The translations under genes were made by a program, and so were the position numbers. A stretch of DNA of 37,300 bases. It comes from Methanospirillum stamsii (GTDB lineage: Archaea > Halobacteriota > Methanomicrobia > Methanomicrobiales > Methanospirillaceae). Numbering within the stretch: the stretch's first letter is position 1; every line of letters begins with the position of its first letter. The DNA lies in NCBI RefSeq assembly GCF_003173335.1, contig NZ_QGMZ01000017.1, forward strand, positions 1 through 37,300. Reading direction: 5' to 3'. The notes under the pieces were generated by a model. The model was given only the letters and a program-made list of their open reading frames with translations. It ran no database searches and had not been told where the DNA came from. Shown here one piece after another: positions 1-37,300 of this stretch.

Positions 1-37
1 TTGGGAGACTGGAGGTTACAGTTTTTCATGAGTTAAG

Positions 38-56
38 CATGAGGCGGAGCCTCATG
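38..56. terminator. Perfect hairpin, probable terminator of an upstream gene
   Basis: CATGAGGC at 38-45 and GCCTCATG at 49-56 form a perfect 8-bp stem with a GGA loop. It is followed by a T-rich stretch (gtgtttgttt). It sits 31 nt before the ICMT-like gene, so it could end transcription of a gene left of the window or fold in the leader of the downstream gene. The T-run is interrupted, so the terminator call is moderate. Confidence 0.45.
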
Positions 57-87
57 GGTGTTTGTTTAGTAAATAGGTAGAATAACA

Positions 88-672
88 ATGATTGAAAATA
101 TCTGGACACTGAGTTTTTTTATCTTATTCATGGTCTGGTTTTTGGTCCGTGCATATTATGGTAAAAAAGCAAAAAGCAATCAGGTAAAAGAAAAAGTTCG
201 TCCGGGTTTTGAAACGTTATTGGTCGGATTGAATTTTATCGGGATGATGATACTCCCCCTTGTAGCACTATTTACTCCGTATCTTGATTCGTTTTCGATG
301 CATGTGCCTGATGAGGTCAGATTATTATTTCTTATAATCGGGTTTTTTAATGTCTGGTTATTTGCAAAAATCCACGCAGATTTGGGGAGTAACTGGTCAC
401 CCATTTTAGAGATAAAGGACAATCATACTTTGGTTACAAAAGGAATCTACCAAAAAATCCGACATCCGATGTATGCACATCTCTGGCTTTGGGTAATCGG
501 GCAGGGTTTCATTCTTGATAACTGGGTAGTACTGGTATTCGGAGTTGCAGCATGGGGCCTCCTTTATTATCTCCGGGTTCCAAAAGAAGAGGAGATGCTC
601 ACAAATCGCTTTGGTGATGCATACAAAGATTATATGCGTAAAACCGGACGGGTTATTCCAAAAATCTGGTGA
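88..672 (+). CDS. ICMT/PEMT-family integral membrane methyltransferase
   Basis: This 194-aa membrane protein has the hallmark C-terminal part of the isoprenylcysteine carboxyl methyltransferase / phospholipid methyltransferase family. RHPMY is at residues 125-129 after GIYQKI, and an EEE stretch at 167-169 is followed by [14 protein letters not shown]. In this family the RHPMY-to-EE region binds S-adenosylmethionine at the membrane face. Hydrophobic segments lie near residues 5-22, 44-64, 78-95 and 130-163. Prokaryotic members methylate diverse substrates that are mostly unknown, so the substrate cannot be assigned. The start at 88 is the first ATG of the frame and the length is usual for the family. 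It stands alone on the plus strand and the next gene is convergent. It adds to the unusual number of methyltransferases in this window. Confidence 0.85.
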
Positions 673-718
673 CCCGAATTTTTTTTATGTTTTCTGATTA
701 TGGTTTATCTGTGTATGT

Positions 719-1048
719 TTAACTGGCACACCAAATAATTCTCCGTCGGGGACTATCCAAACTCCCATCGGATTGTTCATTATTCTTAAAATAGTCAGGA
801 TACTCTCTGCGTACCAGGTCTTCACCTACAGGAGTATTACCAATCTTTTCTGTATCCATGAAAATTATAAATAGTGTCAGATATGTCGCTCTTTTTTTTT
901 CAAGATAACGCTGGCATTGTTTTAATCTGCTATATCCCAACATGATGCCCAGTATGAAATCTTCTTCATCACTATATTCTGCAAGGTTTTCTTTTCCAAT
1001 TCTTTTTATTATATCAAGACAGATTTCATCACCAAAGAAAAAATTCAC
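719..1048 (-). CDS. Small hypothetical protein, 109 aa
   Basis: An acidic-to-neutral soluble protein of 109 aa that I do not recognise. Its middle (LGYSRLKQCQRYLEKK, about residues 37-52) is a probable amphipathic helix, and the C-terminus is polar. The start appears to be GTG at 1048; the overlapping ATG at 1050 is followed at once by a stop codon in its own frame. The ribosome-binding site is weak. A 6-bp hairpin (CTATCC/GGATAG, 1055-1070) lies immediately upstream in its leader. It is convergent with the ICMT-like gene, with 46 nt between stops. Protein-like composition and lack of a competing reading frame support a real gene, but function is unknown. Confidence 0.55.
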   Translation of the reverse strand: MNFFFGDEICLDIIKRIGKENLAEYSDEEDFILGIMLGYSRLKQCQRYLEKKRATYLTLFIIFMDTEKIGNTPVGEDLVRREYPDYFKNNEQSDGSLDSPRRRIIWCAS

Positions 1049-1054
1049 ATTTGC

Positions 1055-1070
1055 CTATCCGGCAGGATAG
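1055..1070. promoter_or_regulatory. Leader hairpin before the small hypothetical gene
   Basis: CTATCC (1055-1060), loop GGCA and GGATAG (1065-1070) form a perfect stem-loop directly upstream of the GTG start at 1048 on the minus strand. It could shield the start or be an operator. Nothing else is recognisable in 1071-1360, which is AT-rich non-coding DNA with scattered TATA-like strings. Confidence 0.3.
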
Positions 1071-1411
1071 ATAAGATATGAGATTTCTCTTTTGGAGAGT
1101 ATGGAGAAAGCATAGTTTTGAAATCCTTTTTTCATCGTGTAAGAATAATTAATTAGGCATTTTTAGAACTTCCTAAATGAATTCGGTTTTCTCTTTTTTA
1201 CCAGAAAAACGGTAATATTAACTTAAGGCGTTTCTAATTTTTATGTGGTGACCTAAGAAAATTTCAGTATCTATTTATATCAAAATTCATGGTGGAATAC
1301 TTTGTAGTACGATATATTTGAAAAAAGTTTGAAAAAAATTCCATCTAAATTTTTTTTCGATGTCTCTTATCAACATGGTAATTTTCATTATATCAAAACA
1401 TTTTTACGCAG

Positions 1412-1439
1412 AAAATTTTAATTGTACAAAACAAATTTT
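1412..1439. promoter_or_regulatory. Hyphenated 28-bp dyad upstream of PBP-A
   Basis: AAAATTT (1412-1418), TTGTACAA (1422-1429) and AAATTTT (1433-1439) share one centre at 1425.5, so 22 of 28 positions are symmetric. It lies 52 nt before the PBP-A start and about 20 nt after a TATA-like attatat near 1388, where a repressor could block transcription start. The outer arms are AT-only, so chance symmetry is not excluded. Confidence 0.35.
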
Positions 1440-1491
1440 GATTACGTTCTGGTTCACTGAATGTAATCAGAATTTCGAGTGGAGCAAGATT

Positions 1492-2604
1492 ATGCGTTTT
1501 AAATTACATTTTATCTTTATTTGTGTGCTTATACTGGTTTCTGTTGCTTATGCAGAGCCAGTTCATGTTGTTGATTCTATGGGCAGAAATATCGATCTGG
1601 ATGCACCTGCTGAAGAAATTGGGGTGGTGAACCTTAACGTTGCTGAAGCAATTCGGGTAATTGGGGCATGGGACAAAGTCATTGCCACTGATGGAGGTCT
1701 GCCAGGTACGGGTCTTGAGAGTTATTACCCGAATCTGGATAAATTACAGTCTCTGAATGCTCCAAACATAAGTTCTCCAGACCAGAAATTTGTTCTGGAT
1801 TATGAAAAAATCATGGAGATGAAACCTGATCTTATCATCGTTTCCTACCAGAGTAATGTTCCAATGACCATGTATCAGGACATGATCGACAATCTGGAGC
1901 CGGAAGTTCCGGTTATGTTTATTGAACTAGGTATTCCGGATACGTATGCCAATTCTCTTATGAAATTAGGTGAGGTGACTGGAAATACTGAGGGAGCTCA
2001 GAAATATATCGACTTTTACAATGGGATAATTGACTCAATAAAAGCGAAAACCTCCACATTAACAGATGAAGAAAAACCAGATGTCTTTATAAAATTAGCC
2101 GGATATACTCCAGACCAATTGTATACAAACGGGGCAAAATCAGATAGTTGGAACCAGATCTTTTCAATAGTCGGGGCAGATAGTATTACTGCTGATGTTG
2201 ATGCCGGTTGGGTTGAACTAGATCCGGAATGGATCCTTGGTAAAAAAATTGATGCGATTATCATGCAGTGCTGGAGCAAATTCTATCCGGAAAGTTTTGG
2301 GTATACTGCAACAAATCCAACAGAAAAAACAAAGGCAGCAGAACAAATTATATCAGATATTGATGGAATGGAGATCTTCTCAAAGACCAAAGCGGTGAGA
2401 GATGGAAACGTGTTCCTCATTGACTCTCAACTGACCGGCACTCCCAGATTTATCATTGGTATTGCGTATTATGCAAAATGGTTACATCCGGAACTCTTTG
2501 AGGACTTGGATCCAGAGCAGCTCCATTATGAATACCTGAAAAATTTCATCGGTGCTGATATTGATTTGGATAAGGTAGGGTTATTTGCCTATCCGGAAGT
2601 TTAA
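1492..2604 (+). CDS. FecB/BtuF-type periplasmic substrate-binding protein (PBP-A)
   Basis: This is a class III periplasmic binding protein for iron-siderophore/cobalamin-type ABC importers. I choose the ATG at 1492, not 1360, because GGAG at 1481-1484 gives a correctly spaced ribosome-binding site and residue 1 then begins a clear signal peptide (MRFKLHFIFICVLILVSVAYA). The frame upstream of it is not protein-like. The mature part (about 348 aa) has the two-lobe pattern, with the lobe-1 motif KIMEMKPDLIIVS and the lobe-2 block YTPDQLYTNG, ELDPEWI, QCW and FYPESFGY. It ends ADIDLDKVGLFAYPEV, a tail shared with PBP-B, PBP-D and PBP-E. No permease is adjacent, so it probably feeds the FecC/FecE-like transporter near 17.3-19.2 kb. 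OMT-A follows on the same strand. Confidence 0.85.
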   Translation: MRFKLHFIFICVLILVSVAYAEPVHVVDSMGRNIDLDAPAEEIGVVNLNVAEAIRVIGAWDKVIATDGGLPGTGLESYYPNLDKLQSLNAPNISSPDQKFVLDYEKIMEMKPDLIIVSYQSNVPMTMYQDMIDNLEPEVPVMFIELGIPDTYANSLMKLGEVTGNTEGAQKYIDFYNGIIDSIKAKTSTLTDEEKPDVFIKLAGYTPDQLYTNGAKSDSWNQIFSIVGADSITADVDAGWVELDPEWILGKKIDAIIMQCWSKFYPESFGYTATNPTEKTKAAEQIISDIDGMEIFSKTKAVRDGNVFLIDSQLTGTPRFIIGIAYYAKWLHPELFEDLDPEQLHYEYLKNFIGADIDLDKVGLFAYPEV

Positions 2605-2632
2605 AACGGACTGAATATAAGAAATTCCTACT

Positions 2633-2650
2633 GATTAAAAGGTTTTAATC
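2633..2650. promoter_or_regulatory. Perfect GATTAAAA/TTTTAATC palindrome between PBP-A and OMT-A
   Basis: GATTAAAA, GG, TTTTAATC form a perfect 18-bp dyad 29 nt after the PBP-A stop. It may be an operator or a weak processing or termination stem. It directly precedes the stronger hairpin at 2654-2691. Confidence 0.3.
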
Positions 2651-2653
2651 GTA

Positions 2654-2701
2654 AGGAGAGAATCTACTTTTTGCGGATTCTTATATCTCCTAACTTTTTT
2701 T
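2654..2701 (+). terminator. Hairpin plus T-run after PBP-A
   Basis: AGGAGAGAATC (2654-2664) pairs with GATTC (2676-2680) and TCTCCT (2686-2691) across a small bulge. Seven T residues follow at 2695-2701. The structure should terminate PBP-A transcription at least partly, implying that OMT-A is a separate or read-through unit. Confidence 0.5.
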
Positions 2702-2808
2702 GGCTGATGTTATTCTTTACAAAAAAAGAAAGAAATTCTTCATGTTATGAAGGACATTTAGTCTGTCTGAATTAGCGTTTCAACACAAAAAAACGAGGTG
2801 AATGCCAC

Positions 2809-3828
2809 ATGTTAATGCCGGTCGTACACTTAAATTTTAAACCTCTTCAGGATTTACTCCTGAAAAAATCAGAAGCAAACCTGCTCCTTGCCGGATTGGA
2901 ACTGAAGATCTTTACAAATCTTGCAACCTATCATTCAGCAGAGGAAATTGCTGAAAAACTTCACCTGCATACCGAAAATACTGGTCATTTTCTAAATGCC
3001 CTGGTGGCATGTGATTTGACATGTAAATGTGAAGAACTCTTCTGGAATTCACCTATTGCTAATGAATTTCTGGTTGAAGGAAAAGAAACATACCTTGGAG
3101 ATTACCTCTTATCCTGTGACCCATGGTATACTATCTCACCAGAGTTACTTTGTAGATTTCTCCGTGAAGGTCCTTCTGCTTCGGAATCACAGGTAGAAAT
3201 GCGTTCCGGTGAATTCTGGGAGATGCAAACCAGGGGCTCTATCAATTATCAGCGTTCCGGGATGGCACAGATTATCGTTGATCTGGTCTCTTCGATTCCT
3301 GAGTATGAGAATTTTACAAAGATACTGGATCTGGGATGTGGTCCTGGTCTGTATGGAATTGCTCTTGTTCTTGATAACCCCAACCTTCAGGGAGTTCTTT
3401 TTGATCAACCGCCGGTTGCAGCCGTAGCGAAGCGCAATGCTGAAGATTATGGCGTATCTGACCGGATTACCGTAATGTCCGGGGATTATCTGAACGATCC
3501 AATCGGAGAGGGATATGATCTGATACTCGCTTCAATGACCTTGAATTTTGCCCTCGGTTCTTTTAATTCGATGATGAATAAGGTATTTGATGCTCTAAAT
3601 CCGGGTGGAGTGTTTGTTGCAATCTCTGACGGCAGGACACATGACGGGACAAAACCAGCGGATATGATAATTCCGATGCTGCTTCCGGCGTTAATGGGCC
3701 AGAATATGGCTATCAATGAGGATTTTATTGCAAATGCCATGCTTGACGCCGGGTTTTACAAAGTCAGAAGTAAACCGGTCCAGACTCCGGTGGGTGAAGT
3801 TGAGTGCACTATTGGGAAAAAGAAGTAA
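2809..3828 (+). CDS. SAM-dependent methyltransferase of the dimeric O-methyltransferase (Methyltransf_2/BchU-like) fold, OMT-A
   Basis: The 339-aa protein has an N-terminal winged-helix dimerisation region (about residues 10-90, with LLAGLELKIF and SAEEIAEKLHL) and a C-terminal Rossmann methyltransferase domain. Motif I is ILDLGCGPGLYG near residues 173-184 and an acidic loop GDYLNDPIGEGYDLI follows. This fold covers small-molecule O-methyltransferases and the bacteriochlorophyllide C-20 methylase BchU, so donor use is secure but the acceptor is not. The start at 2809 has GAGGTG 8 nt upstream. It lies 204 nt after PBP-A on the same strand, and paralogues OMT-C and OMT-D also sit next to binding-protein genes. 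Its C-terminal DGRTHDGTKPADMIIPML closely matches OMT-C, supporting paralogy. Confidence 0.85.
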   Translation: MLMPVVHLNFKPLQDLLLKKSEANLLLAGLELKIFTNLATYHSAEEIAEKLHLHTENTGHFLNALVACDLTCKCEELFWNSPIANEFLVEGKETYLGDYLLSCDPWYTISPELLCRFLREGPSASESQVEMRSGEFWEMQTRGSINYQRSGMAQIIVDLVSSIPEYENFTKILDLGCGPGLYGIALVLDNPNLQGVLFDQPPVAAVAKRNAEDYGVSDRITVMSGDYLNDPIGEGYDLILASMTLNFALGSFNSMMNKVFDALNPGGVFVAISDGRTHDGTKPADMIIPMLLPALMGQNMAINEDFIANAMLDAGFYKVRSKPVQTPVGEVECTIGKKK

Positions 3829-3987
3829 GTTGTTATGAAAAAAATGGCGAATGATTGGTGAAATTTCTCTCGCAATTAATTAAAATTAATTTACACTTCA
3901 CGAAAAATTCCTTGCATGTGTTTACGATTTTTGACATATTTAAGGAAATATTTCGGCGCTATTTTTTTTATAGAAAATATTTCAATC

Positions 3988-4011
3988 CTGTTATAACAGT
4001 TGTTCTAACAA
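3988..4011. promoter_or_regulatory. Tandem TGTTnnAACA palindromes upstream of the Mo/W importer operon
   Basis: CTGTTATAACAG (3988-3999) and TTGTTCTAACAA (4000-4011) are two perfect, directly abutting 12-bp palindromes with the same core TGTTnnAACA, centres 12 bp apart. They lie about 140 nt before modA. The arrangement is what a dimeric repressor such as a ModE-type or MarR/TetR-type protein would bind co-operatively. A further perfect palindrome, CACATATGTG, is at 4072-4081. The rest of 3829-4153 is AT-rich and has no convincing gene. Confidence 0.5.
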
Positions 4012-4153
4012 TTGTTTATCTACAATCTATCCGGATTATGTAATACCACCGAAAATTCTAAAAATCAAGTTCACATATGTGGATTTATGGCTTTTAATCA
4101 ATTTCTAAGACCTATTTCGTAATCTTTATCGTTACTTAATTAATCATTCATTT

Positions 4154-4999
4154 ATGAAGGCGATACCTTCGATTTTTTGTATTTTATTCGTCTTAATGGC
4201 GACATTACTTGTGTGTGGATGTACTTCTGGCAATCAGTCGGATAATCTTGTACAGGAACCAGAAAAAGAGCAGATTATCGATACGAATTCTTCATCTGCA
4301 AAGACTCTTCTGGTCTATTGCGGTGCAGGCATGAAAGAGCCGATGGAAGAGATTGCAAAGATGTATCAAGAGAAAGAGGGAACAAAAATCGAATATACCT
4401 ACGGAGGTTCAGCTCAGTTGCTCAGCCAGATTGAACTCTATAAGAAGGGTGATGTCTATATGCCTGGTGCACGTTCGTATATTCAATCGGCCATGGATAA
4501 AGGATTTGTTGACAAGAGTGAAGATATCGTGTACCATGTCCTTGCAATTGCTGTACCAAAAGGAAACCCCGGCAATATTACCGGAATTCAGGACCTTGTC
4601 CGTCCGGGTGTAAGGGTTGCCATTGGTGAACCATCCGGCCCGGCAGTAGGAACCGCTTCTCAAAAGATGCTGGAGAAAAATAAACTCTGGAATGAAACAC
4701 AAAAGAATATCGTAGTCAAGTCTGGTACGGTCAATGAACTTCTCGTATATGTTGCAATGAACCAGGCCGATGCTGCACTTATCTGGACAGAACTTTTAAA
4801 CCCGGAAAGTATGGAACTTGTTGAGATACCCAAAGAGATTGGTAAGGTAGATGTTGTTCCTATCGGTACCCTGACATTCTCAGAAAACAAAGAAGATGCT
4901 GAGAAATTTATAAATTTTGTTGCCTCTGATGAAGGAAAAGAAATTTATAAGAAACATGGATTTGAGATCTATCCCTTAGCTAAATATGGGGATGCTTAA
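4154..4999 (+). CDS. modA: Molybdate/tungstate ABC transporter substrate-binding lipoprotein
   Basis: This 281-aa protein begins with a hydrophobic signal and a lipobox-like VCGC, placing the lipid-modified cysteine at about residue 23. The mature domain matches the ModA/WtpA group: LLVYCGAGMKEPMEEIA at the start of lobe 1, the oxyanion-site neighbourhood YTYGGSAQLLSQIE, the AIGEPSGPAVGTAS segment, and a C-terminal GKEIYKKHGFEIYP typical of ModA. It captures an oxyanion outside the membrane and delivers it to the ModB/ModC-like proteins encoded after it. Molybdate versus tungstate cannot be told from the sequence; methanogens need either for formylmethanofuran and formate dehydrogenases. A tandem palindrome lies upstream. 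A sulfate-type or other oxyanion substrate is less likely. Confidence 0.85.
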   Translation: MKAIPSIFCILFVLMATLLVCGCTSGNQSDNLVQEPEKEQIIDTNSSSAKTLLVYCGAGMKEPMEEIAKMYQEKEGTKIEYTYGGSAQLLSQIELYKKGDVYMPGARSYIQSAMDKGFVDKSEDIVYHVLAIAVPKGNPGNITGIQDLVRPGVRVAIGEPSGPAVGTASQKMLEKNKLWNETQKNIVVKSGTVNELLVYVAMNQADAALIWTELLNPESMELVEIPKEIGKVDVVPIGTLTFSENKEDAEKFINFVASDEGKEIYKKHGFEIYPLAKYGDA

Positions 5000-5058
5000 T
5001 TTCCTTTTTTTAAATCTGAATTTTTGCCTGTAACTATCATCTCACGGGAGAGGTTTTT

Positions 5059-5604
5059 ATGAAATTATCGCAGGAACATAGGGTAAAGTGGAAAGATACT
5101 GATATTGTGTTTCATCCCATTGGGATAATTCATTCTGAACACACTGAACACGAAAATACTCCGGTTCAGGGTATCTTTAATCCGTCTGTAGGATATATAG
5201 AAATATTTGATGAATTTAAGGAAGGGTTGGTTGATATTGAATCATTTTCCCATATTTACGCATTTTATTTTTTTCATCGTGCGACTGGGAAGAACCTGGT
5301 CCAGAAACCTTTCCTGGATGGTGAAAAAGAACGGGGTATCTTTGCAATACGGCATTTTAACCGGCCAAACCCTATGGGAATGTCAATAATGGAATTGCTT
5401 TCTGTGGATGATACTATTCTGAAGGTATCGGGTGTTGATGTGCTTGACGGAACTCCACTTCTTGACATAAAACCGTATGTCCGGCAGTTTGATCACCGGG
5501 ATGAGGTAAAGTGTGGCTGGGTTGATAACCAGCATATGGATGACATCGCCGAATGGAACAGCACTCCAAAAGAACTCCGGAACAGGGAGCGGGTTAAAAA
5601 ATGA
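5059..5604 (+). CDS. TsaA/TrmO-family (UPF0066) SAM-dependent methyltransferase
   Basis: The 181-aa protein matches the TsaA/TrmO fold. It has FHPIGIIHSEH near the N-terminus, VDIESFSHIYAFYFFHRA, then FAIRHFNRPNPMGMSIMEL and DVLDGTPLLDIKPYV, which are the family's conserved blocks. Bacterial TrmO N6-methylates t6A37 of threonine tRNA. Archaeal members are largely untested and some are found with metal genes. A strong GGAGAGG site precedes the ATG at 5059, and the stop overlaps the modB start by 4 nt (ATGA), so it is co-translated inside the Mo/W importer operon. That position suggests a link to molybdenum or tungsten metabolism, but a housekeeping tRNA role is equally possible. Confidence 0.85.
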   Translation: MKLSQEHRVKWKDTDIVFHPIGIIHSEHTEHENTPVQGIFNPSVGYIEIFDEFKEGLVDIESFSHIYAFYFFHRATGKNLVQKPFLDGEKERGIFAIRHFNRPNPMGMSIMELLSVDDTILKVSGVDVLDGTPLLDIKPYVRQFDHRDEVKCGWVDNQHMDDIAEWNSTPKELRNRERVKK

Positions 5605-6395
5605 GTGACATCAGAAATTCATGGCTCCGGAATGCCACTATTGGTATGAGTTTTCTGCTCACCTTTTTCATAATCGTTCTGCTCCTTCTCATCGTGACAA
5701 AACCTTCTTTTGAAACACTCTATACATCTATTACAAGTCCGGAGATCCAGTTTGCAATCTTTATGAGTCTTGGAACCTCAATAATTTCAACGATTCTTTG
5801 TATTCTGATAGCAGTTCCGGCTGCATATGCTCTTGCCCGGTACTCATTTTTTGGAAAAGGGGCGGTAAATGCCATTCTTGATATGCCGCTAGCTCTCCCT
5901 CCGCTTGTAGCAGGTCTCGGATTACTTTTATTCTTTGGAACCACCGGTTTTGGAAATGCGTTAGCAGATATGGGTCTGGTTTTTGTATTTACTCCGCTTG
6001 GTATTATTGCAGCCCAGTTTTTTGTGAATTTTCCTTATATGCTGAGGATCATGCGTTCAACTTTTGAATCTATCAGCACCCGCTATGAATTTGTCGCAAA
6101 AACATTGGGCTGTACAGATCTCCAGGCAGTATGGCGGGTAACTCTCCCCATGGCTGGTTCTGGGTTTTTTGCAGCATCGGTGATTACCTGGGCAAAAGGA
6201 ATTGGAGAGTTTGGAGCTGCCCTTTTAATTGCCGGAGCAATCCAGTGGAAAACCGAAACCCTTCCGATTGCCTTATTCCTGAATATGTCCTGTGGCAATC
6301 TGAACATGGCAATATCAGCCGCAACGATTCTCATTATTATTTGTATAGTGTCTCTGTACATTTTTGAGCGGTACGGTGGAGCATCGCGATTATAG
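5601..6395 (+). CDS. modB: Molybdate/tungstate ABC transporter permease
   Basis: A 264-aa inner-membrane permease with about six hydrophobic segments (near residues 13-34, 50-75, 90-115, 125-145, 185-205 and 235-255). Family motifs include LPLVAGLGLLLFFG-like text in the second third and the EFGAALLIAGAIQWKTETLP block near residues 204-223, diagnostic of ModB/WtpB-type permeases. It forms the membrane channel for the oxyanion bound by the ModA-like protein and docks the ModC-like ATPase. It starts inside the tsaA stop (ATGA overlap) and is followed after 11 nt by modC, so the operon is intact. Confidence 0.88.
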   Translation: MSDIRNSWLRNATIGMSFLLTFFIIVLLLLIVTKPSFETLYTSITSPEIQFAIFMSLGTSIISTILCILIAVPAAYALARYSFFGKGAVNAILDMPLALPPLVAGLGLLLFFGTTGFGNALADMGLVFVFTPLGIIAAQFFVNFPYMLRIMRSTFESISTRYEFVAKTLGCTDLQAVWRVTLPMAGSGFFAASVITWAKGIGEFGAALLIAGAIQWKTETLPIALFLNMSCGNLNMAISAATILIIICIVSLYIFERYGGASRL

Positions 6396-6406
6396 GGTTT
6401 TGATGT

Positions 6407-7453
6407 ATGTTACATACTGAAAATTTATCAAAAGATATGGGCGAGTTTATTCTTCGGAATGTAACGCTTGATATTACTCCCGGAGAATACCTGGTAATCA
6501 TTGGCCCTACCGGAGCCGGAAAGACCATTCTTCTTGAAACAATTGCCGGGTTTTACCCTCCCGACTCGGGTAAAATAATCATGGACGGTCGGGATATTAC
6601 AAACATTCCTCCAAAAGACCGGAATATCTGTATGGTATACCAGGACTATATGCTCTTTCCCCATCTCACGGTAGAGGAAAACATCGGATTTGGATTAAAG
6701 ACCAGGAAAAAGGATCCTGAGTACATCAGAAAGAAGACAGTTGAAATGGCCCGGCTGCTTAGCATTGATCATCTGCTCCACCGAAAACCTGAAACATTGA
6801 GTGGAGGAGAACAACAACGGGCAGCAATAGCCCGTTCTCTTGTCATGGAACCTAATCTTCTGCTCCTGGATGAACCATTGAGTGCTCTTGATGGTCAGAC
6901 AAGAGATAAACTCCGGACTGAACTTCGAAGGATTCATGATATTACGAATGTGACCGTTGTCCATATTACTCATAATTTTGAGGAGGTTTTCTCACTGGCA
7001 GACAGGGTGGCAATCATGAATAAGGGAGAAATAGTTCAGATTGGAAATCCTGATGAGGTGTTCAGAAAACCGGAATCAGAGTTTATTGCTTCATTTACTG
7101 GTATGGAGAATATTTTTAAGGGAAGTTGTTCTCATCAGGATGGTATATCTGCCATCAAGATTGATGGTCACATAGTCTATTCAGCAACCTGCTTGGGAGA
7201 AAGAGAGGTATATGCGACAATACGTCCGGAGGATATTCTTCTATCAAAAGATCCCATTGTTTCTAGTGCACGTAATTCATTCAAAGGCAGGATCACTGAC
7301 ATAAAAAATAACGGGATGGTAATTAAAGTTACCATAGATGTCGGGATACCGGTGGTCTCGATAATGACCCGAAGAGGATGGGATGAACTGCAGATGAATG
7401 AGGGAGAAGAGGTTTATCTGACTTTTAAAGCATCAGCGGTTCATGTTTTTTAA
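6407..7453 (+). CDS. modC: Molybdate/tungstate ABC transporter ATP-binding protein
   Basis: The 348-aa ATPase has Walker A GPTGAGKT at residues 33-40, a Q-loop at VYQDYMLFPHLTVEENI, signature LSGGEQQRAAIARSL near 131-145, Walker B LLLLDEP near 151-157 and the H-loop THNFEEV. The last 110 residues form a TOBE/MOP-like accessory domain typical of ModC, WtpC and PotA-type ATPases, where oxyanion can allosterically inhibit transport. It powers uptake with the preceding permease. The start is the ATG at 6407, with a competing ATG out of frame at 6403. A T-rich tract after the stop (ttcttttttt, 7460s) may end the operon. Symbol assignment follows its operon partners. Confidence 0.85.
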   Translation: MLHTENLSKDMGEFILRNVTLDITPGEYLVIIGPTGAGKTILLETIAGFYPPDSGKIIMDGRDITNIPPKDRNICMVYQDYMLFPHLTVEENIGFGLKTRKKDPEYIRKKTVEMARLLSIDHLLHRKPETLSGGEQQRAAIARSLVMEPNLLLLDEPLSALDGQTRDKLRTELRRIHDITNVTVVHITHNFEEVFSLADRVAIMNKGEIVQIGNPDEVFRKPESEFIASFTGMENIFKGSCSHQDGISAIKIDGHIVYSATCLGEREVYATIRPEDILLSKDPIVSSARNSFKGRITDIKNNGMVIKVTIDVGIPVVSIMTRRGWDELQMNEGEEVYLTFKASAVHVF

Positions 7454-7568
7454 TAACGATTCTTTTTTTGATTATTCTGATGGTATTGCTTCTGTGTATC
7501 ATTCCTGATTTTTAATGCCGTATTCTTTTTAGATCTTATTTGTTGAGTCGTTATGATAAAAGAGATTA

Positions 7569-7586
7569 TATGAGTATACTTTCATA
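7569..7586. promoter_or_regulatory. Imperfect dyad at the MarR promoter
   Basis: TATGA (7569-7573) and TCATA (7582-7586) form an 8-nt-spaced dyad 16 nt before the MarR start. It would overlap the transcription start of a short-leader archaeal mRNA, so autoregulation is a reasonable guess. Symmetry is limited to five base pairs. Confidence 0.25.
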
Positions 7587-7602
7587 ACTAACTCTCATCA
7601 CG

Positions 7603-8073
7603 ATGACAAAAGGAAAATCTCTTCTGGATACTGCTGCGTCTGACCTTGTTAGTATGATGATGGGTGTGGATAAAATAATTAAAAAAACGAATCCGGAATT
7701 ATCAAACCGTGATAACATGAAATACTGGGTTCTCAGCCTTCTTGAAAGAGATGGCCCACAATCAATGACCTCACTGGGTTCCCAGGCTCACATTTCAAAA
7801 CCCTATATGACCCGGCTTGTCGATTCGTTAATACAAGATGGATACGTCGAACGAAATAGTGATCCCCATGACCGGCGGGTAATTATTATATCTATTACAA
7901 ACAAAGGTGAATTGGTTAATAAAAAATTCTTAATTGAATTGAGAGATAGCGTTAAACCCTTTTTGAAAAGTCTTACCAAAGAAGAACTCGATAAAATTAC
8001 TGCCGCCAGTAATGATATTGCAGAAATATTCTCAAAAATTTTTTTTACAGACTCCCATAAAACCAATGATTAG
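7603..8073 (+). CDS. MarR-family winged helix-turn-helix regulator
   Basis: The 156-aa protein has the MarR layout: N-terminal dimer helix, winged helix-turn-helix (MTSLGSQAHISKPYMTRLVD, about residues 48-67), and a wing with DGYVERNSDPHDRRVIIISI, whose DxRDRR-like turn contacts DNA. A C-terminal dimer helix follows. MarR proteins usually repress neighbouring efflux or catabolic genes and release DNA on ligand binding. It sits between the Mo/W importer and the IrtAB-like ABC pair plus SMR pump, all on the same strand, so those transporters are the likeliest targets. The ligand is unknown. The dyads at 7569-7586 and 8463-8481 are candidate operators. Confidence 0.85.
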   Translation: MTKGKSLLDTAASDLVSMMMGVDKIIKKTNPELSNRDNMKYWVLSLLERDGPQSMTSLGSQAHISKPYMTRLVDSLIQDGYVERNSDPHDRRVIIISITNKGELVNKKFLIELRDSVKPFLKSLTKEELDKITAASNDIAEIFSKIFFTDSHKTND

Positions 8074-8298
8074 CATTATTGCAACAATTTTTTTTATCAT
8101 GGTTTAAACATCTTAAGAAGACAATTCACCGATTCTTATCATATTCGTAATACTTGATATATGGTTCTAACACCCTTTTAACTTTATTTTTTAAAAAAAC
8201 CTAAAACTGGTTTTCAAAATTGATAGTTTTCTAATTCAAATAATTCATTGAATGATACATCAAAAATTTCTATTTCATTAGATAATCATCCAAAAAAA

Positions 8299-8324
8299 TT
8301 TAGTTTTTCGATAAAAAACCTAAA
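8299..8324. promoter_or_regulatory. Imperfect hairpin with CCTAAA arm before the first ABC pair
   Basis: TTTAGTTTTT (8299-8308) pairs with AAAAA and CTAAA (8313-8324) across one bulged C, with a CGAT loop. The arm contains AAAACCTAAA (8315-8324). That string also occurs at 8196-8205 and before the nitrogenase-like operon (16150-16159). It may be an operator half-site shared by metal-uptake promoters. The remainder of 8074-8462 is AT-rich with no gene that I can support. Confidence 0.3.
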
Positions 8325-8462
8325 TTGTATCAAAATACAACAATTTATCAATAGAAATATTAACTAATGCAACTAATATTTTCAGTGAACAAGAATGAAC
8401 CTCTGATGTGAATTTATCCGGAATATTCTGATTAGAGTTTTTTCCGAAAAATAACATCTTTC

Positions 8463-8481
8463 TTGGTACATCCTGTACCAA
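8463..8481. promoter_or_regulatory. Perfect TTGGTACA-TCC-TGTACCAA operator-like dyad
   Basis: Two perfect 8-bp arms (8463-8470 and 8474-8481) flank a 3-nt spacer 20 nt before the chosen start of the first ABC gene. It also overlaps the extended reading frame that begins at 8463, which supports using the later start. It is the most symmetric site near the MarR gene and a good candidate for its operator or for a metal-responsive repressor. Confidence 0.5.
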
Positions 8482-8501
8482 AAAACTGGAGACTTATATT
8501 T

Positions 8502-10271
8502 ATGCAATCAGTAAAAAAACCTGAATCTCCATTCAGGCGACTGCTCTCTTTTGCAGGTCATCGCAAGTGGCTCATAACCGGAGCAGTTTTGCTCACGGCT
8601 ATCGGAACCCTGCTTGGTTTTATCCCATTTCTGGTAATATATCTGATTACCGTTGAATTACTTAGTCCACCAATCGATGGGTCATATATCTGGTATCTTG
8701 CCATTGTCGTTCTTCTTGCCGCAGTTGGAAGAGTGGTTTTTTTGTTTATATCTACCATCCTCTCACACATGGCTGCGTTTGATACCCTGTTTGGGATTAA
8801 AAGAACGTTAATTCAGAAAATAGGTGATCTACCGCTTGGATACCTGAATAAACGGACAAGTGGTTCGGTTACAAAAATAATCACCGAAGATGTGGACCGG
8901 ATTGAACTTTTCATTGCACATCATCTTACGGATTCAGTAGGCGGCATTCTCCTTCCGGTTTTTGCTATCGGTTACATGATAACCATTGACTGGAGAATTG
9001 CCCTGGTATCTCTGATTCCAATTCCTCTTGCTTTAATCGCAATAAAAATGGCATATCGTGAATCTGAAAATAAATCGATGAAAAAATATTATGATGCACT
9101 TGACCGGATGAATGGTATTATTGTAGAATATATCCGGGGTATGCCGGTTGTCAAAGTTTTCAACCAGACTGCACGATCATTTCACCGGCTTTCAGATTCT
9201 GTATCCACATATCGCGATTTTGTTATTGAATGGACTAAGGAGTGTGCTCCTTCTTATTCAGCATTTAGTGTATGTGTAAACCTTCCTCTGCTGTTTATTC
9301 TTCCAACCTGTGTGTGGTTCTTTGTAAATGGTTCAATAACCATTCCGGAGATGCTTCTTTTCCTGATTCTTGGAACCGGATATACATCCACAATGATGAA
9401 GATGGCAAAGTTTGGAGGAATATGGAGACAGATTACCGAAGGGATTTCAAGAATAGATGCTCTTTTAACGATTCCGGATCTTATTGCCCCGGCGGTCACA
9501 AAAACCCCCCGGGACTATTCAATTTCGTTCAAGGATGTGACCTTTTCCTATGAAAAAAGTCCGGCAATTCAGAACATCTCCTTTACCGCACCGGAAAAAA
9601 CGGTTACTGCTCTGGTCGGTCCTTCCGGATCCGGAAAGAGTACCATTGCACAATTAATTCCCCGTTTCTGGGATGCATCAAAGGGAATGATCTCTATTGG
9701 TGGAGTGAATGTCACTGATATTGAACCTGAAAAACTGATGGATATGGTTGGTTTTGTCTTCCAGGACTCATTTCTCTTTCATGAAAGCATTGAAGAAAAT
9801 ATCCGGATGGGAAAACCTGAAAAACCATTTGATGAGGTTGTCGCAGCAGCAAAGGCGGCACAGGCTCATGAATTTATCATGGCTCTTCCGGATGGGTATA
9901 ATACCATAATCGGTAGTGAAGGAACATACCTCTCCGGCGGGGAACAACAGCGGATAATTCTTGCCAGGACTATCTTCAAGGATGCACCTATAGTAATTCT
10001 TGATGAAGCCACCGCATTCGCCGATCCTGAAAATGAGTATAAAATTCAGCAGGCAATCGATTCACTGCTCAAGCACAAGACCGTTATCATGATTGCCCAC
10101 CGGCTGTCAACGATAGCACATGCAGACCAGATCATTGTTCTGAGTGAAGGAAGAATCATTGAAAATGGAAAGCATCAGGCGCTCATCGAACAAAATGGGC
10201 AATATTCACGCATGTGGGAGTCTCATTCGGCAGCCAGGAGCTGGAGGTTTAATACCGGAGGTGTAGCATGA
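8502..10271 (+). CDS. ABC transporter half, TMD-NBD fusion, IrtA/YbtP-like
   Basis: I start at the ATG 8502 (GGAG at 8488-8491); the in-frame ATG at 8463 would translate the dyad. The 589-aa protein has six membrane segments in about residues 20-310 and a nucleotide-binding domain with Walker A GPSGSGKST near 371, signature LSGGEQQR near 476, Walker B VILDEATAFADPENE near 497 and H-loop AHRLST near 532. The DEATAFADPENE form and the tail MWESHSAARSW resemble the first subunit of IrtAB/YbtPQ, exporter-fold proteins that import iron-siderophores. Export is an alternative. It overlaps the next ABC gene by 4 nt, so the two form a heterodimer. Confidence 0.88.
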   Translation: MQSVKKPESPFRRLLSFAGHRKWLITGAVLLTAIGTLLGFIPFLVIYLITVELLSPPIDGSYIWYLAIVVLLAAVGRVVFLFISTILSHMAAFDTLFGIKRTLIQKIGDLPLGYLNKRTSGSVTKIITEDVDRIELFIAHHLTDSVGGILLPVFAIGYMITIDWRIALVSLIPIPLALIAIKMAYRESENKSMKKYYDALDRMNGIIVEYIRGMPVVKVFNQTARSFHRLSDSVSTYRDFVIEWTKECAPSYSAFSVCVNLPLLFILPTCVWFFVNGSITIPEMLLFLILGTGYTSTMMKMAKFGGIWRQITEGISRIDALLTIPDLIAPAVTKTPRDYSISFKDVTFSYEKSPAIQNISFTAPEKTVTALVGPSGSGKSTIAQLIPRFWDASKGMISIGGVNVTDIEPEKLMDMVGFVFQDSFLFHESIEENIRMGKPEKPFDEVVAAAKAAQAHEFIMALPDGYNTIIGSEGTYLSGGEQQRIILARTIFKDAPIVILDEATAFADPENEYKIQQAIDSLLKHKTVIMIAHRLSTIAHADQIIVLSEGRIIENGKHQALIEQNGQYSRMWESHSAARSWRFNTGGVA

Positions 10272-12037
10272 GAAATGCCGTTGACATCATCACCGATGGA
10301 AAAAGAAAGGCCCTATACAAACCAATTCTCCTGTACATAATTTATGATCTATTCAGAGGAGCTCCATATGGTTTTCTCATTATGGTTCTCTGGGATCTGT
10401 TTGCCCCGGTTATCGACCTGGGTCACATTATGTTTTTAATGGGGGCAATGGTTCTCACCTACCTTATCCAGTATATTGTGGGGAAGTATGCGTTAGTTTC
10501 GGTTCATGAAACCGGATATTCCCTCTGTTCTGAAGCAAGGCTGAATTTAGGAGAACACTTAAGAAAACTGCCGATGGGTTTTTTTAAAGGCCGTGACCCC
10601 GGGGATATTACCCAACTGATGCTTCAGGACATGACCTTTGTTGAGAATATCTTCACTCACCTGATGGCGGATATCGTAGCTGCCTTTACATTACCGATAA
10701 TTCTCATCCTGTTTATGGTAGTGCTCGACATAAAACTTGCCCTGGTCGCAGTAATTACGATACTTATCTCATTTCCATTTCTTCTTGCCTCACAGGTTCT
10801 TGTTCGAAAATACGGTGGCAGGCTGAGTGAAATCCGGGTGTCATCAGGTGCTAGGCTTCTTGAGTACCTGCATGGAATCCGCTATATCAAGGCATATAAT
10901 CTCACCGGAAAACGATTCCGGGTACTTGATGAATCACTTGATAACATGCATAAAGCAATTCTCCGGCTGGAAATTGTTCCGGGAATTGCAGCAACCGGTT
11001 ATATGTCCATGCTCGGTCTCGGGTACGTGATTTTGCTTTTAGTAGCAACTTACTATTTCATGGGAGGAACGCTCACAATTCCGGTTTACCTGGTATTTCT
11101 TATCCTTGGGTATCAGTTATATCAGCCCCTTATTCAGGCCGGACTTGACATCATGGAAGTCAGGTTCATGAGCCTTGCTGCCAACCGAATGAAAGAAGTT
11201 CTTGATGAAAAACCTCTAACCGAACCTGAAAATCCTAAAACTCCGAATAATTTCTCGGTCTCATTTCTGAATGTCACGTTTGGATACCACGAAAATACTG
11301 TCCTTTCTGATGTGAGTTTTTCAGTATCGCCCGGAGAAGTGCTCGCTCTTGTCGGGCCATCAGGGTCAGGGAAGACTACCATAACCAATCTGATTGCACG
11401 GTTCTGGGATGTAAATTCCGGTAAGATTACTCTTGGCGGGGTGGATATCCGGGACATCGGCACAGAAAAACTTCTCTCATACATGAGCATGGTATTCCAG
11501 GATGTCTACCTCTTCAACGATACGATCCGGAATAATATCCTGATTGGAAAACCTGATGCCACAGATGAAGAAATCATAGCTGCTTCCAAAAGTGCCCAGG
11601 CACATGATTTCATAGTCAAGCTTCCGAAAGGGTATGATACGATCATCGGTGAAGGTGGATCTACCATATCCGGTGGAGAAAAACAGCGGATATCAATTGC
11701 ACGGGCATTACTTAAGGATGCACCCATCATTTTACTTGATGAAGCAACCGCTTCCATTGATCCGGAGAATGAACAGGCAATTCAGACCGCAATTTCTGCA
11801 TTAATCAAGTCAAAAACGGTAATTGTGATAGCACACCGGCTGAATACTATCCAGGATGCAGACCGGATTATTGTTATTGATCATGGGAAAGTCACTGAAT
11901 CCGGCAGACACCAGGAACTCCTAGCTCAAAAAGGGATGTATTTTAGAATGTGGAGTGAACAGGAAAAAGCATCACACTGGACGGTGTCTTCAGCAGGCAT
12001 TTCAGAGAAGCTAAGTCCGGGTGGTTCTTTTGTATGA
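10268..12037 (+). CDS. ABC transporter half, TMD-NBD fusion, IrtB/YbtQ-like
   Basis: The 589-aa partner begins at ATG 10268 inside the stop of the preceding gene. Six transmembrane helices occupy roughly residues 15-300. The NBD has Walker A GPSGSGKTT near 362, an unusual signature ISGGEKQR near 467, Walker B IILLDEATASIDPENE near 488 and H-loop AHRLNT. Both NBDs look catalytically complete. In IrtAB/YbtPQ the second subunit carries DEATASxDPENE, as here, versus DEATAFADPENE in the first. The pair probably moves a metal-chelate or related small molecule. An equivalent pair is encoded on the minus strand at 29.6-33.1 kb. Confidence 0.88.
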   Translation: MRNAVDIITDGKRKALYKPILLYIIYDLFRGAPYGFLIMVLWDLFAPVIDLGHIMFLMGAMVLTYLIQYIVGKYALVSVHETGYSLCSEARLNLGEHLRKLPMGFFKGRDPGDITQLMLQDMTFVENIFTHLMADIVAAFTLPIILILFMVVLDIKLALVAVITILISFPFLLASQVLVRKYGGRLSEIRVSSGARLLEYLHGIRYIKAYNLTGKRFRVLDESLDNMHKAILRLEIVPGIAATGYMSMLGLGYVILLLVATYYFMGGTLTIPVYLVFLILGYQLYQPLIQAGLDIMEVRFMSLAANRMKEVLDEKPLTEPENPKTPNNFSVSFLNVTFGYHENTVLSDVSFSVSPGEVLALVGPSGSGKTTITNLIARFWDVNSGKITLGGVDIRDIGTEKLLSYMSMVFQDVYLFNDTIRNNILIGKPDATDEEIIAASKSAQAHDFIVKLPKGYDTIIGEGGSTISGGEKQRISIARALLKDAPIILLDEATASIDPENEQAIQTAISALIKSKTVIVIAHRLNTIQDADRIIVIDHGKVTESGRHQELLAQKGMYFRMWSEQEKASHWTVSSAGISEKLSPGGSFV

Positions 12038-12107
12038 TAACCCTGGAATTTTTCTTTTTTTCATTGGAGATTCAGGAAAGTTGTATGATACATATGGAAA
12101 GGTTTGA

Positions 12108-12440
12108 ATGAACTGGATATATCTCCTTATTTCAATTATTGCTGAAACGATAGGGACTTTGGCTCTTAAGTCCTCTGATGGTTTTACCAGAATAATTCCA
12201 ACAATTGTAGTCATCATTGGGTATGTAATCGCTTTTTTCTGCTTTTCCTTAACTTTAAGAGAGATTCCAGTGGGTCTTGCATACGCTATCTGGGCTGGTG
12301 CCGGGATTATCATGACAACGATACTTGGATTTTTCATCTTTAAACAAACGCTCGATTATCCGGCAATTATTGGGATTTTCATGATCGTTTTGGGAGTGGT
12401 GGTTATTAATCTGTTCTCAAAAAGTGTAGTCAGCAGTTAA
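12108..12440 (+). CDS. SMR-family small multidrug/cation efflux protein
   Basis: This 110-aa protein has four transmembrane helices and the SMR signature. Glu13 lies in IIAETIGTLALK (equivalent to EmrE Glu14, the proton/substrate site) and GLAYAIWAGAGI in helix 3 holds the conserved Trp. SMR dimers exchange protons for lipophilic cations or guanidinium-type compounds. Length and motifs are normal for the family. It follows the second ABC gene by 70 nt on the same strand with AAGG upstream of the ATG. A role in resistance or metabolite efflux under MarR control is plausible but not shown. Confidence 0.9.
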   Translation: MNWIYLLISIIAETIGTLALKSSDGFTRIIPTIVVIIGYVIAFFCFSLTLREIPVGLAYAIWAGAGIIMTTILGFFIFKQTLDYPAIIGIFMIVLGVVVINLFSKSVVSS

Positions 12441-12508
12441 GCGATATAAATGAGCCATCTTGAAAAACCATTCCAGATTCCGGGTGTTCAAAACGAGCGA
12501 AAAGGGGG

Positions 12509-12516
12509 TATAAATA
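12509..12516 (+). promoter_or_regulatory. TATA box of PBP-B
   Basis: TATAAATA at 12509-12516 follows a purine-rich, BRE-like stretch (cgaaaaggggg). It lies 100 nt before the PBP-B ATG, the same distance as the TATA-like element before PBP-D, leaving a leader of about 70 nt that contains the conserved 27-nt element. Confidence 0.55.
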
Positions 12517-12563
12517 TTTTTTTATTGAACCAAATTTATGGAGTTTTTTGTCTCCCGAAATAA

Positions 12564-12590
12564 TTTTGGAATGAAGATATCTCACCCAAA
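12564..12590 (+). promoter_or_regulatory. Conserved 27-nt leader element before PBP-B (copy 1)
   Basis: TTTTGG, GATATCT and CCAAA occur in this order in 27 nt, with the outer TTTGG/CCAAA able to pair around the GATATC palindrome. A matching element (22 of 27 identical) precedes PBP-D at 22499-22525, in both cases exactly 18 nt before the ATG. This can be an RNA element or an operator, or retained ancestry from a gene duplication. Confidence 0.45.
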
Positions 12591-12608
12591 TAAAAGATTA
12601 GCTACGCT

Positions 12609-13742
12609 ATGGTTCGAATGAATGTGAATTGTATTTTGATTCAGTTTATACTGTTTTCTTTGGTATTGTTTCCATTTATCGGAGTTACCGCCGCTGATGA
12701 TGGTCCGGTAACCATCACTGATGATCTTGGAAGAACAATTACTCTTGATAAACCTGCAGACAGAATTGGATATACCCGGTATAATGTTGCAGAAGCAATA
12801 AAACTCATTGATGCCTGGGATAAAGTCGTAGCCAGGGACGGAACTATTTCAGATCCTACACTCTGTCCGATAAATCCTAAGTTTTATCCTAACCTTGAAA
12901 AGATCCCTGCAATTAGCGATCCAAACGATTTTTTCACTTTAGATTATGAAAAAATCATGGAGATAAAGCCGGAAGTAATGATAATTCCCTGCACGACAGA
13001 TGTTTCTGTGGACAGAATACAGGAAGTGATTGATACTCTTGAACCGGAAATACCTGTTGTTGCTCTGAATTTTGATTCTCCTGTGAGCATGGGAGATACG
13101 ATTGTAAAATTAGGTCAGATAACCGGAAATGAAGAAGAAGCACAGCAGTATCTCGACTTTTATAATGAAATTTACAGCACCATCAAGGAAAAAACTGATA
13201 GTCTCCCTGGAGATGAAAAACCCGAAGTTTTTCTTAAAATGGCTGGTTTCACTCCTGATGCACTCTATACATTAGGGAAGGAGAATGATTACTGGAACCA
13301 GATGATTGCTGTATGTGGGGGAGATAGTATCTCATCAGATTTATCCGGTGCATACATAGAGGTAGACAAGGAATGGCTTATTAACCAGGATATGGATGCA
13401 ATTGTCGCATATATCTGGGATCAATATTATCCGGAGACTTTTGGATTCTCCGCAACTGATCCGGCCCATAAGAATGAAAACGGCCCGAAAATTGTCGATG
13501 AGATATCAGCAATGGATGTTTTCTCTCAGACCGAAGCAGTTACGAATGATGATGTATTTCTCCTGGATGGAAATCTCTTCACTACACCACGGGTAATCGT
13601 AGGCATGGCATACCTTGCTAAATGGTTACATCCTGAACTCTTTAATGACCTGAATCCCCAGGAGATCCATCAGAAATACCTGACTCAGTTTATTGGAGCA
13701 GATTATAATCTGAATGATGTAGGATTGTTTGGTTATCCCTAA
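12609..13742 (+). CDS. FecB/BtuF-type periplasmic substrate-binding protein (PBP-B)
   Basis: A 377-aa member of the same paralogous group as PBP-A, PBP-D and PBP-E. It has a signal peptide (residues 1-30, ending VTAADD; start at 12609 or 12618) and the shared blocks AWDKVVARDGTIS, KIMEIKPEVMIIP, LEPEIPVV, GFTPDALYTLG, EVDKEWL, YYPETFGFSATDP and the tail ADYNLNDVGLFGYP. The usual Cys-Trp before YYPE is Ile-Trp here, so the binding site may differ. An insertion (LCPINPKF) follows the ISDP segment. It probably captures a metal-chelate or tetrapyrrole-like ligand for the single FecC/FecE-like importer in the window. It has its own TATA promoter and is convergent with the methyltransferase genes downstream. 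Confidence 0.85.
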   Translation: MVRMNVNCILIQFILFSLVLFPFIGVTAADDGPVTITDDLGRTITLDKPADRIGYTRYNVAEAIKLIDAWDKVVARDGTISDPTLCPINPKFYPNLEKIPAISDPNDFFTLDYEKIMEIKPEVMIIPCTTDVSVDRIQEVIDTLEPEIPVVALNFDSPVSMGDTIVKLGQITGNEEEAQQYLDFYNEIYSTIKEKTDSLPGDEKPEVFLKMAGFTPDALYTLGKENDYWNQMIAVCGGDSISSDLSGAYIEVDKEWLINQDMDAIVAYIWDQYYPETFGFSATDPAHKNENGPKIVDEISAMDVFSQTEAVTNDDVFLLDGNLFTTPRVIVGMAYLAKWLHPELFNDLNPQEIHQKYLTQFIGADYNLNDVGLFGYP

Positions 13743-13829
13743 TTATTCTCTATTTTTTATTCGAATGTTCTTTCTTTTTGAAAATTTTGCACTAATCTGA
13801 CGATAATATATTTCGAAAAGTTGTCACCG

Positions 13830-13848
13830 TTTTTTTCTCGGAAAAAAA
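13830..13848. terminator. Bidirectional terminator between convergent genes
   Basis: TTTTTTTC (13830-13837), loop TCG and GAAAAAAA (13841-13848) form a stem that provides a T-run on either strand. A second stem, ATTTGGGG/CCCCAAAT (13870-13877 and 13897-13904), follows. Both lie between the stops of PBP-B and the minus-strand methyltransferase. Confidence 0.5.
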
Positions 13849-13924
13849 GATTTTGGTATCAGATTATAGATTTGGGGTATTTTTGGAAGATATTATCCCC
13901 AAATTATGTGGGGGAGGTTGGTGA

Positions 13925-14530
13925 TTAACAAACCGCCTCTAAACACATCCATCCTTTTTCATTCCGGTGTAAACTCACCCCCTTAAAACCCGCTTGTAAA
14001 AGACGGTTTTGTAAATACTCCCCCCGATAGATTTTCATACCATTAATCCGGTCTGTCCATGTGGTATTATCCGGATTATCCATCTCACAGCAGATAAAAA
14101 AATTGCTCCCTGGTTTAAGAACCCGTTTTATCTCGGTGAAAGCAGCATCCAAATCTGGCCAAAAATAGATGGTTTCAAAGGCAGTAACAAGATGTATTGA
14201 CTGGTCGGGATATGGCAAACACGATACGTCACCCTGCCGGATAGTACAGCGTTTTCCAAGCTCAGAAGCATTTGTTTTCTTACTAAAAGCAACACTCTCC
14301 TCTGAATGGTCTAAACCGTCCACGATACTTCCTGGTGAATCCTTTAGCATTTTTGCTATATTGGCCCCACCACCACAACCAACATCTAAAATATGTGAAT
14401 TGGCAGGTAAATTCAGGTATGAAAATCCCCATGTGGCCAGGTTTGCATGCCCTGAGTTCATAAAAGTCAACATTAACTTTCCAAGTTTGCCTTGTGGTTT
14501 TTGGGTATTCTGAAAGAATTTGTTAAGCAT
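13925..14530 (-). CDS. Class I SAM-dependent methyltransferase (UbiE/Methyltransf_11 type)
   Basis: I start at the ATG 14530 (MLNKFFQN), which has a strong AAGGGG site 4 nt upstream, rather than the in-frame ATG at 14551; this gives 201 aa. Motif I is ILDVGCGGGANIAKML near residues 46-61, then VDGLDHSEESV, IRQGDVSCLPYPDQSIHLV and ETIYFWPDLDAAFTEIKRVLKPG, a standard Methyltransf_11 series. The acceptor cannot be deduced; C-, O- and arsenic-type methylases share this form, but no Cys pattern of arsenite methylases is evident. It lies 42 nt after OMT-C on the same strand, so the two are probably one transcript. Confidence 0.85.
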   Translation of the reverse strand: MLNKFFQNTQKPQGKLGKLMLTFMNSGHANLATWGFSYLNLPANSHILDVGCGGGANIAKMLKDSPGSIVDGLDHSEESVAFSKKTNASELGKRCTIRQGDVSCLPYPDQSIHLVTAFETIYFWPDLDAAFTEIKRVLKPGSNFFICCEMDNPDNTTWTDRINGMKIYRGEYLQNRLLQAGFKGVSLHRNEKGWMCLEAVC

Positions 14531-14572
14531 ATTTCCCCTTATTATTATCAATGATTACACTAAATGCCGTTT

Positions 14573-15595
14573 TCAGGAACTTTTTCTTGCAATATCCATT
14601 ACCATCTCTCCAATGGGTGTCTTTACTGTTCTGCTTTGTACCGATGCAAAACCAGATTTTATCATGGCATTGGCAATAACTCCTTCACTCATCCCTACAT
14701 CATTTCCGTAAAGAGCAGTCATGAGAGTTCCCATGATCATCTCTTTTGGTTTTGTTCTTTCATCAGTCATCCCGTCTGATAAACTTACATAGACTCCGCC
14801 CGGATTAAGAGCGTTGAATATCTTTTTAATCACAGTATCCAGATGTTCGCCGGCAAAATTGAGTGTCTCCGAGGCCCAGACCAGGTCATAATTCTCACCA
14901 ATCGGATCACATATGTAATCTCCTCCTGTAACCTGTACTCTATCGCCCATTTCATATTCATCAATTACTTCCTGTGCAACACGGAGAACAGCCGGACGAT
15001 CAAAGAGAACGGCTTTCATTGAGGGGTGATTCATAGTGATTAATGTCCCGAAGACCCCGGTACCGCATCCGAGATCAAGCATCCTTCGAAAAGTTGGATA
15101 TTCCGGCAATGATGATACATGGCGAATTGCAAGCTGTGCCATACCTGCACGAAGGAAATTCACTGTTAACCTTGCATGTTCTGTCCAGAGATCTTCTGAA
15201 TTGATATTGGGCATCTCCCCATCTCCCGGACCGTTTCTCACAAGTTCGCAAATCTGGGTTGAGGACATGTTATAGTAATCATAATAGGACAGAAAGCTAT
15301 CTCCAAGGTATTTATCATTTTTTTCCGCAAAGAATTCCTCAACTGCAGGCAGATTTTTGAAACTACCATTTTTTTTCTCGATTAAATCTAGTGAAACCAG
15401 AGAATTCAAAAAAACTTCTGCATTTTTTTGATTGATGTTTAATTTTTTCACCAGTTCTTCAGTACTTTTCCAGTTCGAGAGTTCCTGAAAGATTCCAAGT
15501 TCTATTGCCGCTATAAACAGGTTTTTCTCCTGATTCGTGAGCAGTTTTTCGTATAACTTTCCAAAATCATTCTTTACTTCAGGTATATTTTTCAT
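14573..15595 (-). CDS. SAM-dependent methyltransferase of the dimeric O-methyltransferase (BchU-like) fold, OMT-C
   Basis: The frame is open to 15727, but I choose the ATG at 15595 because GGAG lies 8 nt upstream and the resulting 340 aa equals OMT-A (339) and OMT-D (345). The N-terminal dimerisation domain (NLFIAAIELGIFQEL, then a winged helix) precedes the Rossmann domain, with motif I MLDLGCGTGVFG near residue 170, GGDYICDPIGENYDLVWAS and LNPGGVYVSLSDG. It is most similar by eye to OMT-A. It is encoded divergently from the FecBCE/NifHDK-like operon and upstream of a second methyltransferase, so co-regulation with the reductase is possible. Substrate unknown; tetrapyrrole methylation is an inference from fold and context. 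Confidence 0.83.
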   Translation of the reverse strand: MKNIPEVKNDFGKLYEKLLTNQEKNLFIAAIELGIFQELSNWKSTEELVKKLNINQKNAEVFLNSLVSLDLIEKKNGSFKNLPAVEEFFAEKNDKYLGDSFLSYYDYYNMSSTQICELVRNGPGDGEMPNINSEDLWTEHARLTVNFLRAGMAQLAIRHVSSLPEYPTFRRMLDLGCGTGVFGTLITMNHPSMKAVLFDRPAVLRVAQEVIDEYEMGDRVQVTGGDYICDPIGENYDLVWASETLNFAGEHLDTVIKKIFNALNPGGVYVSLSDGMTDERTKPKEMIMGTLMTALYGNDVGMSEGVIANAMIKSGFASVQSRTVKTPIGEMVMDIARKSS

Positions 15596-15819
15596 TGGTT
15601 TTACTCCGGGTAAATTTTTCCGGTTAGAGGGCTTAATTGGATTAGCATCTGACATTTTCCGTTTCTGCGATAATCTGATGAAATCTTTCTGTGCTTGTTG
15701 TTTTCCTAAATATTTCAGATTCAGCAACGCTCATGTCTTTTATCTGATCTGCTATCTTGCTTGTTTCGATAGAAATCATCCGGATGAGAATTCAATCGCG
15801 TTTTTAGATTCGGATTATT

Positions 15820-15846
15820 ATTGCTTTTTTAAATTACTTAAGCAAT
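15820..15846. promoter_or_regulatory. ATTGCTT/AAGCAAT stem in the OMT-C / fecB intergenic region
   Basis: ATTGCTT (15820-15826) and AAGCAAT (15840-15846) form a 7-bp dyad. The long non-coding stretch 15596-16174 between divergent operons also holds TGAGAT/ATCTCA (16014-16030) and CTAAATTTAG (16155-16164). It must contain both promoters. No gene was found in it. Confidence 0.3.
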
Positions 15847-16149
15847 TGAAGTCCGTTTTTCCCTGGATATAAATTTCTTTTTTCGATTATGATATAGATT
15901 GGCCGAAAATTGTTCATTTTTTGGTTTGAAGGATTTGGCAAATTATCATTATCATGAAAAATTCCCTGAATAAGTTTACAAATTCAATGGATAATTAAAA
16001 AAGTATAATTTTCTGAGATTTTTGATCTCATGGGCGAATTTAATCCAATGAACATAATATTCATTTCCTGAATTTTTTATTGACTGCCAATAATTACTCC
16101 ATTTTTTTTGAATTGCATCAAAATAAAAATATTTTGGCGTATTTTATTG

Positions 16150-16164
16150 AAAACCTAAATTTAG
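16150..16164. promoter_or_regulatory. CCTAAATTTAG site at the nitrogenase-like operon promoter
   Basis: AAAACCTAAA (16150-16159) overlaps the perfect 10-bp palindrome CTAAATTTAG (16155-16164) 10 nt before the start codon. An A/T-rich TATA-like element (aaaaatatttt) lies near 16122-16133, the right distance for a short-leader transcript. The same AAAACCTAAA occurs twice before the first ABC pair. DtxR-type metal repressors of archaea use TTAGG/CCTAA-type half-sites, so metal control is a reasonable guess. Confidence 0.35.
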
Positions 16165-16174
16165 ATAGTAATCG

Positions 16175-17311
16175 ATGGTTAGTCAAACCGAGATGAACGG
16201 AAAATATAGTAAAAGGGAGAAAAAAAGTAAAAGTTCTCTCTTAATGCTCATAATTTCTTTAGGTGTCCTTGTTAGTTGCTTTAGTATGATAGTATCGGGT
16301 GCTGAAGATAACTCCGGTACAAAAATGGTATTAGATCAACGGGGAGAGATGGTGACAATTCCTGAACATGTGGAACGGGTAATTACCATACCAATACCCG
16401 CTGCTTCGATGGTGTATACATTAGATGGTGATGGGAGCAGACTGGTTGGTATGAATCCCTCTTCTATGGCTGCTATTAAAAATGGAATTCTTGGGAAGAT
16501 GGATCCGGATCTGCTTACCATTGAGACAAATTTCATTCAGGGAGGTATGTTTGAACCAAATGTTGAAGAAATCCTGAAATTGGATCCTGATGTTGTTTTC
16601 CAGTGGGCACAGTACGGTGAAGAACTTTACAAACCCTTGGAAGATGCCGGGATTCCAGTTATTTGTCTTAAGTATGGTACTCAGGAGGACTTGGAAACCT
16701 GGATTAAATTATTTGGAGAAGTGTTAGACCGGCAGGAACAAGCTGACAATCTGATTACCTATCAGCAGGGTATGAGTGCGAAAATTAAAGAAAAAACCGC
16801 AAATATCGCTGAAACTGATAAACCTCGCGTTCTTTCTCTTCCTTATGGTGATCAACTGACCGTGAGTGGTAGCGGAACTTACAATGATTATTATTTCGGA
16901 CTTACTGGTGCTAAAAACGTCGCTTCAGAAGTCCCTGGTTCAAGTACCCAGGTAAGTATGGAGCAGATCATCAATTGGGATCCGGAGATCATCTATATTG
17001 GTAACTTTGATGATTTAACTCCACAGGATATTCTTGAAAACCGTATTGATGGACAGGACTGGGCAGGAATTGATGCGGTGAAGAATGGACGTGTTTACAA
17101 AGTTCCCCTTGGCGGGTATCGGTGGGATCCACCAAACCAGGAATCTCCTCTGATGTGGGAATGGTTAATGGAAATTCAACATCCTGAACTCTTTGATTTC
17201 AATCTCCGGGAGGATATGAAAAAGTTTTATAAGGTTTATTATGATTATGACCTTAATGATGAAGAAATAGAGGAAATTTTATTCACGAATTTGAATAACG
17301 CAATCGTTTGA
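16175..17311 (+). CDS. FecB-type substrate-binding protein of the nitrogenase-like operon (PBP-C)
   Basis: The 378-aa protein has a charged N-terminus and a hydrophobic segment (LLMLIISLGVLVSCFSMIVSG, about residues 21-41) acting as signal or anchor, then a class III PBP fold: PEHVERVITIPIPAASMVYTL, NVEEILKLDPDVVFQW, IPVICLKYG, a long helix, IINWDPEIIYIG and KNGRVYKVPLGGYRWDPPNQES. The final FYKVYYDYDLNDEEIEEIL is usual in siderophore and heme binding proteins. It differs clearly from the PBP-A/B/D/E group and is co-transcribed with permease, ATPase and the reductase subunits (1-nt gap to the permease), so it is likely the dedicated receptor of this transporter. Start could also be the internal ATG at 16193. 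Confidence 0.85.
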   Translation: MVSQTEMNGKYSKREKKSKSSLLMLIISLGVLVSCFSMIVSGAEDNSGTKMVLDQRGEMVTIPEHVERVITIPIPAASMVYTLDGDGSRLVGMNPSSMAAIKNGILGKMDPDLLTIETNFIQGGMFEPNVEEILKLDPDVVFQWAQYGEELYKPLEDAGIPVICLKYGTQEDLETWIKLFGEVLDRQEQADNLITYQQGMSAKIKEKTANIAETDKPRVLSLPYGDQLTVSGSGTYNDYYFGLTGAKNVASEVPGSSTQVSMEQIINWDPEIIYIGNFDDLTPQDILENRIDGQDWAGIDAVKNGRVYKVPLGGYRWDPPNQESPLMWEWLMEIQHPELFDFNLREDMKKFYKVYYDYDLNDEEIEEILFTNLNNAIV

Positions 17312-17312
17312 T

Positions 17313-18344
17313 ATGCCTGGAATCAACCTGAGAACTCTGATGAGTTCTCCATATTTTTTTATTCTTCTTCCATTGGCAGTCTTTTTTTTCTCACTTGTTT
17401 GTGGGAGATATCCTGTTGATATTAAGAATGTATTCGGGATTCTTATCTCGCAGGTTTATCCGGTAACACCTTTCTGGCCAGAAATTGATGAACGGGTAAT
17501 TATTAACCTTCGTCTACCTCGTTTGCTAATAGGTATGCTGATTGGAGCAGGATTAGCTGTTTCCGGAGCTGCTTTTCAGGGTATTTTTAAAAATCCTCTG
17601 GTGAGCCCCCATATTCTCGGAGTAGCAGCAGGTGCAGGATTTGGTGGCGTATTAGCCATGTTATTGTCTCAAAGTTCGTTGTTAATATTTATTTTCGCAT
17701 TCATATTTGGAAACCTGGCAGTTCTGGCTGCATATTTCCTTGCAAGAAAGGATAGTGTCACACCCGTTCTGGTTCTCGTTCTTGCCGGTGTAATTATCAG
17801 TGCATTTTTTACTGCAATGATATCTCTCCTGAAATTATGTGCAGATCCTCAGGATCAATTGCCCGGAATTGTGTTCTGGCTCATGGGAAGTCTCATCTCT
17901 GCTAATTATGAGAAATTCGGGTTAATAGTTATCCCGTTTCTTATTTGCGTTTATATCTTGTGGAGACTTCGTTGGAGAATCAATGTTCTTTCTCAAAGTG
18001 ATCAGGAAGCAAGAGCCCTTGGTGTAAACGTTGAGTATGATAAATGGATAATAATTCTTTGTGTTTCAGTAATTGTTGCTCTGGCAGTATCTGTTAGTGG
18101 AATTATTGGGTGGGTAGGACTTGCAATCCCTCATATTGCACGAATGATAGTAGGATCAAATCATCTCTTTCTGATTCCTGCATGCATCTCTCTGGGGGCC
18201 GCTTATCTTGCTTTTGTTGATACCATTGCCCGGACTTTAACTCCTTATGAGATCCCTCTGGGGATATTAACTGCAATTGTTGGTGTGGTTATTTTTGGAT
18301 ATCTCCTGAAAAGAAATCAAAATGGTGGTTGGAATGAATATTGA
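17313..18344 (+). CDS. FecCD/BtuC-family ABC transporter permease
   Basis: A 343-aa membrane protein with about ten hydrophobic segments, the BtuC/FecCD topology. Family landmarks are INLRLPRLLIGMLIGAGLAV near residues 63-82, GAAFQGIFKNPLVSPHILGV with the conserved NPL, VLAGVIISAFF, VFWLMGS, and near the end SGIIGWVGLAIPHIARMIVG. It forms the import channel for a siderophore-, heme- or corrinoid-like ligand. It starts 1 nt after the PBP-C stop and its 3' end overlaps the ATPase gene. It is the only permease of this class in the window despite seven candidate binding proteins, so it may be shared. Confidence 0.92.
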   Translation: MPGINLRTLMSSPYFFILLPLAVFFFSLVCGRYPVDIKNVFGILISQVYPVTPFWPEIDERVIINLRLPRLLIGMLIGAGLAVSGAAFQGIFKNPLVSPHILGVAAGAGFGGVLAMLLSQSSLLIFIFAFIFGNLAVLAAYFLARKDSVTPVLVLVLAGVIISAFFTAMISLLKLCADPQDQLPGIVFWLMGSLISANYEKFGLIVIPFLICVYILWRLRWRINVLSQSDQEARALGVNVEYDKWIIILCVSVIVALAVSVSGIIGWVGLAIPHIARMIVGSNHLFLIPACISLGAAYLAFVDTIARTLTPYEIPLGILTAIVGVVIFGYLLKRNQNGGWNEY

Positions 18345-19164
18345 AATGAAAAATGGAATGTTTAAGTATGGAACAGGAAAAACCATCTTTAAAAATTTAA
18401 ATTTTAACGTAAATAATGGTGAAATTCTCTCAATTTTAGGTCCGAATGGCACTGGGAAAACAACCCTCTTAAAATGTCTGCTTGGAATTCATCAGATTTC
18501 CGGCGGTTCTGTTTATATTAATGGACTAGTGCAGGATAAAGAAAAGAAAAATTGCCATATTGGATATGTGCCTCAAATTCACCAGAGTGTATTTCAATAC
18601 ACTGTCCTTGAAATGGTCCTCATGGGAAGGACCCGGTTTATCAGAAGGTTTTCTTCTCCATCTCATGATGATTGGAATTGTGCTCGTGAATCCCTGGAAA
18701 AAGTTGGAATGGCAGGATTTGCAGATAGGATCTTCTCTGATTTAAGCGGAGGAGAAAAACAGATGGTTCTCATTGCCCGTGCATTAGCATCACAGGCTGA
18801 TTGTATCATTTTTGATGAACCTACCTCGGCACTTGATTACCGGAATCAGTATCATGTTCTTGATCTTATGATCTCTCTGAAACGAGAAGAAAACCTTGCA
18901 ATAATCATGACAACACATCAGCCTGAACATGCAATGTATCTCTCTGATAAAGCACTTCTTATGGATCGTGATGGGAATAGTTGTTTTGGTGAATCTGACA
19001 AGGTATTATCAGAGAATAACCTGAATGCCACCTATGGAATGAATATTGGTATTTTCTCAATTCCTCACAATAACGCCCATCTTAAAGCGATTATTCCGCT
19101 TGTTTCGAATCCTCTCCATCGTTCGTTATCCGGAAATAATTCAGGAAATGAGGTTGCGTCATGA
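18322..19164 (+). CDS. FecE/BtuD-family ABC transporter ATP-binding protein
   Basis: The 280-aa ATPase shows Walker A GPNGTGKT at residues 40-47, signature [15 protein letters not shown] near 142, Walker [13 protein letters not shown] near 161 and an H-loop TTHQPEHAM. It energises the FecCD-type permease just upstream. Translation may begin at 18322 or at the ATG 18334 (MNIEMKNG); either overlaps the permease end. A C-terminal extension of about 40 residues after the core domain is usual for FecE proteins of archaea. Its last codons overlap the NifH-like gene start by 4 nt (ATGA), firmly linking transport and reductase in one translational unit. Confidence 0.92.
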
Positions 19165-19919
19165 AAAAAATTGCAATCTATGGGAAAGGTGGGATTGGTA
19201 AATCAACCGTTACAAGTTCATTATCTGCAGCATTGTCAGTTCTTGGGTACCGGGTTATGCAGATTGGGTGTGATCCAAAAGCTGATTCAACTATAAATCT
19301 GACAAATGGTCAACGAGTTACTCCGGTTATGAATTATTTACGGGAATTTCATTCATGTTCTTCGCTTGATGAGATTAGTCTTGTAGGATATAATGGAATT
19401 GTATGTGTTGAAGCCGGAGGTCCAATTCCGGGTCTTGGATGTGCCGGTAGGGGAATTATTACAACCTTCAACACTCTGGAATCTCTCCAGGCTTATGAAA
19501 TTTTCAAACCGGATTTCGTTTTGTACGACGTTCTGGGTGATGTTGTCTGCGGAGGCTTTGCCATGCCTCTTCGTGAGGGGTATGCCGATGAGGTCATTAT
19601 TGTTACATCCGGAGAAAAGATGTCACTTTATGCTGCGAATAATATCAAAAAAGCTCTGGATAACTTTGAAAATCGGAATTATGCAAAATTGAAAGGACTT
19701 ATTATGAATTGCCGTAACATTGAGAATGAAGAAGAGATAGTAACTCAATTTGCCAAAGAAATTGATAGTCCTATTATCGGGAATATCCCTCGTTCGTCAA
19801 GTATCCAGTACTGGGAAGAGCGAAACATGACTCCGATCCAGGGAGATGTTAATTGTATAATTTCATGCTCTTTTCTTGAGATTGCCTCACAAATTGCTGG
19901 AACCGGGAAGGAAAACTGA
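19161..19919 (+). CDS. NifH/BchL/CfbC-like Fe protein (ATP-dependent reductase component)
   Basis: The 252-aa protein carries the P-loop [10 protein letters not shown] (residues 7-16), switch-type GCDPKADST (36-44), and both 4Fe-4S ligands of the Fe-protein dimer: Cys94 in GLGCAGRGI and Cys130 in [14 protein letters not shown]. All residues needed for MgATP-driven electron delivery are therefore visible. It is shorter than true NifH (about 275-295 aa). It lies between a FecE ATPase and two nitrogenase component-1-like genes, without nifI, nifE, nifN or nifB. It would donate electrons to the NifD/NifK-like complex. Alternatives are a CfbC-type F430 reductase or the methylthio-alkane reductase MarH group; the neighbours argue for an uncharacterised group. 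Confidence 0.92.
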
Positions 19920-21220
19920 TGGAAGCGGAAATTATATCTCTGGATGATATTCTGGTTTCCAAAGAATCAGTTCACCCCCCTGGATTATCACCCGATTGTC
20001 TCCATTATTGTCCCCCCACATCAGCCGGATGGGGAATAGTAAGGGTTGCCCTGTTGGTTCCTGAATCAGCGATGCTCTTTGTTTCACCGTCCGGATGTGC
20101 CCGTCATGCAGCAATTGCAGGAATTCATCTCGGTTTCTGGGACAGGTTTTTTTGTTATCGGTTATCTGAAACTGATATTGTATCCGGAGCATATATGGAT
20201 AACATTCCCCGTGTATCCGAGGAGATATTACGTCGTACTGGGATGAAAGCCTTAATCATCTGTAGTACCTGTATAGATGACCTCCTTGGTTCGGATTATG
20301 ATAACCTGGTAGCAGAAATTGAGAGAAAAACAGGGATTCCAGTTCGATTATGCAGAATGGATCCTATCTGCATGCACACGCCCAATGCACCCCCCCTTAA
20401 AGTCCAGGAGACGGTATACAAGTTTTTGCAACCATCTGCCAAACATGACGATTCAATTAATATTCTTGGAAATTTTGCTAGCATAGATGAAACCAGTGAA
20501 TTTTATGAAGTACTATGCCAAACAAAAGACCGGGAAATTCGGCACATTACAAATTACTCATCTTATGAAGAATTTCAGGTAATGGCTACTTCATCATATA
20601 ATCTTCTCATAAAACCAGCAGGAATTCTTGCAGCACAGGATTTAAAAAACCGTTTGAATATCCCTTGGATTTCGGCATACCATTCATATGGTATTGAGCG
20701 TATTGATGGGATGTACCACATGTTTGAAAAAACATTCAATGAATCATTCGAGTTGGATGATTATCGGGATGAGGCCATTGATACAACAAAGTGGTTTACT
20801 GATGTCCATGGGGAATCAGTTTCGGTTGCTGTAGGTTCAACTGCGAATGCTGCTCCATTTGAACTGGCAAGAACATTTGTGGAAATTGGCATTGATGTTC
20901 CATATATATTTGCTGATGCTGTTCAGGAATGGGAAAAAACGCATGTACAATGGTTAAAAAAACACAATCCCTCTATGAAAGTTTTTTCATCAAGTCATCC
21001 GAAAATGGCTGATGCCCGGGATATGCAATTACATACGGATTACGCCATCGGGTTTGATGCAGGATATTATTGCCCTGGAGCTAAAACAGTGCCCTGGGGT
21101 CTGGAAAAACAACCCTTTGGGTATTCTGGTCTGATATCACTACTTCATGAGATGGATGCCGTGACTGATGTCCCACAGGATTTTAAATCTATGGTTTATG
21201 CTTCCGGCCTGGTGATTTGA
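19919..21220 (+). CDS. Nitrogenase component 1-like subunit (NifD/BchN-like)
   Basis: The 433-aa protein belongs to the nitrogenase component-1 superfamily. P-cluster-type cysteines are present: Cys27 and Cys31 in DCLHYCPPTSAGWG, Cys60 in SPSGCARHAA (like the NifD GxxGC) and Cys118 in CSTCIDDLLGSD (like NifD TCxxxxIGDD). I see no counterparts of the FeMo-cofactor ligands Cys275 and His442, so this is unlikely to fix nitrogen. A C-terminal YYCPGAKTVPWGLEKQPFGY adds another Cys in the likely substrate pocket. Its ATG overlaps the NifH-like stop by 1 nt. With the next gene it should form the catalytic heterotetramer that reduces an unknown, perhaps imported, organic or metal-organic substrate. 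Confidence 0.88.
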   Translation: MEAEIISLDDILVSKESVHPPGLSPDCLHYCPPTSAGWGIVRVALLVPESAMLFVSPSGCARHAAIAGIHLGFWDRFFCYRLSETDIVSGAYMDNIPRVSEEILRRTGMKALIICSTCIDDLLGSDYDNLVAEIERKTGIPVRLCRMDPICMHTPNAPPLKVQETVYKFLQPSAKHDDSINILGNFASIDETSEFYEVLCQTKDREIRHITNYSSYEEFQVMATSSYNLLIKPAGILAAQDLKNRLNIPWISAYHSYGIERIDGMYHMFEKTFNESFELDDYRDEAIDTTKWFTDVHGESVSVAVGSTANAAPFELARTFVEIGIDVPYIFADAVQEWEKTHVQWLKKHNPSMKVFSSSHPKMADARDMQLHTDYAIGFDAGYYCPGAKTVPWGLEKQPFGYSGLISLLHEMDAVTDVPQDFKSMVYASGLVI

Positions 21221-22405
21221 ATGGATAATATATCGGTATTTTTACCTCCGTTTTCTCCCGATTATTCCGGATTTTGTTCAGCTCTGTTTTCCCTGGATGG
21301 AATCCTTGTTATTCATGATGCCGGAGGATGTACCGGGAATTTTACTGCCTATGATGAACCACGGTGGTTTGGATCTTCATCACATGTTTACAGTTCAGGA
21401 CTTCGGGAGATTGATGCAGTAATCGGGGATGACCAGTTTTTCATTGAAAAGATAAACAAGATTGTTCGTGAGAGTGATAATCGATTTGTTGCACTTATCG
21501 GAAGTCCGGTCCCCACGGTAATCGGAACTGATTTTAAGGCCCTTGCTCATATTATCCGAACTTCAACAAAAGTTCCGGTAATTACTTTTGATGCAAACGG
21601 AATTGATTATTATGATGTCGGAGCATCTTCAGCTTTTCTTGCCATTGCAAAGAATTTTATTCTGGAATCCGGAGAGAAAATTAAAAATTCTGTAAATATT
21701 ATCGGAGCAACTCCGCTCGATTTAGGAAATAATGACCCGGAAAGGAGTCTTTGTTCTTTCATTAATGATGCAGGTTACACGGTTATTTCATGTTGGGGTG
21801 GTAACAGCAAAATTGATGCAATAATGCAATCTGGAAAGGCAGAATTGAATCTTGTTGTTTCACGTTCCGGTCTTGCCGCTGCCAGGTATATGGAAGAAAA
21901 ATATGGAATTCCTTATGTTACGGGTGTTCCAATCGGTGAATCAGCAGCAAAATTTTTTTCAGTCACTATTTCAGAATGTATTAAGGACTCTAAATCTCGA
22001 ATCCGGTTAAATAATCTTGATTTAGATAAATCCAAAAATAATGGCACGGCCTGCATAGTTGCAGATCAGGTAATCGGGAATTCATTACGAGAATGTCTAA
22101 TCTCTGATTTTGGATTCAGTGATGTCATTGTTTGTTCATTCTTTGAAATGGATTCAACTCTCTCAATTCCCGGAGATGTACATTTGAATTCAGAAGATGG
22201 TTTGGAAAATCTTATTTCTTCTGGATCATTTGATGTGATTGTTGGAGATCCTCTGATTCAACCCCTGATAGGTGATGTAAAATTAATTCCATTTCCACAT
22301 ATTGCCATTTCAAGTCGGATATTCTGGAATGATTCATTACAATATTTCGGGATTGAGGGAAGTAAATATCTGAAAAAATATTTAAATCCTTATCATGTTA
22401 CCTGA
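21221..22405 (+). CDS. Nitrogenase component 1-like subunit (NifK/BchB-like), reduced ligand set
   Basis: The 394-aa subunit begins directly after the previous stop codon. It has Cys19 (SGFCSALF) and Cys37 (DAGGCTGN, like the GxxGC of NifK), but the third position, where NifK has TCxxEVIGDD, reads GSPVPTVIGTD with Pro96 in place of Cys. The cluster it shares with the NifD-like subunit is therefore asymmetric or uses another ligand, reminiscent of DPOR, where an Asp of BchB replaces a Cys. Later Rossmann-like repeats (VNIIGATPLDLG, LNLVVSRSGLAAARYM) fit the three-domain fold. It ends the operon; PBP-D follows after 138 nt with its own promoter. Confidence 0.85.
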   Translation: MDNISVFLPPFSPDYSGFCSALFSLDGILVIHDAGGCTGNFTAYDEPRWFGSSSHVYSSGLREIDAVIGDDQFFIEKINKIVRESDNRFVALIGSPVPTVIGTDFKALAHIIRTSTKVPVITFDANGIDYYDVGASSAFLAIAKNFILESGEKIKNSVNIIGATPLDLGNNDPERSLCSFINDAGYTVISCWGGNSKIDAIMQSGKAELNLVVSRSGLAAARYMEEKYGIPYVTGVPIGESAAKFFSVTISECIKDSKSRIRLNNLDLDKSKNNGTACIVADQVIGNSLRECLISDFGFSDVIVCSFFEMDSTLSIPGDVHLNSEDGLENLISSGSFDVIVGDPLIQPLIGDVKLIPFPHIAISSRIFWNDSLQYFGIEGSKYLKKYLNPYHVT

Positions 22406-22444
22406 TTTTTGAAAATTTTTGGGTAAGTATTCATTTGTTCAAAT

Positions 22445-22454
22445 TATAATATAT
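22445..22454 (+). promoter_or_regulatory. TATA-like element of PBP-D
   Basis: TATAATATAT at 22445-22454 lies 99 nt before the PBP-D ATG, almost exactly the geometry of the PBP-B promoter. The transcript would carry a leader of about 70 nt that includes the conserved 27-nt element. Confidence 0.5.
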
Positions 22455-22498
22455 TTTAGTCTTGGAGGTTCAGATTTTCTGTCCGGTTCCTGAAATTT

Positions 22499-22525
22499 TT
22501 TTGGATTGGTGATATCTGATCCAAA
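22499..22525 (+). promoter_or_regulatory. Conserved 27-nt leader element before PBP-D (copy 2)
   Basis: Counterpart of 12564-12590. TTTGGAT (22500-22506) and ATCCAAA (22519-22525) are a perfect 7-bp inverted repeat around GATATC. Symmetry is better here than before PBP-B. The element ends 18 nt before the start codon in both genes. Confidence 0.45.
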
Positions 22526-22543
22526 GAAAAAAAATATTATGTT

Positions 22544-23659
22544 ATGGATCGATTGAACTTAAATTGTATCGGAAATCAGTTATTACTGTTTTCATTGTTA
22601 GTGTTTTTGTTAATCGGTATTTCTTCTGCGGCAGATAGTGGGGTAACTATCACCGATGCTCTTGGAAGAACGGTTAATCTTGAAAAACCTGCTGAAAGAA
22701 TTGGGTTTACCGGATATATGATTGGAGAACCACTGGTACTTGCCGGAGCATGGGATAAAGTTGTAGCAAGAGATGGATATATTTCAGATCCGGTCATTTA
22801 TTCCAATCTTGATTCAATTCCGTCCATTAGTTCTCCTAATGTACCATATGAACTCAATTTTGAGAAAATTATGGAGATTAAACCAGATGTTATGATAATG
22901 CCAGTTGATAAGTGGGATACCAGTGAAGATACCATTCAGCAGATGATTGATTCATTGGAGCCTGAAATTCCGGTAGTCTTTTTAAATCTCAATGATCCTG
23001 ATACTTTTGAAGAAAATTTTGAAAAATTAGGGATAATTACCGGAACAGGGGACAAGGTGAATGAGTATCTTGATTTTTTTGACCGGGTAATTGGATCAAT
23101 ACGTGAAAAGACTTCATCGCTTCCGGACAGTGAGAAACCGAAAATCTTTCTCAAGGCAGCCGGGTACACACCGGATCAACTTGCTACGTGGGGAGGAAAA
23201 GAGACAATGACAAACCAACTCTGGGATATTGTCGGAGCTAACAGTATATCAAAAACACTTCCTACTTCATGGACAGAAGTTGATCCGGAATGGCTCATTG
23301 GTCAGGACATGGATGATATTATTGTTCAATGTTGGAATGTCTATTATCCGGAAACGTTTGGATACCAGGCTACAGATCCATCCCATAAATTAGAAAATGG
23401 GAAGAAGATCATAGATGAAATATCAGCCATGGATGTATTCTCAAGTAGTGAGGCAGTAACCAATGGAAAGGTCTATCTCATTCATGATCCGCTTGTTTCA
23501 ACCGCCAGATTTGTTGTTGGGGCAGCATACCTTGCAAAATGGCTGCATTCGGATCTCTTTTTTGACCTTGATCCAGTACAGATTCATCAGGAATATCTGA
23601 CTCGGTACATTGGGGCTGATTATGATCTCAGCACAGGTGGATTGGATGCATATCCCTGA
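22544..23659 (+). CDS. FecB/BtuF-type periplasmic substrate-binding protein (PBP-D)
   Basis: A 371-aa paralogue of PBP-A, PBP-B and PBP-E with a signal peptide (residues 1-29, ending ISSAAD). Shared blocks are AWDKVVARDGYISDP, KIMEIKPDVMIMP, LEPEIPVVFLNL, GYTPDQLATWG, EVDPEWLIGQDMDDIIVQCW, YYPETFGYQATDP and the tail ADYDLSTGGLDAYP. The NQL segment lacks the Trp of its paralogues (MTNQL instead of WNQ), a possible ligand difference. It is immediately downstream of the nitrogenase-like genes, yet has its own promoter and leader element nearly identical to that of PBP-B. It probably supplies the same FecC/FecE-like importer with a related ligand. Confidence 0.85.
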   Translation: MDRLNLNCIGNQLLLFSLLVFLLIGISSAADSGVTITDALGRTVNLEKPAERIGFTGYMIGEPLVLAGAWDKVVARDGYISDPVIYSNLDSIPSISSPNVPYELNFEKIMEIKPDVMIMPVDKWDTSEDTIQQMIDSLEPEIPVVFLNLNDPDTFEENFEKLGIITGTGDKVNEYLDFFDRVIGSIREKTSSLPDSEKPKIFLKAAGYTPDQLATWGGKETMTNQLWDIVGANSISKTLPTSWTEVDPEWLIGQDMDDIIVQCWNVYYPETFGYQATDPSHKLENGKKIIDEISAMDVFSSSEAVTNGKVYLIHDPLVSTARFVVGAAYLAKWLHSDLFFDLDPVQIHQEYLTRYIGADYDLSTGGLDAYP

Positions 23660-23721
23660 ATTAAAAAAATTTCCGTTTTTTGTTTTCGAGTGATTCTCAA
23701 AAGAGGAATTAAAAAAAGAAT

Positions 23722-24759
23722 TTATTGTTTTTGGGTAATTATCAGCGTTGCTTTGTCTTCCAAATCCATAATATTCTTCTGTAATAAGATTTGAAATCCT
23801 GTCTCCTGCAAGAGATTTTCCATCGTTTGAATCTGGTAGACATGATCTTTTTCATTCATTGATCCGGTCATGAGATCAAAAATGAGTGCTGATCTAGAAG
23901 AGTTTCTTAACGGTTTTTCCAGGAATACTGATTTCATAACAAAAAAGCCTCCCGGATTTATCGCGGTATAGATTTTATCAAGGACATTCTTTAAATCCGG
24001 ATAGGGGAGATAAAGTGAGTCTGAAACATAAATTAAATCATAATTTGTTCCGATATCGTCTTTCGTCATGTCTCCGGGTTTAATCATCACGTTTCCGGAA
24101 GAATAATGTGCGATAATTTTCTCTGCACGTTCAACAGTTTCCGGAAAATCAAATAATGTTACCGTTGAATGCGGATTCATCCGGGCATATGCAATAGAGA
24201 ATAATCCGTGTCCCCCACCAAGGTCAAGTACCCGGTGAATTTCAGGAAATGGCAACACCGTATTCATCTCTGCAAGTACTCGTTGAATAGTTCCGGATAT
24301 TGCACATTCGGTTAGAGCAGCAAAACTTGTTTCATCAAACACCCACATCTTTTTTGGGTCTGTGGGAGGTCCGTTTTTCAGAAATTCATCGTAAGGAGGA
24401 AGATTTGATAGTTTATGTATGAAGTAGTATGCAATATAATTCCCCAGATAATAAGGAGAATCAGTAATCAGATATGTTTCAGCAGTTTTTGAAAGAGAAT
24501 AAATTCCGTCTTTTTCAAGTAGAAAATCTGATCCCACCAGGTAATTAAGAAATTTTTCCCCGATTCTGGTATTAATTCCGACACTTTCACATAGGGATGA
24601 TGCATTTTTAGGCTCTTTAAGGTGATCAAACAGATTCAGGCGGGTTGCATGATATAATATGGAAAATGTATCAATTCCCTGAGTTAAATCTGTGATGAGT
24701 GTTGGAAGTATTTCAGGTGGGGTAAACAGTTCTAAATTTTTTAATTTATTCTGCGTCAT
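23722..24759 (-). CDS. SAM-dependent methyltransferase of the dimeric O-methyltransferase (BchU-like) fold, OMT-D
   Basis: The 345-aa enzyme has the N-terminal dimerisation/winged-helix region (ILYHATRLNLFDHLKEP, residues about 35-51) and a methyltransferase domain with motif I VLDLGGGHGLFS near residue 176, then VTLFDFPETVERA and GDMTKDDIGTNYDLIYVSD. The Gly-Gly-Gly-His form of motif I resembles plant and bacterial O-methyltransferases and BchU more than OMT-A and OMT-C do. It follows PBP-E on the same strand after 141 nt, repeating the PBP-then-OMT order of 1.5-3.8 kb. Its stop is convergent with PBP-D. Substrate unknown. Confidence 0.85.
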   Translation of the reverse strand: MTQNKLKNLELFTPPEILPTLITDLTQGIDTFSILYHATRLNLFDHLKEPKNASSLCESVGINTRIGEKFLNYLVGSDFLLEKDGIYSLSKTAETYLITDSPYYLGNYIAYYFIHKLSNLPPYDEFLKNGPPTDPKKMWVFDETSFAALTECAISGTIQRVLAEMNTVLPFPEIHRVLDLGGGHGLFSIAYARMNPHSTVTLFDFPETVERAEKIIAHYSSGNVMIKPGDMTKDDIGTNYDLIYVSDSLYLPYPDLKNVLDKIYTAINPGGFFVMKSVFLEKPLRNSSRSALIFDLMTGSMNEKDHVYQIQTMENLLQETGFQILLQKNIMDLEDKATLIITQKQ

Positions 24760-24900
24760 AATTTATTATCCGTTTTTTGGCATATTAATCCATTTAAAGT
24801 CGAAAATCGCAAATGTGTCATTTTACATATTCGAATGATTCTTTTTTACGGGAAATAAAAATCTATCCCTGAAATTGTTTGGTTAAAAAATGTGGATGAG

Positions 24901-25998
24901 TTAGGGATATCCTGCATAACCTACCACATCAAGATCATAATCTGCATCCAGGAAATCTAAGTATTGTTCATGAATTTTTTCCGGATTCAAATCCTGGAAA
25001 AGTTCCGGATGGAACCATTTTGCAAGATAGGCTGTACCAATGATAAACCGTGGAGTATTCATGAGGGGATCATGCATCAGGTAAATCCGGTTATTCTTTA
25101 CAGCATCAGATTGAGATAATTCCTCCAAATTTGCAATATCTGCAATAATTTTGTCAGCACTGGTTTTTTTCTGCGATGGTTCTGTTGCTGTATATCCAAA
25201 TGTTCCCGGATATAACTGGTCCCAACATTCCGCCACAATTGCATCAATATCTTTATTCACTAGCCATTCCGGATCAACATCAGTCCATCCTTGGTTTAAA
25301 TCTGATGAAATACTTTTTCCTCCCGAAATATCACATATCTGGTTCCAGATAACCTCTTTATTGCCTTTTGTACAGAGTTGGTCCGGAGTATATCCGGCTG
25401 CTTTTACGAAAACGTTTGGTTTCTCAGTATCAGGAATTGAAGAGCTCTTTTCAGTTATTTGATTCATAATTCCATTGTAAAAATCAAGATATCTCTCTGC
25501 ATTTTCCTCTTTTCCCGTAATCTTACCTAAATTCTTTAAGTTTTCATTAAATGTATCTGGATTGGTAACATCTATGTATACTACCGGGATGTCAGGTTCG
25601 AGCGAATTGATAACAAGTTGATCATCATCCTGGTTCGTGTTGTCATTTTTCGCTGGCATGATAAGGACATCGGGCTTTATTTCTACAATTTTTTCAAAAT
25701 CCATATGGCTATGGCCATCTGAATCACTGATTGCAGGAATAGTATCAAGGTTTGGATATAATTTCGGATCGGAAATGTATCCGTCCCTTCCGGCAACTTT
25801 ATCCCATGCTCCAATGAGTTTTATTGCTTCTGCAATCATGTAACTGCTAAACGCGATCCTCTCTGGGTTTTTTTCAAGGGTTATTTCTCTTCCGTTTGCA
25901 TCAGTGAAATGTATTTGTGTTCCTGAATTATCAGCAAGAACAGAGGTCATAAAGATAAAACAAATCAGGATAGCACACATCGACAATTTTTCTTTCAT
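24901..25998 (-). CDS. FecB/BtuF-type periplasmic substrate-binding protein (PBP-E)
   Basis: The 365-aa protein opens with a signal peptide (MKEKLSMCAILICFIFMTSVLA) and shows all the group blocks: AWDKVAGRDGYISDP, KIVEIKPDVLIMP, LEPDIPVVYIDV, GYTPDQLCTKG, WNQI, DVDPEWL, AECW, LYPGTFGYTATEP and the tail ADYDLDVVGYAGYP. It is closest by eye to PBP-D. The start has GGTGAG a few nt upstream. A TATA-like element (minus strand, 26086-26095) and an ATGGTTA/TAACCAT dyad precede it. It likely forms a unit with OMT-D downstream and feeds the shared importer. Confidence 0.85.
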   Translation of the reverse strand: MKEKLSMCAILICFIFMTSVLADNSGTQIHFTDANGREITLEKNPERIAFSSYMIAEAIKLIGAWDKVAGRDGYISDPKLYPNLDTIPAISDSDGHSHMDFEKIVEIKPDVLIMPAKNDNTNQDDDQLVINSLEPDIPVVYIDVTNPDTFNENLKNLGKITGKEENAERYLDFYNGIMNQITEKSSSIPDTEKPNVFVKAAGYTPDQLCTKGNKEVIWNQICDISGGKSISSDLNQGWTDVDPEWLVNKDIDAIVAECWDQLYPGTFGYTATEPSQKKTSADKIIADIANLEELSQSDAVKNNRIYLMHDPLMNTPRFIIGTAYLAKWFHPELFQDLNPEKIHEQYLDFLDADYDLDVVGYAGYP

Positions 25999-26063
25999 TA
26001 ACTCACCATAATTTGTTTAATTGTTCGATTTATTTCTATTTATTTTTACTTAAAAAAGCCTAT

Positions 26064-26082
26064 ATGGTTATTTTTTAACCAT
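26064..26082 (-). promoter_or_regulatory. ATGGTTA-N5-TAACCAT operator at the PBP-E promoter
   Basis: Perfect 7-bp arms (26064-26070 and 26076-26082) flank five T. On the minus strand it starts a few nt downstream of the TATA-like element at 26086-26095, where it would overlap the transcription start, a classic repressor position. The long gap 25999-26425 otherwise holds a GGAAAAA/TTTTTCC stem (26228-26253), perhaps the ZIP gene terminator, and no gene. Confidence 0.45.
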
Positions 26083-26227
26083 TATCTGTATAAAATGAAA
26101 AGATTCATTTTTTACACGTATGTTCTAGCTAAAAGAAGCATGAATATCATGGGCGAAATATTTTTCTCCCTTGTATTGCGTGTAGTTGGCTCATTAGCCG
26201 GCCCCAATTCGGGCAATATATAATTAA

Positions 26228-26253
26228 GGAAAAAGGTCAAAAATTATTTTTCC
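26228..26253 (-). terminator. Possible terminator downstream of the ZIP transporter
   Basis: GGAAAAA (26228-26234) and TTTTTCC (26247-26253) form a 7-bp stem with a 12-nt loop, about 170 nt past the ZIP stop on the minus strand. Several T-rich runs lie around it. The distance makes the assignment weak. Confidence 0.3.
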
Positions 26254-26425
26254 CTGCATTATGGGCCTTTATTAATGTTATGTGATGATACGAACGCATG
26301 ACTTAGTATCTTGTATTGCTAATTATGGGTTTTAAAATAAAGTCGTTTGTTGGGACCTATTTTTAATTAGGGTGCAATTTTTCATTTTTCAATATTGCAG
26401 CATTGGGTTATGAAATGGAATTTTT

Positions 26426-27211
26426 TCATAATACAAGAAGGCTGACTGCCATTACAAACATACCTAAGATAAATCCCAGAATGACAACATGACTTTTTCC
26501 GTAACTGTGGGCTGTCGGAATTATCTCGTCAATAGAGATATATACCATTATGCCAGCGACAAAAGCCAATAACATGGATAACAGGAAATCACTCATGAAA
26601 GGCATCAGAACAAGGAGAGCAATCAGGGCACCAACCGGCTCTGCCACACCCGACAGAAAAGAATATTTAAATGCAGTCCTTTTTGAGCCTGTGGCATAAT
26701 AAATTGGAACAGAAACCGATAGTCCTTCAGGTATATTATGTAGGGCGATAGCAATCGCTATTACTATACCTAGGTTTATATCAGAGAGTGCTGTTGCGAA
26801 TGTAGCAATTCCTTCAGGGAAATTATGAATACCAATGGCTAATGCAGTGAACAAGCCGGTCCTCATCAATGAGGAATTTCCAATTGTCTCCGATCCCATT
26901 TCTTTTTTAGAATTATTCACCCGAAAAAAATTATGAGGATTATAATCTTTGGGTATCATGAAATCAATGAGAGCGAAGATCATTACCCCCATAAAAAAAG
27001 CCACTATTGCCATTCCTTCGCCGACTTTCTCTATAGTATCCGGAAGCATCTCAACAAAGGAGATATATATCATAACCCCTGCAGAGAATCCAAGAGCAGG
27101 AGAAAGGAAGTGCTTTTTGGGCTCTTTCATTACAAAGACCATCATGGCTCCTATCGCAGTGGAAAGCCCGGCCAATGTCGTTAAAAACAATGCAATGATC
27201 ATATCCGGCAT
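26426..27211 (-). CDS. ZIP-family divalent metal transporter (ZupT-like)
   Basis: A 261-aa membrane protein with eight predicted helices and the ZIP metal-binding motifs: IGIHNFPEGIATF (His129, Asn130, Glu133) and ALHNIPEGLSVS (His158, Asn159, Glu162), plus GVAEPVGA with Glu191. The variable loop between helices 3 and 4 (about residues 88-112) is polar and holds a single His (His93). ZupT-type proteins import zinc, iron, cobalt or manganese. AGGAA lies 7 nt before the ATG at 27211. It is the last gene of a three-gene minus-strand unit with the small membrane and SRPBCC proteins. The link to the neighbouring chelate transporters suggests metal supply, metal identity unknown. Confidence 0.92.
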   Translation of the reverse strand: MPDMIIALFLTTLAGLSTAIGAMMVFVMKEPKKHFLSPALGFSAGVMIYISFVEMLPDTIEKVGEGMAIVAFFMGVMIFALIDFMIPKDYNPHNFFRVNNSKKEMGSETIGNSSLMRTGLFTALAIGIHNFPEGIATFATALSDINLGIVIAIAIALHNIPEGLSVSVPIYYATGSKRTAFKYSFLSGVAEPVGALIALLVLMPFMSDFLLSMLLAFVAGIMVYISIDEIIPTAHSYGKSHVVILGFILGMFVMAVSLLVL

Positions 27212-27297
27212 AATATTTCCTGGTTTCAGATGTACCTTCTAATTCTCTGGCAATATTGAATATAAGAATCTTTGAATCTTTCTACGAAGAATTTTTC

Positions 27298-27510
27298 CTA
27301 AACTTTTACAATACTATGGTGAACATACATTGCGATGATACCAGTTATCCAGATTACCGGATTGAGGGTATAAAGTATCTTAATAATGGGTAGAAGTCCC
27401 GTAATGCTGGTTCCTTTATTTTTACACATTATTCGCAGTCTGGCTAAAATAATGAAAAAAACAGTAGAATATAAAATTTTGTACCATCTCACATTGTCAT
27501 TGACAATCAT
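27298..27510 (-). CDS. Small membrane protein, 70 aa
   Basis: The 70-aa product has two hydrophobic segments (about residues 11-25 and 49-64) separated by a short basic loop containing RLRIMCKNK. I do not recognise a family. GAGG 7 nt before the ATG is a convincing ribosome-binding site. Its position, 28 nt after the SRPBCC gene and 86 nt before the ZIP gene on the same strand, supports a real co-transcribed gene. It might be an accessory of the ZIP transporter, but this is only a guess from position. Confidence 0.55.
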   Translation of the reverse strand: MIVNDNVRWYKILYSTVFFIILARLRIMCKNKGTSITGLLPIIKILYTLNPVIWITGIIAMYVHHSIVKV

Positions 27511-27538
27511 GGATCTGCCTCATTTTTCAGGGAAGGGT

Positions 27539-28021
27539 CTATTTCGCTTTTGGTTCTTCTAATAATGCTTTCAGGTTACCATTGTCTTCTTTCATATCCT
27601 TTAATATCAGTTCGAAATTGGCCTTTTTCCTGGCCAACACCTTAAAGAGCATGAAATTTATCAACCCACCAACCAGAGGTCTCCTTGAACCAAAGCGTTC
27701 AATATGAGTAAATATACAGCCGGCATCGGATTTTTGCCCAATGAATGTTATCGTTCCGATGCCCGACATGGTGCTAAACTCTATCGTGAAAAAATCGTCT
27801 TTTTTTTCAATTACCGTTATTTTTCCTCTTATTTTATACCAGATCCCCTCCACACACTCCTCAAAATAGATGATATCTCCAACAGCGTTACCACCTGTGA
27901 CCTTCAGGAATTTCCCATGGTTTGCATTCCATTTGGGAAAATTCCTATCCAGGTTCATCAACCAGTCGTAAAGATGGTCAACGGTCGTGTTTATCTCTAT
28001 TGAATCCTCCAGGCTTATCAT
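27539..28021 (-). CDS. SRPBCC/START-like ligand-binding protein
   Basis: The 160-aa protein matches the SRPBCC (polyketide cyclase / START-like) fold. The N-terminal strand SIEINTTVDHLYDWLMNLDRNFPKW is typical, with a central beta-sheet (GDIIYFEECVEGIWYKIRGKI, then FFTIEFS) and a long C-terminal helix (LARKKANFELILKDMKED). Such proteins bind hydrophobic small molecules in a central cavity; some are enzymes. AAGGAG directly upstream fixes the start at 28021. It leads the unit with the small membrane protein and ZIP transporter. Together with the methyltransferases it fits a small-molecule pathway, but no ligand can be named. Confidence 0.75.
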   Translation of the reverse strand: MISLEDSIEINTTVDHLYDWLMNLDRNFPKWNANHGKFLKVTGGNAVGDIIYFEECVEGIWYKIRGKITVIEKKDDFFTIEFSTMSGIGTITFIGQKSDAGCIFTHIERFGSRRPLVGGLINFMLFKVLARKKANFELILKDMKEDNGNLKALLEEPKAK

Positions 28022-28150
28022 CTTTTCTCCTTAACCCAATTTAAACAACTGTTTTCTTTTTTCACCGCATGTGTCTCCTGTAAAGGATATAGAACTCTGT
28101 GTAATCCAAATTGAGGAAAACATTAAATTGGCTCTCCTCTCTCATAAAGA

Positions 28151-28166
28151 TACAATGAGTATTGTA
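28151..28166. promoter_or_regulatory. TACAAT-GAGT-ATTGTA dyad upstream of the SRPBCC-ZIP unit
   Basis: Perfect 6-bp arms (28151-28156 and 28161-28166) with a 4-nt spacer lie 130 nt before the SRPBCC start on the minus strand. The size and form fit a homodimeric repressor operator. Confidence 0.4.
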
Positions 28167-28242
28167 AGGATATTACTCACACAGTTTTAATTAATAATAA
28201 ACTGATTAGATTCTATTTTAACGTCGGTACATTATACAGGAG

Positions 28243-28446
28243 TCATACAACCACATCTCCGGGTGCCGTCTTCATCTGTCTTCTATCAATGTCCACAAAG
28301 GTTCCATTAGTACTCTTCAACTTCTCCGGTTTGCCCCTCTTCTTTACCATACCATTTTCGAGGATCACATTTTTGTCAGCATTGATGAAGGTTATTAAAT
28401 AAACTGTTTTTCCAAAATTTGCTTGTATGGGAGACACTCTTTGCAT
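28243..28446 (-). pseudogene. Degenerate 3' fragment of an ABC exporter-type gene
   Basis: This 67-codon frame is not an independent gene. Its last ~45 residues (ADKNVILENGMVKKRGKPEK and following) match the C-terminus of the ABC protein encoded at 29592-31343 (ADKIVVLENGMVKESGKPEE and following). The similarity is visible in the DNA as well, over about 145 nt (28246-28389 against about 29597-29740). Walker and signature motifs are absent, so it cannot function in transport. It looks like the remnant of a duplication or recombination between copies of the ABC gene, now flanking the LCMT-like gene on its 3' side. The first ~20 residues show no homology. Confidence 0.75.
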
Positions 28447-28456
28447 TATATATCTT

Positions 28457-29272
28457 TTATCCCATTCTTATGTGTACAATTGAACATACACCAAGCATAT
28501 CAGGAATAAAGAGAATCATTTTTGTACGAAAGGGAAGTCCTTTGTACATGCCTTTATGCATAGGTATCGTATTTATGACCTTGATCCTGTTATCCCAGTT
28601 TTCAAGGGTTTTTATCGGTTTCAGTCCCCAACCACAATCCATAGACATACCCATGCCACCTTTTTTTAATACCTGCTTTTTCGCAATTTTCATTCCCATA
28701 GGCGACAGTGAATCAAAGAAAAAATCACATCTTTTAAAATGGTCAGATGCTTTAATGAAAAACTCTTTGATCTGTTCTTCATTGAAATAATAAAGCACAC
28801 CCCCGGCCAGAAATAGTAAACCATCCCTTACAACAATTTTCTCAAACCATTCAGTGTCTAAAAATGAAGAAGCAATGTTTTGGTGTCTGTCGCTGTCTTC
28901 ATAAAAATTTTTCCTGAGTGCAATTACATCTGGCAGGTCAAGTTCATAACAAATGATTTTGCCGTTGTCAATCCGGCTGAAGGTGGTGTCCAGTCCGCAG
29001 CCGATATTGACAATTGTGGCCTCAGGATGTTTATCTATAAACTCAAGGGCTAATCTATCTGTATGCAGGCTACGTGCTACCCAGCCATACTGTGACATTG
29101 ATTGAGTTTTTTCGATAGTTGAAAAGTCATAATCAATTTTTTCAATAATCTCCACGGCTTTTTTATCAATTAATTTCGGGTTATTCTTCTTTGTTTCATA
29201 TGCTCTCCCCCATAAAGGCAACAATAGAGTTTCCTGAATACTGCCATTTTTAATTTTGATTTTTTGTTCCAT
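28457..29272 (-). CDS. LCMT/Ppm1-family (TcmP-like) SAM-dependent methyltransferase
   Basis: The 271-aa protein has the leucine carboxyl methyltransferase family pattern: an early RxxxTD-type segment (ARSLHTDRLALEFI, about residues 66-79), motif I TIVNIGCGLDTTFSRI (86-101), YELDLPDVIALRK, and a post-motif GLLFLAGGVLYYFNEEQIKEF. Prokaryotic members methylate carboxyl or hydroxyl groups of natural products. It is encoded between an ABC gene remnant and the complete ABC pair, all minus strand. The upstream gap of 319 nt (29273-29591) contains no gene I can support. Its substrate could be the molecule handled by the neighbouring ABC pair, by position only. Confidence 0.85.
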   Translation of the reverse strand: MEQKIKIKNGSIQETLLLPLWGRAYETKKNNPKLIDKKAVEIIEKIDYDFSTIEKTQSMSQYGWVARSLHTDRLALEFIDKHPEATIVNIGCGLDTTFSRIDNGKIICYELDLPDVIALRKNFYEDSDRHQNIASSFLDTEWFEKIVVRDGLLFLAGGVLYYFNEEQIKEFFIKASDHFKRCDFFFDSLSPMGMKIAKKQVLKKGGMGMSMDCGWGLKPIKTLENWDNRIKVINTIPMHKGMYKGLPFRTKMILFIPDMLGVCSIVHIRMG

Positions 29273-29591
29273 ATTTACTTCTTCTCGTTGTCAAGGAAAT
29301 GTTACAAGTATTTTTAATACTTAGAATTTGACGAATATCTTATTCGGTTGAAGTCTAGAGATTCGACACAACAATTAAAATCTGTGGTTAGGTTGGCTAA
29401 TACATTGTACTAAAATGTTTTGGCTTCGGAAATAACGGATATAATCCTGGCAGAGAAAAAAATGAGAATGTCCATATTCAGCTACGGATGAGCCCGTTTA
29501 TGGCAAGATTCTCCAGGGATATCTATCACATTGATCTGATATTCAATGAACTGCCTTCATCACATGTGAGGTTTTTTCTTAGGTAGACTGG

Positions 29592-31343
29592 TCATCCAGC
29601 CACATCTCCGGGTATCGTCTTCATCTGTCTTCTTACCATGTTTGCAAAGGTTCCATTAGCACTCTTAAGCTCCTCCGGTTTGCCGCTCTCCTTTACCATA
29701 CCATTTTCGAGCACTACAATCTTGTCAGCATTGGCAACGGTACGCATCCGGTGGGCTATTACGAGCACGGTTTTATTCCTGACCAGTTCTGAAATACCTG
29801 CCTGAATTCTTGTCTCGTTCTCCACGTCCAAAGAGGCGGTTGCCTCGTCAAGCAGCACGATGGGAGCGTCTTTTAACAGTGCCCGGGCAATGGAAATACG
29901 CTGCCTTTCTCCGCCGGAAAGTTTCTCACCATTCTCACCGATGACGGTCTGATATCCGTCAGACAATTTACTCACAAAATCGTCGCATTGTGCTAATGTG
30001 GCAACTCTCAAGACTTCTTTATCACTCGCTCCATGTCTTCCGATACGTATGTTCTCCATAACCGAAGTGTTGAAAAGGACAACATCCTGGAATACCACCG
30101 AGTAATACTTGAGCAGTGTTTCGGGATCTACCTTCTTGATATCCTGTTTTCCAAGCAGTATCCTGCCGGAATTAACATCCCAGAACCGGGCGGCCAGTTT
30201 CGCCGATGTACTCTTTCCACCCCCTGATGGTCCGACCAGGGCGGTAATTTCACCCTGCTTTGCAGTGAAAGACACGTTCTGCAGAACCTGTTTTCCGGTC
30301 TCGTAGGAGAAACCGACATCTTCGAACACGATATCGAAATTCTCCGGAGTAAATTCCGTCATGCCGGTATGAATAGGTAAAGCTTCAATCTCTTTCATAC
30401 GGTTAATCCGGATATCAAGCATGAACAAAGCAGCCAGATTATTGAATACTTCGTTGATGGGCTCGAAGATATGTGCTGCGAGGATCAGGAACACGAGGTA
30501 TGTGAAGAGATTCACATCACCTGCTACCAGCAGATTTGCTCCGACCAGGATAACGGTTACAAGTCCCAATTTCAGTATGCCTTTAGCACTGTTGACCAGA
30601 ATACCAAGGAGTAGTTCTCCACGGATGAGATTTTTCTCGTAATCATCAAGCTTCTTGTTCAGGTCGTTGATATATTTTCCTTCGTTGCTGTATGCCTTTA
30701 TCTCCTGGATTGTGTCCAGCCCCTCCTGGATATGTTCGCTGACGTCCCTGTTCTTATCGTAAATGATCTTGTGATTGTTGTGTTGGATCTTTTTAGAGAG
30801 AAGGAGAACCGCTAAGGCAACCGGAGCCGCCCAGAACAGAGCTAGTGTCAGCATCCAGTTGTAGAAAAACAACATGATTCCGATGATTATCAGGAAAATG
30901 ACAGATGCAAAAAGCTGGGGCACTGCATGAGAGAATGTGTGTTCAAGTAACGTATTGTCCTGCATAATCGTGGATGTCAGATCCGAAAGGTTCTTTTTTC
31001 CATAAAAAGACAACGGTAACTTGCGAAGCTTTTCAGCCAATGCCAGCCGGCGATTAGCACTCTCTGCGTAGATAGATATGTATGTGCTCCGGTACTGGAT
31101 TTTTGCAATTATCCATATTATAAAAATAAACAGGACTGCTATTCCAATGTAGTACCGGATATCATTATGGACAACTCCTGCTTGTCCCGTCAGTGGTCCG
31201 AGATATTCATCAAGGAACAGGAAAACGTACACTGCAGGTAGAATCAATCCAAAATTGAGAAGGAATGTCGTAAAAGTTCCCTTAACGAAGTCCTTAGCTC
31301 CGTCCCTTGAGAGGGCCAGCCTCCTCATAAAATATTCATACAT
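29592..31343 (-). CDS. ABC transporter half, TMD-NBD fusion, IrtB/YbtQ-like (second pair)
   Basis: The 583-aa protein has six membrane helices (about residues 20-300) and a complete NBD: Walker A GPSGGGKST near 372, signature LSGGERQR near 474, Walker B IVLLDEATASLDVENE, H-loop AHRMRT. The DEATASLD form corresponds to the second member of IrtAB/YbtPQ pairs. Its start overlaps the preceding ABC gene by 8 nt, so the heterodimer is translationally coupled. Its 3' end is duplicated as the remnant at 28243-28446. Siderophore or chelate import is suggested by resemblance; export of a methylated product is the main alternative. Confidence 0.87.
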   Translation of the reverse strand: MYEYFMRRLALSRDGAKDFVKGTFTTFLLNFGLILPAVYVFLFLDEYLGPLTGQAGVVHNDIRYYIGIAVLFIFIIWIIAKIQYRSTYISIYAESANRRLALAEKLRKLPLSFYGKKNLSDLTSTIMQDNTLLEHTFSHAVPQLFASVIFLIIIGIMLFFYNWMLTLALFWAAPVALAVLLLSKKIQHNNHKIIYDKNRDVSEHIQEGLDTIQEIKAYSNEGKYINDLNKKLDDYEKNLIRGELLLGILVNSAKGILKLGLVTVILVGANLLVAGDVNLFTYLVFLILAAHIFEPINEVFNNLAALFMLDIRINRMKEIEALPIHTGMTEFTPENFDIVFEDVGFSYETGKQVLQNVSFTAKQGEITALVGPSGGGKSTSAKLAARFWDVNSGRILLGKQDIKKVDPETLLKYYSVVFQDVVLFNTSVMENIRIGRHGASDKEVLRVATLAQCDDFVSKLSDGYQTVIGENGEKLSGGERQRISIARALLKDAPIVLLDEATASLDVENETRIQAGISELVRNKTVLVIAHRMRTVANADKIVVLENGMVKESGKPEELKSANGTFANMVRRQMKTIPGDVAG

Positions 31344-33078
31344 GGGCAGCCTCCCTTCCTATAGTCCATTGAACCGATCTCTGATATTCATTCCACATCT
31401 TCGTGTAAATGCCATTCATTCCTAGCAATTCCTGATGATTGCCCTGCTCGGCTATCTTTCCGTTTTCGATAACCAGGATAGTGTCAACGTCCACTACACT
31501 CGTAAGTCTGTGAGCGATCATGAGCACAGTCCTGCCTTCTGTGAGTTTTCCGAGTGCCTCCAGTATCAGGTGCTCGTTCTCTGGATCGGTGAATGCAGTG
31601 GCCTCGTCCAGTACCACGATGGGAGCATCCTTTAGCATGGCACGGGCTAATACTATTCTCTGTTGTTCTCCTCCGGAAAGGTATGTTCCCTCTGTTCCTA
31701 TCTTAGTATCTAGTCCCTGCGGCAATCTGTCGATTATTTCTCTGCATTGTGCTTTTTCCAGTGCAGATTCAACCATTTCGTGGGTTACATCAGGATTGCC
31801 GTACCGGATATTATCAAAAAGGCTGACTTTGAAAAGATGGGTATTCTGGAATACGAATGATATGTTCTGCATGAGTTCCTTCGGGTTAATCTCCTTTACA
31901 TCACTTCCTCCGATGAAGACTTTTCCTTCATCTACATCCCAGAAACGGGGAACAAGACGTGCAATGGTGGTCTTCCCGCTACCTGACGGACCAACCAGAG
32001 CAAACGTCTTTCCTTCGGGAACGGTAAAGCTGATGTTATCGATAGCTTTCTCCGTATTGCCGGGATACCTGAACGATACGTTTTCAAACCGGATCTCATT
32101 TCCCTGTAGGGGTTTCGGGCTTGATGATACCGGCAGGGGCTGTACATTGGTAAGTTCATCAATTCGGTTGATAGCTTCTTCAGCCTCGTGCATTGCATGC
32201 CTGATATACATGCTCCTCATGATGCTTTGAGCAAAGACAGGAGTGAGGAGGATGTAAAAGAGAAGATTTACAATGATGGTACCATAGTTCGCGGAATTAC
32301 CGATCATGAGGATGGCAACCGGTATGAGTATGAAGGCAAAACTGTGGATGCCCACTATATATGCGGTCATTGGGTTTTCCCATGAGATCGCATGTTTGGA
32401 AACCATCTCTTTGTAGTTCATTATACTCTTTTGAAAATTCTTAAAAGAGTAGACGGTCTGCTGAAACACTTTTACAACAGGTATTCCACGAACATACTCG
32501 ACTGCTTCGGTGTTCATCTCCTCAAGCGAGTCCATGTACATTTTCAGGAAATATCGTCCCCTGACTCCCATTGCAAAGCTCATTAATCCAAAAGCAATGA
32601 CAAGAGGTACCAGGCAGGCTAAACCGAGTCGCCAGTCAAAGATAAAGATCAAAATCAGTGATATAACCGGTACAACGATGCTGCCTGCTAAATCGGGGAG
32701 TTGATGGGCAAGAAACATATGCGTTGTAGAGGCGTTATCATCGATAATCTTCCGGATGCGTCCGCAGGTGTTGTTATCAAAGAATCCCAGGGGAAAAGAT
32801 ACTATCTTTTCCATTGACTGTTTTCGCATCTCGACCTCTACCCGGAATGCAGCAAGATGGGAAATACAAAGGGCCAGGAAATAAATGGCAATGCCCGCTA
32901 CTGCTGTAAAGGCAGCCCACCATGCATAGGTACTAATGAGGGTCTGCGATGTTTCCGATGTCGGATTGAGGAATTCCCTGATAATAAGCCATATGAATAT
33001 CAGAGGTATAATGCCAAGCAGGGAACTTATCGCTGATATCACGAGTGATGCAGGAAGTAAATACTTTCTGCCAACCAT
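31336..33078 (-). CDS. ABC transporter half, TMD-NBD fusion, IrtA/YbtP-like (second pair)
   Basis: From the ATG at 33078 the product is 580 aa, with six membrane helices, Walker A GPSGSGKTT near 362, signature LSGGEQQR near 466, Walker B IVVLDEATAFTDPENE and the tail MWNEYQRSVQWTI, all as in the first member of IrtAB/YbtPQ pairs. This start leaves almost no cytoplasmic N-terminus. The frame stays open for 15 more codons upstream and reads protein-like (YEGEIISTLTRFQKY), with AGGTGAG in it but no ATG, GTG or TTG. Either the ATG at 33078 is used without a clear ribosome-binding site or a rare start codon lies upstream. The pair is likely a siderophore-type transporter. Confidence 0.87.
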   Translation of the reverse strand: MVGRKYLLPASLVISAISSLLGIIPLIFIWLIIREFLNPTSETSQTLISTYAWWAAFTAVAGIAIYFLALCISHLAAFRVEVEMRKQSMEKIVSFPLGFFDNNTCGRIRKIIDDNASTTHMFLAHQLPDLAGSIVVPVISLILIFIFDWRLGLACLVPLVIAFGLMSFAMGVRGRYFLKMYMDSLEEMNTEAVEYVRGIPVVKVFQQTVYSFKNFQKSIMNYKEMVSKHAISWENPMTAYIVGIHSFAFILIPVAILMIGNSANYGTIIVNLLFYILLTPVFAQSIMRSMYIRHAMHEAEEAINRIDELTNVQPLPVSSSPKPLQGNEIRFENVSFRYPGNTEKAIDNISFTVPEGKTFALVGPSGSGKTTIARLVPRFWDVDEGKVFIGGSDVKEINPKELMQNISFVFQNTHLFKVSLFDNIRYGNPDVTHEMVESALEKAQCREIIDRLPQGLDTKIGTEGTYLSGGEQQRIVLARAMLKDAPIVVLDEATAFTDPENEHLILEALGKLTEGRTVLMIAHRLTSVVDVDTILVIENGKIAEQGNHQELLGMNGIYTKMWNEYQRSVQWTIGREAAHV

Positions 33079-33227
33079 ATATTTTTGAAATCTTGTTAAT
33101 GTGCTTATAATCTCACCTTCGTATTAGTATCTTCTTTGAAATTCTTTTGTAAATTCATCGTTCTTTTTTCCAAATTTGATATTTTTTTTCTAAACAGTGA
33201 TACGTATATTTTGATAATTTGGGTCAT

Positions 33228-33274
33228 ATTAGGGTGAACCAAAATTTCATTGAATAATTGCGTCTTCCCTAAAT
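33228..33274. promoter_or_regulatory. ATTAGGG...CCCTAAAT pair before the second ABC pair
   Basis: ATTAGGG (33228-33234) and CCCTAAAT (33267-33274) are inverted copies 32 nt apart, upstream of the minus-strand ABC genes. TTAGG/CCTAA half-sites recall archaeal DtxR-type operators. The spacing is long, so this is a weak candidate. Confidence 0.25.
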
Positions 33275-33297
33275 TATACAAAAATTCGCTAACCGTT

Positions 33298-33322
33298 TTA
33301 AAAAAAATTCTCCGGTAGGAGA
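33298..33322 (-). terminator. Terminator of the PBP-F operon
   Basis: On the minus strand TCTCC, TACC, GGAGA (33322-33309) is followed by a run of T residues (complement of 33298-33307). It lies 36 nt past the PBP-F stop, a typical stem plus T-tract terminator, and separates this operon from the ABC pair downstream. Confidence 0.55.
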
Positions 33323-33357
33323 GATTGAGTGTAATATCGTGAAAAAAAGAAAAAAAT

Positions 33358-34545
33358 TTAATTATTTACTGTCCAATCTAACCACTGGGCAGATAATAAC
33401 GTTTCTGCTCCCTTTTCATCTACGTTATATACATTCTGATAAAAATCAGAAATCCAGTCCCCTAAATTAATATCTGCAAATTTATCCGGATATGCTGCTT
33501 TTGCGATAATCATCATTTCGATTGGGTATTCAAGTCTTTTATCACAGTTTGATGGCAACCATGGCAGTGAATAGACCTTTTTATCTTTAACTGCTCTCAT
33601 CTCCTGAAGCATCTGGTAATATGGGGCCTCATATAATTCCCGTGCGGGGTGGAATCCCCAGTCGGTAGGCAGTAAAATAACATCAGGATCCAGGGCAAGA
33701 ATCTGTTCGGCATTTAATTTTACAATCTGTCCGGGTTCATTGTAAGCGTTTTTTGCATTTGCAATCTCTTCAACAAAAAATGACTCAACAGAATCTGTTC
33801 CCCATGCATCCGCTGCAGCACCACTTTTCCTGGTTTCTGGTGAGAGACCGAGTAATAATACCGTGGTTTTTTGATCTTCCGGAATATCCTTAGTTCTCTC
33901 TTTAATGAGGTTCACCTGTGTTTCGAGGTACCCTGATAATTCCTCTGCTTCCGTTTGTTTGTCAAATACCTGCCCAAGGATTTTTATTTCATCCGAAATT
34001 GCAGAAACATCTGCATTATTGTTGTCCCGTCCTTTCATGTTCGGTCCATAGGTAACTACAACCGGAATTCCAAGTGATTCAATCCGTTCAACGGTTTTTT
34101 TCATCGACTCATCACTCTGGTAAAATGTGCAGTCCCCGGCACGGATAATTACCACATCCGGTTTTAATTCTGCAATTATCTCATAATTTGGGGGAGAGTT
34201 GTAAGCTGCAACGACAGGAAGGTTTGCAATATCCGGATATAACGCTCCAATGGTGTTCATTCCACCATCAATAGCAAATTTTTCACCCGATGTTGTCTCA
34301 AATGAATAATTGGAAGTTGTAGTAAGGCCATTGGAGCCGACACCAACTAAAGTATCCAGGACACCAAATTTGTACATGACACTTTCCAGTAATCCATCTC
34401 CAATGGTAATAACCTGGGATATCTGGTCCGGAAGTGTTACCGAAGTTCCTCTGCTATCTGTGACAACTTTTTCCGCTGATACCGATACGATACCTACTCC
34501 GAGAATCAGAGTAAGAATTATGATTGCGTTGAAGAGTTTAGACAT
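33358..34545 (-). CDS. FecB-type periplasmic substrate-binding protein (PBP-F)
   Basis: The 395-aa protein has a signal peptide (MSKLFNAIIILTLILGVGIVSVSA) and a class III binding-protein fold: VTDSRGTSVTLPDQISQVITIGDG, EIIAELKPDVVIIRAGD, IPVVVTYG, LNAEQILALDPDVILLPTDWG and a C-terminal KAAYPDKFADINLGDWISDFYQNVYN. It forms a subgroup with the truncated PBP-G, distinct from PBP-A/B/D/E and PBP-C. Ligands are likely an iron, heme, corrinoid or other chelate. It is the last gene of a unit with the class I methyltransferase (57 nt upstream) and the CooC-like ATPase. No permease is adjacent. Confidence 0.85.
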   Translation of the reverse strand: MSKLFNAIIILTLILGVGIVSVSAEKVVTDSRGTSVTLPDQISQVITIGDGLLESVMYKFGVLDTLVGVGSNGLTTTSNYSFETTSGEKFAIDGGMNTIGALYPDIANLPVVAAYNSPPNYEIIAELKPDVVIIRAGDCTFYQSDESMKKTVERIESLGIPVVVTYGPNMKGRDNNNADVSAISDEIKILGQVFDKQTEAEELSGYLETQVNLIKERTKDIPEDQKTTVLLLGLSPETRKSGAAADAWGTDSVESFFVEEIANAKNAYNEPGQIVKLNAEQILALDPDVILLPTDWGFHPARELYEAPYYQMLQEMRAVKDKKVYSLPWLPSNCDKRLEYPIEMMIIAKAAYPDKFADINLGDWISDFYQNVYNVDEKGAETLLSAQWLDWTVNN

Positions 34546-34602
34546 ATTATCTTTCCCTGTTAATTTTTTCGAAATTTTTAGTGGTTAAAATTGTTCATTT
34601 TG

Positions 34603-35451
34603 TTAATTATTCTCTGCCTTCCATTGAAATTTCATGCCGGGCAATCGTTCATAGTGGGTGAATACCCCGTTTTCTTCCTGAATGAATTTTTCAAAGTATT
34701 TCTGGAATCCGGAAACTGATGAGTCTAGTTCCAGATAATGTTGATACCTGAAATAGTCTTCAAGAGCCTGGATAGATGAAAAAGTCTGTTTCTGGATGAA
34801 TTCATGATATTCAACGGAGGGATATATCCCCATTTCATACAGTACATTAAAAAGAACATCACTTTTTGGACCGGATATATATTCTCTTCCAAATAAATCC
34901 GGCCAGACCATGGAATATAACAGTTCAAACTGAGGGATATCTGCATGCCAGAACAGGACTACCTTCTCCTGGCAGATTGAATTCATCTTCTCTATTGCGG
35001 CTTTTATATCATGCATTCCCAGAGAATAGGATGCCAGAACAAGATCGAATTTGTTATCAAAATCATCCGGATTAACATCCTCCCATCGCTTTTGAATAAG
35101 AGAAATATTTTGGATGTTCTCTGATTCTATCCGTTCATGAAGTACTGTTGCCATCCCCGCTGATGGTTCTACTACGGTGACCTGTCCTGCCATCCGGGCC
35201 ATTGGGATGGTCAGAACTCCCGGCCCAGGGCCAATCTCAAGAACCTGCGAATCCGGTTTGAGGTGTAACTCCTGGATCAATTTTTCACGGTTTTTGTTAA
35301 TGTCTGAATCACAGCCATAGTTTTTTAAATAATCTCGTGCTCTTTCCGGAGTGTCCCAGTAACGTGGGCATGATATCGCAGCAGAATCTCCCCTGTTATT
35401 CATGCTATCCGACATCATCGTTTTCCATTGTTCATTCCAGTCTATTTTCAT
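34603..35451 (-). CDS. Class I SAM-dependent methyltransferase, ~282 aa
   Basis: I favour the ATG at 35451 (MKIDWNEQWK), a usual beginning for this methanogen methyltransferase type, over the in-frame ATG at 35484; neither has a clear ribosome-binding site. Motif I VLEIGPGPGVLTIPMA lies near residues 70-85 (EIGPGPG form), then VTVVEPSAGMATVL and FDLVLASYSLGMHDI. The C-terminal half is rich in aromatic residues (FRYQHYLEL), possibly a hydrophobic substrate cap. The acceptor is unknown. It sits between the CooC-like ATPase (51 nt upstream) and PBP-F on one strand, again pairing a methyltransferase with a binding protein. Confidence 0.8.
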   Translation of the reverse strand: MKIDWNEQWKTMMSDSMNNRGDSAAISCPRYWDTPERARDYLKNYGCDSDINKNREKLIQELHLKPDSQVLEIGPGPGVLTIPMARMAGQVTVVEPSAGMATVLHERIESENIQNISLIQKRWEDVNPDDFDNKFDLVLASYSLGMHDIKAAIEKMNSICQEKVVLFWHADIPQFELLYSMVWPDLFGREYISGPKSDVLFNVLYEMGIYPSVEYHEFIQKQTFSSIQALEDYFRYQHYLELDSSVSGFQKYFEKFIQEENGVFTHYERLPGMKFQWKAENN

Positions 35452-35502
35452 AATATCATAATAATTTACGACTTTTTTCAACAAAAAAAGAAATTTAAAA
35501 AA

Positions 35503-36261
35503 TTAATTATTTGGAATTTCTTTTATCAACGCCTCAATTGGGGCATACTGGCGGGTGATTGCATCACCAGAAAGACCTGTTGACAAAATATCTGGATCAT
35601 CAGGAATTTCTGCAATAATATTGCCTGGTTTAGAAAGCTTCTTACGAATTGTTGCACTCATTTCTGAATTAACCCGGTTTAAGATGAAATACAAAGATAT
35701 ACCCATTCCATCTGTTATGGTTGTAATTTTTTCTGCAAGTCCAACTGACTCAAATGAGGGATCGAGAACCATAAGGATCCCATCTGCTTCTTCATCAATA
35801 CCTCGTCCGAAATGTTCAATCCCTGCTTCCGTATCGGTAATTACGATATCATTTTCAGCAAGTTGTAATGACTGCAGGAATTGTCTGGAAAGCATACCCA
35901 TTGGGCAGGCACAACCTTCTCCAGAATGCTGAATTTTTCCGATTGATACTAATGCAATGTTATCCTTTCTTGAAACATAATCGGCTGGAATTGAGTCAAA
36001 TTTCCATGGTTCTTCGATAAGTTTTACTTTTGCATAATCCGGAGCAGCAGCCATGATCTTCTCCTTCATACCTGGTCTCCCCCCGAAATATTCCATCAGG
36101 TCGACAGGAGCATCAATTCCAATGAGCCGGTGAAGACCAATATTGGATTCATCTGTATCAACTACTAAAACCCGGAAATTTTTTCGGGCATATTCATGTG
36201 CAAGCATTGCTGTTAGGGTACTTTTTCCGCTACCCCCTTTACCACAGATAATTAGTTTCAT
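35503..36261 (-). CDS. CooC-like metal-insertion ATPase (MinD/ParA superfamily)
   Basis: The 252-aa protein has the deviant Walker A CGKGGSGKST (signature Lys8, P-loop Lys13), VVDTDESN after strand 2, and a CxC motif, Cys117-Ala-Cys119, in EGCACP. This CxC corresponds in position to the Cys pair of CooC (Cys112/Cys114 in the characterised protein) that binds Ni or Zn at the dimer interface. DTEAGIEHFGRGIDEEAD is the family's Walker B region. CooC inserts nickel into CO dehydrogenase; related ATPases serve other metalloenzymes. No CODH gene is in the window, so here it may serve the local metal pathway. It lies between PBP-G and a methyltransferase gene on one strand. Confidence 0.85.
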   Translation of the reverse strand: MKLIICGKGGSGKSTLTAMLAHEYARKNFRVLVVDTDESNIGLHRLIGIDAPVDLMEYFGGRPGMKEKIMAAAPDYAKVKLIEEPWKFDSIPADYVSRKDNIALVSIGKIQHSGEGCACPMGMLSRQFLQSLQLAENDIVITDTEAGIEHFGRGIDEEADGILMVLDPSFESVGLAEKITTITDGMGISLYFILNRVNSEMSATIRKKLSKPGNIIAEIPDDPDILSTGLSGDAITRQYAPIEALIKEIPNN

Positions 36262-36298
36262 AGATATCTCTCTTAAAATTGGGAAGGTTTTTCCCGAA

Positions 36299-37204
36299 TC
36301 AGTTCACAATCTCCAGGTATTCAAGCATCAGTGCATCCATGATTTTTTGCGTCATCGTTTCATCGGTGTTATACAATTTTACGATGTAGTCATGTATCCA
36401 GGTCTTCAAATCAACATCGGCGAATCTATCTGGATAAGTAGCCTTTGCTGCAATCATTACGTTTATCGGGAATTCAAGACGTTCTGATTTACAGGGAGTT
36501 GCGGTGAGTGAATACACTTGTCCATCTTTCAGTGCCCGCATTTCCTGGATATTTGTATAATTTGATTCGTATAACTGACGTGGCGGATGATACCCACTCC
36601 AGGTCGGAAGAATGATTACATCAGGATCAAGTGCCAGCATCTGTTCTGAAGAGATGAGGTTATTCCCTTTATCCTGGTAGACATTTCTTACATTGACCAG
36701 ATCTTCCATCTGTGCAACTTCAACCGTTCCAAGACCAAATGCCTGGCCAACACCACCTTTCGTGAGTGCACTGGTTGGTGCTCCAAAATACAGGACGGAT
36801 TTTATTTCATCTTCAGGGATGTCATGTGTTTTACTGGTTACATCATCAACGGCATCCTGCATTGTCTTTACAATTTCTTCCGCTTTATCTTCTTTTTTAA
36901 AGATTTGACCTAAAAGTTCTATCTCATCATAAATTGTATCAACTTTAGGATTTTCGTAACAATCCGGGTACTGCAAAACCACAACTGGAATACCCATTGA
37001 TTCGATTTGCGTTAGAAATTTATCCGTTTCTTCTTTAGCTGAACCCATGTCGCGTAAAATTAAAAGATCCGGGTTCAGATTTGCAATGGTCTCGACATTT
37101 GCTTTACCATATGGTCCGGAGCCTAATGCCCCAACATTTACTGTTAACGCCCATCCCTTCTTGACCAGAGGCATATAAAGCCGCGCCCATTCGTTTTTGA
37201 CCAC
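36299..37204 (-). pseudogene. FecB-type substrate-binding protein lacking its 5' end (PBP-G)
   Basis: The frame gives 301 aa from a GTG at 37204 and aligns with PBP-F from about its residue 105 onward: ANVETIANLNPDLLILRDMG, IPVVVLQYP, EQMLALDPDVIILPTWSGYHPPRQLYE and KATYPDRFADVDLKTWIHDYI are shared. The signal peptide and first ~70-100 residues expected for lobe 1 are missing. A TAA lies in frame three codons upstream (37211-37213), and the DNA beyond it does not resume the homology. The simplest reading is a gene whose 5' part was removed by rearrangement or insertion, leaving a cytoplasmic, non-functional fragment. A sequencing error or frameshift alone would not explain the loss of homology. 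Confidence 0.7.
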
Positions 37205-37229
37205 CCTATTTTAAGGAGACAGATCAATT

Positions 37230-37251
37230 CCCTCCGTATGTAAAAGGAGGG
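37230..37251 (+). promoter_or_regulatory. Hairpin holding a strong ribosome-binding site
   Basis: CCCTCC (37230-37235) and GGAGGG (37246-37251) form a perfect 6-bp stem with a 10-nt loop. The right arm is part of AAAAGGAGGGG, an excellent Shine-Dalgarno sequence 9 nt before a GTG at 37261. Pairing would hide the site, so it could control translation of a gene running off the window. Confidence 0.4.
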
Positions 37252-37260
37252 GATAGGCAG

Positions 37261-37300
37261 GTGAAAACGATGGCAGATGTACAACGAATGGCTACCTTAT
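37261..37300 (+). CDS. Possible start of a plus-strand gene running off the window
   Basis: GTG at 37261 (or ATG at 37270) follows the strong AAGGAGGGG site and opens a frame, VKTMADVQRMATL, to the end of the window. Only 13 codons are visible, so no family can be named. Because it abuts the truncated PBP-G, it may belong to a mobile element that replaced the 5' end of that gene, which is speculation. Confidence 0.3.
   Translation, partial: MKTMADVQRMATL

Follow-up and report, generated by a model that had tools for sequence, protein, structure and literature searches.

Nitrogenase-like enzymes catalyse reductions that rank among the hardest in biology; to our knowledge, several of their clades are still without a known reaction. 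DPOR (BchLNB), COR (BchXYZ), the methylthio-alkane reductase MarHDK and the isethionate reductase IsrHDK share the HDK architecture, whereas CfbCD, acting in F430 biosynthesis, has a single catalytic subunit. Mar works with nitrogenase metalloclusters (PMC12552129), and isrHDK and the SsuABC importer genes are both needed for growth on isethionate (PMC11423573). Closest to the present case, nitrogenase-like genes located beside ABC transporters were reported in Methanocorpusculum labreanum and in clostridia (Dos Santos et al., 2012; PMC3464626). In the same study, no function was assigned to the Group IV nitrogenase-like Mlab_1039/1040 and Dhaf_1539/1540, and two conserved Cys were described in the D/E-like subunit and one in the K/N-like subunit. 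Because this transporter co-location was already on record, the term "undescribed" used for the system in the initial annotation is too strong. Our search of the literature found no experiments on this clade, and no paper dealing with DUF364 together with nitrogenase.

The DNA analysed here, called the window, is a stretch of 37,300 nucleotides from Methanospirillum stamsii. At positions 16175-22405, it carries six head-to-tail ORFs encoding a FecB-type substrate-binding protein (PBP), FecC, FecE and NifH-, NifD- and NifK-like proteins (H, D and K; Table 1), all of which exceed their Pfam gathering scores. The ORFs and coordinates given by the initial annotation were recovered exactly. Recomputed distances are 1 nt from PBP to FecC, -23 from FecC to FecE, -4 from FecE to H, -1 from H to D and 0 from D to K. 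Judging from ORF order and overlaps, the importer and reductase genes probably form one operon. The next gene, 138 nt after K, encodes another FecB-type PBP, and the window as a whole is rich in binding proteins. The operon is also present in a Methanospirillum MAG of the same genus (G011; D 89% identical), and on that ground assembly contamination was dropped as an explanation. As in the transporter-linked genes of Dos Santos et al. (2012), D has two conserved Cys, K has one and an ABC transporter adjoins. D Cys31, found in only 8/21 relatives, was discarded as a universal ligand.

Table 1. Coding features and predicted functional residues of the Methanospirillum operon (window coordinates).
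Feature	Position	Strand	Remarks
FecB-type substrate-binding protein (PBP)	16175..17311	+	378 aa; Peripla_BP_2 97 bits
FecCD/BtuC-type permease	17313..18344	+	343 aa; FecCD 287 bits; 1 nt after PBP
FecE/BtuD-type ATPase	18322..19164	+	280 aa; ABC_tran 106 bits; 23-nt start overlap with FecC
NifH-like Fe protein	19161..19919	+	252 aa; Fer4_NifH 284 bits
NifD-like subunit	19919..21220	+	433 aa; Oxidored_nitro 94 bits
NifK-like subunit	21221..22405	+	394 aa; Oxidored_nitro 107 bits
Fe protein P-loop GKGGIGKS	19182..19205	+	residues 8-15; direct reading
Fe protein cluster Cys94 (GCAGRG)	19440..19442	+	direct reading
Fe protein cluster Cys130 (GDVVCGG)	19548..19550	+	direct reading
D Cys31, possible extra cluster ligand	20009..20011	+	in 8/21 relatives
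D Cys60	20096..20098	+	aligns with NifD Cys88 / BchN Cys51; 21/21 relatives
D Cys118	20270..20272	+	aligns with NifD Cys154 / BchN Cys112; 21/21 relatives
K Cys19	21275..21277	+	17/21 relatives
K Cys37, predicted Fe-S ligand	21329..21331	+	21/21 relatives
K signature DEPRW	21353..21367	+	D, E, R invariant in 21 relatives; P, W in most

Matches to PF00142 and PF00148, together with the predicted fold, place H among the Fe proteins, and D and K among the component 1 proteins, of the nitrogenase superfamily. The AlphaFold models of D (pLDDT 86.9) and K (pLDDT 84.1) both have the nitrogenase component 1 fold, with TM-scores of 0.6-0.7 for D; the best scores of K are to DPOR B subunits (0.75-0.77), followed by NifN (0.71-0.74). 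The absence of FeMo-cofactor ligands and of cofactor assembly genes, pointed out from the outset, was borne out: alignment puts a Lys at the NifD Cys275 position of D and no His at the His442 position, and NifB, NifE and NifN ORFs were not recognised within the window, nor was any radical SAM gene. H misses the NCBIfam cut-offs of nifH (307/394 bits), CfbC (307/402), BchL (184/345) and BchX (176/331). D and K reach at most 53 bits with the nitrogenase alpha-chain models, whose cut-offs are at least 486, remain far short of the DPOR catalytic-subunit models BchN (26/420) and BchB (53/490), and do not match the CfbD equivalog model. Their top NCBIfam match is nifE, a weak one (40 and 63 bits for a cut-off of 505). 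In a quick tree with Nif, Bch and Cfb references and with Mar represented by fragments of 9fmg_A and 9d9u_C, D belongs to a 22-row clade (SH-aLRT 100) and K to a clade of its own (SH-aLRT 98-100), both separate from all four reference groups.

Membership of Nif was dropped on cut-offs, ligands and clades. DPOR and COR share with the present proteins the HDK architecture, the BchN-like Cys pattern of D Cys60/Cys118 and the K fold, but their models and clades exclude D and K, as do the BchL and BchX cut-offs for H. NifEN resembles D and K in its cluster ligand positions and in being their best model match; D and K nevertheless form a separate clade, in a window lacking NifB or other cofactor genes. 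Cfb membership was rejected in spite of the CfbC score of H, since the cut-off is missed, CfbD is not matched and a K subunit is present; the same genome has a CfbD equivalog on another contig (C15) and a further high-scoring NifH-family gene, presumed to be CfbC, on C6. Mar has the HDK architecture, but MarD groups near NifD and the present D apart, so that Mar was also set aside within the limits of the quick tree. Isr is of the same architecture and requires the radical SAM protein IsrB, for which no counterpart was recognised in the window. By the models, ligand positions and tree used here, HDK is no known enzyme: its scores stay under the NCBIfam cut-offs for Nif, DPOR, COR and Cfb, D lacks the FeMo-cofactor ligands, and D and K stand in separate clades. 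Tree and cut-offs agree in placing the proteins outside Nif, Bch, Cfb and Mar, as the initial annotation required for Nif, Cfb and Mar.

With a FecCD permease, an ABC ATPase and a Peripla_BP_2 protein, the importer is of the type II FecBCD/BtuCDF kind. So is MolBC-A, the molybdate importer of Haemophilus influenzae, for which we know of no nitrogenase-like partner. Its binding protein MolA (HI_1472), a molybdate/tungstate binder (PMC4031551), is the closest characterised PDB homologue of the PBP (93 bits); the closest solved relative is PDB 4ovk (294 bits). The PBP is 33-46% identical to those of other nitrogenase-like operons (187-338 bits), whereas its best score with binding proteins encoded elsewhere in the window or at the C52 and C78 loci is 84 bits. 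Likewise, FecE has 36-44% identity to FecE of other clade operons and at most 33% to those of its own C52 and C78 loci.

Searches with the D protein returned four genomes (relatives, phylum) and suggested a rare archaeal oddity, an idea overturned by profile searches in Bacillota and Chloroflexota. The six-gene set, in the same order, occurs in two genomes (about 1.8 Mb) of the same taxonomic order, with 30% D identity. FecBCD genes are present at 17/27 clade loci, as compared with about 5% by chance, L037 and L038 being nearly identical though filed under different phyla and counting as one locus in a strict tally. These loci include Methanocorpusculum-like, Syntrophomonas, Chloroflexota and other Bacillota members; in L036 a transposase-like ORF sits between FecC and FecE. 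In the sister clade, FecBCD is found at 9/9 loci (again about 5% by chance), while none is found at the genome's own Nif and Cfb loci or at the Nif-type control loci L144 and L103. The linkage of FecBCD to this clade, which the initial annotation expected in related genomes, is conserved across domains. It is not obligatory: L102 and six loci with HypDEF linkage lack a nearby importer, and that of L085 is of the sugar type. In L100 (Chloroflexota), a nickel-type Opp/Nik importer begins within the K stop codon and is followed by a Fur-family gene, so that an unrelated putative metal importer can replace FecBCD.

Eleven of the 16 linked permeases, archaeal and bacterial, fall in one starred clade. 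A single clade of all 16 is weakly rejected (AU p 0.042; 0.071 without L093/L099), and the transporter was thus probably exchanged at times. By these comparisons, co-inheritance with HDK is shown for the PBP and for a large part of the permeases. In two Bacillota genomes (G600, G884), the linked FecCD-type permease is the sole full one, G884 having in addition one 28-bit partial match; Methanospirillum has 15 strong FecCD copies.

The reading that we favour, with a probability of roughly 0.45, pairs a dedicated importer of type II (BtuCD/FecBCD-like) with a two-component reductase, driven by ATP and encoded in the same operon, that would handle the imported compound. The PBP would capture a metal complex or an oxyanion outside the cell, and FecC/FecE would carry it into the cytoplasm. 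There, the NifH-like dimer would, with ATP, hand low-potential electrons to a [4Fe-4S] cluster between D and K, a cluster type and electron path that we infer. The D-K pair, perhaps with an open cavity, may then reduce the imported complex, and the metal would be released or converted for metallocofactor assembly. In favour of this reading are the overlapping genes, the recurrent FecBCD linkage, the nickel-type importer of L100, the metallocofactor assembly genes beside other members, the invariant cysteines and the nitrogenase fold of the D and K models. The narrower proposal of a nitrogenase-type reductase acting on a freshly imported metal complex, with coupled uptake and very low-potential reduction and a product feeding metallocofactor assembly, is more tentative. 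That the reductase acts on the import was one of two options raised initially, and it is strengthened by the mutual similarity of the linked PBPs and by the genomes whose linked permease is the sole full FecCD; the other was a local product such as a tetrapyrrole-like or chelated-metal compound, and the tetrapyrrole suggestion finds no direct support at the locus. Iron release from most ferric chelates would not need nitrogenase-level potentials, which counts against the favoured reading. So do the loci without FecBCD and the weak rejection of a single clade of linked permeases, as well as the variation of neighbouring genes between subclades, which leaves it uncertain that all members of the clade have the same function.

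An importer taking up a metal-tetrapyrrole whose ring HDK would reduce, as DPOR and CfbCD do, is an unlikely alternative. The B12 importer BtuCDF is of the same family and the K model is nearest to DPOR B subunits. In addition, the paralogous C78 cluster of the same genome joins a nitrogenase-like HDK set and FecBCD to ChlI/ChlD-like and CobN genes and to an amidohydrolase with a weak score (CbiS model, 82/250 bits). However, in the tree C78 lies outside the clade, near L114, and tetrapyrrole genes were recognised neither in the window nor beside the other clade loci. The PBP profile matches MolA at 175 bits but BtuF and heme binders at about 50, and bacterial relatives lie beside hydrogenase-maturation and MoeA-like genes, which weakens the tetrapyrrole suggestion of the initial annotation. 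The MolA similarity would fit another alternative, in which D and K, like NifEN, are a scaffold where a cofactor with molybdenum, tungsten or a different heterometal is built and the importer supplies the metal; a further binding protein encoded in the window has no match to MolA. D Cys60/Cys118 and K Cys37 fit the NifE/NifN cluster positions, and MoeA-like proteins flank DK in L093. We hold this quite unlikely: NifB is absent from the window, which already has a separate ModA/WtpBC-type Mo/W importer (4154-7453), MoeA-like genes were seen in L093/L099 only, and 93 bits to MolA within a broad family does not fix the ligand. For that reason, molybdate was not retained as an established ligand of the PBP.

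HydE, HydF, HypD/E/F, MoeA-like and HmdB-like proteins are metallocofactor assembly factors. HydE and HydF adjoin the HDK genes in L097 and L098, HypD/E/F accompany HydF in L089-L091, and L093 has an HmdB-like radical SAM protein, as would suit a hydrogenase-maturation partner supplying reduced iron or a CO/CN-type ligand. This role is nonetheless decidedly improbable for the clade: the HydEF- and HypDEF-linked sequences are separate subclades, and maturation genes (HydE, HydF, HypDEF, HmdB-like) are absent from the window and from the archaeal and Chloroflexota HDK neighbourhoods examined. Chance or purely regulatory co-location without a common substrate, for instance under shared metal-limitation control, might be suspected in a genome with so many FecCD copies and a window so rich in binding proteins. 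We consider it very improbable, as the reading frames overlap, linkage persists at 30% identity, between families as well as between domains, the PBPs resemble each other and in some genomes the linked permease is the sole full FecCD.

Compared with Dos Santos et al. (2012), what is new is the breadth of the FecBCD linkage, the similarity of the binding proteins, the genomes without another FecCD permease, the nickel-type importer as a replacement, and the HydEF and MoeA linkage. Found also in archaea and bacteria far removed from Methanospirillum, the pairing suggests an uncharacterised ATP-driven enzyme acting on an imported metal compound. The recurrent HydE/HydF, HypDEF and MoeA-like linkage hints at an unknown metal-supply step for hydrogenase or related cofactors. 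An importer in the same operon limits the substrate search to the ligand of one binding protein, and the role of uncharacterised nitrogenase-like clades therefore becomes a matter of a ligand-binding experiment. If the narrower proposal is true, uptake-coupled reduction of a metal complex would be a reaction class new to the nitrogenase superfamily, and methanogens and anaerobic bacteria would have in common a dedicated uptake and reduction module.

The six genes form a module whose anatomy and conservation are directly observed. A reading of the window confirmed the frames proposed in the initial annotation, and the recomputed distances between them are 1, -23, -4, -1 and 0 nt, in the order PBP, FecC, FecE, H, D and K. 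Their Pfam families are FecB-type binding protein, FecCD permease, ABC ATPase, NifH-family Fe protein and, for both D and K, nitrogenase component 1 subunit. The window spans one complete contig, which belongs to a genome of 3.74 Mb. Within the genus, Methanospirillum sp. STE_32 also has the operon (89% identity for D, 86% for K), divided there between two contigs. Also present in the window (1-37300) are seven ORFs for FecB-type binding proteins, several SAM methyltransferases, a ZIP-family gene and half-size ABC transporters in two pairs. For the second pair, STE_32 has one subunit at 92% identity, and there the pair directly adjoins K. The P-loop ATPase near the contig end may, as a guess, be CooC-like.

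Coordinates of features in the window and at two related loci
Feature	Location	Remarks
Nitrogenase-like operon	window 16175-22405 (+)	PBP, FecC, FecE, H, D, K
Mo/W importer set, ModA-, WtpB/ModB-, WtpC-like (molybdate/tungstate)	window 4154-7453	
TrmO-like gene	window 5059-5604	between binding protein and permease of Mo/W set
MinD/ParA-type P-loop ATPase	window 35503-36261	56 bits at best; adjoins methyltransferase and binding proteins
Nitrogenase-like K gene, nickel-type Opp/Nik importer and Fur-family regulator	L100:10532-17681	importer replaces FecBCD and begins within K stop codon; Fur-family gene downstream
Double-cubane-cluster reductase and activase (another ATP-driven low-potential system)	L085:11276-14823	beside nitrogenase-like genes

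The encoded proteins stand apart from the characterized enzymes with which they were compared. Among NCBIfam models, H scores 307 bits with both nifH (cut-off 394) and CfbC (cut-off 402), below both, and the best scores over all models are 40 bits for D and 63 bits for K. A quick tree was built from 75 sequences of D and K, with Mar represented by fragments taken from PDB alignments and without Isr and Nfa references. The clade that holds window D has 22 rows (SH-aLRT 100), and the one that holds window K has 21 to 22 (SH-aLRT 98 to 100). Both lie apart from NifD/K/E/N, BchN/B, BchY/Z, CfbD and the Mar fragments. The genome has its own Nif set (contig C47) and Cfb genes (presumed CfbC on C6, CfbD equivalog on C15), plus two more nitrogenase-like clusters. 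That on C78, of a different clade, combines a NifH-NifD fusion and a NifK-like gene with FecBCD, ChlI/ChlD-like, CbiS-type amidohydrolase and CobN genes. That on C52, a third H-D-K cluster, is accompanied by several binding proteins, FecC, FecE, a DtxR-like ORF and an ORF assigned by eye to DUF364, with no NCBIfam match.

Among 21 aligned relatives, Cys60 and Cys118 of D and Cys37 of K are invariant; D Cys31 is shared by 8 of them and K Cys19 by 17. Counted over these five positions, 3 of 19 D-K pairs have three cysteines, 9 have four and 7 have five. Since the invariant positions align with cluster ligands of BchN and NifE/NifN, it can reasonably be inferred that a [4Fe-4S] cluster is held between D and K. 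The alignment also bears out the absence of FeMo-cofactor ligands, the corresponding positions being unoccupied in D. AlphaFold models show the component 1 fold (pLDDT 86.9 for D, 84.1 for K); the nearest structures to the predicted K are DPOR B subunits and NifN, and D is about equally far from all compared structures.

Loci were taken around relatives found with K patterns in named genomes and with D profiles in sampled genomes of Bacillota (398) and Chloroflexota (251), and neighbour genes were typed by protein comparison. The expected FecBCD linkage is conserved: among the 27 clade loci that are sufficiently flanked, 17 have FecC at most 6 kb away and in the same orientation, namely those from the window, two Methanocorpusculum-like genomes, Chloroflexota and Dehalococcoidia MAGs, Syntrophomonas wolfei and other Bacillota. 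One further locus (L101) has a binding protein and ABC ATPase only. FecC is absent from nine: six with HypDEF genes (three of them also with HydF), L085 with a sugar-type importer, L100, and L102, which has neither FecC, HypDEF nor another importer. In the sister clade, which includes the C52 cluster, linkage is found in 9/9 loci. No FecC occurs at the genome's own Nif and Cfb loci, nor at two Nif-type control loci. The genome holds 15 strong FecCD copies, and therefore a random 12 kb stretch contains one about 5% of the time; the resulting binomial figure of ~1e-17 is indicative only, because the loci are related and some near-duplicates were counted. L037 and L038 come from MAGs assigned to different phyla (Chloroflexi and Bacillota), but their operons are almost the same, suggesting that one of the two MAGs was wrongly binned here.

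Mere co-location of importer and reductase is unlikely, and is the sole alternative judged improbable on present evidence. ABC transporter co-location was already reported for sequences of this type, together with their cysteine pattern (Dos Santos et al., 2012; PMC3464626). The window PBP scores 187-338 bits with PBPs of other operons of this kind, whereas it reaches at most 84 bits with the remaining PBPs in the window and at C52 and C78, to which the comparison was limited; FecE follows the same pattern. One starred clade unites 11 of the 16 linked permeases, archaeal and bacterial; the window FecC sits right next to this clade without belonging to it, and a common origin for the whole set of 16 is weakly rejected. 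In two Bacillota genomes (G600 and G884), the sole full-scoring FecCD is the linked one. A precedent for an importer supplying a nitrogenase-like enzyme is Rhodobacter capsulatus, where growth on isethionate needs both SsuABC and Isr (PMC11423573).

As to the substrate, the best solved relative of the PBP is 4ovk, and the second is MolA, which binds molybdate and tungstate as part of a type II importer (PMC4031551). This resemblance is not general among PBPs, since another PBP of the window gave no MolA match when searched likewise; it is no proof of the ligand. Hydrogenase maturation genes were noted in Coprococcus by Dos Santos et al. (2012; PMC3464626). Among the bacterial members analysed here, HydE and HydF at L097/L098, and HypDEF with HydF at L089-L091, score above cut-offs for the proteins scanned. 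At the latter, HypD, HypE and HypF are flanked by two H-D-K-type sets, and HydF adjoins. MoeA-like proteins and an HmdB-like radical SAM protein at L093 score below cut-offs. One subclade's neighbours need not apply to another. A role as hydrogenase-maturation partner is the most tentative of three functional alternatives. A heterometal scaffold resembling NifEN is slightly less doubtful, and a tetrapyrrole or corrinoid reductase is somewhat more credible again, at perhaps one chance in five.

Literature searches found no experimental work on this clade. Dos Santos et al. (2012; PMC3464626) suggested that metal transport is coupled to the assembly of cofactors. Judged from sequence, the assembly-factor neighbours and the MolA likeness point to metals or metallocofactors rather than an organic carbon or sulfur substrate. 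On the most likely reading, rated somewhat short of even odds, the importer would bring a metal compound into the cell, and H, using ATP, would drive electrons to the D-K cluster. D-K may then reduce the imported compound, so that the metal would be released or converted for cofactor assembly.

Follow-up and report, generated by a model that had tools for sequence, protein, structure and literature searches.

Which metal, and which client, does a CooC-like ATPase serve when no CODH gene stands beside it? The question is raised by a protein of 252 residues encoded on the minus strand (35503–36261) of the window, a stretch of 37,300 bases that makes up a whole contig (C9) of the host genome (3.74 Mb, 89 contigs, 99.9% complete). 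The original prediction had described the gene as lying away from CODH genes, and indeed no CooS or CdhA is found on the window contig.

The window protein and its operon

The open reading frame at 35503–36261 is genuine and begins with ATG. The best relative of solved structure is CooC1 of Carboxydothermus (PDB 3kje; phmmer E 1.3e-15 over residues 1–241), whose CxC motif (Cys112/Cys114) aligns with C117 and C119 of the window protein. The AlphaFold model (mean pLDDT 92.8) also has 3kje as its top Foldseek match (TM 0.71). Both the deviant Walker A motif (GKGGSGKST) and the C117-A-C119 pair, set in the loop EGC117-A-C119-PMG, are intact, and E115, G116, C117 and C119 show no variation across 38 aligned clade members, which bears out the earlier description of a CooC-like ATPase with an intact Cys117-x-Cys119. 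In Pfam, only the general P-loop domains CbiA, ParA and AAA_31 score over their cut-offs. In CooC1 the homologous cysteines form a binding site for Ni and Zn (PMC6006190, excerpts), and by analogy the window protein would be expected to hydrolyse ATP and to bind Ni/Zn as a dimer.

The host genome encodes further CooC-like proteins. One, on contig C56, is 51% identical to the window protein and belongs to a run FmdE-PBP-FecC-ATPase-MT-CooC; another, on contig C1, is 29% identical and lies in a gene cluster with CooS; a weak fourth match lies on C78 (E 4e-4).

The genes around the ATPase lie on the same strand in the order substrate-binding protein (PBP), CooC-like ATPase, methyltransferase, PBP and two ABC half-transporters. 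The gap from the CooC-like gene is 37 bp to the upstream PBP (Peripla_BP_2; 36299–37204, minus strand) and 18 bp to the class I SAM-dependent methyltransferase (34603–35484, minus strand), a member of the MT family that recurs as a partner in the clade. The listed start of the methyltransferase is TTG, and an ATG 11 codons further in may be the real one. Structural matches to its model cover many small-molecule methyltransferases, headed by histamine methyltransferase, and point to no substrate. After a further 57 bp comes the second Peripla_BP_2 protein (33358–34545, minus strand), which has a signal-peptide-like start by eye and whose PDB matches include HI_1472 and 4ino/4ls3 (deposited as nickel/iron-binding). 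Then, after 279 bp, come two ABC half-transporters (31336–33078 and 29592–31343, both minus strand) that overlap by 8 bp, the first with the exporter-type domains ABC_membrane and ABC_tran. No NikA-type protein is present in the window run.

The run of two PBPs and a methyltransferase that the original prediction named as partners is thus there, but the upstream PBP has a broken or missing 5' end. By eye it has no signal peptide, and on the 5' side it passes into a repeated, IS-like sequence (37190–37300, minus strand) at the contig end. The repeat matches a copy on contig C37 at 93% over 88 bases, and that copy lies at the start of a transposase-like ORF (judged by eye, the helix-turn-helix matches all being below the Pfam cut-off). 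Because the 5' side of the operon runs into the repeat and the contig end, its native promoter is out of view.

Binding proteins are frequent on this contig, which encodes seven Peripla_BP_2 proteins and several methyltransferases. Two exporter-type ABC half-transporter pairs (8463–12037 and 29592–33078) adjoin PBPs and possibly serve as importers.

A branch of the CooC family and its gene neighbourhoods

Among 150 genomes of the order, relatives of the window protein at 43–64% identity (E 1.1e-57 or better) occur in 26. One extra partial clade match lies at 1.9e-40, and the next match in the order is found only at 35% identity (3.1e-30), which leaves a clean gap. Scanning GTDB yielded 71 named loci of this importer-linked clade. 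The taxa represented include Methanomicrobiales, Methanothrix, ANME-2, Archaeoglobi, Alkanophaga, Bathyarchaeota, Desulfofundulus, Desulfotruncus, a Moorella MAG, Deltaproteobacteria, Nitrospiraceae and Clostridiales. The loci are not phylogenetically independent, and MAG contigs may be misbinned (e.g. L076, titled Nanosynbacter).

A single branch separates 25 importer-linked from 25 canonical rows with a support of 100/100 under a mixture model, and in a 125-row tree the importer-linked clade is separated from CODH/ACS-linked CooC at SH-aLRT 93; there being no outgroup, the clade is defined as one side of a branch. The tree and the motif counts exclude six truncated or broken sequences (L066, L107, L109, L110, L111 and L113). 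The long-branched L168_5, which has no CxC, adjoined the clade in the 125-row tree and was dropped from the 25+25 tree with the other long rows. Of 67 full-length clade rows 66 carry the motif EGCxC, as do 7 of 53 canonical rows; L105 has GCAC with no preceding E and sits on a long branch. The longer loop EGCACPM[GN] is found in 61 of the 67, and the canonical rows vary (e.g. GCLCPEN, ECYCREN). Two loci (L065 and L073) carry three CooC-like genes in tandem, and EGCKC replaces EGCAC in the first copy. The window protein belongs to a real and coherent CODH-independent branch of the CooC family.

The gene context of the 71 loci ties the clade to importers and METHYLTRANSFERASES. Importer parts lie within 5 kb at 46 of the 71 (FecCD/PBP type at 32, Dpp/Nik type at 18, some with both), and a methyltransferase of the MT or OMT family lies within 5 kb at 37. 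Counted more strictly, as members of the same-strand run, importer parts of any kind occur at 37 of the 71 loci, PBP at 24, FecC at 19, MT at 24, flavin reductase at 17, FmdE at 15, SBP5 at 13, TrmO at 7 and OMT at 3. Where at least 3 kb is available on both sides of the gene (45 loci), there are 15 at which no importer gene lies within 5 kb. Next to canonical CooC, importer parts were found in 0 of 45 rows, or 1 of 49 once four rows missed by the ORF caller were added, a contrast that is partly circular because the partner HMMs were built from the clade loci themselves. The caller had missed CooC in L157, L164, L167, L169 and L189, of which L164 is importer-linked and the other four canonical by score; at L169, FecCDE/PBP genes are found on the opposite strand at a distance of up to 5 kb. 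Adjacency of an MT gene counts for little by itself, since the family is widespread (128 of the 150 genomes).

Individual loci illustrate the range of partners. At L155 the run reads SBP5-CooC-OMT-DppB-DppC and continues with two ABC ATPases. A Nitrospiraceae locus (L096) has the run TonB-siderophore-type receptor-CooC-TrmO-PBP-FecC-ATPase, with the receptor match (86 bits) below the cut-off. In an Archaeoglobi locus (L108) a TrmO-FmdE fusion (10713–11813), PBP, FecC, ATPase and OMT surround CooC. Desulfotruncus arcticus (L093) encodes a TrmO-CooC fusion of 414 residues, with no stops in the reading. The CooC-like part was matched at E<=1e-40 in 17 of the 113 genomes of that organism's order; among these 17, a single genome shows the fusion, and eight more have TrmO on the same strand, no further than 1 kb away.

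The presence of several unrelated families of SAM methyltransferases beside one kind of ATPase, once fused to it, suggests metal-release chemistry, in which ligand methylation may help to free the metal. Metal transport seems to be a repeated setting for TrmO-like enzymes: in the window itself a molybdate-type binding protein, a TrmO_N protein, a permease and an ABC ATPase with TOBE form one run (4154–7453).

Candidate metals and clients

A match to NikR in or near the run was found by tblastn at 3 of the 71 loci, all of Methanothrix type. At L077 the genes FmdE-CooC-flavin reductase-MT-P1B ATPase-SBP5-TrmO-DppB-DppC-DppDF-nikR lie on one strand, with nikR 66 bp after DppDF; at L075 it follows DppDF at 30 bp, and at L083 it lies 1.9 kb upstream of FmdE. 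Four Methanothrix loci reach past DppDF (L074, L075, L077 and L082), and nikR is there in two. The NikR proteins of L077 and L083 score over the NCBIfam cut-offs (219 and 220 bits against 111). The binding protein of L155 has nickel_nikA as its best family, at 177 bits and under the cut-off of 393. In the host genome nikR is on contig C6, away from both clade copies, and there is no operator-like site beside it.

A delta-proteobacterial NikR box, GTGTTAC-N13/14-GTAACAC, has been published (PMC545781, excerpts). We searched for this consensus in 203 operon upstream regions (35,785 bases from 72 of 73 loci, the window and L005 included) and compared the counts with 300 permutations of the half-sites. 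With up to 2 mismatches, sites upstream of operon genes were found at 4 loci (permutations: mean 0.11, maximum 2), and with up to 3 mismatches at 10 loci (mean 1.8, maximum 9); neither count was reached by any of the 300 permuted half-sites. Related loci cannot be counted as independent. The sites include one 54 bp ahead of CooC in a Methanoculleus locus (L047), one 67 bp ahead of it in a Bathyarchaeota locus (L071), one before the gene upstream of CooC in Archaeoglobi (L108) and one before the P1B ATPase in Methanothrix (L078). A scan of the whole loci with three forms of the box at up to 2 mismatches gave 39 sites against 20–37 in five shuffles, no clear excess, and as read from sequence the NikR-box signal is confined to operon upstream regions. 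No shared operator was readable in an upstream alignment of 13 FmdE genes. A relaxed archaeal NikR pattern, which with one mismatch allowed matched 32 times in 1.07 Mb, proved too loose and was set aside. NikR may act at the operator-like sites, and these relatives suggest that the window copy, too, handles nickel.

FecCDE-type importers also include the B12 type. Such importers, together with the methyltransferases, would suit the salvage of cobalt, a corrinoid or a metal tetrapyrrole (e.g. F430), with the module re-metalling or stripping the tetrapyrrole. At L067 a BchH/CobN-like chelatase, over the BchH cut-off, adjoins PBP-MT-CooC. The original prediction had offered a metal tetrapyrrole as one possible target, and this neighbour speaks for it, but the commoner partners point to metal-chelate uptake, most likely of nickel. 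The chelatase was noticed in that single locus, and Rfam gave no cobalamin riboswitch ahead of the CooC run in 14 bacterial loci. We consider salvage of this kind unlikely. As a clue to the metal, riboswitches were uninformative in these 14 of the 71 loci: two cobalamin riboswitches in L093 are both on the opposite strand, a SAM riboswitch is 6 kb off in L112, a T-box lies just 3' of the gene in L081, and the remaining matches are one rRNA and one tRNA.

Molybdenum or tungsten would give another meaning to the FmdE partner, whose Pfam name comes from the operon of Mo-formylmethanofuran dehydrogenase: the ATPase would handle Mo/W (or thiomolybdate) for that enzyme and its relatives. A MOSC protein immediately upstream in L088, the TrmO_N protein within the window's molybdate-type operon (4154–7453) and the presence of HI_1472, a protein with a molybdate role, among the PBP matches are in keeping with this. 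Against it stand nikR in the run, the NikR boxes and the NikA-type binding protein in relatives, as well as P1B-type ATPases bearing CPC, which lie 1.7–2.7 kb from the CooC-like gene on the same strand at seven loci. P1B ATPases with CPC are cation movers. The site of CooC1, moreover, binds Ni/Zn (PMC6006190, excerpts). A Mo/W module is likewise an unlikely reading of the clade.

Relations with CODH were examined by genome content and by neighbourhood. CODH was scored as present in the 150 genomes when CdhA was over its cut-off or CooS matched at E<=1e-20; for canonical CooC the window protein served as query, and the count takes in matches at E<=1e-20 and none that are weaker. Canonical CooC occurs in 61 of the 150 genomes, and all 61 have CODH. 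Among the 26 genomes with the importer-linked clade, CooS is present in 20 (as fragments only in G135, and with CdhA as well in G047). The other six (G013, G016, G071, G079, G112 and G120; 96–99% complete) have neither CooS nor CdhA, so that strict co-occurrence with CODH genes is not seen. The association of the clade with any CODH (20/26) is not above background (Fisher p 0.18), that with CooS alone is weakly positive (20/26 vs 61/124; Fisher p 0.016), and that with CdhA is negative (p 0.028). No CooS or CdhA homologue occurs at any of the 71 clade loci; the surroundings of canonical-type hits hold one (over 200 bits) at 19 of 39 loci, a set made up of 40 fetched loci and L012, less L164 and L175, which are both of importer-linked type. 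A CooC dedicated to CODH is therefore rejected by the separate clade (100/100), the 71 loci and the six CODH-free genomes together, in line with the earlier expectation that the window protein would stand apart from CODH CooC.

The excess of CooS in clade genomes could still reflect a maturase that supplies nickel to a CooS encoded elsewhere in the genome. Fold and CxC are as in CooC, the host genome has a CooS, and 10 of the 26 clade genomes have CooS with no canonical CooC (E<=1e-20). One CODH clade (B) is also reported beside ABC transporters (PMC13056359, excerpts), so importer linkage by itself leaves a tie to CODH elsewhere possible. Yet the host genome's one CooS above the family cut-off lies on contig C1, already clustered with its own CooC, and no CdhA over the cut-off is present in that genome. 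In the six genomes with neither enzyme, among them G079, a single contig at 99% completeness, the client cannot be those CODHs because they are absent there. Moreover, 19 of the 150 genomes carry CooS with neither kind of CooC (E<=1e-20), no CODH gene occurs at the clade loci and the clade is separate in the tree. We give an unlinked CODH maturase little credence.

The lone CooS genes of Methanomicrobiales L146, L147 and L149 have no CooC nearby and none of the clade's importers adjoining. Canonical-type CooC with no CooS/CdhA in the fetched stretch occurs at L156, L159, L160, L161 and L162, in Methanothrix, ANME/Methanosarcinales and Bathyarchaeota, and possibly represents another unlinked branch.

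The original prediction's other target, a nitrogenase-like complex, shares the MinD-type fold of its NifH proteins with CooC and lies 13 kb away on the same contig, but partnership with this NifHDK cluster is hardly credible and is rejected by distribution, NifD-like matches (E<=1e-30) occurring in 3 of the 150 genomes and in 1 of the 26 clade genomes (the host only), and NifD-, NifK- and NifH-like matches being absent from the 71 other neighbourhoods. The cluster itself forms a run PBP-FecCD-ABC ATPase-NifH-like-NifD-like-NifK-like (16175–22405), and the NifD-like matches of G030 and G054 are 30% identical with one internal TGA each.

Proposed working and known systems

With importers and methyltransferases as partners, and nikR in some relatives, the clade probably helps to bring nickel in. 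We therefore favour the reading that this CODH-independent clade of the CooC family, the window protein included, serves nickel-chelate import, which we judge to be probable.

A metal chelate would be brought in by a substrate-binding protein and an ABC importer of the FecCDE or NikBCDE/Dpp type; in the window, the exporter-fold ABC pair possibly takes the importer role. Once in the cytoplasm, the chelate would be altered by a SAM methyltransferase (MT, OMT or TrmO-like) so that the metal is let go, and FmdE and flavin reductase, often present, may assist. In the CooC-like homodimer the two EGCxC loops would together offer four cysteines to the metal, a putative site proposed from homology to CooC1. 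By the same analogy the nucleotide state would open and close this dimer metal site, and ATP turnover would hand the metal over to Ni proteins. The donor would be the imported chelate, in place of the cell's nickel pool that serves for CODH, and in several relatives the operon may be under NikR control. Release by ligand methylation, like the client, belongs to the proposed part of this scheme.

Taken as a whole, the branch may represent an energy-using step of nickel acquisition common to methanogens, methane/alkane oxidisers and anaerobic bacteria, in which an imported chelate is opened by methylation (MT, OMT or TrmO-like, once fused), the freed Ni is captured by the dimer, and all is under NikR. 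We put this fuller account forward tentatively, as a possibility that has somewhat less than an even chance of being right.

Methanogens have a high nickel need. Little is known of their nickel uptake, according to a 2023 paper (PMC10617489, excerpts), and a CooC branch with importers, and with NikR in some relatives, offers a concrete, testable route. It also carries a warning against reading a CooC-type protein as a sign of CODH. An importer-tied CooC branch is not described in the excerpts compared of PMC6006190, PMC10617489, PMC13056359, PMC545781, PMC9164220, PMC2667541, PMC9765008, PMC11247825, PMC10134865 and PMC7883539, and may still be in print; nor do the parts of the literature compared describe metal-release chemistry by SAM methyltransferases.

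The nearest known system is CooC itself (CooC1 of Carboxydothermus hydrogenoformans, PDB 3kje–3kji), which the clade resembles in its MinD-type fold, deviant Walker A motif, CxC loop and length of about 250 residues, and presumably in ATPase activity. The clade differs from CooC of this type in its EGCACPM[GN] loop, its links to importers and methyltransferases, its lack of CODH linkage and its occurrence in CODH-free genomes. The CooC proteins of CODH/ACS and archaeal CdhA clusters share the family and the CxC with the clade, but they adjoin CdhA/CooS (often two CooC genes by CdhA) and lie on the opposite side of the tree.

The COG0523/CobW-type GTPases are analogous as NTP-driven metal carriers with a Cys motif, some of them tied to metal homeostasis (PMC9164220, excerpts). 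They are G3E GTPases with CxCC, whereas the window protein is of CooC/MinD type with CxC only and gave no CobW match in the Pfam scan.

The NikABCDE-NikR operon is matched at some clade loci by the NikA/Dpp-type binding protein and permeases, by the terminal nikR (L077, L075) and by NikR-box-like sites. What the clade loci have in addition is the CooC-like ATPase itself, together with methyltransferases, FmdE and flavin reductase; parts of the PBP/FecCD type are commoner in them than those of the Dpp/Nik type (32 vs 18 of 71), and the window has an exporter-fold ABC pair.
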